Assembly: GCF_006965485.1 (NCBI RefSeq)
Contig: NZ_CP041360.1
Span: 558,001-622,000, forward strand
Reading direction: 5' to 3'
DNA: 64,000 nt
Source: Spirosoma sp. KCTC 42546
Lineage (GTDB): Bacteria > Bacteroidota > Bacteroidia > Cytophagales > Spirosomataceae
Below the pieces are notes generated by a model. It had not been told where the DNA came from and did no database searches. It worked only from the letters and a program-made list of their open reading frames with translations. Each line of letters starts with the position of its first letter. Position 1 is the stretch's first letter. The position numbers were made by a program, and so were the translations under genes. Of this stretch, positions 1-64,000 are shown in pieces.

Positions 1-572
1 TTAAATCTTTTTTGTTGTCGGGCGGTTTATGAAGATAAGTCTTACACTGAAAATTATGGAAACCAAGACGAGGTCACTGCTCTTTGTTATTCCTAATCGT
101 TACTGCTGCACAGTTCCTGTCAGCGTGACGGGTTCTCTCTGGTCTGGATATGGAGGCTGGCGTTATTGCGCCTGCTCATTCTCATTGGTAAAGTTGGATG
201 CTCATCTCAGGCCTAGGCCAATTCATTCCGCCTGCCGATTCATTCATCCTGGGATAGACTATGATGCCCTTACCTACCCATCTGCACAATTACATTCTCG
301 ATCCCGTTTGTGGATGTGGACCAGAATTGACGAAACGCTGGTGATTCCAATACGCCGGAGCGCTTCACAAAAACGGGCGGCCTAGTTATTCTACTGACAT
401 TACCAATTGGCTATCAGGCGTTGGCTGTAACAGGCTTGTGCGGTTGTAACTGTTAACTTTCCTAAAAGAGCCCGTTTCTAAAGCGAACAAATTTCGACCG
501 TATAGGTTATATATGTTCATTAAGCTCTTATAGCCTATGCCCTGACTTTTGCCTGACTATCCGCTTACTGTC
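1..572. other. Gene-poor left edge, no convincing gene
   Basis: An open frame at 29-385 (118 codons) has a composition rich in Arg, Cys and Ser, matches no family I know and looks accidental. Short conceptual stretches in other frames around 270-450 look somewhat protein-like (for example a hydrophobic run near 360-450) but are broken by stops. This could be remnant coding DNA; nothing can be assigned. Confidence 0.4.
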
Positions 573-686
573 ATGGAAATCAAGAAGAAAGCGCTGCTTA
601 TTCCCGGCCCCTGGACGCTGGTATTTGCTATTTCGGCATGGTTATTCTGGCTGGCTTTGGAAGGTATATGGCAATTAATTACTTAA
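573..686 (+). CDS. Small predicted single-pass membrane protein (37 aa)
   Basis: ATG at 573 to TAA at 684-686. The protein starts MEIKKKALLIPGP, a basic N-terminus, followed by a hydrophobic and Trp-rich segment (WTLVFAISAWLFWLALEGIW) that would span the membrane once. The charge pattern (positive inside) and the clean open frame argue for a real small protein, but 37 codons can arise by chance. It lies 76 bp before the next gene on the same strand. Function unknown; no family recognised. Confidence 0.4.
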   Translation: MEIKKKALLIPGPWTLVFAISAWLFWLALEGIWQLIT

Positions 687-762
687 GCTATAGCTATACA
701 CTTAATGAGCGTGTCTGAAAAATTGGCTAACGCGCTATGATTGAAATTGGTAGATTGCAGCC

Positions 763-1077
763 ATGAACCGAATTCAGGAGCAACAAAACCAACTTCCTCG
801 CCACGGCATCGAATTCCTGTCCGAAACGGATTGTGACCGTATTCTTGCAGAATATGCAGCACTTTGTGATACGTACGTTGCCAGCCCCTATAAACCCGAA
901 GTACTGCTTACACAGGCACGAGGTCGGGCAGGGCAGACTAATATTCATATTGTTGGTGTTGGTGCTGTGTTCTATGGCGAAACAGCATTTGAAGCAAAAC
1001 TAAAGGCTATTGTTGGATTTCTGGATCGCGGGTATTTTAAGCTGGACGGCAATTTGCGGCTTATTCGACTCCTGTAA
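763..1077 (+). CDS. Hypothetical protein (104 aa)
   Basis: Soluble, no signal peptide or membrane segment. The N-terminal half is polar and helical (residues 1-45); the middle contains a Gly-rich hydrophobic stretch, NIHIVGVGAVFYGE, which could be a buried beta strand. I do not recognise the family. A hairpin follows about 55 bp after the stop, consistent with a one-gene transcript. The overlapping antisense frame (727-948) looks like a shadow. Confidence 0.5.
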   Translation: MNRIQEQQNQLPRHGIEFLSETDCDRILAEYAALCDTYVASPYKPEVLLTQARGRAGQTNIHIVGVGAVFYGETAFEAKLKAIVGFLDRGYFKLDGNLRLIRLL

Positions 1078-1132
1078 GCATATACATGATTCCTGTTGTA
1101 GGTAGCCGAAGAGAAGTAACTGGCTAAGCATA

Positions 1133-1170
1133 CACCCCGGGCTTTATCCTACTAGATAGAGCCTGGGGTG
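1133..1170 (+). terminator. Stem-loop, probable 3' end of the preceding gene
   Basis: Arms 1133-1148 and 1155-1170 pair over 16 positions with two G-U type wobbles, around the loop CTACTA. No clear T-run follows, so it may be an RNA 3'-end stabiliser rather than a classical intrinsic terminator. Confidence 0.45.
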
Positions 1171-1354
1171 AATAGAATGAGCTAATACAGGCCAGTGTAG
1201 AGGCAACATGACTTTATTAGTGCTTCCCTAAATGGATTCTATTGGATTGATAATCAGAATAATATGATTTAAGGGTGCTGGATGCGCATTCGTTGACTGG
1301 CCGGTACTGCTCCGCGAAACTAAATTGAAGAGTGCCTGATAAGCAGGAAGTAAG

Positions 1355-1753
1355 TCATTCTTTCTTTGAGAAATCTTGATTATCTCTGGTATTTTTCTGA
1401 ACCGCGATTGCTCCAAACAAGCCTAGCAAAAACGCAAATGCATAAAATCCTTTTTCACTGGGCAAGAGTGTTGCGTTCCATAGACCAATTGTTAATAGGG
1501 TAATGGACAATATGGTTGAAAACCAACAGATCCCATAATAGATATCAGTGACTGGGAGCCCCTCTAGTCTATCTCTGACACTTTTTTGTACAGATACCAC
1601 CGAGAAAATACCAAACATTAAAACGGTGAAATAGAAGCCCTTTTCATTTAGAAGCATATCGGATCGCCAAAGCCCGATTAAATAACCGAGCATACCTGCT
1701 CCCAGAGCAACCCATGAAGCGCCTACAAAGGCGGCTGATGTTTTTTGATTCAT
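1355..1753 (-). CDS. yiaA: YiaA/YiaB family inner membrane protein
   Basis: A 132-residue protein with four predicted membrane segments arranged as two repeats of the YiaAB domain. Each repeat has the family signature: [16 protein letters not shown] at about residues 28-43 and [20 protein letters not shown] near 91-110, each followed by a VQK-type basic motif (VQKSVRD, VQKNTRD). The whole length aligns by eye with E. coli YiaA. I chose the ATG at 1753 because the upstream extension is not hydrophobic and the family starts here. YiaAB proteins are inner membrane proteins of unknown function. Monocistronic in this context. Confidence 0.85.
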
Positions 1754-2113
1754 ACGAGATGTTTTCTGTTTAATGTGTGCAAAAAAGAAGTACTCACTGG
1801 TCCTGATTTGAAAATCTGTATAAGGCGCAACTTGACTAAAAGGCAACTCCTGAAGGTGCTTCCAGGACTACCTGTTAATTGCTATCACAAAATTAAATGA
1901 GTGAGAAGCTGCCAGTTAGTGAAAACTTTTAACGAGGTCCTTTCAGGCAACAATAGGATGGTTTAAAGCTACAATTGGCACATATCGTACGCCGATAAAA
2001 CCTGAAGTTTCTTATAAAGGGTAGGCTATAGTGTAAACAAAAATGCTCAGATGCGAAATCGAATGTAATTCCGATTTCGTACATATGGTAACTAATATTA
2101 TACTTCTCCCTCT

Positions 2114-2455
2114 ATGCGAAAACAACTACTGGATACTGATCAGATTATGTATGCGCTCGGTGATGGAAACTACAGCAATTTGTATTTTTCAAACGGTACC
2201 GTTGAGCTCACCAGCCACACGCTAAAGTGGTATGAGGAAGGCTATCCTACTTTCTTGCGGATTAGCAAGAGTGCCATGATTAACCCGAAGTATATAAAGG
2301 ATTGTGTCAGTGTCTCTCCTGGTATAGCTTATATTACAATGGATACGGGTGTCCAGATTGCTATTTCCCGTCGCAGGATTCAGCGAGTCGCTTTTAAATT
2401 GCGACGCATGGGTGAATCTGTAAGTAAAGAAGTTGGCAAGCCTGGAAGAAACTGA
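2114..2455 (+). CDS. Orphan LytTR-type DNA-binding protein
   Basis: 113 residues that consist almost only of a LytTR DNA-binding domain: an N-terminal strand with the Ala-Leu-Gly-Asp-Gly-Asn-Tyr turn (DQIMYALGDGNYSNLYF), the FLRISKSAMINPKYI segment typical of LytTR recognition (FxRxHKSxLVN in most members), and a C-terminal ISRRRIQRV helix. No receiver domain precedes it, so it cannot be controlled by aspartate phosphorylation in cis. It would act as a cytoplasmic transcription factor. It is followed by a strong terminator at 2599, so it is likely transcribed alone. Confidence 0.7.
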   Translation: MRKQLLDTDQIMYALGDGNYSNLYFSNGTVELTSHTLKWYEEGYPTFLRISKSAMINPKYIKDCVSVSPGIAYITMDTGVQIAISRRRIQRVAFKLRRMGESVSKEVGKPGRN

Positions 2456-2598
2456 TACAAGCCTGGGTTTCAAGGGCGATTATTTCCCTGTAAGGCGATA
2501 CAAAACAAAAATTAACTCTAAGTGTGAGTCTTTACACGAAATATATTGTAGAAATTGGCTGTCTTCTGATCATCTTCAAACTAACCCCCAGGTACCAG

Positions 2599-2627
2599 GG
2601 CCCAGCTTTTTACTAGCTGGGCCTTTT
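2599..2627 (+). terminator. Intrinsic terminator
   Basis: Perfect 9 bp stem, GGCCCAGCT at 2599-2607 with AGCTGGGCC at 2615-2623, loop of 7, followed by TTTT. It ends transcription from the LytTR gene. The rest of 2456-2853 holds no gene that I can support. Confidence 0.8.
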
Positions 2628-2853
2628 CTATATCCGGCCTCTATAAAGGATCATGCTCTGAAGTAGCCATAACAGGCTGAGAAAAGCACCTAAAGTAGTC
2701 TGAAATGACCTGTTCCTAAGCCAATTTGAGTAAAAAAGAGAAGTAATTCAGCGCTAATAGAGTGCCGTTGCTTGTGACGAAAAATCGTAATTTTTTCTTC
2801 CCTTGTAAGAATTCATACCATGATAAGTACTAATGAGGTAAATACGTGGTGTC

Positions 2854-3366
2854 ATGAGTGAACTAGAACAGAACCATATTTTTGAGATGTGGCTAAGCCA
2901 GCATAAGGCCTTACTTTTTAAAGTAGTACGGGCTTATGCGTTTACAGCTATGGATCAGGATGATCTGTTCCAGGAGATCATTATTCAAGTATGGCATTCC
3001 ATTCCAACTTTCAAACAGCAGTCGTCCAATACTACCTGGATGTACCGTATCGCGCTAAATACGGCTATTAAATGGCTTAGTAAAGAACGAAAACATACCC
3101 AATCTCAAGAAACACTTGATCACATCCAGGCTATTTTGCAAGAGAGTACCATTGAGATGGATGAGCGCCTGACCTGGCTCTATGAGGAAATTTATAAGCT
3201 CGATGAAATTGATCGTTCTATTTCCTTACTCCTGCTAGATGGGTTTAGCTATAAAGAGATGGCTGGCATACTGGGAATCTCGGAATCAAATGTTGGGGTA
3301 AAAATTAATCGAATTAAAAAACAGCTTATCACTAAATCTAAACAACAGGATTGTCATGGAATTTGA
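2854..3366 (+). CDS. ECF-family RNA polymerase sigma factor
   Basis: 170 residues. Region 2 covers about residues 20-85 with the DQDDLFQEIIIQVWHSI core-binding helix and TTWMYRIALNTAIKWL promoter-melting segment; region 4 is near 110-160 with the helix-turn-helix GFSYKEMAGILGISESNVG. It directs RNA polymerase to its own promoter set in the cytoplasm. The start at 2854 gives normal family length. The stop overlaps the next start by 11 bp, which indicates translational coupling with the membrane protein that follows, the position where an anti-sigma factor usually lies. Confidence 0.88.
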   Translation: MSELEQNHIFEMWLSQHKALLFKVVRAYAFTAMDQDDLFQEIIIQVWHSIPTFKQQSSNTTWMYRIALNTAIKWLSKERKHTQSQETLDHIQAILQESTIEMDERLTWLYEEIYKLDEIDRSISLLLLDGFSYKEMAGILGISESNVGVKINRIKKQLITKSKQQDCHGI

Positions 3367-3937
3367 CGAATTACAAAAAATCTGGGATTCCCAGACCAGA
3401 GAGCCACTGTGGGTTATCAATGAAAACGCATTACACAAGCGTATTCTGGCAAAAAAGAACCAGGCTCACCATATCACGACTATCAGTGAATTGCTCTTGC
3501 TTTTCGTGAATAGCATTGCCGGGGGTTTGATACTTGGAATTAATTTTTTCAAGCATTCAGAGAGCCTTTTTCTCTATATCATGGCTGCCTGGATGTTTCT
3601 TACTGCCTTGTATGTTCTGATGAGTCGGTTTCGCAGGCTAAAAGGTGAAAATGAGTTTGATCGCTCTATGCTTGGGGAACTGAATCATGCAGTCTCGATG
3701 GCAACTTACCAGGTACATCTTTCCCAACTGATGCGTTGGAATACGCTGCCTATTGGAATCCTTAGCCTGTTAAGTATTTGGGAAGGTGGTAAATCGGTTT
3801 GGCTAGCACTGGGTGTTCTGGCGTTTTTTGCCCTAACCTATTTTGCCAGTGGATGGGAACATCGGGTTTATACCAACAAAAAGCGAGAGCTGGAATCGCT
3901 ACAAAAAAAATTGGAGAAAGAAGAGATTACTGGTTGA
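3356..3937 (+). CDS. Membrane protein coupled to the ECF sigma factor, putative anti-sigma function
   Basis: 193 residues: a cytoplasmic N-terminus (MEFDELQKIWDSQT, about 40 residues), four hydrophobic segments (near 43-62, 70-90, 125-145 and 148-165), and a charged C-terminal coiled coil ending KKLEKEE. The N-terminal FDELQKIWxSQ sequence is common in Bacteroidota proteins encoded after ECF sigma factors. There is no zinc-binding anti-sigma motif (HxxxCxxC). An anti-sigma role is inferred only from position and topology. Confidence 0.65.
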   Translation: MEFDELQKIWDSQTREPLWVINENALHKRILAKKNQAHHITTISELLLLFVNSIAGGLILGINFFKHSESLFLYIMAAWMFLTALYVLMSRFRRLKGENEFDRSMLGELNHAVSMATYQVHLSQLMRWNTLPIGILSLLSIWEGGKSVWLALGVLAFFALTYFASGWEHRVYTNKKRELESLQKKLEKEEITG

Positions 3938-4146
3938 GTTTAGGCATACCAGGGCGGTCACGTTTCAGCTAGTTAAGCCAGATTGACAGGTTTACCAATA
4001 CGGGCATGCTAAACCAGTAGCTCAACTAAAAGTACAAATTGTGAGTCGATGTTTTGAACTGGGGGGAGTGGTTTTTTTTCTTTTCAGAATGGACTTGCCA
4101 TCGTTTATTGAACCCTACATTTAGCGGCCTTTCCGTAGTAACCAGT

Positions 4147-4194
4147 AAAAATAGCGCCCGTCCAGACAAGTATTTTGGACGGACGCTATTTTTT
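4147..4194. terminator. Terminator at the end of the permease gene, probably bidirectional
   Basis: An 18 bp stem with one mismatch (4147-4164 with about 4176-4193) has A5 on one side and T6 on the other, so it can terminate in both directions. It abuts the stop codon of the minus-strand permease and closes the plus-strand sigma operon region. Confidence 0.75.
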
Positions 4195-6910
4195 ACTCGG
4201 ATCGCAGACTTTTTACCGGATTCATCAGGGATGCTTTGAGGGCCTGGAAACTCACCGTTAGCAGGGCAACGATTCCTGTTGCCAACAATGCCAGCAGAAA
4301 TATGAGTGGACTGAGCGAAATCTTATACGCAAAATTGTTCAGCCAGCCGTTCATTACCCACCATGCCACGGGAGCGGCCAGAACGAAAGCAATACCAATT
4401 AGCCGCACAAACTCCCGACTGAACAGCCACAAAATACTACCGGTACTGGCCCCTAATACTTTGCGCACGCCAACTTCTTTCGTTCGCTGCACGACCATGA
4501 ACAATACGAGCCCGTACAAACCCATACAGCCAATGAGCAAGGCAATCCCGGCAAAAAAGTTGATCAGCCTGCCCATCGTCTGCTCCTGTAGATAGGTCTT
4601 CTGGAGCTGATCTTCCACAAACGATGGTTCGAAAAAACTGTCGGTATACACCTGATTGTACACTTGCTCTAACTGAGCCAACGCCCGACTGTAGTTCGCA
4701 GCGTTTAGTTGAATATTGGCCGAATAGTAGCCACTGGCGAGCGTGGTCAGAAATAGCGGATTGATCCGCTGCTTAAGGTCCGACTGATTATAATCAGTCA
4801 ACACGCCCACAATTTCCAGGGGTGCAAAACCCTCTTTATGTAAGAACTTGCCCAATACGTCCTTCGGATGGCTGAAGCCCAGCTGGTGCATAAATGTTTG
4901 GTTAATGAGCGCTTCGCGGGCTGTGTCAGAAGGCTGTATATTGCGCCCGGCCACTAACTTGAGGTCATACACGCCCACATAATTGGCATCGATCCAGGCC
5001 TGCTGGGGTCCGTAAGGCTCTTCTTTGGGACGAGTGTCGAAACGAACCCTAGTCTGACTGGTCCAGCCAGACTGGGGAGGTCCACCCATCGAATAACTGA
5101 ACTGGCCAACATCGGGTAGAGCGGTCGCCAGGTTACGGAACGTACTGAGTTTACTCAGGTCCTGCGTTGGTGTGTTGGGCAAACTCACGGTCAGAATGGC
5201 ATCTTTACGAAAGCCCAGGTCCTTAGCCCGAACGTAGCTAAGCTGATTGGCCACCACGATCAACCCAATGATCAGCATCTGTGAAATAGCGAACTGGGTT
5301 GTCACCAGGCCCCGTCTGAGCGAAAACCCGCCCACTTGCTGCGTGGTGAGCCGACCCGCCAGCGCTACCACGGGTCGGAAACCCGCCACAACCAGCGCCG
5401 GATACAGGCCCGACAGCAGAATAACGGTTGACACCAGCAGGGCTAACCACCCGATTACGGCGGGTGAAAAGTAAAATGTAAACCGGAATGGGCCGTGCAG
5501 GTAGGTGTGGGCCAGCGTTTGCCCATACCAAAATAAGGCTCCCGCCAACACGAAGGCTATACCGACAATAAGGGTTGTTTCGCCCATGAATTGCCAGAAT
5601 AGCTGCGTTTTGGTACTTCCCAATACCTTCCGAACGCCCACCTCCCGGGCCCGGTTAAGCGCCTGTGCCGTAGCGAGATTCACAAAGTTGATACTCGCCG
5701 TACCCACCAGCAACAGGCCAATCAATGCCAGCGATAGTAGCAATCCCCGGCTTACCCCGCCGTATTCGGGCGATAAGTGCATGGTGCTGAATGGGATAGC
5801 TGGATAGGAGGTTCCTTTAAGTTGCTTCGGATTATATTTCTTGATGAACGATAGCAGATTCCGGTTCCAATCCGAGACGGTGAAGCGGTCGTTGAACAGG
5901 GCGAAACAGTGGGTACTGCCATTGGTGTTGTCAAAAGGTTCATCTTCAGGACGCATGCCGAGCTGCTCCTTAAGTGATCCCCAGGAGGCCATGATCGAGT
6001 ATGCCAGATCGGTATCGTCCCGATAGTCGGCGAACACACCGACTACGCGAGCCGGAATACGGGCGTCGAGCCGGACGGTTCGGCCAACAACGCTGGTTGT
6101 TGTACCGAAGCATTTGGTAGCCATCTCGGCGCTCATCACGACCGTGCCGGGTTGGCGAAGGTCATCAGGCCCACCCGCCAGCCAGGTGTAGTCGAAAATC
6201 TTGAAGTAGGCTGGTTCAACAAAGGCACCCTTGTAGTCGTTATCCTTGATTTTCTTATCGACCCCATTCGCAACGGGTACCGCTACCAGGGGCGAGTACC
6301 ACTCTTCCAGCATCGCCACCCGTTCAATACCGGGATAATCGCTGCGGACCGCCTGTCCGAGCGGATAGGGGATGCCCTGAATGTTGAGTTCATTCGTAGA
6401 TGATGTAAATCGGGAGGTAAATTGGTAGATCCGGTCGAAGTTCCGATGATGGTGATCGGTTTGGAAGTGGTAGCGCACCAGGGCAAAAATCAGCAGTGCA
6501 CAACCCATGCCGAGGGCCAGCCCTGTTACATTGATGAACGCGTAAGCGCGGTTCTTGCGCAGATTACGCCAGGCGATGAGAAAATAATTTTGAATCATAG
6601 CGGGTTGTAGGATAAATGTGTTCTGGTACGCTGGCGGCAAGCTGGTGGGCCGGAGCGATTTCGGGTTTGAATTAGCGTAAGCCTCGGTAGTTCTGCGTCG
6701 GGCCAATGGGCGAATCATGCGTAGTACCGCCAGTATATAGTGCCAACGGGCTCTCGATTCGCCTATCGTCTTCACCCAGTAGGCGTACATTTCCAGTAAA
6801 TCGCCCTGTAGTTCGTCTTCCAGGCCAGGCGGGCTGAATCGATTCAGCAGCCAGGCGGCCCAGCGTGGCGGCCCGGAATGGTGTTCGTTGCCGTTGGTCA
6901 AGCGCCCCAT
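4193..6910 (-). CDS. MacB/FtsX-type ABC transporter permease with PadR-linked prefix domain
   Basis: About 905 residues. An N-terminal prefix of roughly 75 residues (PPRWAAWLLNRFSPP, ELQGDLLEMYAYWV) matches the permease prefix seen on transporters encoded beside PadR regulators. Then follow a transmembrane helix, a MacB-like periplasmic domain, and two FtsX permease halves, each marked by a cytoplasmic REVGVRKVLG or KEVGVRKVLG motif; eight membrane segments in total. No ATPase is encoded nearby, so it must borrow one or act without one. ATG at 6910 overlaps the PadR gene by 13 bp; an upstream ATG at 6943 is possible. Likely substrate: lipophilic compounds or peptides, by family only. Confidence 0.88.
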   Translation of the reverse strand: MGRLTNGNEHHSGPPRWAAWLLNRFSPPGLEDELQGDLLEMYAYWVKTIGESRARWHYILAVLRMIRPLARRRTTEAYANSNPKSLRPTSLPPAYQNTFILQPAMIQNYFLIAWRNLRKNRAYAFINVTGLALGMGCALLIFALVRYHFQTDHHHRNFDRIYQFTSRFTSSTNELNIQGIPYPLGQAVRSDYPGIERVAMLEEWYSPLVAVPVANGVDKKIKDNDYKGAFVEPAYFKIFDYTWLAGGPDDLRQPGTVVMSAEMATKCFGTTTSVVGRTVRLDARIPARVVGVFADYRDDTDLAYSIMASWGSLKEQLGMRPEDEPFDNTNGSTHCFALFNDRFTVSDWNRNLLSFIKKYNPKQLKGTSYPAIPFSTMHLSPEYGGVSRGLLLSLALIGLLLVGTASINFVNLATAQALNRAREVGVRKVLGSTKTQLFWQFMGETTLIVGIAFVLAGALFWYGQTLAHTYLHGPFRFTFYFSPAVIGWLALLVSTVILLSGLYPALVVAGFRPVVALAGRLTTQQVGGFSLRRGLVTTQFAISQMLIIGLIVVANQLSYVRAKDLGFRKDAILTVSLPNTPTQDLSKLSTFRNLATALPDVGQFSYSMGGPPQSGWTSQTRVRFDTRPKEEPYGPQQAWIDANYVGVYDLKLVAGRNIQPSDTAREALINQTFMHQLGFSHPKDVLGKFLHKEGFAPLEIVGVLTDYNQSDLKQRINPLFLTTLASGYYSANIQLNAANYSRALAQLEQVYNQVYTDSFFEPSFVEDQLQKTYLQEQTMGRLINFFAGIALLIGCMGLYGLVLFMVVQRTKEVGVRKVLGASTGSILWLFSREFVRLIGIAFVLAAPVAWWVMNGWLNNFAYKISLSPLIFLLALLATGIVALLTVSFQALKASLMNPVKSLRSE

Positions 6911-7236
6911 AGCTGTACAACTTGCGTTGGAATTTGATCCCATAATTGGCTACGCATCTGCCGACACTCGATCAGCGCTCGTTGCCCAGCCGTGGTTACC
7001 GTGAACAGACGTTTTTGACGACCTCCCCGCTCGGCGGTAGCTCCGCCCATCTCGGAAGAGACGAATCCCTTTTCTTCCAGCCGTTGCAGGGTGGTGTGGA
7101 CAGTAGGAAAGCTGATGCTACGGGCCATTTGCTGGTCAATGGTTTGCGTAATGGAGGCACAGTAAGCCGACTCCTGTAGAGCGGCTACCGTCAGTAAAAC
7201 GACTTCTTCCAGCTCTCCTAAAAAGGCTCGTTTCAT
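6898..7236 (-). CDS. PadR-family transcriptional regulator
   Basis: 112 residues. Winged helix at about residues 5-85 beginning MKRAFLGELEEVVLLTVAAL, with SISFPTVHTTLQRLEEKGFV as recognition helix and the wing sequence GGRQKRLFTVTTAGQRAL. I chose ATG at 7236 because MKR-x-LGE is the usual start of the family members that accompany FtsX permeases; the 23 residues upstream are not conserved in type. It probably represses its own operon, sensing a ligand through the C-terminal helix. The gene overlaps the permease start. A palindrome at 7366-7406 lies 130 bp upstream. Confidence 0.88.
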   Translation of the reverse strand: MKRAFLGELEEVVLLTVAALQESAYCASITQTIDQQMARSISFPTVHTTLQRLEEKGFVSSEMGGATAERGGRQKRLFTVTTAGQRALIECRQMRSQLWDQIPTQVVQLWGA

Positions 7237-7365
7237 TGTGAAAAGCGGTTGAAATAAATTGCGTTCAATATTAGTATAGACTTTGTCGTACAAATACCAG
7301 ACCAACTATCAATCCGTGGCCTGCCTACTCAAAAAGGGCTATTTTAGGGTAGAACCGGATGGGAA

Positions 7366-7406
7366 TCTGTCCATTTTTGGACACGTATCGTACAAAAATG
7401 GACAGA
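7366..7406. promoter_or_regulatory. Double palindrome upstream of the PadR-permease operon
   Basis: A perfect 14 bp inverted repeat (7366-7379 and 7393-7406, arm TCTGTCCATTTTTG) surrounds a 13 bp spacer. The left arm forms a second, self-contained palindrome, TGTCCATTTTTGGACA at 7368-7383. It sits in the 295 bp between padR and the next gene. Candidate operator for PadR or another regulator. Confidence 0.5.
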
Positions 7407-7531
7407 GGGTAGGCCTCGCCAGCTAGTTGCTGATATGGGTAGCCAGGCTTACTTCGATACGTAGCAATCGAATCGCTGAAAAATTTTAAAACGTACGCCT
7501 GGAGTTCGAACTACAGGTGAATGTAGTTCTT

Positions 7532-8539
7532 CTAGATATCTTTGATAACCCACGTATCGGGTGTGTTTTGCTTGCCGCTCGTGAGTTCCAGACCTTTCCC
7601 TTCTGACGGATTTCGTACCCCTTTATCCGTCAGCATCTGACCTATTTGATTAGCTAAATAAATGGACGCTTCGATTTCTGCTTTGCGAATGGCAACGCTT
7701 TCAATATTGAAGCCGAAAGGGATTGAGCGTTCCATGCAGAATGTGGTCAGTTCGGTGGCAATGTCGAGACATATCTGCACCGATTTTTCAAGGATATCGT
7801 CCGATTTTTTCAGGTCTTCTTTCAATTCATCCGGTACGTGAATACCCAACCATTCCATAAAATGGAGTGTTTTAGTCGATCCACAAGCGGTAATGGTGAA
7901 AATGATCGTCGGGGCTTTTACCTGTTGCGTGTTACAACGGATAGTCAGGTCTTCGATAACCTGCTTGGCGTAGTCAAGATTGAACACACACTGTGAAATA
8001 AAGTACGATACACCGCAGTTCATCTTATCCAGCATTCGGACATCTTCATCGTTCAGTACGTTGTGCCGTTCGGGGATGGTTACCGCGCCGATAACGGATG
8101 TGTTCTGGTGTTTGCTCCAGAGCCTGTATGCTTCCGGCAGACTGGTTTTTACCGGGTAATCCGGTGCTGGCACACCTACAAAAACAGGATAGAAATTGTG
8201 GTCGTGCAGTTCTTCCAGCCAATCAGAGAGCTCTACGTTAGAAAACTTGCCGGCAGGGCGGTATATGATTTTCGGAATGGTTAATGTACCCAGATAACCA
8301 GCCGCAAAAACAAGCGGGTCAAGCGCATTTATAAAGGGAAAGGGCCTTTCTTCTGTTGTCCGGGCCGACTCATCCTGAACATCATACACCACGAGGGCAT
8401 CGATATCCAGAGCAGTCAGTCGCTCAATGGTTTTTTGGGCAATCTCGGCAACGCGTTCAGGGGCCGTACCGGCTTTGGGTGGCGTGATGCCGTACAGTAG
8501 CACGCCAGATTCTCCGGATTTGATCTTTTCTAAAAACAT
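7532..8539 (-). CDS. Methylenetetrahydrofolate reductase-family protein
   Basis: 335 residues forming one (beta/alpha)8 barrel of the MTHFR family. The N-terminal strand carries GVLLYGITPPKAGT, where canonical MetF has the catalytic Glu of FEFFPP; here the equivalent is Tyr-Gly-Ile-Thr-Pro-Pro, so the Glu seems absent. YDVQDE, IGAVTIPERH and the FISQCVFNLDYA strand follow the family pattern, and an AEIEASIYLANQI helix ends the barrel. FAD-dependent folate reduction is plausible but the substitution suggests a divergent enzyme. It is transcribed alone and has no methionine genes next to it. Confidence 0.72.
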   Translation of the reverse strand: MFLEKIKSGESGVLLYGITPPKAGTAPERVAEIAQKTIERLTALDIDALVVYDVQDESARTTEERPFPFINALDPLVFAAGYLGTLTIPKIIYRPAGKFSNVELSDWLEELHDHNFYPVFVGVPAPDYPVKTSLPEAYRLWSKHQNTSVIGAVTIPERHNVLNDEDVRMLDKMNCGVSYFISQCVFNLDYAKQVIEDLTIRCNTQQVKAPTIIFTITACGSTKTLHFMEWLGIHVPDELKEDLKKSDDILEKSVQICLDIATELTTFCMERSIPFGFNIESVAIRKAEIEASIYLANQIGQMLTDKGVRNPSEGKGLELTSGKQNTPDTWVIKDI

Positions 8540-8764
8540 GATTGTACTTGAACCAGGGCTTAAGGCTTCTTCATTTGGTTTTAAAGATAGTACCTATATA
8601 ATGAATTTTCAGCCATCATCGCTTATGGCTTCTATAGGTACTTATTTTCCGCCTGTCTCATTTCGCCGGTAGCCACTCATTTACCCCAACATTGGGGTCA
8701 TCAACCACATTTATTCTCGTCAACACTAGGGTTAGCTTAATTTTGTAACTCATCACATCCAGAA

Positions 8765-9964
8765 ATGGTGGCCTGGTTCAGAATTCACGGTAAACAATTA
8801 TTAATTGGTATCGCTTTGGCGGCACTACCGCTTGTCTATTTTATGTATCAGGGTGTGAGCTGGCAACCACTTAACCCACATGAACATATTATTCAAAATG
8901 GACTGGCTTATATCTTGTTGCTGCTTTTCTCCTACTATAACCACACCGTATTTGTTCCGCGCTGGTTTCTGGCCAAACAGTATGCACGGTACACCCTTGT
9001 TGCGGCCTGTTGCGTATTAACAGTTGCCTTTCTTCCGTATCGGATCGAGCAGTGGGCCTACTTTAAACCACCTAAGGAGAACACCCTACTGGCTTGGGGC
9101 CGACAAATCTTTGTGGAGGAAATGATGCTGGAACCCCATTCCACTCCCCCTGATCAGTCACATCCAAACGAGCTTGATCCTTTTTTTTATCCCCACACCA
9201 AACAGAGGCCTTCCCGGCCACCGAATGGCTCTTGGCCAGACAGAAGACGGCCAGGTGATCACCACGGCCCTCCGTTTACGCTCTTACTGCCCGTCAAGCT
9301 GGCTCTCTTTTTTTTATTGGGAAGTGTAAGTACCCTGTTATCGATCTCGGTGCTAACGGCTAATCGGCTCCGGCAGGTTGAGACCGATCAGTTGAAGGCT
9401 GAATTACAGCAGCTGAAAGCGCAGATTCATCCCCATTTCCTGTTTAATACGCTCAACAGCATTTATTCTCTGGCGATTCGGAACGATGAACAGACGGCGG
9501 ATACGATTGTCAAGCTCGCTGAGTTTATGCGCTATATTATTCGTGATGCCCACCGGGATAAGGTGCCCTTGTTAACCGAGGTTAACTATATAGCTAACTA
9601 TATTGATTTACAAAAGGCACGCTTGCGGGATGCGGTTCAGATTGATTACCAATTGGAAGGAAACGGGGATGGGCTACAAATAGCACCGCTACTGCTATTC
9701 TCCTTCATTGAAAATGCGTTCAAGTATGGCGTTAGTCCAGAAGAAGACTCGCTGATTATCATTCATTTATCTATCAAAGATGAGCAGCTACGGTTATATG
9801 TTGCTAACAACAAGGTTGACGTTAATCAACTGGAAAAATCAACGATGGTTGGACTGAAAAATGCCCGGGAACGGCTAAGGCTCCTTTATCCAGCTGAACA
9901 TGAACTAGTCGTTGAGGATACCCCATCGCATTACCACGTCACCTTAACTCTTACCTTATCATGA
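8765..9964 (+). CDS. LytS-type sensor histidine kinase
   Basis: 399 residues. Four hydrophobic segments lie in the first 110 residues and a fifth near 175-200, with a Pro/His-rich loop (about 120-170) between. The His_kinase domain has the AQIHPHFLFNTLNSIYSL box (phospho-acceptor near His224) and the ATPase N-box FSFIENAFKYGV near 315-326. It phosphorylates the adjacent LytTR regulator, whose start overlaps its stop by 4 bp. A TAATTTTG sequence at 8738-8745 fits the Bacteroidota -7 element TAnnTTTG 20 bp before the ATG. Confidence 0.88.
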   Translation: MVAWFRIHGKQLLIGIALAALPLVYFMYQGVSWQPLNPHEHIIQNGLAYILLLLFSYYNHTVFVPRWFLAKQYARYTLVAACCVLTVAFLPYRIEQWAYFKPPKENTLLAWGRQIFVEEMMLEPHSTPPDQSHPNELDPFFYPHTKQRPSRPPNGSWPDRRRPGDHHGPPFTLLLPVKLALFFLLGSVSTLLSISVLTANRLRQVETDQLKAELQQLKAQIHPHFLFNTLNSIYSLAIRNDEQTADTIVKLAEFMRYIIRDAHRDKVPLLTEVNYIANYIDLQKARLRDAVQIDYQLEGNGDGLQIAPLLLFSFIENAFKYGVSPEEDSLIIIHLSIKDEQLRLYVANNKVDVNQLEKSTMVGLKNARERLRLLYPAEHELVVEDTPSHYHVTLTLTLS

Positions 9965-10668
9965 TGAAAGCAATAGCGTTGGATGATGAACGTCCTGCGT
10001 TGGATGTAATCGAAGCCTTCTGTAGTCGAATTGATTTTGTAGATCTGGTCAAAACCTTCACCCGAACAGGCGAAGCTCGTATCTATCTCGAAAGCAATCC
10101 CGTCGATTTAATCTTTCTGGATATTAATATGCCGAAGGAGTCGGGATTAGCCTTTTTTAAATCCATCACGCAACAAACCCTCGTTATTTTCACGACGGCC
10201 TATAGTGAGTATGCGTTGGAGAGCTACGACGTAGAAGCCGCAGATTATCTTCTTAAACCTTACACCTTCGAGCGGTTCAACAAAGCCATGCAGCGCGCCC
10301 AGGCCCGGTGGCGTACACTCCAGCAGATAAACAGCCAAAACCTTTCAGAGTCAGAACCGACGCAGCTCTTCTTTCGGGCTGATTACGGTCTGGTAAAGGT
10401 GACTGTTGCTGATATTTTCTTTATTGAGGGGCTGGATAACTACCTCAAGATTCATGTGCGGGAAGGACAACCCGTGGTTTTACGGCTTACCTTAAAAGCC
10501 ATACTGGACAAGTTACCTGCCACTAAATTCATTCGCGTTCATCGGTCCTTCATTGTCGCCATCGATAAAATTCAATCGATCCGTGGTCGTATGATTCTAA
10601 TAGGCGAAGAAGAAATTCCGATTGGAAGTAGCTATGAAAAAGATTTTTTTAGCCTGTTTATGAAATAA
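9961..10668 (+). CDS. LytTR-family response regulator
   Basis: 235 residues. Receiver domain 1-120 with acidic pair Asp8-Asp9, phospho-acceptor Asp54 in DLIFLDINMP, the Thr-Thr-Ala switch (VIFTTAYSEYA) and conserved Lys in YLLKPYTFERF. LytTR DNA-binding domain about 135-235 with FIEGLDNYLKIHV and KFIRVHRSFIV. It is translationally coupled to the kinase upstream. Targets are unknown; paired LytTR sites were not recognised in this window. Confidence 0.9.
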   Translation: MMKAIALDDERPALDVIEAFCSRIDFVDLVKTFTRTGEARIYLESNPVDLIFLDINMPKESGLAFFKSITQQTLVIFTTAYSEYALESYDVEAADYLLKPYTFERFNKAMQRAQARWRTLQQINSQNLSESEPTQLFFRADYGLVKVTVADIFFIEGLDNYLKIHVREGQPVVLRLTLKAILDKLPATKFIRVHRSFIVAIDKIQSIRGRMILIGEEEIPIGSSYEKDFFSLFMK

Positions 10669-10716
10669 AAGCTCCTAAGTAAGCGGCTTTTCGTATCCTG
10701 ATTAATTGATTTTGAA

Positions 10717-10752
10717 CGTGCAGCAGTCGCCAGGTTCGGTGGCTGCTGCACG
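10717..10752 (+). terminator. Stem-loop after the LytS/LytT operon
   Basis: Perfect 10 bp stem CGTGCAGCAG (10717-10726) with CTGCTGCACG (10743-10752). The 430 bp from 10669 to 11103 holds no gene; poly-T tracts at about 10877-10884 and 10890-10897 are the only other marked feature. Confidence 0.6.
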
Positions 10753-11103
10753 ATTCGTTTAAACACGTGTTGATGAGCATTTTCGGCTTAGTCGGCAGAC
10801 TGGTTTAACCCCAGAATTTTCCTTATTCGCCACAAATCCAGCCTAATTACCCCTAAACTAATAGGGTTGACCACTCTTTTTTTTACCCCCTTTTTTTATA
10901 GGCGACCTTTGTCTCGTCAGCATAACCCGCCGGTGGAGAAAGTGCCGGATTATCCATGCTGATCAATCAATAAACAGCTCATTCGCCACAACATTTTGGC
11001 TCTTTACCCCACCAAGGCATTGGCTGTGCAACAGTGATTACCGGTTTTAAGTACTAGAGTACAAAAGCAAACAGGCGTTACGTAGAATTACGAAGCATAC
11101 ATC

Positions 11104-12231
11104 ATGAAACGAATTAACCTAGCTATCTCCCTGCTAATCCTACTGGGGTTCTCTAACCTCTTCGAATCCTGTAAATCAACGGAGGTCGACTCCACCAGTT
11201 CCAGTTCAACAGGTTCGACAACAAGTAGCTCCAGCTCAATTACAACGGCTCTGTCCGCTACGGCTACAACTACAACCTGTACCTCAACCGGTGTTGCTCA
11301 GATCGTCTGCCTGACCGAAGCCTTTAAAGCGACCTTATCCAGTACGCAACTGGCCACCACTCAACTCACCTATTCCAAATCAAACGCCCAAAAATGGTCG
11401 AACCTGCCCGCGGGTCTATCCGCCCGAATAGGGATCAGCCTGGGCTCACTCAGCGACACCCAACTAGCCGCCTTCCGCAACCTGATGGTAGCTGTGCTGG
11501 CGCTAAACACAACGAACGAAGGTTATGATGAGATGATCGGCAATCTGGTAGCCGATGATTACCTCAACACCATTGGCGGAGGTTCAGATTACGGGGCTGG
11601 TAATTATTATATCTCGATTCTGGGTACGCCTAGTACGTCGAGCTTGTGGGCGATTCTGTTCACCGGCCACCATTACACCCAGCCTTTCACCTTTAACGGC
11701 GGAGCGAATACGGGTGTTACCCCCGCTTTTCGGGGCACCGAGCCTCAGGCGGCTGTGACCACAGCCAGTCGTACATACCAGGCCTTTGAGCAGGAGCGAG
11801 TAGCTTTTGCCGCCATGCTAACGGGGCTGAGTACCGCCGAGCAAACGACGGCAAAATTATCCGGCACTTACAATGATCTGGTACTGGGGCCCGGGCAGGA
11901 TGGTAAATTTCCGGCTACCAAGTCCGGTCTGCTGGTGAGCAATCTGAGCAGCGACAAGCAGGCGCTGGTTTTAAGTGCCATTAAGTTGTATGTCAACGAT
12001 CTGGATGCGAGCCTGGCGGCTTCCGTACTAACCAAGTATACCTCGGAGTTAGCCAATACCTACATCGCTTATTCAGGAACAACCGCGATGAGTTCGCAAG
12101 GCGATTATGTGCGTATTGATGGGCCGAGTGTCTGGATCGAGTTTTCCTATCAGGGCGGGGTTATCATTAAGAATACACCCCATTCCCACTCGGTCTGGCG
12201 GGATCATACCACAGACTATGGTGGTAACTAA
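11104..12231 (+). CDS. DUF3500 family lipoprotein
   Basis: 375 residues. A signal peptide ends in a lipobox (SNLFESC, Cys23), followed by a Ser/Thr-rich linker at about 28-60, so it is anchored to a membrane as a lipoprotein. The rest is a DUF3500 domain: AFKATLSSTQ, WSNLPAGLSARIG, YISILGTPSTSSLWAILFTGHHYTQ with the conserved Gly-His-His, TPAFRGTEP, and a C-terminal VWIEFSYQGGVIIKNTPH strand pair. DUF3500 has no established activity; the conserved histidines suggest metal binding. The last 100 bp are repeated directly downstream. The next full gene is HupE-like, also His-rich and possibly metal-related. Confidence 0.8.
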   Translation: MKRINLAISLLILLGFSNLFESCKSTEVDSTSSSSTGSTTSSSSSITTALSATATTTTCTSTGVAQIVCLTEAFKATLSSTQLATTQLTYSKSNAQKWSNLPAGLSARIGISLGSLSDTQLAAFRNLMVAVLALNTTNEGYDEMIGNLVADDYLNTIGGGSDYGAGNYYISILGTPSTSSLWAILFTGHHYTQPFTFNGGANTGVTPAFRGTEPQAAVTTASRTYQAFEQERVAFAAMLTGLSTAEQTTAKLSGTYNDLVLGPGQDGKFPATKSGLLVSNLSSDKQALVLSAIKLYVNDLDASLAASVLTKYTSELANTYIAYSGTTAMSSQGDYVRIDGPSVWIEFSYQGGVIIKNTPHSHSVWRDHTTDYGGN

Positions 12232-12234
12232 CGG

Positions 12235-12375
12235 ATGAAGCGATACATTCTGGTAAGTGATAGTCCTAATGTCTGGATCGAATTTCCGTATCAAGGCGGG
12301 GTTATCATTAAAAATACACCGCACCCGCACTCGGTCTGGCGGGATCATACCACATACTATGGTGGTACAAAGTAA
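12235..12375 (+). repeat. Tandem partial copy of the DUF3500 C-terminus (46 codon frame)
   Basis: The last 34 or so codons of the upstream gene are repeated with few changes, giving a short frame that starts ATG at 12235, continues MKRYILVSDSPNVWIEFPYQ and ends TTYYGGTK. The two copies differ mostly at third positions (TCC/CCG, CAG/CAA), so the copy may be under selection or ancient. It could be made as a 46-residue peptide or be inert. Confidence 0.65.
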
Positions 12376-12405
12376 TTTTTCGCTCGTGAAACACCTATTT
12401 TTTAT

Positions 12406-12433
12406 CATCAGCCGTCCAGTCGGACGGCTGATG
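12406..12433 (+). promoter_or_regulatory. Perfect hairpin overlapping the hupE-like start region
   Basis: A 12 bp perfect stem, CATCAGCCGTCC (12406-12417) with GGACGGCTGATG (12422-12433), loop AGTC. The right arm ends on the ATG at 12431. It has no T-run after it. It might stabilise the 3' end of the DUF3500 mRNA or occlude the next start. Confidence 0.5.
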
Positions 12434-13717
12434 GTTTACTTAATTGGCTTCTTGGTAGCTTGGCTACCAACCCTATCCACAGCTCACCCCATGCCTAATT
12501 CGGTGGTGTTGCTGAACGTGCACGCCAACCGCATTGATGCCGAACTTCAGATTCCACTGGTCGAATTGCAATCGGCCTGGGGCCATGCGGTCAACGATTC
12601 ATCGGCTGGGCTGGTGGAGCGGCTGGGCCCTCAACTGCGGGCGTATATGAAAATGCACATTCATCCGCAAAGTCCCGACGGGCGTTTCTGGACGGTATCG
12701 GTTGGGAAACTGACTGTCCATGAAAGCCAAAACCCGATCAACGGCGTGTATCGCGAGCTAACCGCTCAGGTGCAGATGATGCCTCCGTCGGGCGAAGACG
12801 TGCGGCAGTTTACCTTTCACTACGACGTCGTGTTACATCAGGTGAGGACCCATAAAATTCTGGTGTCGGTTCGTCAGGATTGGGAAAGCGGGCAACTGGT
12901 CGAAGCGGAACCTGTGCAGGTGGGTACAATCAGTTTAGACATCGTCAACGATCGTATTCTGCCCTTGCCGATTAACCTGGCATCGGGTAGCCCCTGGACA
13001 GGCTTGACCGCGATGATAAAGTTAGGTACGCAACACATTGCGGAAGGAACCGACCATTTACTGTTTTTACTCGTGTTACTATTGCCCGCTCCGCTACTCG
13101 TGGTTGGGAAGCGTTGGAGCCGGTTTGGTGGAGTTCACTATAGTCTTCGGCATATCTTGCTGATCGTTACTGCCTTCACTATCGGCCATTCACTGACCCT
13201 ATTGCTGGGGGCAATGGGTTGGGTGCGGTTACCCGCCCAACCCGTCGAAATTTTGATTGCGGTGTCGATTCTAGTGTCGGCGGCTCATGCCGTTAGACCT
13301 TTGTTTCCGGGTCGGGAAGCCTGGATAGCTGCTGGCTTCGGTCTGGTTCACGGGCTGGCGTTTGCCAGTACGTTAGCCAATCTGCAACTGGATATGGGGC
13401 CAATGGCGCTGAGTATTCTGGGCTTTAATCTGGGTATTGAATTGATGCAGCTCCTGATTATTGGCCTGGCCATTCCCTGGTTGATGCTGCTCAGTCGTAC
13501 ACCAACTTACCGGATTGTCCGGTTGACCGGAGCTTTCCTGGCTGCTATTGCGGCCCTGGCTTGGGTGGTTGAGCGCATCACGGGCCAACCTAATTTCTTA
13601 ACTAAAGGGGTAGAGCAGGTGGCTAGTTATGCTCCATATGGGCTGGGCGTATTAGCTCTTATGGCCCTATTGCTCTCCTGGCGAATGAAGCGAGCGAATC
13701 AACTTCCTGTACTATAG
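12431..13717 (+). CDS. HupE/UreJ-family membrane protein
   Basis: 428 residues from ATG 12431 (GTG at 12386 or ATG at 12359 would give a longer, more basic signal sequence). Signal peptide MVYLIGFLVAWLPTLSTAHP, then a periplasmic beta-rich domain of about 190 residues, then the HupE_UreJ membrane domain with seven helices. Signature segments: KLGTQHIAEGTDHLLFLLVLLL, TAFTIGHSLTLLLG and GFGLVHGLAFA, each with buried His or Asp typical of nickel/cobalt-type transport families. Transport of a metal is possible, not shown. It follows the DUF3500 gene and its partial repeat on the same strand. Confidence 0.82.
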   Translation: MVYLIGFLVAWLPTLSTAHPMPNSVVLLNVHANRIDAELQIPLVELQSAWGHAVNDSSAGLVERLGPQLRAYMKMHIHPQSPDGRFWTVSVGKLTVHESQNPINGVYRELTAQVQMMPPSGEDVRQFTFHYDVVLHQVRTHKILVSVRQDWESGQLVEAEPVQVGTISLDIVNDRILPLPINLASGSPWTGLTAMIKLGTQHIAEGTDHLLFLLVLLLPAPLLVVGKRWSRFGGVHYSLRHILLIVTAFTIGHSLTLLLGAMGWVRLPAQPVEILIAVSILVSAAHAVRPLFPGREAWIAAGFGLVHGLAFASTLANLQLDMGPMALSILGFNLGIELMQLLIIGLAIPWLMLLSRTPTYRIVRLTGAFLAAIAALAWVVERITGQPNFLTKGVEQVASYAPYGLGVLALMALLLSWRMKRANQLPVL

Positions 13718-13746
13718 TTGCTTACGAAGCTATATTCCCCTCTGAG

Positions 13747-14082
13747 ATGCTATCCATTATCGACCAACGATTTGTTGGACGCCTGTTTCTGGTGCTTGCC
13801 TTAACCAGTTTTAGCGCCTACAACGAAGTAGCCCAACACGCCAATCGATCAAGCTGGCAAGCCCAAGTTGAAGTTGGTGGGTGGGCTGATATCGGACAGG
13901 CTCAGCCATTCTGGTTACGAGCGAATCAACACGGGGCCATTCCACTGATCTGGGGGTCAAATTTGTACTGCGCAGGGAGTCTGGCTATTTTGTCACCAGC
14001 ACATCTACGAAGATTTTTCTGGTTTAGCCTGAGAGAATGCACCCGAGGTTATTTAAGAGATAGGTCGTCACATCATAGATGA
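13747..14082 (+). pseudogene. Truncated capsule-assembly Wzi family gene
   Basis: The first 65 codons read as the N-terminus of a Wzi-type outer-membrane protein: a signal peptide, then VEVGGWADIG and PFWLRANQHGAIPL, the usual opening of the family. After that the frame turns into unrelated sequence (Cys, Arg rich) and stops at 14082, while the family is normally over 450 residues. The missing part is not found downstream. Non-functional remnant. Confidence 0.65.
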
Positions 14083-14126
14083 GTGTTTGCCAACCAAGGT
14101 CGACGGGCTTGGTCTTTAACCTGTAC

Positions 14127-15350
14127 TTAGTTGGTTATCAAGTTGTGGTGCCGAACCGGCAACAAGATAACAAACTCAGCTCCTGATCCACTGTTCGGAG
14201 TCACTGAAATCATACCCCCGTGATTATCGATAATCTTTTTGCAGATGGCCAGCCCAAACCCTAACTTCAACAAACCAGCACTAGTATTCTTGTGAATGAG
14301 AAATAACTGGTCACCCAGTCCTATCTTGAGACCCGGACCATTATCCGAATAGGTAATCCGAATAAATTCCTCGTAGCGATACTTGCCCGGTAGTGAACGG
14401 AAACTATTTTGCTCGATGAGCTGGCCAGTAATGGTAATTTCCAGCGGGGGATGAGCCGGTTGATGACTAATTAAAACGGAATTAGTCATCAGTTCAATGA
14501 ACAAGTTGACTAACTGCCCCCTGTCTCCCTCAATCTGAGGCAGGTCGTGCGTCACTAAGCGGATATTTGTTACATGCTGCTGACTGACTCGTTCGCTGGC
14601 GTTTACTACAACCTGCTGCAAGTCAATCAGGCCGATCTGTTCTGGATCGACTTCCAGGGAGAGATAGTCCCCCAGCCTTCGGATTAAGGCCCGCATGCTC
14701 TGACTGGCTGCCATAATCCGATCCAGTAATTTCCCCTCATCCAGCACCAGGCCCTGACCTTCTTCCTGCCGTAAAGCATCTGCCAACAGCGTTATTTTGC
14801 GCAACGGCTCTTGGAGATCGTGGGTAATCAACTTACTAAACTGCCAGAGTTGCTGATTCTTTTGGGCTAACTCGGTTAGCTGTTGATCCAGCAAGTGCTG
14901 ATGCTGCTCTAACGTTTGTTTGGCTTCGAGCAGCTCCTTGTTTTCGCGCAGGGCCTGTTGGGCCTCGCGTTTGGACTGTAGAATTTCTTCTTCGTACTTT
15001 TGACGTTGGCGTACCGGCAGGCAGACACACTGGTAGACTCGGGAATCGTCCCGCTTCAGGCTAGCTGCATTCAGCAAGACAGGAAGAGCCTGCCCATTTT
15101 TCATCCGCAGAGACAGGAAAATTTCGTCGGCTTTGCCTTGTAGTTTCAGCAGTGGATAAAAATGGGTCTGGTAAAAAATCCGACTGGCGATGGTGAGCAG
15201 CGCTTCCACGGGCTTGCCAGCCATGTCCGGGGCGTCATACCCTAGCTGATCAAGTAGGGTCTGATTAATTCCCAGTAAGATGCCCTCCTCGGTGAAGTAG
15301 AAATAGCCACCTGGCATCTGGTTGAGTAACTCATCCGACAAACCGTTCAT
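14127..15350 (-). CDS. PAS-domain sensor histidine kinase paired with RsbQ
   Basis: 407 residues. PAS domain about 5-118 (PGGYFYFTEEGILLGINQTL opening), a Gln/Glu-rich coiled coil 118-170, HisKA with phospho-acceptor near His177 in KLITHDLQEPLRKI, and an ATPase domain about 265-400 with ELMTNSV, YSDNGPGLK and GFGLAICKKIIDNHGG. No membrane segment, so cytosolic. Its start overlaps the RsbQ-like gene by 4 bp. In Bacillus, RsbQ works with RsbP, a PAS-PP2C phosphatase; here the PAS partner has a kinase output instead. No response regulator is adjacent. Confidence 0.85.
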   Translation of the reverse strand: MNGLSDELLNQMPGGYFYFTEEGILLGINQTLLDQLGYDAPDMAGKPVEALLTIASRIFYQTHFYPLLKLQGKADEIFLSLRMKNGQALPVLLNAASLKRDDSRVYQCVCLPVRQRQKYEEEILQSKREAQQALRENKELLEAKQTLEQHQHLLDQQLTELAQKNQQLWQFSKLITHDLQEPLRKITLLADALRQEEGQGLVLDEGKLLDRIMAASQSMRALIRRLGDYLSLEVDPEQIGLIDLQQVVVNASERVSQQHVTNIRLVTHDLPQIEGDRGQLVNLFIELMTNSVLISHQPAHPPLEITITGQLIEQNSFRSLPGKYRYEEFIRITYSDNGPGLKIGLGDQLFLIHKNTSAGLLKLGFGLAICKKIIDNHGGMISVTPNSGSGAEFVILLPVRHHNLITN

Positions 15351-16171
15351 CGTCCGTTTAAGCCCTGGCTTGGCTGTAAGTACGCGTTTATGGCCTGTAT
15401 CGTCTCCTGGGGTGCACTTAGGTGGGGGCAGTGCCCTGTTGCATTCAGCAGGATCAGTTGGCTATCCCGCAGATGTTGATGTACGTACATGCCCACCTCA
15501 AGGGGAGCAATTAAATCCTGAGTGCATTGCAGGACCAGGCCCGGAACTGTCGACTTGGCGATATCCAGGCGATTATCGGATAAAAACGTTACCTGAGCAA
15601 ACTGGCGGGCGATGAGGGGGTCCGTTGAGCAGAAGCTTTCACTTAGTTCTTGGGTCAGCTCAGGTTGCGCTGGATCATTGATCACCACAGGCGCCAAAAA
15701 ATTAGCCCAACCGATATAATTCTTCTCCATGGTCAGTAACAACTCCTCAATATCGGTGCGGTTAAATCCGCCCACATACTCCGCCCCGTCATTGATGTAG
15801 CAGGGTGAAGGACCAATCAAAATCAGGCGACTGAACCGTTCAGGCGCTTTTAGTGAAGCCAGCAAGCCAATCATACAACTAACTGAATGGCCCACAAAAA
15901 TGATGTCGGTCAAATCCAGCGCTGTACAGATGTCAAGCACATCCTGGGCGTAGCCATTAAGGTTATTGTAACGGTCGGGGTTATAGGCGCTGAGCTGGGA
16001 CGAACCGGAGCCGACATAGTCAAATAAAATAAGTCGGTAGTCTGTCTCGAAGGCTGAGGTAATGAATCGCCACATCTGCTGACTGCACCCAAATCCGTGG
16101 GCAAACAGCATGGGTTGATGCCCGGAGCCCCGAATAGTGACATGATTACGAATTAGAATGGATGTTTCCAA
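15347..16171 (-). CDS. rsbQ: RsbQ-type alpha/beta hydrolase
   Basis: 274 residues, the same length and opening as B. subtilis RsbQ (RNHVTIRGSG, FAHGFGCSQQMW, LILFDYVGSGSS). Catalytic triad: Ser96 in VGHSVS, Asp in CTQDLIAP near 219 and His in NATGHCPHLS near 247. YVGSG and SFCSTDPLIARQFA are signature stretches shared with RsbQ. The family includes plant karrikin/strigolactone receptors; RsbQ is thought to make or deliver a small signal to a PAS domain. Translational coupling to a PAS kinase supports the same role here, with an output other than sigma-B. Confidence 0.88.
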   Translation of the reverse strand: METSILIRNHVTIRGSGHQPMLFAHGFGCSQQMWRFITSAFETDYRLILFDYVGSGSSQLSAYNPDRYNNLNGYAQDVLDICTALDLTDIIFVGHSVSCMIGLLASLKAPERFSRLILIGPSPCYINDGAEYVGGFNRTDIEELLLTMEKNYIGWANFLAPVVINDPAQPELTQELSESFCSTDPLIARQFAQVTFLSDNRLDIAKSTVPGLVLQCTQDLIAPLEVGMYVHQHLRDSQLILLNATGHCPHLSAPQETIQAINAYLQPSQGLNGR

Positions 16172-16447
16172 TATAGCAATAAGGAGAGGCTTCCAATAAA
16201 GGTAGGAAAAACAAGTGGTAAACTTAGAGTATACACTTAAATAGGAGGTTTAAGCAGGGTATATGTACCTGTCTGCTTAGATAACACTTGGCCGGAAGGA
16301 ACTAGCTGACTCTCCTATTGAGGGCTTTTTGAACGAACAGGTTAACCGGCACTTGTTACAAATACTTGGATTGTAACTAAATCAAGGTCTTTCTGCTTGG
16401 TCAAACGTAATAAGTCGCCATAAAGTCCAGATCGGGTTGACAAGGCC

Positions 16448-16503
16448 ATGCTTCACTTTTTGAAAATACAAATGATAGGTGAAGCATTTGTATGCTATCA
16501 TTT
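16448..16503. repeat. Three interlocking 9 bp inverted repeats
   Basis: ATGCTTCAC (16448-16456) pairs with GTGAAGCAT (16479-16487); ATACAAATG (16466-16474) with CATTTGTAT (16485-16493); AAATGATAG (16470-16478) with CTATCATTT (16495-16503). The arms overlap, so the three stems exclude one another, as in attenuators and riboswitch expression platforms. Confidence 0.6.
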
Positions 16504-16650
16504 TATCAACCCAAAAATGAGCTTAAACTCTTAAAATTAGGGCTTTCGCCCTATTCTTCTTAAAGTGCAAAACGGCATTATGACGAAATTATACTATAAA
16601 TGCTCGTTTGCACTTGATAAAATGAATGCTCTTTTAGGCATAACATTTAA

Positions 16651-16689
16651 CGGTTATTGCTTGTAACAGGCAGCTACAAGCAATAACCG
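16651..16689. repeat. Perfect 15 bp inverted repeat
   Basis: Arm CGGTTATTGCTTGTA at 16651-16665 pairs with 16675-16689 around a 9 bp loop. No T-run on either side. It could be a small mobile-element end pair, an operator or an RNA structure. Confidence 0.6.
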
Positions 16690-17008
16690 GTGCTCACGAA
16701 CAGGCTACCTCTATCTGGAACAGTCCTGCCTAAAGGCTTCCCTGCCTCTTTAAATAGATGCCGCTGCGTTGGTAGTATTATTCGTTTTACTACAGAAGAA
16801 TGTTTACGGGATTAAAGTTGGGATAATAACCCTAATTGATAGGGCTATATGAATATAATAAAACAAAAAGTTATAACAAGGTGTACTCCCGCTGTAGGTA
16901 ACTTTTCTGGACTCGCTGTTGCCAGATTCTACACTACGCTACGCCTGATTAGGGCAGTAATATCATACTATAGTGAGAGCAACTGGGAGTAGTTTTGAGG
17001 GCCGCCTA

Positions 17009-17239
17009 ATGCAAAAAATACAAAATGCCCTGCCGACGGTAACCCCCTATATTGAGACAAATAACCCCCATTTCCTGGGGCGTATTGTTTCAATTTGGAT
17101 TAAGGAGATTGAGACAACGATTGAACTTAGGCTTCCTGATATTGAAGTAGAGGAATGGAGCTTAAACGAACCTGTATATATTTCACTGATTGTTAAACAT
17201 CTCAAGCAGGTTTATCAGGAACTTGAAAAAGCACCTTAA
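17009..17239 (+). CDS. Small hypothetical protein (76 aa)
   Basis: From ATG 17009; a GTG 36 bp upstream would add 12 residues of unconvincing sequence. The protein is acidic and soluble, with a central IWIKEIETTIELRLPDIEVEEW amphipathic region and a C-terminal helix LIVKHLKQVYQELEKA. The Ile/Leu/Glu pattern looks like a folded alpha/beta protein rather than noise. No family recognised; it stands alone between structured DNA and the insertion sequence. Confidence 0.5.
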   Translation: MQKIQNALPTVTPYIETNNPHFLGRIVSIWIKEIETTIELRLPDIEVEEWSLNEPVYISLIVKHLKQVYQELEKAP

Positions 17240-17587
17240 ACTATGCTTTTTCAAGTCTAAAGTAGACATATGGTTAGCAAACTAATGAAGTAGGCCTATA
17301 CCTAAGTTAGGTCATCCCCCAGGAATGCTGCTGCTTTCAGTTTTGACTGAACATACGGATCGATCTGTTGGCTGGTAGACGGTGCGTGTCAAAGTATCCA
17401 AAAAGGAGCCAGAGTCCAGGAAACGTAATTCGTAGATACTTTACGGAGTACCCATTCGCTTGGGTACAAGAAAGCGTCCCCTCCAGTATTGCCCCCGGAA
17501 CCGTAAATAGCGTTTGTCGGCTGTAATCAGGATAATTTCAACTGCTATTACCGGAGATAGCTATACACGTATACATGCCTCTGAGAA
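17240..17587. other. No gene seen beside the insertion sequence
   Basis: The minus strand has short protein-like stretches (around 17400-17520) with stops between them, which may be the remains of an older gene. Nothing could be identified. Confidence 0.3.
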
Positions 17588-17593
17588 TATATA

Positions 17594-18566
17594 ACCCAAG
17601 TTGTGTGGTTAAAAGAAAAACAAGAGGTGGTGGGACAATATAAAGCCTACTACTTTAAGTAAAAAGCCATTAGCCGTTACCGCATGAATGCGCCGAGGCC
17701 AGCGATCCACTAACTGACTAATATCGGTTTCCACGTGCCGTCGCGCCTGCTGGCGCAGCCAGTTGGTGCAGTAATCATTGTCAGCCTGATGGGAATTACT
17801 GCGCCGAATGGGCTCAAAGGCTATCCCAGCCGCTTGGGCTAACAAGTCCTCCTGGATGTAGTGGTTATAGGCTTTATCACCGTAAACGGTGCTACAGACC
17901 GGTAAGTCAAAACCCAACAACTCGAAGGCAATTTGATCATGGTTACTGCCTGGTGTGAAGTCAAACTCTACGATCCGCCCATCAGCGGCCGTGACCAAAT
18001 GCACTTTATAACCGTAGAAATATTCCCGTTTACTGGCGTTATAGCCTCGAAAAGCCGCTCCTTGCACCAGTCGGCAACGACTAATGCGAATGTTTTTACA
18101 GACCGGCAGGGGACAAGAATCAATGGCAAAGTGGGTATTCTCGGCCTTGGCCCAGCTACTTAGCAACGCAACGAGTTCAGCTAGCCGGTCTTGCAGCCTG
18201 TAGAGTCGCCGGTTAAATTGAGAGCGGCTGAGTTTGTGGGTGATGTTGCGAGCACGCTTCATCGAGCGCATGGCCTGCTGGCAGTTGCCGCCAAAGTCCA
18301 GACAAGCGATGACAAACACAAACAAGACCGCACCGGCGGCCCGGCTCGGCATCGATCAGTTTAGGTGGTTGCCCACTGGCAGAAGCGCCCGTGGAGCGAC
18401 AGTGGTTGCAAGTCTTAAGATAGTCGTCTATCATTGCGTACACGAACACATCGCGTAAGTCGTCGGTGTCGAAGTGGAGCATGGTCAATAGTTTAGGTTT
18501 GGCGACTCAAAACTATTCAAACCATGCTTTTTTATTTAATGCAGCTTATTACCACACAACTTGGGT
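17594..18566. mobile_element. IS982-family insertion sequence, 973 bp
   Basis: Terminal inverted repeats begin ACCCAAGTTGTGTGGT at 17594 and end with its reverse complement at 18566; the 16 outer bases are identical. The element is flanked on both sides by TATATA (17588-17593 and 18567-18572), a plausible 6 bp target duplication, though the palindromic site cannot be distinguished from extra terminal repeat. It carries one transposase reading frame broken near 18350. Confidence 0.85.
17609..18488 (-). pseudogene. IS982 transposase, frameshifted
   Basis: The N-terminal part (MLHFDTDDLRDVF, PPKLIDAE) reads from 18488; near 18345-18352 the homologous frame moves by +1 and continues as AVLFVFVIACLDFGGN to 17609. 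Downstream are the IS982 DDE hallmarks: DSCPLPVCKNIRI with the first Asp, ASKREYFYGYKVHL, VYGDKAYN with the second, and ADISQ-like VETDISQLVDRWPRRIHAV near the third acidic residue. Joined length is about 292 residues, normal for the family. It is either dead or expressed by frameshifting at the GC-rich junction (GCCGAGCCGGGCC on the coding strand). Confidence 0.75.
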
Positions 18567-18735
18567 TATATACTATATTAATGGGATAGCTGCGTCTAGC
18601 TACTCGTACATGGGAGCAGGCCGATGCTCTTTTTAACTACATGCTGAACCAACGCATTTTCAAACTCTGGTAAAATCTGGGTTGGGAAGATAGTTGGGAC
18701 AAAAGGCACCTACGTCAGCTAGTACTAGCCCTTCT

Positions 18736-18793
18736 GAAAGTCTCTCGTCAAGGCTTGCCCTAATTTAGGGGCAGGCCTTGACGAGAGACTTTC
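18736..18793. terminator. Very long stem-loop after the hydrolase gene
   Basis: Arms 18736-18760 and 18769-18793 pair over 25 bp with one wobble; the outer 19 bases are perfect (GAAAGTCTCTCGTCAAGGC). The loop is about 8 nt. It lies 4 bp past the stop codon of the minus-strand hydrolase. The stem is longer than most intrinsic terminators, so it may be a miniature repeat element used as one. Left of it, 18573-18735 contains a start-less protein-like stretch that I cannot name. Confidence 0.65.
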
Positions 18794-18797
18794 TAAT

Positions 18798-19580
18798 TTA
18801 GTGCCCGTTTACATGACTGGCTGCTTCGATAATAAAAGCGGCTACCTTCTCCGGTTGTGAGACCATAGGAACATGGCTGGACGTGAGTGTAAGGGTGGTT
18901 GCCTTGATCTTCTTCGCTAAGGTTTGCTGAAGTTCTGGATTGATCATGCGATCTCCGCTGGCAACAATGTACCAGGAAGGCTTTGTTTTCCAGGCAGCTT
19001 TGGAAATTTTATCGTCGATTGCTTTGGCCGACCAGGGGCCCTGCGTAGTAAACATAAGCTTAGTCTCCGCTTCGGACAGATCCTGGGCAAAATCTTCTTT
19101 AATGCCTTTGGCTGTTAGGGAAAGAAAGCCGGAAGCGTCGGGTCTGACTTCACCAAAACCCGGAGCAGGAGGGGCGGTCTGGCCCATCTCACCAAACGAC
19201 TGTCCTTCGTTGGGCGCACCAGCCGCCACATATACCAGCCCGGCTACCTTGGGGTCGTTACCCGCTTCGGTGATCACCGCGCCACCCCAGGAGTGACCCA
19301 CTAACAGCACCGGGCCGTTCTGTAAGGCGATAGCCCGTTTAGCAGCTGCTACGTCGTCGGCCAGTGAGGTTAGTGGATTTTGTACAGAAATTACAGTAAG
19401 GCCTTTGGCTTCCAATAAAGGAATAACCTTGGACCAGCTTGACCCATCGGCGAATGCACCGTGAACAAGTACTACGTTGGTTACTCCTGTTTTTGTCGAT
19501 TGAGCGGCTACTCCGCCGATTGTTGAAACTGCCATAATAATGCTGGTTAGAACGCCCAAAGAGCGGTTAAGTGTGTACAT
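18798..19580 (-). CDS. Secreted alpha/beta hydrolase
   Basis: 260 residues. Signal peptide of about 26 residues ending GGVAAQ, so exported to the periplasm. Fold motifs: VVLVHGAFADGSSW (oxyanion hole), nucleophile Ser in VGHSWGGAV near 95, acid in ASGDRMINPE and His in SSHVPMVSQPEKV. This is the family of small esterases or ring-opening hydrolases annotated only as alpha/beta hydrolase. It is the last gene of a five-gene minus-strand cluster; its neighbour is a short-chain dehydrogenase 53 bp upstream. Confidence 0.85.
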   Translation of the reverse strand: MYTLNRSLGVLTSIIMAVSTIGGVAAQSTKTGVTNVVLVHGAFADGSSWSKVIPLLEAKGLTVISVQNPLTSLADDVAAAKRAIALQNGPVLLVGHSWGGAVITEAGNDPKVAGLVYVAAGAPNEGQSFGEMGQTAPPAPGFGEVRPDASGFLSLTAKGIKEDFAQDLSEAETKLMFTTQGPWSAKAIDDKISKAAWKTKPSWYIVASGDRMINPELQQTLAKKIKATTLTLTSSHVPMVSQPEKVAAFIIEAASHVNGH

Positions 19581-19633
19581 GATTGTTTTGGTTAAACTTG
19601 GGAGCTACCGTTAAGTAACTTCCTATAGTTGTT

Positions 19634-20389
19634 TTAGCCCATTGACATGCCGCCATCCACGATCAGCTCGGCCCCCACCACAAATGAGGAATCGTCCGAT
19701 GCGAAGAATAGGGCAACCTTGGCAATTTCTTCTGGCCTGCCGAAGCGCCCCAGCGGAATAGCCTCAATAATTCCCTGATTCATTTGGATCAATTGCTGAT
19801 CCGAAATGCCGAGTTTGGTTGCACTATGCAAAGACGTATCGACCGGCCCTGGACTAATGGCGTTTACCCGTATCTGGTGAGCAATTAGCTCGGTAGATAA
19901 ATTTTTGGCCATCGTCAGCAAGGCTCCTTTCGTGGCTGCGTATACACTAGCACCGGGTGCGCCAACGTGGGCATTGATAGACGTGTTTAAAATGATAGAG
20001 CCGCCATTTTTAAAAAAAGGAACAAGCGCCTGAATGGTGAAATAAGCCCCTCTAACATTGGTGTTTATACTTTCGTCAAAAATGGCTTCCGTCATTTTCT
20101 CAAAAGGGGCAAATTTGGCCACCCCTGCATTGATGAACAGAATGTCGATACTGGAGAAGTTGGCCTGCACGAAGGATGACAAATGGTCTGCATTGTCTGG
20201 AATGCTGGCATCCCAGACAATGCCATGTGCTTTTTCTCCCAGTTCAGCGGTGATTTGAGTCAGTGATTCCTCACTACGTCCGGTAATCAGAACAGTGGCT
20301 CCCTGAGCGATAAATTCTTTGGCAGTGGCCAGGCCGATACCACTGCTTCCGCCTGTAATAATGGCTACTTTATTTTGAAGTCGATTCAT
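19634..20389 (-). CDS. SDR-family NAD(P)-dependent oxidoreductase
   Basis: 251 residues, a classical short-chain dehydrogenase. Cofactor motif TGGSSGIGLATAKEF at 12-26, NNAG-equivalent INAGVAKF near 85, catalytic Ser in ILNTSINA, Tyr-Lys in SVYAATKGAL (Tyr150, Lys154) and the C-terminal FVVGAELIVDGGMSMG. The GRSEE sequence after the second strand, with Arg, favours NADP. It likely interconverts an alcohol and a carbonyl in the same pathway as the aldehyde dehydrogenase next to it; the substrate cannot be told. Confidence 0.9.
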   Translation of the reverse strand: MNRLQNKVAIITGGSSGIGLATAKEFIAQGATVLITGRSEESLTQITAELGEKAHGIVWDASIPDNADHLSSFVQANFSSIDILFINAGVAKFAPFEKMTEAIFDESINTNVRGAYFTIQALVPFFKNGGSIILNTSINAHVGAPGASVYAATKGALLTMAKNLSTELIAHQIRVNAISPGPVDTSLHSATKLGISDQQLIQMNQGIIEAIPLGRFGRPEEIAKVALFFASDDSSFVVGAELIVDGGMSMG

Positions 20390-20437
20390 GGTTGTGTGTT
20401 GAAGTAAGGTTAATGCCTGCTGACACGCAACACCGAG

Positions 20438-21940
20438 TTAAAACGGATACTGCCGTGCCACTTTCTGAACACTCACCCATTGAACGGTCGTCAGTTCTTC
20501 CAGAATAAAATCACCACCAAAGCGACCGGTTCCCGATGATTTTTCACCCCCGAATGGGGTATGCACTTCGTCGTTAGCCGACTGGTCGTTGATGTGCATC
20601 ATACCTGTTTCCACGCGCCGGGCCAGTTGCATGCCCCGGTAAATATCTCGGGTATACAAAGCACCACTCAGACCGAAGTCGGTTGCATTGGCCAACTCGA
20701 TGGCTTCCTCGTCGTTGGCAAAGGAAACCAGGCCTACGGCTGGGCCAAAGATTTCCTCTTTGAACACACGCATGTGTTTAGTGACACCTGATAGAACGGT
20801 GGGATGCAGGACATTCCCTTCGGCTCTGTTTCCGGTTTCGACAACAGCACCATCCGCTACGGCACTTTGCAAAATGCCCAGAATACGCTGAACCGATTTA
20901 TGATCGATCAGGGGGCCAACCACTGTGCTTTTATCCGCCGGATCCCCATAGGGAAGTTGATTTACCCGGGCCACAAACTTGGTTTTAAACTCTTCGTACA
21001 AACTTTCGTGAATGATAATGCGATTGGTAGCCATGCAAACCTGACCCTGATGCAGGAATCGCCCAAACACGGCCCCGTCAACGGCTTTATCCACATCGGC
21101 ATCATCCAGAACCATGAATACATTGTTGCCTCCCAACTCCAGCGCCGACTTTTTGAGCCCTTCCCCAGCAATTCGTCCTATCCCTTTTCCCACTGGCGTA
21201 GACCCCGTAAACGAAACCATTCTCGAATAGGGATGAGCCGTGAAGTAATCCCCCATGATGTCCGACCGGCCAACCACTACATTAAACACACCGGCAGGAA
21301 TGCCCGCTTCTTCCAACAGTTTGGCAATGATTGTTCCGCCCGTAACCAGGGATTGTGAGGCCGGTTTGACAACCATCGTATTGCCAACCGCCAGGGCAGG
21401 AGCGATTGTCCGCATAGAGAGGTATAGAGGAAAATTCCAGGGGCTGATCAGGCTTACAACACCTAACGGTTTCCGGTATACGTATGTCTCTTTTCCATCA
21501 ATTGTTGAGGTGGTGGTACGTCCATGCATGCGGGTAGGAAACGAGGACGCTTCTACCAGAATATCGTGTGATTGCTGCACTTCAAGCAAGCCCTTTAAAT
21601 AAGTGCTTCCGGTTTCGCGGGTGAGCCAGTCAATAAACTCCTCCTGACGTTCCAGCAGAATTGCAGCTGCTTTCAGTAATATATCCCGACGAACGAGCGG
21701 ATTTGTGGCGGCCCAGGTAGGAAATGCCTGTTTAGCAGCCTCAAAGGCAACATCCACATCAGTCGTTCCTGCCGAATGAAGCGTATGAATAACTTCATTC
21801 GTAAATGGATTCAGGTTGTCAATGGGAGCATCTTCCTGTCCATCAACCCATTGCCCATGAATAAACTGCTTATTTAACGCTGTGTAATTGACCGGTGCCT
21901 GTTGGTCATCGAGATCAATGGCTGCTTCTAGGGTTAGCAT
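20438..21940 (-). CDS. NAD(P)-dependent aldehyde dehydrogenase
   Basis: 500 residues, full length for the family. Rossmann-type cofactor region with SPWNFPLYLSMRTIAPALA and VVKPASQS, FTGSTPVGKGIG, general base Glu in ALELGGNNVFMVLDDAD (near 265), nucleophile Cys in HQGQVCMATNRI (near 300) and EEIFGPAVGLV. The overall look is that of the benzaldehyde/vanillin dehydrogenase branch; this is tentative. It oxidises an aldehyde to the acid in the cytoplasm. It sits between hydrolases and an SDR in one orientation, suggesting an ester to alcohol to aldehyde to acid route or detoxification. Confidence 0.9.
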   Translation of the reverse strand: MLTLEAAIDLDDQQAPVNYTALNKQFIHGQWVDGQEDAPIDNLNPFTNEVIHTLHSAGTTDVDVAFEAAKQAFPTWAATNPLVRRDILLKAAAILLERQEEFIDWLTRETGSTYLKGLLEVQQSHDILVEASSFPTRMHGRTTTSTIDGKETYVYRKPLGVVSLISPWNFPLYLSMRTIAPALAVGNTMVVKPASQSLVTGGTIIAKLLEEAGIPAGVFNVVVGRSDIMGDYFTAHPYSRMVSFTGSTPVGKGIGRIAGEGLKKSALELGGNNVFMVLDDADVDKAVDGAVFGRFLHQGQVCMATNRIIIHESLYEEFKTKFVARVNQLPYGDPADKSTVVGPLIDHKSVQRILGILQSAVADGAVVETGNRAEGNVLHPTVLSGVTKHMRVFKEEIFGPAVGLVSFANDEEAIELANATDFGLSGALYTRDIYRGMQLARRVETGMMHINDQSANDEVHTPFGGEKSSGTGRFGGDFILEELTTVQWVSVQKVARQYPF

Positions 21941-22041
21941 AATAGGAAAGGATTAAGACTGTTTGATTCGTCTCTCGTCTGAGTCAGTAGAAGGAGGGGC
22001 CGACGTTTCGGTTGGGACAGCCGCAGCCGTGAGGTGAGTTT

Positions 22042-22866
22042 TTATTGGGCTGGAACTTGTTTTGCAATATCCTGAAGTAGCACTGTCACTTCAGTTGGCA
22101 TCGACAGGAACGGGCAATGACTATTATTGAGTGTGTATGTACTTTTAATTCCGGCTGCGGCTACCATACGTTTTTGCAGATTTAGGCCCACCGCATGATC
22201 CTGCGCCGTATACACGTAATATTTGGGTACTTTTCCAAAATTGGTTGCCGTCAGCGTAACCGGATTGGTGAAGGGAATGGACGGTTCAGCCCGGTAGTTA
22301 TCGACAACCTGCTTTTTCACGGCATCTGACCCATCCTGAATGAAGAGGGGGGCTAAATTTTCAGGTTTGATACCCAACGTAAGCTGGTCCGCAGAGGGTA
22401 TTAAAGCGGGACCCAGTTGCGAGGTGCTATCTGTGGAAGCCAGCGCCAGCAGGGATTGGCCATTGGCCGGTAAAAATGCCCCGATATAAACCAGTTTGTC
22501 GATTCGGCCGGGGATTTTTTCCGCAACGGTCGATACAACCATCCCACCCATACTATGACCAACCAAAATCACATTTTCGGGGAGAGCGTTTATCGCAGCC
22601 ACGACCTTATCCCGGTATACATCCATGGATAAGGTAGCAAGTGAGGTATTGTCCGCTCCATGACCAGGCAGTTCGACTACCACTACATGTTGACCTTGCT
22701 GTACCAACTGATCTTTAACGGCCTGCCAGACATAGGATGCCTGCCAGGCTCCGTGTACCAGCACAAACGTTTTGGACGCAGACGTAACCGCGTCATCTTT
22801 TGAACATGACGATAGGGTAACAATGCCCGTTACCAGGAGTAATACGGATAGGAGGATGGTTTTCAT
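22042..22866 (-). CDS. Alpha/beta hydrolase lipoprotein
   Basis: 274 residues from ATG 22866, chosen because it gives a clean lipoprotein signal, MKTILLSVLLLVTG, ending in LSSC (Cys21). Motifs: FVLVHGAWQASYVW, nucleophile in VGHSMGGMVVS near 113, acid in TAQDHAVG, His in NNSHCPFLSMP. This type resembles salicylate-esterase-like and pyrethroid-hydrolase-like plant enzymes in motif layout. Membrane-anchored on the outside of the inner membrane. The next gene upstream ends 38 bp away in the same orientation. Confidence 0.85.
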   Translation of the reverse strand: MKTILLSVLLLVTGIVTLSSCSKDDAVTSASKTFVLVHGAWQASYVWQAVKDQLVQQGQHVVVVELPGHGADNTSLATLSMDVYRDKVVAAINALPENVILVGHSMGGMVVSTVAEKIPGRIDKLVYIGAFLPANGQSLLALASTDSTSQLGPALIPSADQLTLGIKPENLAPLFIQDGSDAVKKQVVDNYRAEPSIPFTNPVTLTATNFGKVPKYYVYTAQDHAVGLNLQKRMVAAAGIKSTYTLNNSHCPFLSMPTEVTVLLQDIAKQVPAQ

Positions 22867-22904
22867 GGGAATTGATTGGTTGATACGTGGACGAAAGAGG
22901 CACA

Positions 22905-23735
22905 TTATTCGTGATTAATTTTCATGAACCGAGGGGGCATTTCAGTTTGAGGTAAGGTCTTGTTAAGCCAGGATAGAATGTAGTCGGCATCTTCTTTCCA
23001 GGTAGGTTGCCCCAGCACAAAGTGATTGCGCCCTTTGAACTCTTTATAGTCCGTTACCGAATCAGCATGCTGGTATTTGAGGTAGTTGTCGTAGTTGAGC
23101 GAGGCCGGGATCGTGTGATCTGTACTACCAGCTGTGAGCAATAGGGGCGCATGAGGCTTACTAAAATCGACGTGTGCTGCTGAGGTAATGGTATCCCGAA
23201 CAATGAGTTTGGATTCAGGAATGGCGAACTGGTGGTAAGCCGTTTTTTGCTGTTCCACTGGCATGCCATTGGTAAAGGCATATTGCCAATCTTTGAACGA
23301 CATCAGATACGATTCCTTAGTGGAGGTGAAAAAACCGAGCGCCTTCCAACCTGCTTTGAGAAACGACAGTTTGAAGGTGAATATCCCCTGCGGAGGAACC
23401 GAATGAATGGCGATTCCTGCTGCTCCAAGACCCCGCTGCAATAAGAGCTGAACCATCAGACCACCAATGGAATGACCAATTAAAATGGGTTTTTCAGGTA
23501 ACTGTTCGACAATCTGGGCGTAATAATTCGTCAGTTCTGCCAGCCGATTGGAGGCAATCTGGGCATCCGGCTGGCGGTTACGTAATACGTCGGCCGGGGC
23601 ACCTTTGTGGGGCCAGGCCGGAGCGAGGGTCGTGTATCCCTTCTGCTGAAAATAAGCTTGCCACTCCTGCCAGCAATCATTGCTAACAAAGGCACCGGTA
23701 ATAAAAACGATGGTTTTGGGACGAACAGGTTTCAT
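22905..23735 (-). CDS. Alpha/beta hydrolase, cytosolic
   Basis: 276 residues without signal peptide. VFITGAFVSNDCWQEW forms the oxyanion region, Ser in IGHSIGGLMVQLLL near 99 is the nucleophile, the acid lies in LTAGSTDHTIPASL and the His in FKGRNHFVLGQPTW. First gene of the hydrolase-SDR-ALDH cluster. A TGGTAT-N5-TTGGT sequence on the coding strand at 23830-23814 resembles a sigma-54 -24/-12 element; an NtrC-type regulator is encoded 3 kb away. That link is only suggestive. Confidence 0.85.
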   Translation of the reverse strand: MKPVRPKTIVFITGAFVSNDCWQEWQAYFQQKGYTTLAPAWPHKGAPADVLRNRQPDAQIASNRLAELTNYYAQIVEQLPEKPILIGHSIGGLMVQLLLQRGLGAAGIAIHSVPPQGIFTFKLSFLKAGWKALGFFTSTKESYLMSFKDWQYAFTNGMPVEQQKTAYHQFAIPESKLIVRDTITSAAHVDFSKPHAPLLLTAGSTDHTIPASLNYDNYLKYQHADSVTDYKEFKGRNHFVLGQPTWKEDADYILSWLNKTLPQTEMPPRFMKINHE

Positions 23736-24298
23736 GATTTCAGTTGTTTGGTTAAAACCGTATCAGGATTCGATCACGTTTAAGCGGCCACTGCTTGTCT
23801 GGATACCAAGTGTCATACCAAACCTGTAAGGCCGATCCGGAAAGAGCTTACGAACCTCATGAAATAGGGCCTGGCAGTTTATAAAAGGGATTTTGATGTA
23901 AAAATGAACTCCTCTGATTACCAGTATTAATCAGTTAGCCAGCCAAAAAATCTTGGTGGAATCTGGGTGAAACTGGAGATTTCTGGAGATTCTGGGAGAA
24001 TACACGAGGAACCTTTTTGCTGTTTAGGCCATAGCTTACTGCTGGACCACATTACATTGATTGGCATTTAAATTGGTTGATGGCCCTTAACAACGAGGGT
24101 AACTCGGCCACGACTGATGTTCTGAATGGAAGTGATGACGGCCAAAAACAAGCTGTTGGTCAATGGCTTGTTGGCTATTCTGTACTATCTTGAATCAGTT
24201 TTTAAGCCTCAACAGGCAGCAGCTTCACCCTATGAAAAATGAACTCTTTGGTTTAGCTGCAAACGCTTTAACAGAAGAACTTACTCCATGCAAAACGG
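23736..24298. promoter_or_regulatory. Divergent intergenic region with 10 bp direct repeats
   Basis: 563 bp between the hydrolase cluster and the kinase operon, transcribed away from each other. At 23971-24000 lie three 10 bp units, AACTGGAGAT, TTCTGGAGAT and TCTGGGAGAA, a possible regulator site. The frame at 24163-24384 overlaps the kinase start and looks accidental. Confidence 0.35.
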
Positions 24299-26572
24299 AT
24301 GAATATCCTCAGAAAGCTTTCCTTACTAACTGGAATAGCCCTGTTCTCCCTCGAAGCAGTCTATGCGCAGCTGGCATTAAATAAACCATTAGATCAGATA
24401 CTGACACAATATCAAGGTGCTGAATCAGGCGACAAGCAAGTGGAGTTTGCGCTTCAAATGGCCGATTATTACATGTTTAAAAGTGAAGCTACCCGAATTG
24501 ATATAGACAGTGCTTTTGTATTTATTAAACGAGCCGAAAAAAAGAATAATGAGCTTCATTCGCTGAAATGGCGGGAAGAAATACTCTATTTTTTAAGCGA
24601 GTATTATTATAAAGTAGGAGATATAAATAAGGGAAAACAATATAGCATATACCTATCAAACACTATTGGTAAGCTGAAATCGATTGAAAATCAGATACAG
24701 ATATGGCATAGGATTGCCTTTATCCTGCCGAAAAGAGATACGATTGGGCTGACAAAATTAAATTGTTTTGAGCGAATAACGGCTTTATATCAGCGATTAA
24801 ATAATACGGTGAAAGTGTTAGAAACACAAATGTATATTGCCGATGTACACTTAATGCAAGATAAATTCGACCTGGCTGAAAAGGAATTTTTTCAACTACT
24901 AGCTAACTATAAAGCGATCCATTTTCCAAACCTGCACTATGTATATAACTATCTGTCTGTTATTAATAATCGTAGAGGAGATTATAAAAAATGCCTGCAC
25001 TATTCCCTACTATGCGTGGAAAGCATGGAAAAAACGAACGACAAAGCTGGCGCAGTCAATCTGTATAGCCGATTAGCTAATATATATCATGAACTGGGGC
25101 AGACAGAGAATTGCATACGCTACTACAGGAAAGTGTTCAACTGCCCTATTTCGAATCCCGTTGACTTTTACACAGTCCGGGAAGCTGGCCTATTTGTTCG
25201 GGAGTTAATTGCGCTAAATAGACATAAAGAAGCATTCAGTTTCATTAAAACCTTTTCAAATGAACATCCGCCTGCCGATTATTATGGCAAAGCCAGTTTA
25301 GCCAGAACATTCGCTTATTATTACAATAATATTCATAATCAGCCAGTAGCGGAGAAGTATAATGAGCAAATGATCGAGTTTGCCAATTTTTTAGGAAAAT
25401 ATAATGAAATTACAGGTGATGTTGAATATGATATTGGTTGTTACTATTACGAAAAAAAACAGTTTGCCAATGCGATTATTCATTTTAAAAAAGCATTATT
25501 TGAAGCTAGCCATGTGCATGCATTTACAACAATACGTGATATTCAGAAAATGCTTTTTAAAGCCGATTCCTCAGGAGGTGACTATTTGTCGGCTATTAAT
25601 CATTTAAATCAGGCTCAATTAATAAACAATACCATTTTTAATGAAGCCAAAAACAAGCAAATTCAGGAAGTGCAGGTTAAATATGAAACAGCTAAAAAAG
25701 ATTTAGACATTCGGTTTTTGACTGAACAGGGGTTACTACAAAAAACGCAGTTGCAGCAGGCAAATAATTTGAAGAATGTCACCCTGGTCAGTATTGTTCT
25801 ATTATTATTAATCGTAGCGCTACTCTATAACCGGTACATGATTAAACTACGAAATAGTCGACGATTGGAGCGGCACCAAAAAGAAATCAACGACAAAAAT
25901 GAGTCGCTTCAGGCTTTGGTCAGTGAAAAAGAATGGCTATTAAAAGAGCTTCATCACCGGGTAAAAAATAACCTGCAACTGACAATCAGCCTGCTGCACA
26001 CCCAGAGTAAATACCTCTCCGATCAAGGTGCCATTCGGGCTATTGAGCAGAGCCAGCACCGGGTGCGTGCCATGGCGCTTATACACCAGAAACTGTACCG
26101 CTCCGACAGCCTGTCGCACGTCGATATGTCAACTTATATCCGCGAGGTAGTCGACCAACTGGAAGAATCATTTAATCATGAGGAACAGATCACCTTCCAC
26201 TACCAGTTAGCTCCGCTGGAACTGGATGTCTCACAGGCAATTCCGCTAGGTCTAATCATTACCGAAGCCATTACCAATGCCCTAAAGTACGCCTTTCCTG
26301 CGGGGTACCAGTCTGATGAGCAAGGTGGTACGATAAACTTGTCATTGACTCAAGTGGACGACGAAAACTACCAACTGGTGGTTGAGGATGACGGCGTGGG
26401 TTTACCTGAAGACGTTGATCTTCGTCGTCAGGGATCCATGGGGGCGAATATTATGCGTCGCCTAACGAAGCAATTGGGCGGTATATTCCAGGTTGAAACT
26501 AAAGGAGGAGTCAGAATATCCGTTTCATTTCCGGTAATCAAACTTCAGCCGCATCATGCCCACCTCAGCTAA
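24299..26572 (+). CDS. TPR-sensor histidine kinase, HisKA_2 type
   Basis: 757 residues. Signal peptide 1-23 (ending AVYAQ), then a periplasmic sensor of TPR-like helical repeats to about 470, a coiled coil, one membrane helix near 500-520 ([18 protein letters not shown]), and a cytoplasmic HisKA_2 domain with [10 protein letters not shown] at about 551-560 and ATPase motifs [12 protein letters not shown] and DDGVGLPED. The HisKA_2 class lacks the usual H-box. Its stop overlaps the NtrC-type regulator by 17 bp. The coding sequence of the sensor half is visibly more A+T rich than the kinase half. Confidence 0.9.
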
Positions 26573-28607
26573 TCTCGCCGTTGCTGGAAAAACGGTTAAT
26601 CCGGGTGCTCGGGTGCTGATTGTGGAGGACGAACTGCTGATTGCCGACAACCTGGAAGATATACTCCTGGACGCTGGCTATACAGTCGTTGGGATTGCCG
26701 TCAGCGTGCAGGAAGCTCAGGACCTTCTTGCTGACCATCAACCAGATTTGGTGCTGCTGGACATTTACCTGAAGGGGGGCGAAACGAGCTTAGACTTTGC
26801 CCGAACGTTGCGGGCCCAGCACATTCCGTTTATCTACATTTCGGCTAATGCGAATGATGGTGTTCTGCACGAAATAAAAGCAACGCAGCCCTACGGGTAT
26901 ATTGTAAAACCGTTTCGTTCGAAAGATATTCTTTACACGCTGGAAATTGCCTTTTATCGCCACGCCCATAGTTTGGAGCAGAAACTTCGGGAGGAAAAAA
27001 TGCTTCAGATTTCGTTGACGAATGCGCTGTCGGAAGTCAATGATTGGGTGCAAAAACTGCTAAACGTAGCAACCTGTCTGCAGCCCTTTATTCCGTTCGA
27101 TTTAATTACGCTCAGCCTTGACGAAGGAAAGACCACCCGATCCTGTAGTTTCTTCAGAATCGGACTAAACGAGTACCAGACCATTCATTCAGTTGATTTT
27201 CTACGAATGACTGGGTTAACGGCGCAGAAATACGATCAGTTACGGGCCGAACTCCCCCCTCTGGACGGCATTAGCCTGCTTACCGGAAACGAGTATGCGG
27301 AGTCTTGCCAACGCTTCCGTTTAACACAGATCATTGCGAAAACCTTTTCATTACAAGCTAACCTACTAGCAACTCTATCCACTACGCAGGGAAGCCTCTT
27401 TACGGTTTCCTTTTATAGCCGCCAACCGGATGCCTATCTACCTGACCATGTATCGCTACTGGAGCGGTTGCAGCAATCGGTTAGACTCACCCTGGAGCGT
27501 TTGCTGGCTTTTGATGAGATTGCCCGTCTGAATGAGCAATTAGGCAGAGAAAATAAGTATTTACAGGAAGAAGTAAAGACAACGGCCAGCTTTAATGAGA
27601 TTGTAGGTACAAGCCCCAAACTCCATCATGTGTTCAAACAGGTCGAGAAGGTTGCCCCTACCGACGCTACTGTGCTCCTAATGGGTGAAAGCGGTACGGG
27701 AAAAGAGTTGTTTGCCCGCGCTATTCATACGTTATCGTCCCGGAAAGATAAGTTGCTGGTGAAAGTAAATTGCGCTACCCTACCCATGAACTTGATTGAA
27801 TCTGAGTTATTTGGGCACGAAAAAGGGGCATTTACCGGAGCAGCCGAACGGCGGATAGGGAAGTTTGAACTGGCGCATCAGGGCACCATTTTTCTGGATG
27901 AAATCGGTGAAATGCCCCTGGACTTGCAGGCGAAGCTCCTGCGTGTGTTACAGGAAAAAGAATTTGAACGCCTGGGAGGAAAAGGAACCATTCAAACCGA
28001 TGTACGGGTGATTGCCGCTACAAACCGGCATTTAGAAAAGGAAGTGGCCGAGGGCCGTTTCCGCCTGGACTTGTATTATCGATTGAGTGTGTTTCCAATC
28101 CTGTTACCGGCCCTTCGGGAAAGGCCAGAGGATATTCCTTTATTGGCTCATTTCTTTGCGCAGAAGTATAGCCAGAAAATGGGGAAATCAAGTCCAGGAA
28201 TTAGTTCAACAACTTTAGCAGAACTCCTTAGCTACGCCTGGCCAGGCAATATTCGAGAATTGGAGAATATTATTGAGCAGGCAGTCATCATCAGCGATGG
28301 CCTGGGACCGCTCACACTCGGCCGATCATTGGCTAACAACTGGATTATAAATAATCCCAGTTCCAGCCACCCCTCAATCAACGATCCTGTTAATAAGTCA
28401 AATCAGGTGCCAACACCTATAACAGAACCAAAGACATTATCGGATGTAAAGTCAAGGCATGAGCAAACTGAACGCGATTATATTCTATCGGTACTTATAC
28501 AAACGAATGGCAAAATTCGGGGTAAAGGTGGGGCTGCTGAACTACTGGGTTTGAAACCGACTACTTTAGAATACCGTATGGAGAAATTAGGTATTAAAAG
28601 TAAATAA
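26556..28607 (+). CDS. Sigma-54-dependent response regulator (REC-GAF-like-AAA-Fis)
   Basis: 683 residues. Receiver domain about 18-135 with phospho-acceptor in [11 protein letters not shown] and Lys in IVKPFRSKD; a GAF-like middle domain about 150-340; AAA+ domain about 355-590 with Walker A GESGTGKE, the sigma-54 contact loop [15 protein letters not shown], Walker B IFLDEIGE and arginine-finger region LYYRLSVFP; Fis-type helix-turn-helix at the C-terminus ([21 protein letters not shown]). It activates sigma-54 promoters when phosphorylated by the coupled kinase. Targets are unknown; the divergent hydrolase cluster is a candidate. Confidence 0.93.
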
Positions 28608-29003
28608 ATCTTGTCCTGCCTTTATTCGGAGGTTTTTGTGAACGACTCTTAATTGCTTGAAAATCAATTTGTAAATTTTACTAATAGGTGATTAAGTGTT
28701 CAGGGAATGGCAATTAGTGCGTATTTATTGGATGATTATGGTTACTCGTTAAGCACCAAAAGCAATATTAAATCCTCCTCTTCAAGGTTCGTAAAACTAG
28801 CTAGCTGGCCCGAACTCCAATAAGATAGCTGACAGCATCAGCAATTCGTCGAATTGTCAACCATCCATACTCGTGTGCTTTTTCATGTTGTTTTGAGTTG
28901 TTGTTGTTGAGGAAATTAACTTATTAACGTTTCCCTATTCAGGATGGTCATTGGCTGCTAATAATTTCGTAAAAAGTAAGCCAGTTGGAAATGATGTAAC
29001 TGA
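28608..29003. other. Intergenic, no gene seen
   Basis: 396 bp, A+T rich. Contains a short palindrome CAATTCGTCGAATTG at 28842-28856. No terminator with a T-run is evident after the regulator gene. Confidence 0.4.
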
Positions 29004-29405
29004 TTATCGTCTAGTTGTTAAAACGACTTGCCCTGCCGGATACTGTGCCTCAGCATTATCTTCAGCCGTAATGAATACTGCTTTTGGTTCATTAATAACA
29101 CTTGTCGTTAGGGATGCTTTTAGTGATTTACCACTGGGCATTATTTGCCCTAATTTTTTGGCTGAATTCTCAGTTGATTCCGCCCAGACCAGATAGGTGT
29201 TTTTAGATGGGTTAAGGTTGTTGGGCTCTGCCAGATTCTGTACGTTTAGGTTGATGACATAATTCTTATTCTTGTCCTTTTTTACGTTTACCTCTCCGGT
29301 TGCTGCCGGAACAATTGCCGAGGTAACAAACGTCATTTTAGGGGTACATGAATTGAGCGCTGTGATTATAAACAGCATTGTACTAATTGCATTGATCGTT
29401 TTCAT
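29004..29405 (-). CDS. Small lipoprotein, unknown function
   Basis: 133 residues. Signal peptide with lipobox LNSC (Cys19). The mature part is a single beta-sandwich-like domain with AATGEVNVKKDKNKNYVINL, TYLVWAESTENSAKKLGQI and a C-terminal PKAVFITAEDNAEAQYPAGQ. The combination of a Val-Trp-x-Glu strand and ITAED is seen in short secreted Bacteroidota proteins related to the C-terminal domain of anti-sigma-K factors; that relation is tentative. It is separated by 116 bp from the MscS fragment upstream. Confidence 0.65.
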   Translation of the reverse strand: MKTINAISTMLFIITALNSCTPKMTFVTSAIVPAATGEVNVKKDKNKNYVINLNVQNLAEPNNLNPSKNTYLVWAESTENSAKKLGQIMPSGKSLKASLTTSVINEPKAVFITAEDNAEAQYPAGQVVLTTRR

Positions 29406-29521
29406 TTTCTTGCGTTTTATCGATCAGCTATTTAGCTGATTTCGTATGGAAGTTTATTTAAAGAAAAAAGGTGGTCACGGGATGGCCTTAAACGAATACT
29501 GCCCTTGCAGTTGTCTATTTT

Positions 29522-30025
29522 TTAACAGTTGATGTCTTCGACAGTACCTTCGAAACTATTGATCCTAATCTGATCACCAACCTTAAACGGCCGACGCCAC
29601 AGGATAAACAGACCGGCAAAGAAGTTCTGAAGAATATCTTTGAACGCAAACCCAATAGCGACCGAGGTGATCCCTAATCCAGCGATAATATCACCGGGCT
29701 TAAACGATGGAAAAAAGATGACGCAGGCGACCAGAAAACCCAGGATGGTAACCAGCGTACTCACAATGCGACTCACTAAGTCGGCAAGCATATCGTCTAT
29801 AGCATGCGTTTGGACGGCTACCTTGTTTATGACTTTCCGCAGGAGCTTACCCAGCAGCCAGAACAGGATGAAGACAAAAACGCCCACCAGCAGATAAGGA
29901 AGCCGTTCGGCTGTGCCTTTTAGGAAATCACAAACAGTATGCCAGAATAAGATCAGCCCATCGTTAAGCGTAAATGGTGGTTCATTCACGCGCGGGGGTT
30001 GTAAAAAGATCAATAAGAAAATCAT
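29522..30025 (-). CDS. MscS-family mechanosensitive channel, truncated at the C-terminus
   Basis: 167 residues. Three membrane helices; the third is the pore helix with the Gly/Ala packing pattern (GDIIAGLGITSVAIGFAFKD) followed by ILQNFFAGLFIL and the start of the cytoplasmic beta domain (RPFKVGDQIRINSFEGTVED). It then stops with INC where family members continue for another 90-120 residues through the rest of the beta domain and the alpha/beta cage. Sequence past the stop does not encode the missing part in any frame. It may be a pore-only channel or a decayed gene. Confidence 0.75.
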   Translation of the reverse strand: MIFLLIFLQPPRVNEPPFTLNDGLILFWHTVCDFLKGTAERLPYLLVGVFVFILFWLLGKLLRKVINKVAVQTHAIDDMLADLVSRIVSTLVTILGFLVACVIFFPSFKPGDIIAGLGITSVAIGFAFKDILQNFFAGLFILWRRPFKVGDQIRINSFEGTVEDINC

Positions 30026-30061
30026 AACGATGCTGTTTGATCAATCGGAAAAACCTGATAA

Positions 30062-30622
30062 TTAATTGTCGGTTGATGTAACAGGGAGAATAGGGATGGG
30101 TTTGTAGAACATTATCAGCGTGCCAAGTCGCTTATTGGTGGACATGACCGGGGCAGAGAGTTCGTACGGGTTTTTATTGTTGAAATAAATAGTCTGCTGT
30201 TGGAGCAGATAACCTGGGAAGCGATTTGCGAATAAGATGCCCTGATTTTTCTTGTTCGTAGAGAGTGTAATCATCCCTTTGGCGTCTACCAATAGCATTT
30301 CCTGTACGCCTTTGTCTTTGACCAGCGTGTTAAAATACTCGTTTATTTCCCCTGCTTTGTTTTGTAATAGGGCGTTTCGGACAGCCCAGGCAAAGGTTTT
30401 CATGCTAAACGTAAGCTGTTGCTGGTTTACAAGTAGCTGGTTGTTTTTTGCTGTTACGCGCATTGTGTTACGCTCATGCCGAAACTGGTTGGTTAATTGC
30501 CAATTCCGGAAAAGAAGATAACTAATGCCAAGCCCCAGCAAAATAATGATACCATAAAACACATGCTTTGGGTTAACCTTGGAGGTACTTGTTTTCTGTT
30601 TCGCAGGATGTTCAGCCGTCAT
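30062..30622 (-). CDS. Single-pass membrane protein with sensor-like domain
   Basis: 186 residues: cytoplasmic Lys-rich tail, one membrane helix at 24-42 (VFYGIIILLGLGISYLLF), a helical stalk and an extracytoplasmic domain containing EMLLVDAKGMITLSTNKKNQG, which resembles the core strand-turn of PAS/Cache sensor domains. No output domain is present. Its promoter region carries a four-unit 11 bp operator array (30716-30754). It may serve as a stress sensor subunit; function unproven. It is followed by the MscS gene 36 bp downstream, so the two may be one transcript. Confidence 0.65.
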   Translation of the reverse strand: MTAEHPAKQKTSTSKVNPKHVFYGIIILLGLGISYLLFRNWQLTNQFRHERNTMRVTAKNNQLLVNQQQLTFSMKTFAWAVRNALLQNKAGEINEYFNTLVKDKGVQEMLLVDAKGMITLSTNKKNQGILFANRFPGYLLQQQTIYFNNKNPYELSAPVMSTNKRLGTLIMFYKPIPILPVTSTDN

Positions 30623-30715
30623 TGTCGTAGAGGATTCGTTGAAATTTCAGTAGGGCCTTAAGCGGCCCATATAGCCATTTCATTGTAGGCTATTACGTTA
30701 ATAAACAGCGAACTA

Positions 30716-30754
30716 CTTAGGCAGACCTTAACGAGACCTTAGAATTTGATTAGA
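30716..30754 (-). promoter_or_regulatory. Operator array A: four hexamers, 11 bp apart
   Basis: On the plus strand: CTTAGG (30716), CTTAAC (30727), CTTAGA (30738), ATTAGA (30749). In gene sense (minus) these read TCTAAT, TCTAAG, GTTAAG, CCTAAG. The last unit ends 94 bp before the start of the 30062-30622 gene. Same layout as at 33800, 41764 and 45534. An 11 bp phase is typical of OmpR/PhoB-type regulators. Confidence 0.6.
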
Positions 30755-30780
30755 AGCAGCTTTGGCTAAGTCCCCGATGT

Positions 30781-32112
30781 TTATGCCCAGAGCGTTACTA
30801 ACTTCCTGTACAGGATTTGTATATTTTTCTTCTCGTAGTCGGTAGCGAGCGTTTGATTGGCGTAGGTTTTCAGTAGCTCTGCCTGTTGGCGGAGGATGGG
30901 CTTCCGATCATCGGAGCAGGTTGCCGCATAGACCAGGGCCAGCGCCCGCAGCAACCGCCGAAATACAGCGTGATTGCCTTTTGCATTAATGCGGGGCAGG
31001 TCAAATGCTAGCCGGATGTAATCCTCAAAATCCGTACTACGTACCAGTACGCGCAGGTGTTTCCCATCCGAGCGCAACCGGGCTGGGAACTCACGTCGGG
31101 CCAGTCGTTCACCAACAGCTCCGAGGTAATCGATGGCCATAATGGCAGTTGTGGTATCGTTAATACCGGGCGATAAAGCTTTCAGGGTAATATCAACTAG
31201 CTGCTGAATACCGAATGCAACGTCCTGTTCAACGTTTCGATGTCGCCCGATGCTCACATACTCCATCAGATCATCGGGCCAGTCGGCTTCTTCAGGTTCA
31301 GATCGTTCCATACCACTCCGTACACTAAAGAGTACAGAACCTTCGCCGATAAAGGCACCCATCTCTTTCTCAATTCGTAATACGACTCGGTGCCGGGTGG
31401 CCCAGCTCAGCAAACCATCTGTATTGATTTGCTGAAGATAACCCGTCTTCCTGGCTATAACCGGTCGCCAGCCCGTCTGCTCGTCGGCGTAGTCCAGAGC
31501 AGCTTTCGCCTTTTCTGGATCATCAATGGGTTCGCCAAACTGGTCGGGAAACAGCTCATTGATGGCGTTGTTTGTTTCGTGAAAAATGTGCTGGACAATT
31601 GTACCCGTCTGTAACGATTCGGCAATATGATGAATAAAGAAAATCAGGGCGGCTACACCACCCAAAGCCAGTAATAAACCCGCCAAAACCGCCGTTGATG
31701 GTACAAACTTCACCTCATCGGTACCCCGAATAGTACCCAGCACAATCAGGCAATAGGAGAATACCCCGACGAAATAACCCATAACGACCTGATTGACCCG
31801 GTCGCGCATGAAGTTACGCAGCACTCTGGGCGAATACTGGCTGCTTACCTGCGAAATGGTAGCGAGTGTCAGCGAAAAGGCCAGGGCGGCTACGGTCAGC
31901 ATGGAGCCAGCAATGGCCGATAACATGCCTCTGGCACCGTCGGCTCCCGACGCAAAGAGGAGCGGGAATTGTTTTTCGCCATGCCAACTGGTATGCGCAT
32001 CAAACCCGACCAGGCCATAGGCTAGTCCAAACGAAGCCAGAACCAGCAGACCCGGTACAAACCAGAGGGATTCCTGTAATTGTTGCCAATACTGGCGAAG
32101 GCGGGTAGGCAT
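30781..32112 (-). CDS. DUF2254 family membrane protein
   Basis: 443 residues. Four membrane helices in the first 165 residues, with the family segment SMLTVAALAFSLTLATISQVSSQYSPR and NQVVMGYFVGVF, and a long soluble C-terminal part containing DVAFGIQQLVDITLKALSPG and NDTTTAIMAIDYLG. DUF2254 proteins are predicted inner membrane proteins without known activity. The gene lies 38 bp after the fasciclin gene on the same strand and is probably co-transcribed with it. Confidence 0.88.
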   Translation of the reverse strand: MPTRLRQYWQQLQESLWFVPGLLVLASFGLAYGLVGFDAHTSWHGEKQFPLLFASGADGARGMLSAIAGSMLTVAALAFSLTLATISQVSSQYSPRVLRNFMRDRVNQVVMGYFVGVFSYCLIVLGTIRGTDEVKFVPSTAVLAGLLLALGGVAALIFFIHHIAESLQTGTIVQHIFHETNNAINELFPDQFGEPIDDPEKAKAALDYADEQTGWRPVIARKTGYLQQINTDGLLSWATRHRVVLRIEKEMGAFIGEGSVLFSVRSGMERSEPEEADWPDDLMEYVSIGRHRNVEQDVAFGIQQLVDITLKALSPGINDTTTAIMAIDYLGAVGERLARREFPARLRSDGKHLRVLVRSTDFEDYIRLAFDLPRINAKGNHAVFRRLLRALALVYAATCSDDRKPILRQQAELLKTYANQTLATDYEKKNIQILYRKLVTLWA

Positions 32113-32150
32113 ATAGGCGTGTGATGCGACAAAATTGACCTGAGCACTGG

Positions 32151-32735
32151 TTATCGGACAATGGGCCCTTTAGGCGAGTCGCGCTGGAGCACCTTGTTAA
32201 TCGAATACACTACGCCATTGGTTGCTCTTACATCGGCCTGAATCACGTCGGCTACGGTACCCCGCCCATCTTCTACGGTGATGTCATTCCCCTGTTTATG
32301 GATGGTTAATATCTGACCCGTCAGGTTGGTCAGTGTCTGGCCATCTTTCAATTGATCTGACGTTATGCGGCCCTTTACTACGTGATAAGCCAGCAGCTTG
32401 ATAAGCCGGTTTTTGCTCGAGGGCAGTAATAGTTCGGACAAGGAGGGTTCTGACAGCGCCGAAAATGCCCCATTGTTCGGCGCAAATACTGTATAAGGAC
32501 CTTTGCCTGAAGCCTGCTCAGTTAAGCCCGATGCTTTCAGTAACTGAAGCAAGGTCGTATGGTCGGGCGACTGGGTCGCACTTTGCGCCAGGCTGGTGCC
32601 GGTCTTTACGCCACTTGCCTTCAGCGTGGGATCGGACATTGTAGCGGAAGGGGACGTTTGGGCCAGCAGAGAATGTGACATGGATAATAATAGTCCTCCA
32701 GTGAGGCAAAAAAGCAGCGAATAGGGCAGTTTCAT
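32151..32735 (-). CDS. Secreted fasciclin-domain protein
   Basis: 194 residues from ATG 32735 (a second ATG two codons upstream is possible). Signal peptide ends SLLAQ. The fasciclin domain occupies about residues 55-190, with the H1 box KGPYTVFAPNNGAFSAL, the central YHVVKGRITSDQL and the H2 box TNGVVYSINKVLQ. Such proteins mediate adhesion or matrix contacts at the cell surface. A Ser/Thr-rich linker precedes the domain. It leads a two-gene unit with the DUF2254 gene. Confidence 0.9.
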   Translation of the reverse strand: MKLPYSLLFCLTGGLLLSMSHSLLAQTSPSATMSDPTLKASGVKTGTSLAQSATQSPDHTTLLQLLKASGLTEQASGKGPYTVFAPNNGAFSALSEPSLSELLLPSSKNRLIKLLAYHVVKGRITSDQLKDGQTLTNLTGQILTIHKQGNDITVEDGRGTVADVIQADVRATNGVVYSINKVLQRDSPKGPIVR

Positions 32736-32964
32736 AATCAACCGTTTTTAGTAAATAAGAAATGGGCAAACCAAACGGTCGGCTATCGATTTAACCTTGT
32801 GTAGTAATGTTTGTTTTTTAACGCCAGGCGACAACCGCCCTATTCCCAACCACTTCGTGATAATTCTATGCTAGAACACTAGTCGCCTTATTAACTCCGA
32901 CGTACCACTGCCTTTTAGAGACGTGAGCGCTTTCGATTCACTCCCATTTTTATTTTGCCGAAAA

Positions 32965-33380
32965 TCAGGGATGCCGAGGGGTAAGAACCGTTTTTACCCA
33001 GTATTCGTAGGTTACTTTAAACAACTGATCTAACTGGGCAAACGTACTTGGTTGACTAATAAAAGAATTTGCACCTAACTGATAAACGGCACGAATAGTC
33101 TGTTTTCCTCGCTACCGCTCAAAACAAGGACTGGAGTAGAACGAAAAGCGGACGTTGCTCGTAATTGTTGGAGTACTTCATATCCATTGATTCGGGGCAT
33201 ATCCAGATCCAAAAGAACCAGAATTGGTAAATTCTCTTTTGGGCTAGATAAAAGCTTAGCTAGTAATTTTTCACCGTCTTCAAAGAAGGTCACCTCACAA
33301 TCTGAATAGGCTTTTAACGCTTCTTCGATAAGAATTCTGTCATCATCATCTGCGTAAATACAGAACGGTCTATTAGTCAC
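32965..33380 (-). pseudogene. Single-domain response regulator, frameshifted
   Basis: GTG at 33378-33380. The first 95 codons encode a CheY-like receiver (acidic YADDDDR, LLDLDMPRINGYEVLQQL with phospho-acceptor, TPVLVLSGSEE). At about 33095-33105 the homologous frame changes; the continuation RAVYQLGANSFISQPSTFAQ and LFKVTYEYWVKTVL runs in another frame to TGA at 32965. Read in the original frame the protein ends early (101 residues) and lacks the Lys-containing loop region. The second part even has Gln where Lys is expected (SQPST for SKPST). Likely inactive. Confidence 0.75.
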
Positions 33381-33799
33381 ATTAATAAGAGATCAGTTGA
33401 ACATTAACTCAGAAATCCCATTAATACTATTGGCTGTAACTATTTGTTTTTATTTGGTTATATGAAGCTATTAACCTTGATTTCTTACCATGTTGATCTC
33501 CTAAACGTTCATCTAAATTAAAACTGCCTGGCTTTTCTTATTCCGGTACTGACGGACAATTTTAGCCACCAAAGCATTTATTTTGACCTGGTTGTTTCGG
33601 TACATGCATTCAAATTCACCAGATTAAACAAAAGAATAAAAACACTCGGACTCATCCGAGTGAAGTGCCAATGGTATCGCCACAACGGACTGAGACGTTG
33701 GTAGCCGTAACCTAATTCCCCTTTTCAATGAGGAATTATTTCAGTTTTCTACAGGATTACAGCTCGATAGCCCTATTATAATCGCCCATACGTAATTCC
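33381..33799. other. Intergenic, one short hairpin
   Basis: No gene. A perfect 8 bp hairpin CACTCGGA-CTCA-TCCGAGTG lies at 33643-33662. The operator array of the trehalose synthase gene begins at 33800. Confidence 0.4.
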
Positions 33800-33843
33800 T
33801 CTAAGCAGTTTCTAAGCAGATTATAAGCGCATTCTTAGTCTAA
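33800..33843 (+). promoter_or_regulatory. Operator array B upstream of trehalose synthase
   Basis: Four 11 bp units: TCTAAGCAGTT, TCTAAGCAGAT, TATAAGCGCAT, TCTTAGTCTAA. The final unit ends 123 bp before the ATG. A -7-like TAGTTCTG (one mismatch to TAnnTTTG) begins near 33863. Same unit order as arrays A, C and D, with the third hexamer always the weak one. Confidence 0.65.
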
Positions 33844-33965
33844 CGAATCAACTTGCTGCACTTTAGTTCTGCTCAACGTTTTAGCCAGAAATGCCAGTCC
33901 ATGCTGCCGGGTAAAGTTGCATAGCCTATTGGTAAGCGGCTAATAACCCTTAATTATATCTCCTT

Positions 33966-36900
33966 ATGTCAAAAACTAATCTGGACCTATCCGATAATCT
34001 CCTGTGGTATAAAGACGCCATCATTTACGAATTACACATCAAAGCCTTCCGCGACGGTAACGGCGACGGAATTGGTGATTTTCAGGGCCTGCTCGAAAAG
34101 TTAGATTACTTACAGGAGTTAGGCGTGACGGCCATTTGGCTGCTGCCGTTCTATCCATCACCCCTGCGCGACGATGGCTATGATATTGCCGATTATTACA
34201 CCATCAATAAGTCCTATGGAGATATCGAACAGTTTAAAATCCTGCTCGATGAGGCTCACCGGCGCAATCTGAAAGTCATTACGGAACTGGTCATTAATCA
34301 CTCCTCCGATCAGCATCCCTGGTTTCAACGCGCCCGAAAAGCTCCCAAAGGATCACCAGAGCGGGATTACTACGTCTGGACCGACGACCCAACCCAATAC
34401 AAAGATGTTCGGATTATTTTTCAGGATTTCGAGAAGTCGAACTGGACCTGGGATAACGAGGCTCAGCAATATTACTGGCACCGCTTTTTCCATCACCAGC
34501 CCGACCTGAACTACGACAACCCGCTGGTTCAGGATGAAGTGTTTAGGATGATCGATTACTGGTGCGAACTGGGTGTGGATGGGTTTCGGCTGGATGCCGT
34601 TCCGTATCTGTTTGAACGCGAAGGGACGAACGGCGAAAACCTGTCCGAAACGCATGCCTTTCTTAAAAAGCTTCGAAAACATGTAGACGATCATTTTCCC
34701 GGCGTGGTCTTTCTGGCCGAAGCCAATATGTGGCCCGAAGATTCGGCTTCATACTTTGGGGATGGCGACGAATGCCATATGAACTACCATTTCCCGGTCA
34801 TGCCCCGCCTGTTTATGTCGCTTCAGATGGAAGACCGGTATCCAATTACCGATATTTTCGACCAGACACCCGCCATTCCCGACAATTGCCAGTGGGCTAT
34901 TTTCCTGCGTAACCACGACGAACTGACCCTCGAAATGGTGACCGACGAGGAGCGGGATTACATGTATAAGACCTACGCGAAAGACCCGAAAGCTAAAATC
35001 AATTTGGGTATTCGGCACCGGCTGGCCCCATTACTGGGAAACAACCGGAAGAAAATAGAGCTGATGAACAGCCTGCTGTTTTCGTTGCCGGGCACACCCG
35101 TTATTTACTATGGCGACGAAATCGGGATGGGCGACAATGTCTACCTGGGCGACCGCGACGGCGTGCGAACCCCCATGCAATGGTCGCCGGATCGGAATGC
35201 GGGGTTCTCAACGGCGAATCCTCATAAACTATACCTGCCCACCATTCTCGACCCGGAGTATCATTATGAATCCGTCAATGTAGAAACCCAGCAACAGAAT
35301 ACATCGTCATTGTTCTGGTTCATGAAGCGGATGATCACACTGCGCAAAAAACACAAAGCTTTTGGCCGGGGGGACCTGAACTTTCTGACTGTCGAAAATC
35401 CCAAAGTGCTCGCCTTTACGCGAACCTATGCCGACGAAACCCTCCTGTTCGTCATTAACCTCTCGAAGTTTTCGCAGCCCGCCCAGATTGAGTTAACGGG
35501 GTTTAGTGGATACGTACCGGTTGAAGCATTCAGTCAAAATTCGTTTCCCATTGTTTCTGAAAATGAAACGTATTTTTTTACACTGGCACCACATGATTAT
35601 CAATGGTTCGTGCTGGAAAAAACCCATACGGACGTAATCCCTGCTTTCCAGTTACCGACAATTAATGTGGCGCTATGGGGGCAGATTTTGAGCAATGGCA
35701 CCCGCGAGCGACTGGAAACAAAGGTTTTACCGGATTATTTACTTCGAACAGACTGGTTTAGCGAGAAAAAGCAGACCATGCGGAGCATCTCTATTCTGAA
35801 TCATGCACCACTTCTGCTCCCGGTTGGGTCGGCCTACATACTGCTGCTAGAAGTAACGTATGAGCGGGGTTTGCCCGAAATCTTCCAGTTGATCATCGCA
35901 TTTGCCAGTGCATCGCAGGCGGCCAAACTTACCCACGATTGCCCACAGGCTATACTGGCGAATCTGGAGCTTGGCCATGAGTCGGGTATTCTTTGCGATG
36001 GGTTGTATCTGCCTGAAGTTCAGCAGGCGCTTCTTTACAAAATGACTGAAAATGCCAGGCATAAAGAAGGAAATCTGGCCTTTCAGTGTACACCGTTGCT
36101 GGCCGGTTATGTTCGGGAACACAGCGCCATAAAATCAAAATTGGCTACGTCCAGTCATCATTACGCAGCTATCATCTACGACCATTGTTTTCTGCTGAAA
36201 TTCTACCGGAAGGTAGATATGGCCATCAATCCCGATACGGAATTGACTCGTTTCCTGTCCGAAAACGCTGGTTTCTCCTATGTTCCAAAATTTGCCGGAG
36301 CCGTAGACATGTTTTCGGGCGGTGAGCCGATCCTGTTGGGGGTAATGCAGGAAGGGGGTGCCCGGCACGGAGACGGAAAAACCTACGTACTGGAACGGAT
36401 CAACAACTTTATCGAGCGCGTTCTGGCCCGCAATCAGATCCAGTTAGCGACAGCTGTTGATGTTCCCCGCGGTACCCTGAGTCAGTCCCTCGCACTCAAT
36501 GACTTACCCGTCGAAACGCAGGAGTTGATCGGCCCACGGGGCGCAGAACAGGCCCGGCTTCTAGGCACACGTATCGGGCAGATGCACCGGGCACTGGCTT
36601 CTGACAGTACGCATCCGGATTTTGCCCCGGAAGAATTCTCCCTGCATTACCAGCGGTCACTGTTTTCGGGTTTACAGTCGTTGGTTCGCGAAAGCTATCA
36701 GAGCCAGCAACGGAATCTACAACGCCTTCCCGACGATGTACGAGCAGAGGTTGAGCAGATGCTGGGTCGAAAAGACGACGTACTGAACCTGCTGAAGCGG
36801 ATTTACAGCAAAAAGCTGGACACCAGTAAAATTCGAATCCACGGCGATTTGCAGCTAGAGAAGATTCTTCTCACGGGTAAAGATATTGCCATTCAGGATT

Positions 36901-37316
36901 TCGGTGGCGATCCGACCCGCAGTTATAGTGAACGACGGCTGAAACGCTCACCCCTGCGCGACGTTGCGGCCATGATTCGCTCCTTTTATTACGTAGGATA
37001 CGAAGGTTTTTTGCGGACCAATCAGGTGACGGACAATGATCTGGTTCGTATTTTACCCTATGCCGAGTTCTGGGCGCACTACATGAGTGGTTTCTTTATG
37101 CACGCGTATCTGGAAGCGGTTCGGGGTAGTTCGTTTATCCCAGCCGAACCGGACGATCTGCAAATGATGCTGGAAACGTACCTGCTCGAAAAAGCCATTA
37201 CCGATTTGAATCAGGAACTCAATCACCGTCCCGATTGGGTGCGCGTTCCCTTGCAGCTTATCAAATCCATTGTCGTAGCACCCGTCCCGGTTGTTTCTGA
37301 ACCGGAACTGGTGTAA
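33966..37316 (+). CDS. treS: Trehalose synthase-maltokinase fusion (TreS-Pep2)
   Basis: 1116 residues. N-terminal GH13 trehalose synthase, about 1-560: catalytic Asp near 210 (GFRLDAVPYL), Glu near 252 (FLAEANMWPED), Asp near 318 (RNHDELTLE), and the calcium/DGNGDGIGDF loop. It interconverts maltose and trehalose. C-terminal maltokinase, about 600-1110, with IHGDLQLEKIL near 958 and QDFGGDP as the phosphate-transfer and metal sites; it makes maltose-1-phosphate from maltose and ATP. The fusion channels trehalose into the GlgE glucan pathway; no GlgE is in the window. Single gene with operator array B upstream and a terminator 12 bp downstream. Confidence 0.95.
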   Translation: MSKTNLDLSDNLLWYKDAIIYELHIKAFRDGNGDGIGDFQGLLEKLDYLQELGVTAIWLLPFYPSPLRDDGYDIADYYTINKSYGDIEQFKILLDEAHRRNLKVITELVINHSSDQHPWFQRARKAPKGSPERDYYVWTDDPTQYKDVRIIFQDFEKSNWTWDNEAQQYYWHRFFHHQPDLNYDNPLVQDEVFRMIDYWCELGVDGFRLDAVPYLFEREGTNGENLSETHAFLKKLRKHVDDHFPGVVFLAEANMWPEDSASYFGDGDECHMNYHFPVMPRLFMSLQMEDRYPITDIFDQTPAIPDNCQWAIFLRNHDELTLEMVTDEERDYMYKTYAKDPKAKINLGIRHRLAPLLGNNRKKIELMNSLLFSLPGTPVIYYGDEIGMGDNVYLGDRDGVRTPMQWSPDRNAGFSTANPHKLYLPTILDPEYHYESVNVETQQQNTSSLFWFMKRMITLRKKHKAFGRGDLNFLTVENPKVLAFTRTYADETLLFVINLSKFSQPAQIELTGFSGYVPVEAFSQNSFPIVSENETYFFTLAPHDYQWFVLEKTHTDVIPAFQLPTINVALWGQILSNGTRERLETKVLPDYLLRTDWFSEKKQTMRSISILNHAPLLLPVGSAYILLLEVTYERGLPEIFQLIIAFASASQAAKLTHDCPQAILANLELGHESGILCDGLYLPEVQQALLYKMTENARHKEGNLAFQCTPLLAGYVREHSAIKSKLATSSHHYAAIIYDHCFLLKFYRKVDMAINPDTELTRFLSENAGFSYVPKFAGAVDMFSGGEPILLGVMQEGGARHGDGKTYVLERINNFIERVLARNQIQLATAVDVPRGTLSQSLALNDLPVETQELIGPRGAEQARLLGTRIGQMHRALASDSTHPDFAPEEFSLHYQRSLFSGLQSLVRESYQSQQRNLQRLPDDVRAEVEQMLGRKDDVLNLLKRIYSKKLDTSKIRIHGDLQLEKILLTGKDIAIQDFGGDPTRSYSERRLKRSPLRDVAAMIRSFYYVGYEGFLRTNQVTDNDLVRILPYAEFWAHYMSGFFMHAYLEAVRGSSFIPAEPDDLQMMLETYLLEKAITDLNQELNHRPDWVRVPLQLIKSIVVAPVPVVSEPELV

Positions 37317-37328
37317 GTATGAATGGAG

Positions 37329-37361
37329 AGGCAGGCCATATCCCCTGGGTATGGCCTGCCT
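37329..37361 (+). terminator. Terminator of the trehalose synthase gene
   Basis: Perfect 12 bp stem AGGCAGGCCATA (37329-37340) with TATGGCCTGCCT (37350-37361), 9 nt loop; no long T-run. Confidence 0.65.
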
Positions 37362-37425
37362 GATAACCACCGTAAATATGGAACCTGTTTAAACTTTATT
37401 TTTTATATCTCCAATGCGCTTTAGT

Positions 37426-37528
37426 TTAACCGCAGAGAGCGCTGAGACAAAGCCGCAAAGAACGCTGAGTTTGCTGACTGAATTTCTTTGCGGTCTTTGC
37501 GCTTTGCCTTAGCGTTCTTTGCGGTTAA
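37426..37528. repeat. Long imperfect inverted repeat of the CCGCAAAGAACGCT type
   Basis: Two arms of about 44 bp (37426-37469 and 37485-37528) start TTAACCGCAGAGAGCGCTGA and its counterpart, around a 15 bp centre. Within the arms, CGCAAAGA/CGCTGAG-like words recur. It lies between treS and the trehalase gene. A related run of CACAGAGAACACTGAG words occurs at 60197-60245. Looks like a dispersed extragenic palindrome. Confidence 0.7.
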
Positions 37529-37571
37529 TTTGAAAAGTTTAAACAGCTTAATGATTATTGAAAACATTTGC

Positions 37572-39182
37572 ATGAGGCAACCAATAAAACCTTTTTTAAC
37601 GCTTACTTTCATCATTTTTAGCCTGGCTTCTGTTCAGAGTCAGCAGGTTCTCGAAAAAAAAGCATACGCCGTTACCCGGAATCTGGCTGGCCCCGACGAA
37701 CAGTTTGGAGCCTTATTCGAGGCCGTTCAGATGAAAGCCGTTTTTCCGGACTCCAAAACCTTTGCCGATTGTACGCCTAAATTTCCACCAGAAACGATTC
37801 TGTCCAATTACGAAATTGCCCGTCAGCGTAGGGATTTCAATCTGAAAGCGTTTGTTCTACAGAACTTTACGGTACCGATAAAGCCAGCGTCTGGCTATAC
37901 CAGTAAAGCCGGGCAATCAGCTCAACAGCACATTACAGATTTATGGCCTGTGCTTACCCGGCCCGCTTCTCTTACATCTAAGGCAGCTCAACAGGCCGGG
38001 TCGCTGATTTCCTTACCAAAGCCCTACGTTGTGCCGGGCGGACGTTTTGGCGAAATTTATTACTGGGACAGCTATTTCACGATGCTGGGTTTGAGGGCAT
38101 CGGGCCAGACTAGCCAGATTCGGAACATGGTCGACAATTTTGCCTACCTGATCAAAACGGTTGGCTTTATTCCCAACGGCAATCGAACCTACTTTCTGGG
38201 ACGATCGCAACCACCGTTTTTTTCGTTTATGGTGAGCCTATTGAGCGAAATGCAGGGACGCCGGGTGCTGATCAATTATCTGCCCCAGTTGCAACAGGAA
38301 TATGATTTCTGGATGGATGGGAAAGACCAACTGACCGCACAGCACCCCGCTCACCGGCGGGTCGTTCGGCTGGCCGAAGACGTTTACCTGAACCGCTATT
38401 ACGATGATAAACAAACACCCCGTCCGGAGTCGTACCGGGAGGATGTTCAACTGGCCCGACGCACCAAAGATCCGAAAATGCTGTATCAACATCTTCGGGC
38501 AGCAGCCGAATCAGGCTGGGATTTTAGCAGCCGCTGGTTTCGCGACGGAAAAAACCTTCAAACGATCCACACAACGGATTTTATTCCGGTTGATTTGAAC
38601 GCCCTGCTTGTTCATCTGGAACAAACCCTGGCCGAAGCGTATCGGATGAAGGGTGATGAGACTCAATCGAAAACGTACCTGCACCTGGCTCAACAACGGC
38701 GAGAGGCTATTCAACGTTACTGCTGGAATGCGAAAAGTCAGTTTTATTTTGACTATGATTTTGTAGCCAGAAAACCATCTACGGTTTATTCACTGGCGGC
38801 TGTCTATCCGCTTTTTGTACGAATCGCTACGGCCAGTCAGGCTATGGCTGTTGCCCGCAAACTGGAACAATCCTTCCTGAAACCCGGCGGGCTGACTACC
38901 ACGCTCGTCCGCACGGGCGAGCAGTGGGATGCGCCAAACGGCTGGGCTCCCTTGCAGTGGCTGGCTATTCGGGGTTTACGGAATTATAGACAGCTACCAC
39001 TGGCTGCTAAAATTAAAGCCAACTGGGTAAACGAGAACTTACGGGTATATAAAGCCAGCGGTAAGATGGTCGAAAAATACGATGTGGTCAGTACGGCAGC
39101 GGCCAAGGGCGGGGAATATCCTAACCAGGACGGTTTCGGTTGGACAAACGGCGTATTGCTGAAGCTTTTGAGTGAAAAGTGA
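37572..39182 (+). CDS. treA: Periplasmic trehalase (GH37)
   Basis: 536 residues from ATG 37572, which starts a good signal peptide (MRQPIKPFLTLTFIIFSLAS, ending VQSQ); the longer frame would begin inside the inverted repeat. Family signatures: PGGRFGEIYYWDSYF, PNGNRTYFLGRSQPPFFSF, the catalytic Asp in ESGWDFSSRW, QWDAPNGWAPLQWL and the Glu in GGEYPNQDGFGWTNG. Hydrolyses trehalose to two glucose in the periplasm. Next to treS, it can recover exported or scavenged trehalose. Confidence 0.95.
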   Translation: MRQPIKPFLTLTFIIFSLASVQSQQVLEKKAYAVTRNLAGPDEQFGALFEAVQMKAVFPDSKTFADCTPKFPPETILSNYEIARQRRDFNLKAFVLQNFTVPIKPASGYTSKAGQSAQQHITDLWPVLTRPASLTSKAAQQAGSLISLPKPYVVPGGRFGEIYYWDSYFTMLGLRASGQTSQIRNMVDNFAYLIKTVGFIPNGNRTYFLGRSQPPFFSFMVSLLSEMQGRRVLINYLPQLQQEYDFWMDGKDQLTAQHPAHRRVVRLAEDVYLNRYYDDKQTPRPESYREDVQLARRTKDPKMLYQHLRAAAESGWDFSSRWFRDGKNLQTIHTTDFIPVDLNALLVHLEQTLAEAYRMKGDETQSKTYLHLAQQRREAIQRYCWNAKSQFYFDYDFVARKPSTVYSLAAVYPLFVRIATASQAMAVARKLEQSFLKPGGLTTTLVRTGEQWDAPNGWAPLQWLAIRGLRNYRQLPLAAKIKANWVNENLRVYKASGKMVEKYDVVSTAAAKGGEYPNQDGFGWTNGVLLKLLSEK

Positions 39183-39193
39183 GCCTTATATAA

Positions 39194-39409
39194 TCAACCG
39201 CACTCCACCCAATTTCTCAACGCGATATTGAAACCGCTGACCGGAATCTGCCATTTAGTAGATAGCTCTTGGATCAATTCGGGACCGAAATAGCCATTTA
39301 TCCGTTTGTACGTAACATCAATACTATAAAGCGCTGTTTTTAAATCATCGGTCTTCGTCAACAATTTATCCGTTTGCTTTAGAAACCTGTACCCTTCCCT
39401 TCTGTTCCT
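39194..39409 (-). other. Start-less open stretch, possible gene remnant
   Basis: 71 codons open on the minus strand with protein-like composition (KTALYSIDVTYKRINGYFGP, then a Trp/Pro-containing tail) but without ATG; it overlaps the tail of the next gene in another frame. It may be the lost C-terminus of that gene after a frameshift. Not recognised. Confidence 0.25.
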
Positions 39410-39713
39410 TCAGCTTCACTTCCTGAGCTTCCTCAAACCAGCCCCACTCTTCTAGCCGGGCTAAAAAGACATTAACCAGTAACCGTTTCCTGCCTGGGCT
39501 TGCTCTGTCCAGTAAAGGTTTAATCAGGACTGGATTAGCCAACACATAAACCTGATAGGGGGCACCGATTGGTCCGAACTCCTCCGGTTCTAATCGGTAG
39601 GGTAGGCCGTATATAAACTTGGGGGGCTTCTTGGTCCAGTAGTCTGAGCCTAATTGACGGACGTTTTGGCGGGATGGGTCGTCGTACAGGTAAAATCGAA
39701 TAAGATAGTTCAT
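39366..39713 (-). CDS. Hypothetical protein (115 aa)
   Basis: ATG at 39713 (an ATG 27 bp upstream is less likely). Soluble and basic, with aromatic-rich first half (MNYLIRFYLYDDPSRQNVRQ, YGLPYRLEPEEFGPIGAP) and a helical second half containing LVNVFLARLEEWGWFEEA. I do not recognise the family. The C-terminal tail is low in complexity and the downstream frame hints that it may be shortened by a frameshift. Confidence 0.45.
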   Translation of the reverse strand: MNYLIRFYLYDDPSRQNVRQLGSDYWTKKPPKFIYGLPYRLEPEEFGPIGAPYQVYVLANPVLIKPLLDRASPGRKRLLVNVFLARLEEWGWFEEAQEVKLKEQKGRVQVSKANG

Positions 39714-39806
39714 CGTGCTTAAATCCAAGTTCCACTGCAATGCTTAATACTCAATTAGAATTTGATAGAAATAGGCAGTGGAGCGCTTGAAAGGCATGAC
39801 GAACTA

Positions 39807-41564
39807 CTACACTGCTTTATAAACCACGATCGATTCGGGCTCTAGAATAAGCGTATCCTCATCCGAGAGAAAATCTAGGGAAGCCCCAGGACCGTCCCAA
39901 ATCGGGTCTGCCGAATCGAGTAACTTCTGCCAGTTTTTTCCCAGAGACGGTAACGTAATCGGCTGATCTTCCCTCGAAAAGTTCATCAGACACAGTACGT
40001 GATTATCTCGACACCATCGGTGAAGTATCATCGTCTGCTGGTCTTTCCGGTGATTGATTTCTACCTGCTTCGGGTTCAGATGGTACAGTGCTGGTTGTGA
40101 TCGGCGTAAGGCGGTTAGCGCCTGGTAATACTGGTAAAGTGTTTTATTCGGAACCTGATCCAGTAATTCCCAGGCCAGCGGCTTATCATGGGTTAACAAA
40201 GCTGCTTTGTCTGTTACATGAACAGCCGGAACGGGACTGGTTTGCAGTGATTCCGCAAAGGGATTCGTTGCGCCCCATTCTTCGCCCATAAACAGGGTAG
40301 GAATATAGGGACTCATCATAATGGAACCGGCCGTCAGCTTTAACAATTCGAGGCTAATAACCTGTTCATCTTCTTCAGATACTGCATAATTACCAGTCTG
40401 CTTGTAGTTCTGCGAAACCACCAGCAGGGGGGCATCAGGTACAGTTTTTGTCTGCCGATCAAACAGTTCCTGCAGAATTGATGAAAATTGAGCATTATAT
40501 ACATAATCCTCCCGGTAGGTTTTCGTCTGGTGACCACCGTTCTTATCGGTAAGGTAGTAGCTTTTGCAATCATCGTCAGTCATTGCTGACGGAACAGCAC
40601 CAACTTCCAGGCCAGTTGGGCTATACATGGGAATTTCGGTCAGATCCTGCTCAACAAGCAGATAATACTGCCGACCGGTTCGGGTAGTCAATTGATTGGT
40701 GTGTTCCCGGATTTCCTGCAATAAATTCCCAAAGTCGCTTCGTGATGGGTCGGCGTTCAGACGAATTCCGTCGGCATGAAAATCACGGAACCACATCAGG
40801 GCATTTTCAATCAGGTAACGCCGATACGCTTCCCGCTGACGCTCATTTTGTTGTAACGTCTTGGTTGGATTGGCGGCTTGTTTACGGGGTAGATACGTGT
40901 CAAAACCCCGATTGCTGGTTGTTGGCTGATCAATTGAATTTGGGGCAATATCCAGAATGACCGCTATGCCCTCATAATGGCAGGCATTGATCAGGTATTG
41001 TAACTGGGTGGCCCCCCCGTAACACGATTGAACAGCATAGATAAAGGATTCCTTATAGTGCTGTTCTTTTGAATCAGGAAATGGGGCAACAGGCCTGATG
41101 ACGAGGGCGTTGATGCCTAATTTTTTCAAATGGCCGAGTTTGCTACTAATAGCCTGTAGCGTGCCTTCGGGCGTAAAGGTGTGGATGTCGAGTTCATAGA
41201 TAATGTACTCATCGAGGGGCGGGTTAATCCAACAGGAGTCTTCCCAGTAGAATTTGCCTGTATCTACTGCCTGAGAAGGGCCATATACACCCTCAGGCTG
41301 TGCCAGGGATGCCGGATCGGCACATTCCTTCTCATCGTCGAGCACAAACGTATACGTATCTCCAGGTTTGATCAGGTCGGTTTCCAGATTCCAGTAGCCT
41401 GAATTATCGTTTGTTAATGGAAGGTGTACAGGCTGATCATGGATAGCTAGCGCTACCTGTTTGGCCTGAGGGGCCCAGAGAACCACGTTCGCTTGTTGTT
41501 CAGTGGGAAAGGTAATGCCAAGGGTTCGTCTGGTTATATCGGGGTGATTTATCATAGGTTTCAT
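39807..41564 (-). CDS. TreZ-like GH13 protein lacking catalytic residues
   Basis: 585 residues from ATG 41564 (chosen because the longer frame overlaps a small gene). Domain order of malto-oligosyltrehalose trehalohydrolase: CBM48-like start (ANVVLWAPQAKQVALAI), DPASLAQPEGVYGPSQAVD, YELDIHTFTPEGTLQAIS, SYGGATQLQYLINACHYEGI, then the barrel. The nucleophile motif reads GIRLNADPS, so Asp is Asn (about 270); the acid Glu near 305 remains (LLVEQDL); the third carboxylate motif QNHDQxGN reads QNYKQTGN, so Asp is Lys (about 388). YNH-like substrate motifs are also changed. Expected hydrolysis is unlikely. No TreY partner is present. Confidence 0.85.
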   Translation of the reverse strand: MKPMINHPDITRRTLGITFPTEQQANVVLWAPQAKQVALAIHDQPVHLPLTNDNSGYWNLETDLIKPGDTYTFVLDDEKECADPASLAQPEGVYGPSQAVDTGKFYWEDSCWINPPLDEYIIYELDIHTFTPEGTLQAISSKLGHLKKLGINALVIRPVAPFPDSKEQHYKESFIYAVQSCYGGATQLQYLINACHYEGIAVILDIAPNSIDQPTTSNRGFDTYLPRKQAANPTKTLQQNERQREAYRRYLIENALMWFRDFHADGIRLNADPSRSDFGNLLQEIREHTNQLTTRTGRQYYLLVEQDLTEIPMYSPTGLEVGAVPSAMTDDDCKSYYLTDKNGGHQTKTYREDYVYNAQFSSILQELFDRQTKTVPDAPLLVVSQNYKQTGNYAVSEEDEQVISLELLKLTAGSIMMSPYIPTLFMGEEWGATNPFAESLQTSPVPAVHVTDKAALLTHDKPLAWELLDQVPNKTLYQYYQALTALRRSQPALYHLNPKQVEINHRKDQQTMILHRWCRDNHVLCLMNFSREDQPITLPSLGKNWQKLLDSADPIWDGPGASLDFLSDEDTLILEPESIVVYKAV

Positions 41565-41577
41565 AAGTAGGTTAGGG

Positions 41578-41709
41578 CTAAGGAGCCAGAAATTCCCGAA
41601 CATTAATTCGTTTTTGAATCATGTGGGCTAGCTTCCAGACTTGATAACCAGATAGCAAAAAGGCTATGGCTGAGAGGGCAATGAGCGATCCTGTAAGACG
41701 AGTTATCAT
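41578..41709 (-). CDS. Small membrane protein upstream of the TreZ-like gene (43 aa)
   Basis: ATG 41709 to TAG 41578. MITRLTGSLIALSAIAFLLS forms one membrane helix, followed by an amphipathic basic tail (HMIQKRINVREFLAP). It ends 13 bp before the next ATG, and operator array C lies 55 bp upstream of its start, so it is placed as the first gene of that transcript. Function unknown. Confidence 0.55.
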   Translation of the reverse strand: MITRLTGSLIALSAIAFLLSGYQVWKLAHMIQKRINVREFLAP

Positions 41710-41763
41710 GTTATTTCTGTTGCGTAGTTTATGGTTGATGGTAACCAAAGTACGCCGGGCCGA

Positions 41764-41803
41764 CTTAGAATAGGCTTAAGCAGATCTTAGAAAATCCTTA
41801 GAA
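41764..41803 (-). promoter_or_regulatory. Operator array C upstream of the small-ORF/TreZ-like operon
   Basis: On the plus strand CTTAGA (41764), CTTAAG (41775), CTTAGA (41786), CTTAGA (41797), exactly 11 bp apart. In gene sense TCTAAG, TCTAAG, CTTAAG, TCTAAG. It also lies about 150 bp before the nhaD start on the other strand and could serve both. Confidence 0.65.
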
Positions 41804-41954
41804 CAGTAGGTTTCGGCTAACAAATTGGTCCCCTGTGCGTATGTTAGCGGTCGTGAACCTGGCCTAACGTGTAGCAATAGATCAAGCTGTGCGTCCAGTG
41901 ACCGCAGCATTTTAAGTGGCGGCTTTGTTCTTCCTCGTTTTCGTCCATAGACTC

Positions 41955-43235
41955 ATGACATCAATTATTCTGGTCTTTATTGTTGGGTATGTCTTAATTA
42001 CCCTTGAACACCCCATTCATTTTAGCAAAACGGCCACGGCGCTGATTACCGGCGTTCTTTGCTGGACAATCTATATTCTTTCTGTTGAGCAACCAGAGCC
42101 CGTTTGAGATCAATTAGGGCACCATCTTAGCGACATTGCCCAAATCCTTTTTTTCTTACTGGGGGTGATGACCATTGTGGAGCTTATCGACATTCACGAT
42201 GGATTCACCCTTATCACCGACCGCGTTGCCACGCGAAGTCCTAAAGTGCTGTTGTGGCTCATCGGAATACTGACCTTTGTTTTATCGGCTTTGCTGGACA
42301 ATCTGGCCTGCGCGATTGTGATGGTGTCTGTCACCCGAAAATTAGTACGTAACCCAGAACAGCGTCGGTTGATGGCGGGAATGATTATTATTGCCGCTAA
42401 CGCCGGTGGTGCCTGGTCACCCATTGGCGATGTTACGACGACGATGCTCTGGATTGGCGGGAGGATTACTACCGAGCGCATAATTGGGCAGTTGTTTTTT
42501 CCCAGCCTGGTCTCGTTACTCATTCCTCTGATTGGATTAACGTTTTGGATTCAACCTCCAGCTGAAGCTGAAGACCTAACCGGTAAACGGGGTGTGAGCC
42601 GTCCTTATGTAACACCCCAGCACCGGCGTGACCGGCGAATTATGTTTGCCGCGGGCTTGAGTGCTATTTTGATGGTACCCATCATGAAGACGATCACGCA
42701 TTTACCACCCTATATGGCCATGATGCTGGCTTTGGGCGTCGTGTGGGGAATATCGGAAATTATACATGCCGACAAAGACGAGCAGGACCGTAAGCGCTAC
42801 ACGGCGGCCTATGCCCTGAGCAAGGTTGACATTCCCAGTATCTTATTTTTTTTAGGTATTCTCCTGGCGGTAAGCGCTCTGGAAGCAACGGAAACGTTGA
42901 CGATAGTTGCCCGTTGGCTGAATCAAACTATTGGTACTATTGATGTGATTATCCTCATTATTGGGGTGGCTTCTGCCATTGTCGATAATGTGCCCATTGT
43001 GGCAGCTGTTATGGGCATGTATGATCTAAGCCTGTATCCACCTGATGCCAGGTTATGGGAATTATTAGCCTATTGTGCAGGAACAGGCGGCAGTTTGCTG
43101 GTCATTGGCTCAGCAGCTGGTGTGGCCGTGATGGGCATGGAACGATTAGAATTTGGCTGGTACCTCCGGCGAATAAGTGGCCTGGCCGTTCTGGGCTATA
43201 TTGCTGGTGCAATGACCTATCTAGCGATGTATTGA
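41955..43235 (+). pseudogene. nhaD: NhaD-type Na+/H+ antiporter with an in-frame stop
   Basis: Full frame would give about 426 residues. The first 50 codons (MTSIILVFIVGYVLITLEHP, ATALITGVLCWTIYIL) are the usual NhaD start. A TGA at 42105-42107 interrupts the frame between VEQPEPV and DQLGHHLSDIAQILFFLLG, which is also conserved NhaD sequence in the same frame. From ATG 42165 the protein continues to the end (VELIDIHDGF, LDNLACAIVMVSV, NAGGAWSPIGDVTTTML, DNVPIVAAVMGMY). A protein started at 42165 (356 residues) would lack the first two helices. It may be recent loss of function, readthrough or a two-piece product. Confidence 0.8.
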
Positions 43236-43284
43236 CTTACCTTACAGGGTAGTGCGTTTTAATGTGAACTGGGTTGTTTTCAGG

Positions 43285-43548
43285 CTAATCGTAAGCGGGT
43301 TTATCAATGCTCGGCTTGTTGTTTGGATTGCGATTCGGATTCATAACCCGCACGTTTTCTCCTGGCTCATCGGGGCCGTCCATGTACTTATCCGTCAGTT
43401 CCTGGTTGGGAAGTTTCTCGTCGGGTAAATCGCTGACAGGTTGTTCGGCACTTACCCCACTGTGCCTTTCCGCCGATTGGTTTTCCAGCCCATTGGGTGA
43501 AATGGCCTGTTTGGCCTGGATGATAGCTTCTCTGTCTTTGCTTTCCAT
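43285..43548 (-). CDS. Small hydrophilic protein, unknown function
   Basis: 87 residues, no hydrophobic segment, rich in Asn, Pro, Asp, Glu and Lys. The second half (NQELTDKYMDGPDEPGENVR, NPNRNPNNKPSIDKPAYD) looks like a conserved motif of short Bacteroidota proteins and is probably disordered. Such hydrophilic peptides are common among stress-induced proteins; this is inference. It sits 45 bp downstream of the hydroxylase gene on the same strand. Confidence 0.6.
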   Translation of the reverse strand: MESKDREAIIQAKQAISPNGLENQSAERHSGVSAEQPVSDLPDEKLPNQELTDKYMDGPDEPGENVRVMNPNRNPNNKPSIDKPAYD

Positions 43549-43593
43549 ATCGTGATCGAATCGTTTACATGTGTATTGATCGTAATCTGTAAG

Positions 43594-44538
43594 TTATACC
43601 GCCCGTTCAACTAATTCATTCGCCGAAACGGTCTCCACGTTGGCACGCTGCTGCTTTTGCCGGGCTACTTCAATGGGGCTACCAAATAGGTAGAACCATT
43701 TACGACGGAATCCCTTCGCCCGTTTCACATCGTGGATAATGTCCTTCAACTCATGGAAGTTGATATGGAATGGATTGGCCTTCTGATCTATATTCGTCGT
43801 AATTCCATAGATGGGGCGCTCTTCTTCGGGCTGGTAGGTTCCAAACAGGCGATCCCAGAAAATAAAAGTTGCCCCGAAGTTTTTATCGATGTATTTCTCC
43901 TGCGATCCATGATGAACGCGGTGATTAGAGGGGGTAGCAAATACAAACTCGACCCAGCGCGGCATTTTTTTGATGTATTCGGTATGAACCCAGAATTGAA
44001 ATAATACCGCTAGTTGATTGGTCGTAAAGAAAATAATCGGATGAAAGCCAATGAGGGCCACCGGCAGGAAAAAAATGGTTTTGAGGTATTGAATCCAGCT
44101 CAGCCGGAACGAAACGCTCAGATTATAGTGCTCACCTGAATGATGAACAACGTGGGTTGCCCACCAGAATCGTTGTTCATGTGAAATTCGGTGCGCCCAG
44201 TAACTAAAGAAATCGAAGATGATGTAGCAGGGGATCAACGTCCACCACTGCAACGCCATACGCCAGGGCAACTGATTATACAGCCATACAAGCCCATAAA
44301 GCAGTCCTAGTTTGATCGCAAGACCAATTACCACCGATCCTAGCCCAACCAGTACAGAGCCCACAGTCTCCCATTTTTCGTAGAACGGATTTTCCTGAAC
44401 ATACGTAACGACCATTTCAATGGCGGTCAGTAGAAACATAATGGGAGCAGCCCATAAGATGAGATTAGGGGCTCCTTGTTCAATCATCCAGATATGGTCG
44501 ATTGAAATTGGGGGAGCACCAACTAGCGATTCACCCAT
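43594..44538 (-). CDS. Fatty acid hydroxylase/sterol desaturase family protein, AGMO-like
   Basis: 314 residues, about five membrane segments. The diiron histidine motifs are all present: WAHRISHEQRFWWATHVVHH (HxxxH and HxxHH), GEHYNLSVSFR, HTEY and NHRVHHG. This motif set and the WxTHxVHHSxExYNL layout match alkylglycerol monooxygenase-type hydroxylases, which cleave ether lipids with oxygen. It acts in the membrane. Possibly co-transcribed with the small hydrophilic protein after it. No regulator site was recognised upstream. Confidence 0.9.
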   Translation of the reverse strand: MGESLVGAPPISIDHIWMIEQGAPNLILWAAPIMFLLTAIEMVVTYVQENPFYEKWETVGSVLVGLGSVVIGLAIKLGLLYGLVWLYNQLPWRMALQWWTLIPCYIIFDFFSYWAHRISHEQRFWWATHVVHHSGEHYNLSVSFRLSWIQYLKTIFFLPVALIGFHPIIFFTTNQLAVLFQFWVHTEYIKKMPRWVEFVFATPSNHRVHHGSQEKYIDKNFGATFIFWDRLFGTYQPEEERPIYGITTNIDQKANPFHINFHELKDIIHDVKRAKGFRRKWFYLFGSPIEVARQKQQRANVETVSANELVERAV

Positions 44539-44638
44539 GATAAAGAAAGTTTATTTTTCGTTGAGTAGTATATAGAACCGGTTAAGCCGTTTCTGATCGA
44601 TCAGATCACCCTGCTCTTTTGGGGATTCCTGTCGATAG

Positions 44639-44878
44639 TTAAGTTAGTTGCTCTTGCCTAATCGGCTCAAAATGGTGCGGGTTTATAAATACTAGTGTAT
44701 GATCTGCCAGTCGGACCTGTTGCCAGGCTGGGCCACTCCCAAAAAGTTCATCCTGGAACCAGACCGTTTCTCCTTTTGGGATCTGGCCTCTGTACGACTG
44801 GGTTGGGTCGGCGGGATCGCTAATCCAGTCCGTATTCTGGATAGCCCGGCTAGGATGATTAAATCCGCTAATGGCCAT
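44639..44878 (-). CDS. Small conserved-type hypothetical protein (79 aa)
   Basis: ATG at 44878 (8 codons inside the longest frame). Soluble. Contains WISDPADPTQSYRGQIPKGE and VWFQDELFGSGPAWQQVRLA, a pattern of aromatic and Gly residues that looks like a folded SH3-like beta barrel. It is clearly protein-like. Function unknown. Confidence 0.6.
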   Translation of the reverse strand: MAISGFNHPSRAIQNTDWISDPADPTQSYRGQIPKGETVWFQDELFGSGPAWQQVRLADHTLVFINPHHFEPIRQEQLT

Positions 44879-45017
44879 TGAAGAATGACATTTTGGCTGC
44901 ATAACTTGTTGGAGTTTTACGATTTAAATTGCCCAAATGGTTTTAAAGAGAGTTATCTGGAAATCGTAAATTGTCGAATGAGAAAACCATTGAATTGCCG
45001 CTGAATCTGGGCTTGTT

Positions 45018-45485
45018 TTACTGGTTTTTTAATTGCTCTCCTGCATCTTCGAAGGAATTGCCCAGGGTACGCCCCGCCTTCTTAAAGCCTGCTTTTATTT
45101 CCTGCCAGGCATCTTCTGTTGCGTTTTTGGCAATGTCAATGTCTTTTGCCAGATCCCGATGTTCATTATCTAAATCGGCCAATTGCCGTTTAAGCGCGGC
45201 ACTGGTTTTAGCGCTCTGTCCCTTTATTTTAGCTTTTAGTTGCTCGATTTCCTGATCAAGTTCTTCCTGCTGGTGCTCCAGGTCGGCAACGACTTCATCG
45301 CGCTCCTGTTGAAAATCAGCCGCTGCCTGTTGGGCATCTGTTTCAACAGAATCGCCTGTTTGTTCCAGGGCATTTTCCGTTTCGGATTGATCGGAGTGGC
45401 TGTTGCAGGCTTGAAAGGAAACAAGGATGAGTGCCATCAGTACGTTGGCAACCCACAGTTTGGTTGATTTTTGGCTTAGTTTCAT
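45018..45485 (-). CDS. Coiled-coil lipoprotein
   Basis: 155 residues from ATG 45485, which gives the lipoprotein signal MKLSQKSTKLWVANVLMALI ending FQAC. The rest is a highly charged Glu/Gln/Lys/Ala heptad sequence (AAADFQQERDEVVADLEHQQ, DIAKNATEDAWQEIKAGFKK) that will form a long coiled coil; the end (FKKAGRTLGNSFEDAGEQL) resembles repeats of apolipoprotein-like or LEA-like stress proteins. Likely a periplasmic envelope protein. Array D lies 49 bp upstream of its start, which ties it to the trehalose loci. Confidence 0.75.
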   Translation of the reverse strand: MKLSQKSTKLWVANVLMALILVSFQACNSHSDQSETENALEQTGDSVETDAQQAAADFQQERDEVVADLEHQQEELDQEIEQLKAKIKGQSAKTSAALKRQLADLDNEHRDLAKDIDIAKNATEDAWQEIKAGFKKAGRTLGNSFEDAGEQLKNQ

Positions 45486-45533
45486 ACTGTCGGGATGTTT
45501 ACTATAATCACGACTCAAAACACCCATTTTTAA

Positions 45534-45573
45534 CTTAGAATGGTCTTAAGCTAATCTTAGAATCTCCTTAGAA
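45534..45573 (-). promoter_or_regulatory. Operator array D upstream of the coiled-coil lipoprotein
   Basis: Plus strand CTTAGA (45534), CTTAAG (45545), CTTAGA (45556), CTTAGA (45567), 11 bp apart; gene sense TCTAAG, TCTAAG, CTTAAG, TCTAAG. All four hexamers are identical to those of array C while the spacers differ. Confidence 0.65.
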
Positions 45574-45688
45574 GGATTGGTTTTAGCTGGCAAATCGCTC
45601 GCCGGTTCGTACGTGAGTGGCCCTAATTCGGGCTTTACGAATGGGAATAGACTAGTCTTACAGACCTCCTGGCATTCTTCATAGACGT

Positions 45689-45784
45689 ATGACATTCATT
45701 CTCCTGGTTTTTATTGTCGGTTATGGCTTAATTACCCTGGAGCATCCCATACTATTTACTTTACTAAGTCCATTGAAAGCATAA
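45689..45784 (+). pseudogene. 5' fragment of a second nhaD copy
   Basis: ATG 45689 starts MTFILLVFIVGYGLITLEHP, almost the same as the NhaD start at 41955 (MTSIILVFIVGYVLITLEHP). Similarity ends at about 45754, where the GNAT gene ends on the other strand. The 115 bp upstream, including an operator array, resemble the nhaD upstream region. A duplicated promoter and start whose body was replaced. Confidence 0.65.
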
Positions 45785-46250
45785 CCATATCTTTAAGTTG
45801 GTTTCCATTTTCATATATTGGTTCGGCATAATTATCTATGAAAAAGTTTTTTCGAATAGTACTAATTTTGAATCCATTTTTTTGGTAAAAATCTATCTCC
45901 TTTACGCATTGGTCGCAGGTACCAACCAACAATGTTTTAACGCCCCTGGTTTGAGCTGTCTTTACTATGAATTTAATTAAAATCACTCCTATTCCTTTTC
46001 CTTGCAGCTCTTCTAGTACAGCAATATTTTTAATTTCGATCGTGTCTTTCTCTACTACTTTTAGTATAAATGCCGCTATAAGCCTATTGGTATGTACGCC
46101 AACAAATAGTTCTCCGTCATGAAGATTTTTATTTATCGCATCTTTTGTATCATCAGATAGTAATAATAGGTCATAGGGAATTTGTTCTGCCTCGTCAAGC
46201 ACCCTTATCTGTAGGTTCGATACGCTTACCGATAACTCATTCTGAACCAT
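45756..46250 (-). CDS. GNAT-family N-acetyltransferase
   Basis: 164 residues. GNAT fold with beta4 (LIAAFILKVVEKDTIEIKNI), the acetyl-CoA loop VLEELQGKGIGVILIKFIV (Q-x-x-G-x-G) and FYQKNGFKIS in the last strands; it transfers acetyl from acetyl-CoA to an amine. The gene is clearly richer in A+T than its neighbours and joins exactly the point where the second nhaD copy breaks off, both signs of insertion by horizontal transfer. Confidence 0.85.
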   Translation of the reverse strand: MVQNELSVSVSNLQIRVLDEAEQIPYDLLLLSDDTKDAINKNLHDGELFVGVHTNRLIAAFILKVVEKDTIEIKNIAVLEELQGKGIGVILIKFIVKTAQTRGVKTLLVGTCDQCVKEIDFYQKNGFKISTIRKNFFIDNYAEPIYENGNQLKDMVMLSMDLVK

Positions 46251-46390
46251 AATTTTTTCGTTAAAGCCATTCCAAAATCTTCATAACCGCAGTTCCTATT
46301 ACCGTTTTAGGGCAGCTTGATTTTTTATGAGTGGATAAAGTCGAATCTCGTCTATGTAATTTTGACTGGTAAATAAGTAATCAAGCAAAT

Positions 46391-46420
46391 TTAGATTCTC
46401 GGGCGATCCCGAGAATCTAA
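46391..46420. terminator. Perfect stem-loop between YHS and GNAT genes
   Basis: 13 bp arms TTAGATTCTCGGG (46391-46403) and its complement (46408-46420), loop CGAT. Flanks are A+T rich. It can end the minus-strand YHS operon. Nothing else is seen in 46251-46527. Confidence 0.6.
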
Positions 46421-46527
46421 TTCAATTTAATTCTGCGTACTTACATATTATCACTGAAAGCGCAATGCATGCTCCTATTTTCAGCCTAAGAAATGCCAGG
46501 TAGATTATCGAAAAATACGGATCTAAG

Positions 46528-46980
46528 CTAATGGCCGTCTTTATCTTTTATAACTGGCCAGTTCGTATCCGCTTTCTGAATATGGCCAGACCGATCTTTA
46601 TTCCAAAGTGTCTGTACCTTCTTGTTGTAATTGAAGTAAAGTTTTCCATTTTCTATCGTCCAGGCATCGGCTTCGGTGGGTGCTTTGTGGCCTTGTGATG
46701 TTCCATAGGCGCAGTATCCGCCGTACTGAGGTGTGTACTTCTCCGGATCAGCTTTAAACGTCTCCCGGTTCTGGGCATTGGCGAAGTACCAGTTGGCTCC
46801 CTGATACGTATAAGAAAGGCTGGAATCTCCTGGAACAGGTTTACTTTCGACAAAATAAGCAACGGGATCGTAGCCTCTGATGGCTTTGCCGGCTGGGGCA
46901 AACACTGCCGATTGTTGGGCAAAAGCCGTTGTGATTGAAAAAAGAGCGATAATAAGTAGATGCAAACGGGTCATTTTCAT
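46528..46980 (-). CDS. Secreted YHS-domain protein (copy 1)
   Basis: 150 residues. Signal peptide ending TTAFAQ. YHS-type core: AIRGYDPVAYFVESKPVPGD, WYFANAQNRETFKADPEKY, PQYGGYCAYGTSQGHKAPTE, then KLYFNYNKKVQTLW. The Cys in GGYCAYG and nearby His suggest metal binding. It starts inside the stop of the alpha/beta hydrolase gene (4 bp overlap), so they are co-translated. A paralog lies at 50029-50502. Confidence 0.85.
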   Translation of the reverse strand: MKMTRLHLLIIALFSITTAFAQQSAVFAPAGKAIRGYDPVAYFVESKPVPGDSSLSYTYQGANWYFANAQNRETFKADPEKYTPQYGGYCAYGTSQGHKAPTEADAWTIENGKLYFNYNKKVQTLWNKDRSGHIQKADTNWPVIKDKDGH

Positions 46981-47894
46981 GGTTTTTGGTTGTTAATTGA
47001 TTGATTTATTGTTAGTTGATGGAGGATAGCATCATGAATTAAATCCGGGCGACGCCAGGGAATAAAGTGATTCATGTTCGGAATCATCTGAATCGTTACC
47101 GGGGCGTTCGTCAGCTTTCGTTTGGCGAAGGCCGCATTCCCTGGGGGTACGAGTGGGTCGTCTTTGCCCTGAATGACAAGTACAGGCACCCGAATACTGG
47201 CCCATAACGGCATCATGTGCTGCAATTCGCCTTTGAGCGCCATAATCTCCTGATTACTCACATCCAGTTCGGTAGGTAACCATTGCCGAAATGGGAATAC
47301 GTTTCCGATGGGGCGATACCATTCTTTCTTTTCCAGATCAGGATCAATAGAAGGAGCCACTAGAATCAGTCCGCCAACCTGATCCGGATAATCCATAGCC
47401 AATCGGGCGGCAACAGGTCCACCCATCGAATGGCCTACTAGGATTGGTTTGCGACTAGAATGGCTTAGGCGGAGCAACGGAGCAATGGCGGTAGCCTGGG
47501 CTGATAGGGATCGCTCGGGTTCGCCCAGACCCGATTTACCAAAACCTGGCCTGTCTACGGCTATTAACTGCGCCCGGTTGTAAAGCGATGAGTCGGCAAA
47601 AAATCCGATAAAGGCGTCCCAGGCACCGGGCGATCCGTGAATGAATAGTACCGTTGGTAAGGTATCGGCCCCGGAGTGGGTGCTCCCGATGCAGGCGTAA
47701 TGAATTAAACGGCCATGAACATCGATAGTACCAAATGTTGGTTTGACCGGGCGGCTGGCAAAGTAGTCGGCAATCTTTCGATCCGACATCCGAACCGAAA
47801 TGCATTGTGGAAGCAGGGCAATGAGCAGTATCAGAAGGAGTAATAAGGTACGCCAGCGAAAAATTAGTGTCCACCACGAGGTTAGCAACTGCAT
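46977..47894 (-). CDS. Membrane-anchored alpha/beta hydrolase
   Basis: 305 residues. An N-terminal membrane helix (LLLLLILLIALLPQCISV) anchors it. Motifs: VLFIHGSPGAWDAF (HGxPG oxyanion), nucleophile in VGHSMGGPVAARL, acid in IQGKDDPLVPPG and His in NMNHFIPWRRPD. Family includes epoxide hydrolases and haloalkane dehalogenases, but nothing fixes the substrate. Coupled to YHS protein 1 downstream and preceded by the LysE-type gene. Confidence 0.87.
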   Translation of the reverse strand: MQLLTSWWTLIFRWRTLLLLLILLIALLPQCISVRMSDRKIADYFASRPVKPTFGTIDVHGRLIHYACIGSTHSGADTLPTVLFIHGSPGAWDAFIGFFADSSLYNRAQLIAVDRPGFGKSGLGEPERSLSAQATAIAPLLRLSHSSRKPILVGHSMGGPVAARLAMDYPDQVGGLILVAPSIDPDLEKKEWYRPIGNVFPFRQWLPTELDVSNQEIMALKGELQHMMPLWASIRVPVLVIQGKDDPLVPPGNAAFAKRKLTNAPVTIQMIPNMNHFIPWRRPDLIHDAILHQLTINQSINNQKP

Positions 47895-47931
47895 AGAGCG
47901 AGCAGACGAACCGCCTGCATTTAATCGTTAA

Positions 47932-48567
47932 TCAGGCGGTTAAAACTTGAATAGTCTGCCAGAGAGCCATTCCTATGAACAATCCGCCTGTCAGGCGATT
48001 GATCCACGGGCCGTTCAGGTACTGAACAATACGTTGCCGTTGATAGTCAGTCAACCAAACCACGACGACCAGCAGGCCAAACGCACCCGTTGCCGTACCC
48101 AGCGCAAACACCCACTGACTAGCCGACTGACCTGTGGGTATTACCAGTCGGCTACCTATCGTGGCCCGGCTCAGATAAAGCCATACCGCCGACCAGAAGG
48201 GCAATAGCTGCGGATTGGTACCACCCAGTGCAACCCCTTTCCAGAATGGCAATGATCTCGTATGCGCTACAGACTCATTAAGGACAACGGGCTTCTGCCG
48301 GAAAGCAGCAAAACCTGCTCCGAGTAAGACCGGAATAGGGGCATAAGCCAATACCGTCATCCAGCTCGAATTCGTTGGAATAAGCATCAATCCACCGGCT
48401 GCCAGACTGCTATAGGCAATCTCGGGCAGGCTTCCGCCTAAAGCCAGCCATAAACCGGCTCGTTTGCTTTGGCTAAGGGTCGTTTGTACTACCGCCAAAT
48501 TAACCGTGCCAGGGTGTATGGAGCCTGCGAAACTGATGCTGCTGACAAGAAGAAATAAGAGAAGCAT
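47932..48567 (-). CDS. LysE-family transporter
   Basis: 211 residues from ATG 48567, which opens directly with the first membrane helix (MLLLFLLVSSISFAGSIHPG); the upstream 23 residues of the longer frame are charged and improbable. Six membrane segments with the LysE-type PGTVNLAVVQTTLSQSKRAG loop and GGTNPQLLPFWSAVWLY. Exports amino acids or related small molecules across the inner membrane. Likely first gene of a LysE-hydrolase-YHS unit (37 bp to the hydrolase). Confidence 0.8.
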   Translation of the reverse strand: MLLLFLLVSSISFAGSIHPGTVNLAVVQTTLSQSKRAGLWLALGGSLPEIAYSSLAAGGLMLIPTNSSWMTVLAYAPIPVLLGAGFAAFRQKPVVLNESVAHTRSLPFWKGVALGGTNPQLLPFWSAVWLYLSRATIGSRLVIPTGQSASQWVFALGTATGAFGLLVVVVWLTDYQRQRIVQYLNGPWINRLTGGLFIGMALWQTIQVLTA

Positions 48568-48667
48568 GGTTCTTGGATTTGTTTTTACGCAGTACGAGCG
48601 TGCTCGATCACTTTCATCGGGTTTATTGATTTGCATTAAATAACCGCCTAAATGAAACTTGTCCTTT

Positions 48668-48960
48668 TTGGGCTTTCAAAAGCCCCAATCCCCTGAGAGG
48701 CAGGGCTATTAAGTTCTGAGCCTCAACGCCGAAGGCGTGTTATTACTATAGTAAAACGTAAATTCAATTTCATTCAGAACCCTGAAAGGGTGACATTATC
48801 TCACCCTTTCAGGGTTCTGAATGGATCATTTTCCATTCTCTATAATCCTTTCATCCCTTCGGGATTAGAACTTAACAGTCCTGCCCTGAAGGGGGCTTTT
48901 TTCCCCAGTGAACTAAGCCCCCTTCAGGGGGTTGGGGGCTGTGAAGACTAGCAAAACGGC
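48668..48960. repeat. Block of nested extragenic palindromes
   Basis: Outer arms: AAAAGCCCC...GGCAGGGCTATTAAGTTCT (about 48677-48717) and its rough complement AGAACTTAACAGTCCTGCCC...GGGGGCTTTT (about 48867-48900). Inside are a perfect 22 bp stem (48772-48793 with 48801-48822, loop CATTATC), small hairpins AACGCCGAAGGCGT (48725) and AATCC/GGATT types, and a further 11 bp G/C palindrome at about 48925-48950. It separates the LysE and DinB genes. Confidence 0.7.
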
Positions 48961-49005
48961 GGTTAATTTCTTCAAGTCAATTAACCCGGTGTCTGTCGTA
49001 TTTTA

Positions 49006-49506
49006 TTACTGCGATTGGTGCTGTACCGTTGAGTAGGCAACACCAAAATGCTGGGGTAGCTCAATCGTTGGGAACGCATTCTGTACGGCAACCTGCACCA
49101 AAGCCATATGGTGAATGGCGTGCTCGATATTATACAACAACTCACGAGCAAACGATGATGGAATCTGGATTGTCGCTGCACCACTGACCGATAAATCGGC
49201 TTCTAAGGCAAGTGGCTGGTTCAGGTCGAGCCGATGAATAGCCCGGTCAATGGCCCCCAACCGGCGTAAAGCCTCATGTGTGTTTACTTCGAGCTGTAGG
49301 TCACGTTGACGTCGGTCGTAGTTCAATTGACCCGTTTGCGCACTATGAACTAACAGTTCGTAGAATTCCAGAATATGCCGAACGTGCTTACCAATGGTGT
49401 TGCCCGAGAGTACAGTCAATGGCCGTGCATAATCAGGATCGGTGAGCTGGCCGACGACCTCGGCGAGTTGCATCAAAATATCAGTACTGGCAGATTTGAG
49501 CGACAT
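49006..49506 (-). CDS. DinB-family protein
   Basis: 166 residues from ATG 49506; the longer frame adds an improbable aromatic leader. Four-helix DinB/YfiT-like bundle with the metal-site histidines in GKHVRHILEFYELLV and ELLYNIEHAIHHMALV. The family includes metal-dependent enzymes such as mycothiol- and bacillithiol-dependent transferases. Last gene of the YHS2-DoxX-DinB run. Confidence 0.85.
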   Translation of the reverse strand: MSLKSASTDILMQLAEVVGQLTDPDYARPLTVLSGNTIGKHVRHILEFYELLVHSAQTGQLNYDRRQRDLQLEVNTHEALRRLGAIDRAIHRLDLNQPLALEADLSVSGAATIQIPSSFARELLYNIEHAIHHMALVQVAVQNAFPTIELPQHFGVAYSTVQHQSQ

Positions 49507-49557
49507 GGTAGTGTTAATGAAGAATGGACAATGGATAATGAATAAGGGCAGTACCAA

Positions 49558-49992
49558 TTAGGTGTTCGTATGGGCGATTTTTTTACCAAAAACCGACTGG
49601 ATGGCCTGTGCCAGAACAGGTAACCACTGCTTTCGGGTCAGTAACAGAATGGTTGAGCAACTAACGGCTACGGCTATTGCCAGAAAGAACAGATAGCCCC
49701 CGTCTCCCTGCACAGAAATACCCAAAACTGTTAGATGAGACAGGATAGCTCCTGCCATTACGCCTAGCCCTAAGCCAGCCCCAATCCAGCTCGTTCGTGG
49801 CATCAGGATGAGTACCGACGCAATCAATTCAACAATGCCAGAGCCAATACGCCCCCAGGGTTCAATCCCTAGTGTTGAGAAGATATACACCGACTCGGGT
49901 TGCGCCAAAAACTTAAAATAAAGTGTCTGGAGCATGATAATGGCGGCTATCAGGCGAGCGGCCCACAGGATATAAGTTAAAGCCTTGTGCAT
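49558..49992 (-). CDS. DoxX-like membrane protein
   Basis: 144 residues, four membrane helices. N-terminal ILWAARLIAAIIMLQTLYFK with the Phe-Lys pair and GSGIVELIASVLILMPRTSW are typical of the DoxX/MauE-like superfamily, inner membrane proteins linked to redox processes. It is placed 36 bp from the YHS gene and 51 bp from DinB on the same strand, probably one operon. Confidence 0.8.
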   Translation of the reverse strand: MHKALTYILWAARLIAAIIMLQTLYFKFLAQPESVYIFSTLGIEPWGRIGSGIVELIASVLILMPRTSWIGAGLGLGVMAGAILSHLTVLGISVQGDGGYLFFLAIAVAVSCSTILLLTRKQWLPVLAQAIQSVFGKKIAHTNT

Positions 49993-50028
49993 GATTGATA
50001 ATAGGGTTACGTGGTAAATGAATGAGTA

Positions 50029-50502
50029 TTAGGACTGCGTAAATTTGCTCCAGTTAGCATCCGCTTTTTTGTGCAGATTGGCCTCGTCTTTGTTCCATTT
50101 GGTCAATGTATTGTTGATGAAGGAGTGGTAGAACAGGAATAACTTACCATCTTTGATCTTGAACGTTTCGGGGTCCACTTCTACTTTCTCGCCTGTTGCG
50201 CCCATGGCATATGCACACCAGCCGCCATACTGAGGCTCGTATTTCTCAGGATTTTCCTGAAATGCTTTTAGATTAGCCAGTGTCGCAAAACGGTAAGTAA
50301 CGTTCTTGTAGGTAAAGGTGTTGGCTGCTGAGCCTTTCACTGCCTTGTTCTGGGCGAAGTAAGCAACGGCATCGTACCCCTGTAGGGCAAGGCCGTTTTC
50401 TAGATTGAATTGTTGTTTCCGAACAGCGATGTTCGATTGGGCCGACGCGGGTGTAAATGATATGAGCACGAAAGCGATAAACAGGAATGAAAGGGTTTTC
50501 AT
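50029..50502 (-). CDS. Secreted YHS-domain protein (copy 2)
   Basis: 157 residues. Signal peptide ending TPASAQ. YHS core: ALQGYDAVAYFAQNKAVKGS, VTYRFATLANLKAFQENPEK, PQYGGWCAYAMGATGEKVEV and LFLFYHSFINNTLTKW. About as long as copy 1 and clearly paralogous. First gene of YHS2-DoxX-DinB and divergent from the hybrid kinase. A TGGAAT-N5-TTGGC sequence on its coding strand near 50600-50584 resembles a sigma-54 promoter. Confidence 0.85.
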   Translation of the reverse strand: MKTLSFLFIAFVLISFTPASAQSNIAVRKQQFNLENGLALQGYDAVAYFAQNKAVKGSAANTFTYKNVTYRFATLANLKAFQENPEKYEPQYGGWCAYAMGATGEKVEVDPETFKIKDGKLFLFYHSFINNTLTKWNKDEANLHKKADANWSKFTQS

Positions 50503-50696
50503 GGTACTGGCTTGTTTGGATGATTAAAAGCTGTTGCAAGCCATAGCGGCTGTCACCAACTTGTTTTCTATCTCCTAGTTGCCAAATACCATTCCAGTCG
50601 TGCCAGATTGGCTAAAAAGACACTTGAGAGCCAAAAAAAGGCAGAAAAAGCCCGTTTGAGCCAGATTCGCATCTACTGAAGAGCTACAGAAATTTC

Positions 50697-50721
50697 CGAT
50701 ATTTCGTAAGCTTCACGAAAT
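50697..50721. promoter_or_regulatory. Candidate regulator site in the YHS2/kinase divergent region
   Basis: The 13-mer CGATATTTCGTAA (50697-50709), also present at 54861-54873 on the other side of the two-component operon; here it is followed by CACGAAAT, giving an imperfect palindrome. The remainder of 50503-50880 holds no gene. Confidence 0.4.
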
Positions 50722-50880
50722 AGCAGAGGAAAACGTACTGCACTCCGGGCGGCCAATGGCCTACATGCTGGTAAAATCCCCTAATCCGACTCGTAGAGGC
50801 ATTCGGAGCGGAAGGCGGCTTTTCGGAATGGGAATTGTACAGTAAAGAAGTGTGAACCAATGTGGTAATTTTTTGAAATC

Positions 50881-53253
50881 ATGATGATAAACGCATCGGC
50901 TGGCATTCCCTATAACGTACTTCGCCTGTCGCATTTCACCGTCGAAAATGCGTTGGAGCCAATCCTGCTCTTCGACCGGCAGGGCCGGATTAATCGGGCG
51001 AATGCGGTTGCCTGTCAGTATCTGGGTTATTCGCCTTCGCAAATGAATGGGTTACACTTCAGCGATATTCATCCAACGTATGCCCAGACTCAGTACCTGG
51101 AGCTATGGCAGAGTCTCAAGCAACACCATACGCTGACTGTTGATTTACCGCAGGTACGGCAGGACGGCATCATCCGCCAGGCCGAGATTGGGATGAACTT
51201 TGTCCGGCTCGATGAGCAGGAGTTTTTGTGCTGTTTCGTGCGCGACGTCACCGAGCGTTCTCAACTGGATGATACCCTCCGTCGAATTTCGGAAGGGACT
51301 GCCTCCGACATCGGCATTGATTTTTTTCAGTCACTGGTGCAGCAACTAACCACCACACTCAACGTACAGTATGCCATCGTGACCGAGTGTGCCAATGTGG
51401 AGAAAACCCGTGTCCGAACGCTGGCATTTAGTGTAAACAGCAACCTGCACGAAAACATTGAGTACGATCTGGCCGGTACGCCCTGCTCCATCGTCATGAA
51501 AGACCGCGACTTTTATTTCCCCACCGACGTAGCCGCCAATTTCAGCCAGGGGGCTGGGGTCGACTCTTACATCGGGGTGCCCATTCACGATAAATCCGGC
51601 GAAGTAATTGGCCATCTGGCGGTGAGTGATTCCAGACCGATGGCTAACCACCATAAGTACATTGGCATCCTGCGAGTATTGGCGGCCCGGTCCGGCGCTG
51701 AAATCGGGCGAAAAGTGGCCGAAGAACGGCTGCTGCAAATACAGCAACAGCTAGAAGATACGGTAACCGCCCGAACGCTCGAACTGGCAACTGCTAAAGA
51801 AGAGGCTGAGGCTGCCAACCGGGCTAAAAGCGATTTTCTGGCTACGATGAGCCATGAGCTACGTACGCCACTCAATGGCATTCTAGGCTATACCCAGCTG
51901 TTCAAACGCGATCCGCAACTGTCGGAAAGTCAGCAAAAAGGCATTAAGATCATGCACGACTGTGCCGAAAGTTTGCTGTCGCTGATTAACGACGTACTGG
52001 ACTTGTCGAAAATTGAAGCCCGGAAAATGGACGTATTATCGGAGGTTTTTTACCTGCCTGAACTCCTGCATAATCTGGCACAACAGACGCAGGTTCGGGC
52101 AGAGCAGAAAGGCCTCTCATTCGAGACTCAGTTATCCGGCAATTTGCCCGAATGGGTGGTGGGCGATGAACGGAAACTTCGTCAGGTTCTGCTCAATCTG
52201 TTGGGGAACGCCGTGAAATTTACGTCATCGGGCACCATCACATTCCGGGCTGACTGGAGTGCTGGTGATCGATCAAGCCATGCCGACAAAAGGGCATCAT
52301 TACCTACGATTCGGTTTATGATTGAAGATACGGGGGTGGGCATTGCCAATGAACAGTTGGCCAGTATTTTTTTGCCGTTTCAGCAAATTCGCGAATCGAT
52401 TGATTTTGTGGAAGGTACCGGTTTAGGACTATCTATTACCGATCAGTTGGTTCGGCTAATGAATGGCGACTTGTACGTATCCAGTCAGGCCGGGCGAGGT
52501 ACGCAATTTCGGCTCTCGCTGGCCCTGCCAGAAGCTCCTTTACTTCCCAGGACGAATCGTGTAACCCAACGGTCTGAATCGATTTTGGGGTATGAAGGTC
52601 CTCGTAAAACGATTCTTGTTGCCGATGACGGTTACTCAACCTGCTCCATTGTAACCAGCTTACTGAGGCCCCTGGGCTTTACCATTATTGAAGCCAGTAA
52701 TGGCCAGGAAGCTGTTAAACAGGCGATTCGGCATCGACCTGATCTGATTTTACTGGATCTGGTGATGCCTCATTTAGACGGTTTTGGTGCGCTGACAAAA
52801 ATTCGGGCTAACCCGTCCACTGGCCAAACCAAAGTTGTAGCGTTCTCGGCACGGGTGTTTGAACAGGACAGGCACCAGAGCCAGCAGGCCGGTTTTGATG
52901 ACTTTGTTCCTAAACCGGTTGATCTGGATGCGCTGCTAACCAAAATTGGCCACCACCTGAACCTGGTCTGGCAAACCCGCCCTGCTGCCCATGAATCACT
53001 GGTTTCGACAGCCAGTCTTAGTAGTCAGGAAACGAATACTACCCCTGCCCAATTACCCGAGATCGCGCAACTCGAAGCCTTATATAAATTAGCCAGTATG
53101 GGTGATATTCAGGGGATTCTGGCACAACTCACCACAATAGAGCGTGACAACCCAGCTTACCAATCCTTTGTAGACAACCTTCGCCAGGCGGCTGGGGAGT
53201 TCGATATGCGGAAGATTAGAAAATACCTTCAAGCCTGCTTACAATCGTTATGA
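50881..53253 (+). CDS. Hybrid sensor histidine kinase (PAS-GAF-HisKA-HATPase-REC)
   Basis: 790 residues, no membrane segment. PAS about 15-135 ([20 protein letters not shown]), GAF about 150-285 ([35 protein letters not shown]), coiled coil, HisKA with His325 in [15 protein letters not shown], ATPase motifs [22 protein letters not shown] and [12 protein letters not shown], then a receiver about 575-695 with [13 protein letters not shown]. The C-terminal 80 residues are helical. It would feed phosphate to the NtrC-type regulator, whose start overlaps its stop by 4 bp. Confidence 0.93.
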
Positions 53254-54764
53254 ACACGTTTATTGATATAGATGCTGCCAATTCAAGTAGGGATTCTTCC
53301 GGGTCAGCCCGTACAATTCTGATTGTGGACGACATGCCCAATAATATCAGTGTATTGTTCGAGACATTAACCCGATTTAACTACAAAGTCCTGGTTGCCC
53401 GCGATGGAAAAAGCGCGATCGAGCAGGCCGGACTAGCGCAACCCGACCTGATTCTGCTGGATGTTATGATGCCCGGCATGGATGGGTTCGAAACCTGCCG
53501 TCGGCTGAAGCAGCTTGCATCAACGCAGACTATTCCGGTGATTTTCATGACGGCACTCTCCGAAACGATTGATAAAGTCAACGGCTTCAATATGGGAGCG
53601 GTAGATTACATTACCAAACCATTTCAGCTTCAGGAAGTCCTCGCCCGTATCCACACGCACCTGACCCTGCGCCAACTGCAACGGGAACTCGAAGAAGCCA
53701 ATGCCTTGCTGGAAAAGCGCGTCGCTGAACGAACGGAATCGTTGTCGAAAGCACTGGCCGAAGTGGAGCAGCTAAAGAATCAGCTACAGGCCGAGAATGC
53801 GTACCTGCGCGACGAGATTAAACAAACCCACAACTTCGAGGAAATCGTTAGCCAGAGTAAAGCATTTGGGAAAGTGCTTCGGCAGGTGGAACAGGTGGCC
53901 AATACCAGTACGTCGGTGCTGATTCTTGGCGAATCGGGTACCGGGAAGGAACTGTTGGCCCGAGCCGTCCATAATCGAAGCGGTCGGAAGAATCGGCCTT
54001 TAGTGAAGGTTAACTGTGCTGTATTACCGGCCACACTCATTGAAAGCGAGTTATTTGGGCACGAAAAAGGGGCCTTTACGGGTGCAACAAATCAGAAAAT
54101 CGGGCGATTTGAACTGGCCGACGGTGGGACAATTTTTCTGGATGAAATCGGCGAATTACCCATCGAGTTACAGGCCAAGTTGCTTAGGGTATTACAGGAA
54201 GGAGAGTTTGAGCGGGTGGGTAGCAATAAAACCATCAAGGTCAATGTCCGGTTGATTGCGGCTACGAATCGTGACCTCGAAAAAGAAGTGGGCCAAGGTC
54301 GTTTTCGGGAAGATTTGTATTACCGACTCAATGTCTTTCCTATCCAGAGTTTGCCCCTCCGCGAACGTAAAGACGACATTCCGCTGTTGGTACGGCATTT
54401 TTGCATAAAGCATGGCCCCAGCATTGGCCGCCAGATTGACGTGATTCCGCAGGATGTACTCGACATCCTGATGGCCTATCATTGGCCGGGTAATGTTCGG
54501 GAGCTGGAAAACGTAGTAGAGCGTTCACTGATTATTTCGTCGGGCCGGAAACTGGATCTCGGCGACTGGTCGGGCCGGAAAAGTATGGGACCCGCCAAAG
54601 CTGGATTATTGACGATGGAAGACTGCGAACGGAACCACATCATATCCGTGCTGGAGTATACCCGCTGGAAAGTGAGTGGAGAGAACGGAGCCGCAAAAAT
54701 CCTCGACATGATTCCCACCACGCTCGACTCCCGAATGAAAAAGTTAGGTATTCAGCGCCCATAA
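53250..54764 (+). CDS. Sigma-54-dependent response regulator (REC-AAA-Fis)
   Basis: 504 residues. Receiver about 22-140 (LILLDVMMPGMDGFE phospho-acceptor, ITKPFQLQEVL Lys), coiled coil 145-200, AAA+ domain about 205-440 with [33 protein letters not shown] and LYYRLNVFP, and a Fis-type HTH (GAAKILDMIPTTLDSRMKKL). It activates sigma-54 holoenzyme. A palindrome GTTACGA-TATT-TCGTAAC 90 bp downstream of the gene, ahead of the next operon, is a candidate binding site. Confidence 0.93.
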   Translation: MNTFIDIDAANSSRDSSGSARTILIVDDMPNNISVLFETLTRFNYKVLVARDGKSAIEQAGLAQPDLILLDVMMPGMDGFETCRRLKQLASTQTIPVIFMTALSETIDKVNGFNMGAVDYITKPFQLQEVLARIHTHLTLRQLQRELEEANALLEKRVAERTESLSKALAEVEQLKNQLQAENAYLRDEIKQTHNFEEIVSQSKAFGKVLRQVEQVANTSTSVLILGESGTGKELLARAVHNRSGRKNRPLVKVNCAVLPATLIESELFGHEKGAFTGATNQKIGRFELADGGTIFLDEIGELPIELQAKLLRVLQEGEFERVGSNKTIKVNVRLIAATNRDLEKEVGQGRFREDLYYRLNVFPIQSLPLRERKDDIPLLVRHFCIKHGPSIGRQIDVIPQDVLDILMAYHWPGNVRELENVVERSLIISSGRKLDLGDWSGRKSMGPAKAGLLTMEDCERNHIISVLEYTRWKVSGENGAAKILDMIPTTLDSRMKKLGIQRP

Positions 54765-54790
54765 GCAAGTAACAAGATTAATGCCGTACA

Positions 54791-54829
54791 CTACCCGTTG
54801 CCCCTCTATTCCATTGGCATCACGGGTAG
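54791..54829 (+). terminator. Stem-loop after the two-component operon
   Basis: CTACCCGTTGCC (54791-54802) pairs with GGCA and ACGGGTAG (54816-54829) across a 2 nt bulge. No T-run follows. Confidence 0.5.
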
Positions 54830-54856
54830 GCAGTATTATCACGATTTACCGGAACA

Positions 54857-54874
54857 GTTACGATATTTCGTAAC
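54857..54874. promoter_or_regulatory. Palindromic candidate enhancer site
   Basis: GTTACGA-TATT-TCGTAAC, a perfect 7 bp inverted repeat. It contains the 13-mer shared with 50697. It lies about 73 bp upstream of a sigma-54-like promoter, a normal distance for an NtrC-type activator. Confidence 0.45.
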
Positions 54875-54946
54875 TGCGTTTTCTGGCATATCGTTAAAAA
54901 TCAAATTAATGCTCTCATTAACAGGTAATTATATTTTTCAAAAAAC

Positions 54947-54962
54947 TGGTACAAGGCTTGAC
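54947..54962 (+). promoter_or_regulatory. Sigma-54-like -24/-12 promoter
   Basis: TGGTAC-AAGGC-TTGAC, compared with consensus TGGCAC-N5-TTGCA: two mismatches, correct spacing. It ends 29 bp before the ATG of the TANGO2-like gene. Confidence 0.45.
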
Positions 54963-54990
54963 TATATATGAGTAATCAAGAAGACGACTC

Positions 54991-55776
54991 ATGTGTACCG
55001 CAACTTACCTACCCTTTGGCCCGAATGGCTTTATCCTGACCCACAGCCGGGATGAAAAAGCTATTCGTCCGGCTGCTCACCCTCCAGGAACAGTTAACAT
55101 AGGTGAAACGGAGGTGACCTTCCCGCAGGACCCACAGGGACAGGGAACCTGGATTGCCTCGGGCCATCGTACTGGGTCATTCGTACAAACAGCCGTCTGC
55201 CTACTCAACGGCGGCTTTGTTTCCCATTTGCCCCAACCACCCTATCGACACAGCCGGGGCTTAGTTCCCCTACATTTTTTCACTTACCCGTCAATTGACG
55301 CTTTTGTTACGACCTATGATTTTAGTGGGATCGAGCCATTTACGCTGCTCATCGTTGAAGCAGGTGGACAGATGGGTCGCCGGTTGGTTGAACTTCGCTG
55401 GAATGGAAATCGGCTATTTATGCGCGAAAAAGATCCGGAGCAACCGAACATCTGGTCATCGGTAACGCTCTACAGTCCTGATGTAATTTGGAAACGGGAA
55501 GGCTGGTTCTGGGAGTGGTGTTACCACAATCCAAATCCACACGTAGACGATATCCGCCACTTTCACCAGTCTGCCGGAAGTGGCGATACCGAAAACGGCC
55601 TACTCATGAACCGCCAGGATGCCCTGCTAACGGTTAGCCTGACCAGCATTGTTCATCAGGATGAAGATGTAGCTCGGAAGGCCGATTGTCGGGCCAACCT
55701 ACCGATGATTTACGAAGATTTTAGTCAAAATCCATTCAGTCAACAAATCATCAGCCAGTCGTATGCAACCGCTTAG
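54991..55776 (+). CDS. TANGO2/NRDE-family protein
   Basis: 261 residues. Begins MCTATYLPFGPNGFILTHSRDE: the Cys at position 2 and the N/S-R-D-E motif define the NRDE (TANGO2) family, which has an Ntn-hydrolase-like fold. Further signatures are the GGT-like GTWIASGHRTG and VCLLNGGFVSHLPQPPYRHS. Eukaryotic TANGO2 is tied to lipid, heme and coenzyme A metabolism; the bacterial role is unknown. Its stop overlaps the ATP-grasp gene by 14 bp, and a CoaB-like gene follows. Confidence 0.88.
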   Translation: MCTATYLPFGPNGFILTHSRDEKAIRPAAHPPGTVNIGETEVTFPQDPQGQGTWIASGHRTGSFVQTAVCLLNGGFVSHLPQPPYRHSRGLVPLHFFTYPSIDAFVTTYDFSGIEPFTLLIVEAGGQMGRRLVELRWNGNRLFMREKDPEQPNIWSSVTLYSPDVIWKREGWFWEWCYHNPNPHVDDIRHFHQSAGSGDTENGLLMNRQDALLTVSLTSIVHQDEDVARKADCRANLPMIYEDFSQNPFSQQIISQSYATA

Positions 55777-56878
55777 TGCACCCCGGCAACGTTCCGATAT
55801 CCGTACTTCAGCTCGTTTCCGGGAAATGTTGCTGCAGTATTTGCCCCAAATTCGGCTCGATAGCCCATTTTTCATTCGTCTGCGGCACTGGGAGTACTGG
55901 CCGTTTGAAGTCGTTTACCTGCCCATATTTTTTTACTATATCTGGTTGTCGATTAAAGCGCGTTCGTTGTTTTTCTTCTCGGCTTCGAATCCATTCATTG
56001 AAACCGGTGGCTTGTTGGGTGAATCAAAAGCCGGTATCCTGGATAGCATCAGTGATGAATTCAAGCCGATAACCCTGTTCGTCCCCGCCTTAACACCGAT
56101 CTATTCAGTAGTTGATCAGGTACATGAGCGTGGGTTGACATACCCACTCATTGCCAAGCCTAACGTGGGCGAACGCGGCTGGCGAGTGGAGAAAATTGAG
56201 AGCCAGGGAGACTTAATCAACTACCTCCAAAGTAACTCCGTTGATTTTCTCATTCAGGAATATGTTGACGAACCGCTCGAATTGGGGGTCTTTTATTATC
56301 GAATGCCGGGGCAGGAACAAGGCGTCGTATCCTCTATCGTGCAGAAAGAATTTCTGGCTATACGGGGCAATGGTCGCGATTGTATAGAAAATCTAATCAG
56401 CCAAAACGAGCGAGCTATCCTTCAACTTCCCGCCCTGACCGCCAAATACGGCAATCGTTTTCACGAAATACTGCCCCCAGGCGAAACGCTCACGCTGGTA
56501 TCCATCGGCAATCATTGTAAAGGGACCAAATTCCTGAATGCCAACCACCTGATTACGCCTGAACTGACTCGTGTATTCGACCATATTAGCCAATCCATCG
56601 ACGGTTTCTACTTTGGTCGTTATGACCTGCGCTGCCGGAGTGTGGCCGATTTGTACGCGGGTAAGCACATTCGGATTCTGGAGTTGAATGGGGCCGGGGC
56701 AGAGCCAGCGCACATCTACCAGCCGGGCTTTTCGCTTTGGGAAGCCTACCGGGTACTGTTTCATCACTGGCGGGTACTGTATGACATCAGCCGCGAAAAC
56801 CACCGCCGGGGGGTAGCTTATATGACACTTGACGCAGCGGTTCAGATTTGGAATCGTACCAGAAAGAATAAAATGTAA
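55763..56878 (+). CDS. ATP-grasp-family protein
   Basis: 371 residues. An N-terminal hydrophobic stretch (VVYLPIFFYYIWLSIKARSL, about 50-70) precedes NPFIETGGLLGESK. The ATP-grasp core covers about 95-340: YPLIAKPNVGERGWRVEKI (phosphate-binding strand), FLIQEYVDEPLELGVFYY (hinge), FGRYDLRC and ILELNGAGAEPAHIY (metal-binding Glu/Asn). It should ligate a carboxylate to an amine or thiol with ATP; the substrate is unknown. It is translationally coupled to the TANGO2-like gene. Confidence 0.8.
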   Translation: MQPLSAPRQRSDIRTSARFREMLLQYLPQIRLDSPFFIRLRHWEYWPFEVVYLPIFFYYIWLSIKARSLFFFSASNPFIETGGLLGESKAGILDSISDEFKPITLFVPALTPIYSVVDQVHERGLTYPLIAKPNVGERGWRVEKIESQGDLINYLQSNSVDFLIQEYVDEPLELGVFYYRMPGQEQGVVSSIVQKEFLAIRGNGRDCIENLISQNERAILQLPALTAKYGNRFHEILPPGETLTLVSIGNHCKGTKFLNANHLITPELTRVFDHISQSIDGFYFGRYDLRCRSVADLYAGKHIRILELNGAGAEPAHIYQPGFSLWEAYRVLFHHWRVLYDISRENHRRGVAYMTLDAAVQIWNRTRKNKM

Positions 56879-56942
56879 GAGGTTATTCGTTGGAAATTAA
56901 GTAGTTGTGAATACCATAGCGCCAATAATCTTATAACCAGAA

Positions 56943-57638
56943 ATGAATTCGCTGTTTTCACCTGTCAATACAGATTTAACCGGCCTAACCGTCCTTCTGA
57001 CGGCTGGCCCCACGCAGGAAGCCATTGACCCAGTGCGGTATATTAGTAACCATTCGACCGGCAAAATGGGCTATGCGCTGGCCGAGGTACTGGCCGAACG
57101 CGGGGCGCGGGTTACTCTTGTGAGTGGGCCTACAAATCAGACTACGCAACATCCGGCCATTACAGTTGTGCATGTTCGATCGGCGGCTGAGATGTATGCC
57201 GCCTGCCTTCATCACTTCCCCAGGGTTAGGCTTACCGTATTGGCCGCAGCCGTTGCAGATTACACACCGAAGGTGGTTGCCAACCAAAAAATCAAGAAGA
57301 AGGAGGCCGAATTTCGCCTGGAACTCGTCAAGACGGTGGACATTGCGGCCAGCCTGGGTCAGCAAAAACGGGAGAACCAGTTTATGGTTGGTTTCGCCCT
57401 GGAAACCGATAATGAACTAGCGAATGCCCAGGCGAAACTGGTTAGCAAAAATTTAGACCTCATTGTGCTTAACTCGCTTAGAGATAAGGGAGCAGCCTTC
57501 GGTCATGATACGAACCAGATAACCCTTATCCATCGAAACGGTGCCATTCACCGATTCGGGTTGAAATCAAAGCGGGCCGTCGCTTGTGACATCGCCGATC
57601 AACTAAGCACGACATTACTAGTACCTGAATCCATATAG
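56943..57638 (+). CDS. Stand-alone phosphopantothenoylcysteine synthetase domain (CoaB-like)
   Basis: 231 residues corresponding to only the C-terminal half of CoaBC. LTAGPTQEAIDPVRYISNHS and GKMGYALAEVLAERGA form the nucleotide-binding start; AAAVADYTPKVVANQKIKKK carries the conserved A-D and K-x-K-K; FALETDNELANAQAKLVSKN is the C-terminal dimer/acyl region. It should join 4'-phosphopantothenate to cysteine using CTP. The decarboxylase (CoaC) half is absent, so it either works with another protein or has a new role. It follows the ATP-grasp gene by 64 bp. Confidence 0.85.
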   Translation: MNSLFSPVNTDLTGLTVLLTAGPTQEAIDPVRYISNHSTGKMGYALAEVLAERGARVTLVSGPTNQTTQHPAITVVHVRSAAEMYAACLHHFPRVRLTVLAAAVADYTPKVVANQKIKKKEAEFRLELVKTVDIAASLGQQKRENQFMVGFALETDNELANAQAKLVSKNLDLIVLNSLRDKGAAFGHDTNQITLIHRNGAIHRFGLKSKRAVACDIADQLSTTLLVPESI

Positions 57639-57664
57639 ACAATTCATCAAAAACACAGATAACC

Positions 57665-58186
57665 ATGAATCGACAATCAATTTTTCAGAGCATAGCTGGG
57701 TTACTACTCATCGGTTCCACTGCGCTTGCACTAGCCGCTTTCGGGCCAACAAGTCATCGTAATGTCATCGAAAAGCCATCGCTCCGGGCGAATCCACGCC
57801 GGGTAGAAAAAACGGAAGCAGAGTGGAAGAAAATACTAACCCCCGACCAGTTTGCTGTAACGCGAAAACAAGGTACCGAACGACCCTACAGCAGCCCCCT
57901 GGCCAGCAACCACGAACACGGTACCTATCGCTGCATTTGCTGCCACGAACCACTGTTTAGTTCGGATACCAAATTTGAGTCGGGAACGGGCTGGCCAAGT
58001 TTCTACACCCCACTCCATAAAAACGTCATAAAAGACCTTACCGACGCTAGTCACGGTATGGTTCGGACAGAAGTACAATGTGCGGTGTGTGATGCCCATT
58101 TGGGTCACGTTTTTGAGGATGGGCCTGCACCAACTGGCCTGCGTTACTGCATGAACGGGGTAGCCTTAGAATTTATCAAAAAATAG
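57665..58186 (+). CDS. msrB: Methionine-R-sulfoxide reductase MsrB, exported
   Basis: 173 residues. Signal-like N-terminus (about 1-27), so periplasmic. Structural zinc ligands CICC and CAVC, the GTGWPSFYTPL active-site loop, THGMVRTEV-type SHGMVRTEVQ, HLGHVFEDGPAPTGLRYCMN with the catalytic Cys. Reduces methionine-R-sulfoxide in proteins. Followed 17 bp later by msrA in the same orientation, giving a periplasmic protein-repair pair. Confidence 0.95.
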   Translation: MNRQSIFQSIAGLLLIGSTALALAAFGPTSHRNVIEKPSLRANPRRVEKTEAEWKKILTPDQFAVTRKQGTERPYSSPLASNHEHGTYRCICCHEPLFSSDTKFESGTGWPSFYTPLHKNVIKDLTDASHGMVRTEVQCAVCDAHLGHVFEDGPAPTGLRYCMNGVALEFIKK

Positions 58187-58202
58187 TAAACGAACAGAGA
58201 TC

Positions 58203-58847
58203 ATGCGATTTAGTCAAATTTTCATACTCGGATTCTGGCTGTTGACGAGCTGTACACAGGCCCAGGATTTAGACACGACACCTGCCCGCTTACCCAAACT
58301 AAAACCCGGTGAGGCTGTGGCTACGTTTGCTGGAGGTTGTTTTTGGGCGCAGGAAGAAGGTTTCAACCAGCTTAAGGGTGTTCGGGAGGTTGTTTCGGGT
58401 TATTCAGGAGGCAATGTTCCCAACCCGACCTATCAGGAGGTAGGTACTGATGTGACGGGGCATGCCGAATCTGTGCAGGTATATTATGACCCGACGGTGA
58501 TTAGTTACCGCGATTTGCTTGATGCGTTCTTCGCCGGGCACGACCCAACGACACTCAACCGACAAGGCCCTGATGTAGGACGAGATTATCGTTCGGTAGC
58601 GTTTTATCGTACACCTGCCGAAAAACAGGAAATTCTTGCAGCTATCCAACGGGTTAATGCGTCAAAGCACTACGACAATCCGGTTGTAACGGAGGTAGTG
58701 CCGTTCAATGTGTTTTATCCTGCCGAAAAATACCATCAGCACTACTGCCAGTTGCACCCAAACCAGCCTTATATCCAGCACGTATCGCTACCCAAGGTAG
58801 AAAAGCTGCGCCATGCTATGAAGGGCAAATTGAAACGGGAAGGTTAG
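58203..58847 (+). CDS. msrA: Methionine-S-sulfoxide reductase MsrA, lipoprotein
   Basis: 214 residues. Lipoprotein signal ending LTSC (Cys17). Catalytic loop AGGCFWAQEEGFNQLKGV, then GYSGGNVPNPTYQEVGTDVT with GHAESVQV, and HYCQLHPNQPYI. Reduces methionine-S-sulfoxide. The unusual GGCFW-AQEE-GF (rather than GGCFWG) is a mild deviation common in such paralogs. Last gene of the TANGO2-ATP-grasp-CoaB-MsrB-MsrA run. Confidence 0.95.
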   Translation: MRFSQIFILGFWLLTSCTQAQDLDTTPARLPKLKPGEAVATFAGGCFWAQEEGFNQLKGVREVVSGYSGGNVPNPTYQEVGTDVTGHAESVQVYYDPTVISYRDLLDAFFAGHDPTTLNRQGPDVGRDYRSVAFYRTPAEKQEILAAIQRVNASKHYDNPVVTEVVPFNVFYPAEKYHQHYCQLHPNQPYIQHVSLPKVEKLRHAMKGKLKREG

Positions 58848-58863
58848 TGGGTTACTAATTGGC

Positions 58864-58912
58864 ACCTGTGTTTTTGTCATTCCGAGAAACGAGGAATGAC
58901 AAAAACACAGGT
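58864..58912. terminator. Perfect 20 bp stem-loop after msrA
   Basis: Arms 58864-58883 and 58893-58912 are exact complements (ACCTGTGTTTTTGTCATTCC on the left), loop GAGAAACGA. The CATTCCGAG...GAGGAATG centre is of a kind widespread in extragenic palindromes. It closes the operon. Confidence 0.7.
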
Positions 58913-58929
58913 AACTAAACACCATTTCT

Positions 58930-59724
58930 ATGAATGAATTAAATCAAGCTGATAAAACGCTGCACAGTCTGGCCCAATTGATTGCCCTGACGGGTATGCA
59001 GTGGCTGCCTATCCTTGCCGATGACAGCCAAACGAATATGGCCTGGAACAGCAAACTACACCGGCTGGAGGGCCGACCGTTTGTTTGTAAGGGTCAGCAA
59101 GTTCGATTGGTCATCAATACAACAACGTTTACATTCTACTTTGTAGATGACCTCGAACAGGTTTTGGCTTCATTTTTACCTGAAAACAGAACCCCCGTTG
59201 ATGCGGCTGCCTGGTGGAAACATCAGATGCAGACATGGGGGATTTCTGAAATTCGGGCAGTAAACTACCAGTTGGATCAAGACCCTGTTGACCCTCAAAC
59301 CGTCTACAAGCCAACGGGATTGACCGAATGGACTACGTGGCGAACGATAGCGAATACCGCCTTGCAGCAATTGAATGGGTGGAGTGGTCGAGCGAGCGAA
59401 GTCAGGATTTGGCCGCATCACTTCGATACAGGCATTTACTACTCACAAACGGATGCCAACGGCCAGGAGAAAGCCGCCATTTGGGCGGGCTATGCCATTG
59501 CCGATGCCCTGTGCAATGAGCCTTATTTTTACCTGTCGGGCTACAACAGTATGCAACCCATCGACTTCGCCAGTGCACCAGCTCTATCGGTAGGTGAGTG
59601 GCGAACTACGTCGGATTGGAACGGAGCACTGCTGCCAATCTCAGCCAGTAAGAATGCCGAATCCATTGCCGTATTCTTTCAGGAAAGTTATAGCTGGCTT
59701 GATAAGCAACTGTTAAACAGGTAA
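58930..59724 (+). CDS. Conserved-type hypothetical protein (264 aa)
   Basis: Soluble, no signal peptide. Two halves: N-terminal MQWLPILADDSQTNMAW and a strand-rich middle (VRLVINTTTFTFYFVD); C-terminal half contains EVRIWPHHFDTGIYYSQ, AAIWAGYAIADALCNEPYFY and WNGALLPIS. The W-P-H-H-F-D motif followed by a tyrosine/tryptophan-rich region is the most distinctive part and could bind metal. No family recognised with confidence. It begins a plus-strand run with the DM13 lipoprotein 4 bp after its stop. Confidence 0.65.
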   Translation: MNELNQADKTLHSLAQLIALTGMQWLPILADDSQTNMAWNSKLHRLEGRPFVCKGQQVRLVINTTTFTFYFVDDLEQVLASFLPENRTPVDAAAWWKHQMQTWGISEIRAVNYQLDQDPVDPQTVYKPTGLTEWTTWRTIANTALQQLNGWSGRASEVRIWPHHFDTGIYYSQTDANGQEKAAIWAGYAIADALCNEPYFYLSGYNSMQPIDFASAPALSVGEWRTTSDWNGALLPISASKNAESIAVFFQESYSWLDKQLLNR

Positions 59725-59728
59725 AACT

Positions 59729-60178
59729 ATGAAACAAATACTGTCGCTCAGCTTTTTGCTGGCCTTGTTAGGTAGTGGATGCGTAAAAGACAAAGATCTG
59801 GTTCCATTAGGAAGCGCAGGAACACCCGTTAGCGTTGTTGATCCGGCCCAGACATTCGACAAAACCGGACAGCAATTGCATGCTTCGGGAACGTTTCAGA
59901 ATGGTGTTCACACGGTGAGTGGAACGGTAAAGCTCTATGAACGTAACGGCAAACAAACGCTGGTATTTGAAGGATTTCGGAGTGACACCGGCCCCGACTT
60001 ACGTATCTATTTAGCCACCGATACGCAAGCGAGTAGCTTTACAGAAGTCAGTATGCTAACCGCTACCGGCAACTTTTTTGTAGACGTCCCGGCGGGTGTT
60101 TCGCTCAGCCAACAGCGATTCGTGCTCATCTGGTGTAAACGATTTGCCGTGCATTTTGGGAATGCAGAGCTGAAGTGA
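59729..60178 (+). CDS. DM13-domain lipoprotein
   Basis: 149 residues. Lipoprotein signal ending GSGC (Cys18). DM13 domain about 50-148: HTVSGTVKLYERNG, LVFEGFRSDTGPDLRIYLAT and RFVLIWCKRFAVHFGNAEL with the conserved Trp-Cys. DM13 domains are extracellular, proposed to take part in redox or cytochrome-like reactions via that Cys. Only 4 bp from the upstream gene. Confidence 0.88.
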   Translation: MKQILSLSFLLALLGSGCVKDKDLVPLGSAGTPVSVVDPAQTFDKTGQQLHASGTFQNGVHTVSGTVKLYERNGKQTLVFEGFRSDTGPDLRIYLATDTQASSFTEVSMLTATGNFFVDVPAGVSLSQQRFVLIWCKRFAVHFGNAELK

Positions 60179-60313
60179 ACTACCTATATAGTAGAGATTA
60201 AACACAGAGAACACTGAGCCAAAACAGAGATGCACAGAGAACATAGAAAAACGCTAAGCACGCTGTATACCAACTTTTTTGATCCGTTGGAACTACCCTT
60301 TAAAAAACAACCG

Positions 60314-61237
60314 ATGAAAAACCGTACTACGATTTATCTGGCTACAGCCCTGCTACTTTTGGTAAGCAAACTACCCGCTCTTGCGCAGGGCTGTAGCGAT
60401 GCTGGCTTTTGCACCATTGGCAGCCTTAAACAGCATGGGCCAACGGACAACAAGGGACAAAAAATTACTCTGTTGCTGCCCGTTGGCCTTGGCGACGAAG
60501 CGGTTTTTGTATTTGCGCCCGGCATTCAATACGACAATCAACTGTCGGCCAAGTGGGCCATTCAGGCAAAGCTGACGGGTAATTATGCAAGTGGTAATTT
60601 AGGCAGTGCTACAGGCCCAGGGGATATTTTTCTGTCGAGTACCTACTCGATCCCCACCAAAGCCAAATGGGCAACCTCGTTGACCCTTGGTACGAAACTC
60701 CCCCTGGATCGGGGAAATCTGAAAGCCAATGGGCAGCCGCTGCCAATGCAATATCAGAGCAGTTTAGGGACCGTCGATTTGATAACGGGGCTTTCGGTAA
60801 GTAATAGCAAATGGCAATTTTCGGCAGGCTGGCAGCAACCACTCACCGGGGTCAATGACAATGCATTCTTACCCGGTTCGAGTCCAAAGCCTGAAGCGCC
60901 TGCTTACCCACCCTCCAACCAATTTAATCGTAAGGCCGACGTATTGGCACGAGTTGCTTACACCTGGGCGATTACTGATCAGTTGAGTCTGAATGGTGGA
61001 TTGCTAGGCATTTATCACCTGGGCGAAGATGGGTATACAGATGCAGGCGGAAAACAACTATACATTGCTGGCTCACAGGGCCTTACCCTGAACGCAACGA
61101 TTGCAGCCTGGTGGACGGTTAACCCAAAAATGCGGATTGGTTTTACGGCGGGTACTCCACTGGTAACCCGTGAAGTTCGGCCGGATGGTCTTACCCGAAG
61201 TATTGTTTTTGCCCCTGAAATTAGCTGGCTTTTCTAA
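60314..61237 (+). CDS. Outer membrane beta-barrel protein, transporter-like
   Basis: 307 residues from ATG 60314, which gives a proper signal peptide (MKNRTTIYLATALLLLVSKL, ending ALAQ); the longer frame would start inside the CACAGAG repeat. The mature part is a run of amphipathic strands with aromatic ends (VFVFAPGIQYDNQLSAKWAI, GDIFLSSTYSI, WQFSAGWQQPLTG) and ends on Phe, as outer-membrane barrels do. Two Cys near the start may form a disulphide. Substrate unknown. The DM13 lipoprotein precedes it. Confidence 0.75.
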   Translation: MKNRTTIYLATALLLLVSKLPALAQGCSDAGFCTIGSLKQHGPTDNKGQKITLLLPVGLGDEAVFVFAPGIQYDNQLSAKWAIQAKLTGNYASGNLGSATGPGDIFLSSTYSIPTKAKWATSLTLGTKLPLDRGNLKANGQPLPMQYQSSLGTVDLITGLSVSNSKWQFSAGWQQPLTGVNDNAFLPGSSPKPEAPAYPPSNQFNRKADVLARVAYTWAITDQLSLNGGLLGIYHLGEDGYTDAGGKQLYIAGSQGLTLNATIAAWWTVNPKMRIGFTAGTPLVTREVRPDGLTRSIVFAPEISWLF

Positions 61238-61264
61238 GCAAGTTTATTCGTCTTCACGAAAAGA

Positions 61265-62018
61265 ATGTCACTTCTTACCCGCCTAATAACCGCTACGCTG
61301 GTAAGCGGGTTGACCATTATTGCCCATGCGCAGCCAGATAGCCTAAGCCAACCGGGGCTCAAACGTAATGTGCCACTAAATGAGCAGCGTGATGTACTGG
61401 GTGTAGCTCGTAAGCTACTCCCATTTTTGCACCTGAAAAACGAGGCCGATGCGGTTACGTTGCCTGTCTGTCGTATGTTCGTCTGGGTATTACCCGAAGG
61501 AGGCTATTCCCTGCAAACCCGACTTTTGGTCGAAATTCAGGGCAACATCGCCTATCGACGTCCGGGGGCTAATGTGTCGACGATTATTCCGGCCGTAGCC
61601 TACTCGCAGAATCACCAGCTCTTTTTTGCTACCCGACTCAATAGCTGGACACGTAACAATCGTTTCAACTAGGTGGACGATGTTCGGCTGTAAAAATAGC
61701 CTCAGGCTACATTGACAGTATGAGAATTCGGGGCGAGGCTAGAGACAAGGCCGTTTTAGAGGTCGCAATTTTCTGTATCAGGAAGCCGAATACCGATTCC
61801 CTATTGCCCGAAACCGACTTCTGGGTGGGGTTTTATTTGTCAATAACCAGATAGCCGCTGAAGCACTCACCAATCGGCTCGGCCCAATCGCTCCTGGTGT
61901 GGGGGCGGGACTTCGCCTAACGACCAATAAATTCTCCCGCCTAAATCTGGCCATTGATTATGGCTTCGGATTAAATGGCTCGCAGGGCTTTTTCTTCAAC
62001 TTCGGCGAGTTTTTCTGA
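61265..62018 (+). pseudogene. Degraded BamA/TamA-family outer membrane protein gene
   Basis: The first 135 codons give a signal peptide, LPFLHLKNEAD and the strands typical of the two-thirds point of such barrels (FATRLNSWTRNNRFN); the frame then has several stops (VDDVRL and following words still fit the family). From about 61755 another frame gives the family C-terminus: RGRGNFLYQEAEYRFPIAR-like words, APGVGAGLRLTTNKFSRLNL and AIDYGFGLNGSQGFFFNFGE, ending Phe-Phe at 62018. At least one frameshift, several stops and an internal deletion. Confidence 0.8.
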
Positions 62019-62168
62019 CTGTCTTGTCCTGGAATTTATTGGGACATTTTCGTGGACGATTTTTTATAACCCGCATTGAAACCAGCCGATTCTGCAAGCA
62101 ACTATGAGCGGATTCAGGCTATGTCAACCACCAGTGTCATCTCATGTCTTCATAAATACAATGACAGT

Positions 62169-63029
62169 TTATCCTGTAAAAAATCGACTCTTGTATTCTT
62201 TGGGCGTAATTCCTTTAACATTCTTAAAATGCCTGTAAAAATTAGAGGGATTTTCAAATCCACTGTCCAAGGCTATATTCGCTATTGTAAAGTCCGTTTT
62301 AATAAGTAGTCGGCAGGCGTGGCTAAGGCGTACTTCCGTCAGAAAATCAAAGTATGATTTATTAGACATCATTTTAAAATAACGGCAAAACGAAGTAACG
62401 CTCAGGTTTGTCAGCTTTGCCACGTCGTCAATCAGAATTTTATTTCTGAAATTTTGTAAGGTGAAGGAAAGCACCTTTTCCATTCTATTGCCATCATGCT
62501 GATTGAATTTGGTGTATTGCACACTATTCGATAACATCTCATACTCGCTGCTTTCCAGTAAAATGACGTAGATTCTGAGCAAGTAAACCACTTTATTCAA
62601 GCCCGACTCCCGTATCATTCGCCACATCAGTCGTTTAATTTTCTCTTTCGAATTCCCTTTGATGAGCAGTCCATTTTTGGCTTGTTCAAAGAGTTTCGAA
62701 ATTCCTTGTGTTTCGTACACGTTAAGAAATTCCTTCCCCAGACAATCAGGATGAAAGTGAAGCACTAACGCTTCCACATGATAATTCGAAGAACATGGAT
62801 TGTTACACTTCCAAGTATGAGGCACATTGGAGCCCATAAGAATCATATCATCCTGCTGGAAGTTGCCAATACTATCGCCCACGAAACGAATACCTTCACC
62901 CTTTATCAGATAATGAAGCTCGATCTCAGGATGATAATGCCAGATAGAGCCAAACTGGGGCACTCTATCATGACGAATACTGAACGCATTGTCTAAAGGC
63001 TTGGGAACTATATGAAGTTTAGGCACCAT
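62169..63029 (-). CDS. AraC-family transcriptional regulator
   Basis: 286 residues. N-terminal cupin-type sensor about 10-100 (HYHPEIELHYLIKGEGIRFV, QDDMILMGSNVPHTW); C-terminal double helix-turn-helix about 185-284 (IDDVAKLTNLSVTSFCRYFK, IANIALDSGFENPSNFYRHF and the KGITPKEYKSRF ending). It is divergent from the fucose isomerase-type gene with 153 bp between the starts, so it probably controls it in response to a sugar. Its base composition is more A+T rich than the upstream region. Confidence 0.92.
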   Translation of the reverse strand: MVPKLHIVPKPLDNAFSIRHDRVPQFGSIWHYHPEIELHYLIKGEGIRFVGDSIGNFQQDDMILMGSNVPHTWKCNNPCSSNYHVEALVLHFHPDCLGKEFLNVYETQGISKLFEQAKNGLLIKGNSKEKIKRLMWRMIRESGLNKVVYLLRIYVILLESSEYEMLSNSVQYTKFNQHDGNRMEKVLSFTLQNFRNKILIDDVAKLTNLSVTSFCRYFKMMSNKSYFDFLTEVRLSHACRLLIKTDFTIANIALDSGFENPSNFYRHFKNVKGITPKEYKSRFFTG

Positions 63030-63182
63030 GTTTATTGATGGCTGCGGTTATGTACGAAATTATAGATATTCTATTAAATTTTTAAGTAATATGATAATAT
63101 GTTGGATAAGTTGGAAAAATTCAATGAATTCATTCCAATGTGAAGAGTTCAATCTTTGCACTGTACGAAGTAACAAGGAAAG

Positions 63183-64000
63183 ATGGAACGTAACTATGCC
63201 TTACTGGTCTGTAGTGGAGATCTCAGGCCGTCAGCTAACCTTACGTGTTGGCCGATGCAGCAAAAGATGGAAGAAGACCTATCAGCAGCCTTCGGTAAAC
63301 ATGACTGGGAAATCAAAAGAGCTCACCCCTACAATGAGGAAAAAGGGCATGGCTTTATCGATTACCAGCACATCGGAATAAAGATCTTCAGAGGAATAGA
63401 TAAAACGCGGCCGCTGATCGTGGCCGAGAGCGTATGGCAGTACAGTCATCACGTTTTGGCCGGACTTGTTTCACACGAAGGACCGATTTTGGTGGTGGCC
63501 AACTGGGACGGCACCTATCCTGGCCTTGTTGGCGCGCTTAATCTTACGGGTTCATTAACAAAAGCCGGGGTGAAGTACAGCTTCTTATGGAGCAAAGACT
63601 TTACCGATACGTTCTTCAAGGTAGGGCTAAAAGAATGGCTGGACACTGGTAGGGTTACCCATGATCTCTCTCATGTAAACCGATTTGATAGTACTCATGT
63701 AGAGGAGGATTATTTACTCATAGCTGAAAAACTAGCTGCACGCATTCAGGACGATAAAGTGATTATGGGCGTGTTTGACGAGGGCTGCATGGGAATGTTC
63801 AATGCCATCGTACCGGATGACTTGATGCATGCTCTTGGTATTTATAAGGAACGGTTAAGCCAATCCACTTTATACGCCAACATGCTGACCGTTTCGGATG
63901 CCGAAGCCAATGCCGTGCTGGATTGGATGCTGCAAAAAGGAATGAATTTTGTTTGGGGTACTGATCCAGCCAACGAACTGACCAAGGAGCAAACGCTGGA
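63183..64000 (+). CDS. L-fucose isomerase-family protein, partial (runs off the window)
   Basis: 272 codons to the window edge. ATG 63183 follows an in-frame stop at 63171 and has an AAGGAAAG ribosome site. Family signature MGVFDEGCMGMFNAIVPDDL near 200-220, followed by LGIYKERLSQSTLYANML, as in the fucose/arabinose isomerase superfamily; ESVWQYSHHVLAGL and VVANWDGTYPGLVGALNLTG belong to the N-terminal domain. It should convert an aldose to a ketose with a divalent metal. The AraC gene beside it points to a sugar utilisation locus extending beyond the window. Confidence 0.85.
   Translation, partial: MERNYALLVCSGDLRPSANLTCWPMQQKMEEDLSAAFGKHDWEIKRAHPYNEEKGHGFIDYQHIGIKIFRGIDKTRPLIVAESVWQYSHHVLAGLVSHEGPILVVANWDGTYPGLVGALNLTGSLTKAGVKYSFLWSKDFTDTFFKVGLKEWLDTGRVTHDLSHVNRFDSTHVEEDYLLIAEKLAARIQDDKVIMGVFDEGCMGMFNAIVPDDLMHALGIYKERLSQSTLYANMLTVSDAEANAVLDWMLQKGMNFVWGTDPANELTKEQTL

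Follow-up and report, generated by a model that had tools for sequence, protein, structure and literature searches.

Which regulator acts on four promoters that share one array of short direct repeats is the question raised by a stretch of the Spirosoma sp. KCTC 42546 chromosome (hereafter the window, the whole 64-kb stretch analysed). By direct reading and rescanning of the sequence, four arrays were located in the window, each composed of four head-to-tail hexamers at a step of exactly 11 bp.

Array A, 30716-30754, minus strand: TCTAAT/TCTAAG/GTTAAG/CCTAAG, upstream of a 186-aa sensor-like membrane protein
Array B, 33800-33838, plus strand: TCTAAG/TCTAAG/TATAAG/TCTTAG, upstream of treS-mak
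Array C, 41764-41802, minus strand: TCTAAG/TCTAAG/CTTAAG/TCTAAG, upstream of a 43-aa membrane ORF and a TreZ-like gene
Array D, 45534-45572, minus strand: TCTAAG/TCTAAG/CTTAAG/TCTAAG, upstream of a coiled-coil lipoprotein

Against four perfect TCTAAG units the arrays scored 20-22 of 24 bases; 64-kb windows shuffled by a Markov model (40 of them) reached 18 at a rate of 0.05 times per window and never went higher. Units 1 and 2 form the better conserved, distal pair, and unit 3 is the degenerate one. An earlier reading of the window from the sequence alone had reported the exact 11-bp step, correctly to the base, and each array is indeed directed at the gene that it had named. The genes concerned are as follows.

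30062..30622, minus strand: 186-aa membrane protein, predicted target of array A, matching no Pfam or NCBIfam family
33966..37316, plus strand: TreS-maltokinase fusion (treS-mak), downstream of array B
37488..39182, plus strand: trehalase, after treS-mak and possibly co-transcribed with it
41578..41709, minus strand: 43-aa ORF that overlaps the start of the TreZ-like gene; one hydrophobic stretch seen by eye
39807..41603, minus strand: TreZ-like GH13 enzyme (320 bits, under the NCBIfam TreZ cut-off of 538.8)
45018..45485, minus strand: 155-aa lipoprotein, sll1863-family stress protein (NF052504, 49.7 bits, cut-off 35)
43594..44538, minus strand: fatty acid hydroxylase, downstream of array D

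The family of the array A gene was also found downstream of an array at eight loci of relatives, and the fatty acid hydroxylase follows array D in the same order at six.

When the whole genome was scanned with a 39-base pattern at up to 3 mismatches, 10 arrays were detected, against 0 for the reversed pattern used as control. They lie in two places, four in the window and six at 5.679-5.693 Mb, where a cluster megabases from the window contains the genes of a response regulator (RR) of the OmpR family and of a histidine kinase (HK). The distribution obtained by genome scans, which the sequence-only reading had proposed, was not random: the arrays fall into two gene clusters and a small number of additional sites, more than half of them (4/7) adjoining paralogous OmpR-type RR genes. 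In Spirosoma telluris the window cluster and the 5.68-Mb cluster form a single locus of ~45 kb; genes that are apart in the present genome and joined in S. telluris retain their arrays, and all 39 bases of array B are identical there. Conservation of the hexamers was likewise observed at the orthologous promoters of relatives. As judged from the DNA, the predicted targets comprise, besides three trehalose enzymes and an RND pump, proteins of the stress response and the envelope, as well as a microprotein whose gene adjoins the HK gene. A reversed array beside the RR seemed at first to be without a target; this impression was dropped, as its flank encodes a second microprotein family with the motif SYFTSAWFG. 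Array C and the array at 5,679,236 in the second cluster match at 83% over 78 bp.

An OmpR/PhoB-type regulator encoded elsewhere had been postulated, and a candidate is now at hand in the second cluster, outside the window.

~5,683,290-5,685,479, second cluster of the same chromosome: RR-HK pair, with the RR at 5,683,290

The RR carries a receiver (PF00072) and a Trans_reg_C winged helix (PF00486), and the adjacent HK carries HisKA (PF00512) and HATPase (PF02518) domains, as in OmpR/PhoB two-component systems. Membership in this type of regulon is also indicated by half-sites that repeat in tandem and in direct orientation at roughly one helical turn, both in the window and in 103 distinct arrays of relatives (for which the 11-bp step was fixed by the search model itself), and by a promoter-proximal site that, from its sequence, fits activation. 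The RR scored below the cut-offs of PhoB (TIGR02154; 169.9 bits, cut-off 296.2) and of Bacteroidota PhoB (NF053854; 154.5 bits, cut-off 270). The best NCBIfam matches of the RR, TIGR01387 (CzcR/CopR/SilR; 239.2 bits, cut-off 279.2), and of the HK, TIGR01386 (171.8 bits, cut-off 292.55), were also below cut-off. Two RR genes of the window whose products have a full output domain, found among the ORFs scanned (26556-28607 and 53250-54764), were set aside because they encode sigma-54 activators with a Fis-type HTH and not OmpR-type proteins. A receiver-like fragment at 33075-33380, without a DNA-binding domain, was rejected as well.

In PMC7366714 and PMC9723704, the Bacteroidota sigma-A -7 box is given as TAnnTTTG, with the SM5 variant TAnnTTGY in F. 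psychrophilum. The TTG core of this box was found 14-15 nt after unit 4 in 85 of the 103 distinct arrays, and TTTG at offset 13 or 14 in 71 of them, against ~2 expected. As in Bacteroidota sigma-A promoters, both TTTG and TTGC occur as the 3' half of the putative box; in contrast to them, the first T is mostly lost (present in 25%) and a putative activator array stands in place of the -33 element. The 5' half is called weak because TA plus TTTG was at full consensus in only 5 of the 103 arrays. From the position of the TTG core, the array would span ~-61 to -23, the position of an activator. Putative -7 boxes were assigned to three of the window arrays.

33849..33856, plus strand: -7 box of array B, CAACTTGC, TTGC-type variant
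41746..41753, minus strand: -7 box of array C, GTACTTTG
45516..45523, minus strand: -7 box of array D, GTGTTTTG

Array A has neither TTTG nor TTGC at the usual offset and lacks a canonical -7 box. Since the SM5 promoter type is assigned to an alternative sigma factor in PMC9723704, TTGC-type arrays might, by analogy, use another sigma factor. The lipoprotein proposed as the gene of array D was upheld, but not the start of the listed 169-aa ORF (45527): it begins upstream of the putative -7 box, so that the start at 45485 is the more likely one.

The arrays were found to accompany the RR in relatives. Among 59 loci obtained by RR search and examined for up to 10 kb on each side within the piece, an array was present at all 38 loci whose RR has an identity of at least 59% and at none of the 21 whose RR has at most 50%, some of the latter pieces being short (3.1-20.7 kb). 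For 36 genomes of the genus including the present one, strict arrays (at most 1 mismatch) were detected in 28 of 29 with an RR orthologue (at least 83% identity, among the matches listed) versus 2 of 7 without; two of these seven are only 80% and 71% complete. The Fisher p was 3e-4, and 0.008 when the 32 genomes with a completeness of 90% or more were counted; neither value takes phylogeny into account. Outside the genus, strict arrays were found in 0 of 23 genomes. Of the 30 TPS/TPP loci returned, the promoter carried an array in 26 of 28 RR-bearing genomes (the two others lacking it) and in 0 of 2 without RR; for treS-mak, also with 30 loci returned, a full array was present in only 13 of 26 RR-bearing genomes. 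One genome without an RR orthologue (G003) yet has one good array at the D operon, and one RR-bearing genome has no strict array, looser ones being found at the microprotein and HlyD. Away from the RR-centred pieces, for 26 of 32 arrays, on 30 pieces chosen from earlier matches, a gene related to this same set lies no more than 2.5 kb downstream.

Array co-localisation and co-occurrence with the RR thus support the earlier proposal that one regulator controls a trehalose and envelope stress set. With high probability, the arrays serve as operators for one two-component system of the OmpR family, namely the RR-HK pair at ~5,683,290-5,685,479, a predicted activator of trehalose-synthesis, envelope-stress and microprotein genes. 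Two tandem RR dimers would fill the array on roughly one helix face, the distal pair (units 1 and 2) being occupied first and the proximal pair afterwards. The latter would lie over the -33 region and aid the vegetative sigma factor at a promoter with a weak 5' half of the -7 box. The signal sensed by the HK may be osmotic or come from the envelope, and the RR would induce the HK-adjacent microprotein, possibly a feedback partner.

How exclusively the arrays belong to this RR was considered with respect to its paralogues. A search for any 4-fold repeat near 17 paralogous RR genes of the present genome did not single out 11 bp (8 matches, as many as at 9 bp, and 9 at 7 bp); from it, only the places where an array directly follows an HK were carried forward, and a controlled search was then made for a generic grammar, four YTAAK units at 11 bp with TTTG 14 nt on. 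This gave 232 sites in 59 genomes, against 8 with the reversed pattern and 4 with TTTG moved 3 nt. Among the matches listed, some sites adjoin paralogous RR-HK pairs, beside which TCTAAT and TTTAAG arrays stand. Because the paralogous RRs, 49-61% identical, have the recognition-helix core TNxxEVYINYLRKKID in common with small changes, cross-talk by another RR is possible, judging from the protein sequences. Together with the array kept by RR-negative G003, these observations would fit a common stress node, at which several paralogous OmpR-type RRs of more than one two-component system read TCTAAG arrays. We consider this rather unlikely, since TCTAAG arrays concentrate at the RR locus and track the presence of the RR, and the nearest paralogue (61%) owns a TTTAAG array and has counterparts, among the matches listed, in four RR-negative genomes (G001, G005, G019 and G034).

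The use of direct repeats is not confined to OmpR proteins, and a regulator of another family (e.g. LytTR-type) or a repressor might read the arrays, the RR linkage then being an incidental clustering of stress genes. This is highly improbable, given that the fixed -7 register fits an activator, that the arrays stand beside the RR or directly after the HK in genus after genus, and that the same layout recurs at paralogous RR-HK pairs. Even less credence is given to the view that a single promoter segment was duplicated and that the arrays, as its copies, persist through descent rather than selection. The similarity between array C and its second-cluster counterpart and a partly conserved spacer 1 (before unit 2; xAAAT or similar) point that way; spacers 2 and 3, however, vary, and what is kept from genus to genus is the hexamers, their 11-bp step and the register to the -7 box, in agreement with the original view that the arrays are not simple sequence duplications.

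With the single RR-HK pair as the preferred regulator, we lean slightly towards a more general proposal, in which OmpR-family regulators of the Spirosoma group have a common promoter grammar (four head-to-tail half-sites, 11 bp, 14 nt to the TTTG of the Bacteroidota -7 box, a paralogue-specific hexamer), and the regulon of each such two-component system would therefore be readable from sequence. The most conserved target here would be the microprotein beside its own kinase, probably feeding back on it. Such near base-exact operator-promoter geometry, in many genomes and beside several paralogous RRs, would allow whole-regulon prediction for Bacteroidota sensors whose signal is unknown. One likely regulator is in this way linked to three trehalose enzymes and an RND pump, to lipoproteins of the stress response and to two microprotein families that lack annotation. 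Beyond the view of the sequence-only reading were the rest of the regulon, the fixed -7 spacing, the microproteins and the occurrence of this layout at paralogous RRs.

Repeat units of 11 bp in direct orientation are also known for E. coli PhoB and B. subtilis PhoP, and the Pho boxes of PhoB/PhoP-type regulators overlap the -35 region. The present arrays resemble Pho boxes in their candidate RR of the OmpR/PhoB family, in the 11-bp direct repeat units and in a predicted overlap with the -35 region, but differ in the hexamer and in the four units, whose distance from the putative Bacteroidota -7 box is almost exact to the base. The predicted targets also differ from the Pho regulon, concerning trehalose and the envelope instead of phosphate, and the RR is under the NCBIfam PhoB cut-offs. 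At pstS of S. lividans, two 11-bp direct repeat units stand in tandem, according to PMC2605767. In the full-text literature, a coverage outside which most subscription papers fall, no description was found of a Spirosoma/Cytophag- or Bacteroidetes-type trehalose/OmpR direct-repeat regulon; a match for a TCTAAG direct repeat with a response regulator concerns Serratia PhoBR. The CzcR/CopR/SilR type is the best NCBIfam match of both RR and HK, and an RND pump is among the predicted targets here; in contrast to that type, both proteins are below cut-off and the arrays are head-to-tail. For the silver regulator AgrR, PMC7380067 describes an inverted 6-4-6 box, to which some operators add a direct half-site.

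The sequence-only reading had described four arrays in the window, each made of four TCTAAG-like hexamers at an 11 bp step and oriented towards a gene; direct reading and rescanning found both positions and composition to be exact. These arrays scored 20-22 out of 24, against a maximum of 18 out of 24 in 40 shuffled windows. When the own genome (8.66 Mb in one contig, the window being G000:C1:558001-622000) was searched with the 39-base pattern at up to 3 mismatches, ten arrays were detected as against 0 matches of the reversed pattern: the four of the window and six at 5.679-5.693 Mb (DNA pieces L011 and L012). A looser pattern gave 14 places, the ten arrays and four extra, against 1 control match; the extra places at 1,292,863 and 6,228,923 are located at the end of the histidine kinase gene, or immediately beyond it, in paralogous OmpR-type regulator-kinase pairs. 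Near the breakpoint beside array B, upstream of treS-mak, a receiver-domain fragment without output domain is present at 33075-33380. Each side of the region has a kinase paired with a sigma-54 activator (24299-28607 and 50881-54764), and no link between these pairs and the arrays was seen.

The second cluster, at 5.68 Mb, includes the following features on L011:

11349-12521 (+): TreZ-like copy of 390 aa; the window's own version has 598 aa, at 54% identity
14828-15031 (-): second microprotein family, SYFTSAWFG...KLPPHY, behind the outward-pointing array beside the response regulator (RR)
15290-16000: OmpR-family RR
16100-17479: HisKA kinase
17561-17767 (+): microprotein of 69 aa following the kinase; a single hydrophobic stretch at the C-terminus, motif PDWL...LLTLLIAWLVDIPALL

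Its trehalose genes are the TreZ-like copy, which looks truncated because its end overlaps the TPS/TPP array, and a TPS/TPP fusion; a coiled-coil protein, a TPR protein and an HlyD-AcrB-OEP pump are also encoded. Five of the six arrays sit upstream of a cluster gene on the same strand, and the sixth, beside the RR, points away from it, upstream of the second microprotein.

In S. telluris, window 28864-45667 and second cluster 12505-31054 (coordinates of L011+L012) align in pieces, with gaps, within one stretch of about 47 kb; one such gap is window 41803-43648, which found no match there. Arrays of this combined locus extend over 45 kb, and treS-mak and TPS/TPP are divergent with their arrays back-to-back, an arrangement also observed in G004, G020 and G027, among other genomes. 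The break in the own genome lies between these two arrays, and both genes retain their own. The OmpR-family two-component system is separated from part of its own gene cluster in this genome. The treS-mak array is likewise retained in G023, 3.6 Mb from the RR, and in G022, where gene and RR are on different contigs. In S. telluris, TPS/TPP and treS-mak are each in two pieces (G015:C1 near 8,010,831 and 8,012,740), as if a stop or frame change interrupts them.

When genome contigs were searched for relatives of the RR, 59 loci were recovered. At least one array was found in the piece for all 38 loci with an RR at least 59% identical (pieces of 5.3-20.7 kb) and for 0 of 21 with an RR at most 50% identical (3.1-20.7 kb), at a score threshold of 20; the best score in twenty shuffled 64-kb windows was 15.2. 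By record name, the 38 loci belong to Spirosoma, Fibrella, Fibrivirga, Fibrisoma, Rudanella, Larkinella, Arsenicibacter, Emticicia, one Flavobacterium and MAGs. This Flavobacterium sp. SUN052 record (L078), with an RR 91% identical and a Spirosoma-like array set, may be mislabelled, contaminated or transferred. Within the genus (36 genomes), 28 of 29 genomes with an RR orthologue have strict arrays versus 2 of 7 without (Fisher p 3e-4, or 0.008 minus four genomes below 90% completeness, both ignoring shared ancestry); outside the genus, 0 of 23 do. As to the two exceptions, the array of G019 lies 4.7 kb from a paralogous RR, 55% identical, and that of G003 lies upstream of the D-type lipoprotein operon; as a single natural comparison, neither the TPS/TPP nor the treS-mak orthologue of G003 carries an array. 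In the sister-genus genome G036 (RR 73% identical), a TCTAAT-type array is located at the kinase gene end.

Among the matches listed (25 of 95 NCBIfam families), the RR stayed below every cut-off. Its recognition-helix core is common to its paralogues, so that location and co-occurrence are the grounds for choosing this RR. The earlier proposal of a single regulator is upheld, with the OmpR-family RR of the second cluster as the candidate. One OmpR-family two-component system is likely to control a regulon of trehalose and envelope-stress genes.

The geometry downstream of the arrays was determined on 103 distinct arrays, of 108 found in relatives. After unit 4, T is present at offset 14 in 97% and at offset 15 in 98%. 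In 71 of the 103 arrays a TTTG begins at offset 13 or 14 (about 2 expected), and 85 have TTG at offset 14 or 15. An A occupies offset 11 in 70%, and just 25% have T at offset 10; complete TA plus TTTG occurs in 5. This box resembles both the Bacteroidota sigma-A box TAnnTTTG and its variant TAnnTTGY, as given in excerpts of PMC7366714 and PMC9723704. The excerpt of PMC9723704 places the -7 box at -12 to -5; if this placement applies, the array would lie at -61 to -23.

The layout in generic form, four YTAAK units at an 11 bp step with TTTG 14 nt on, was found in the own genome at 17 places versus none reversed (at most 2 mismatches), comprising nine regulon arrays, a shifted duplicate of array A and seven further sites. 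Of these seven, four (8,164,539; 4,640,870; 6,228,946; 4,463,860) are no more than 4 kb from a full-length OmpR-type RR; about 0.15 of seven would be expected near one, the genome fraction within 5 kb of such genes being 0.0208. Across 59 genomes, at up to 1 mismatch, 232 sites were detected versus 8 reversed; with TTTG moved by 3 nt, 4 sites versus 11 reversed, 8 of the 11 in one genome. Judged from sequence, the predicted regulon promoter geometry is common to paralogous OmpR-type systems. Arrays at or after the kinase gene end were seen in four such systems (L206:5863, L207:5923, L208:5538, L220:4368), that of L207 running on to about six units by eye; the next genes encode a sulfate permease (L206), an OEP/RND pump (L207) and a 325-aa protein without Pfam family at cut-off (L208). 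L254 (G000:C1:5434181) carries a TTTAAT-type four-unit array with TTTG in register, upstream of an HlyD/CusB-like gene, and this type has close matches in other genomes of the genus among the matches listed.

The most conserved predicted target is the 69-aa microprotein, with an array upstream in 32 of the 38 RR loci. A search for its family recovered 74 proteins including that of the own genome, from Spirosoma, Larkinella, Rudanella, Fibrella and their relatives; none of the 74 has a named function ('hypothetical' where named) or a precomputed Pfam domain. The microproteins were called single-pass by eye. Further predicted targets are TPS/TPP, TreZ-like, treS-mak, the 186-aa sensor-like protein, the sll1863-family lipoprotein plus fatty acid hydroxylase, DUF4136, UspA, a mechanosensitive channel, TPR proteins, the HlyD pump and a Na/H exchanger. 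Across 30 DNA pieces from relatives, which hold 56 arrays, a target-set relative, in some cases weak (down to 34% identity), was found within 2.5 kb downstream of 48; seven had none and one had a 33% kinase match only. Leaving aside the pieces centred on the RR, 32 arrays remain, 26 of them with such a relative; the pieces counted here include L236, some 16-22 kb from an RR, and L250, adjoining a second RR copy.
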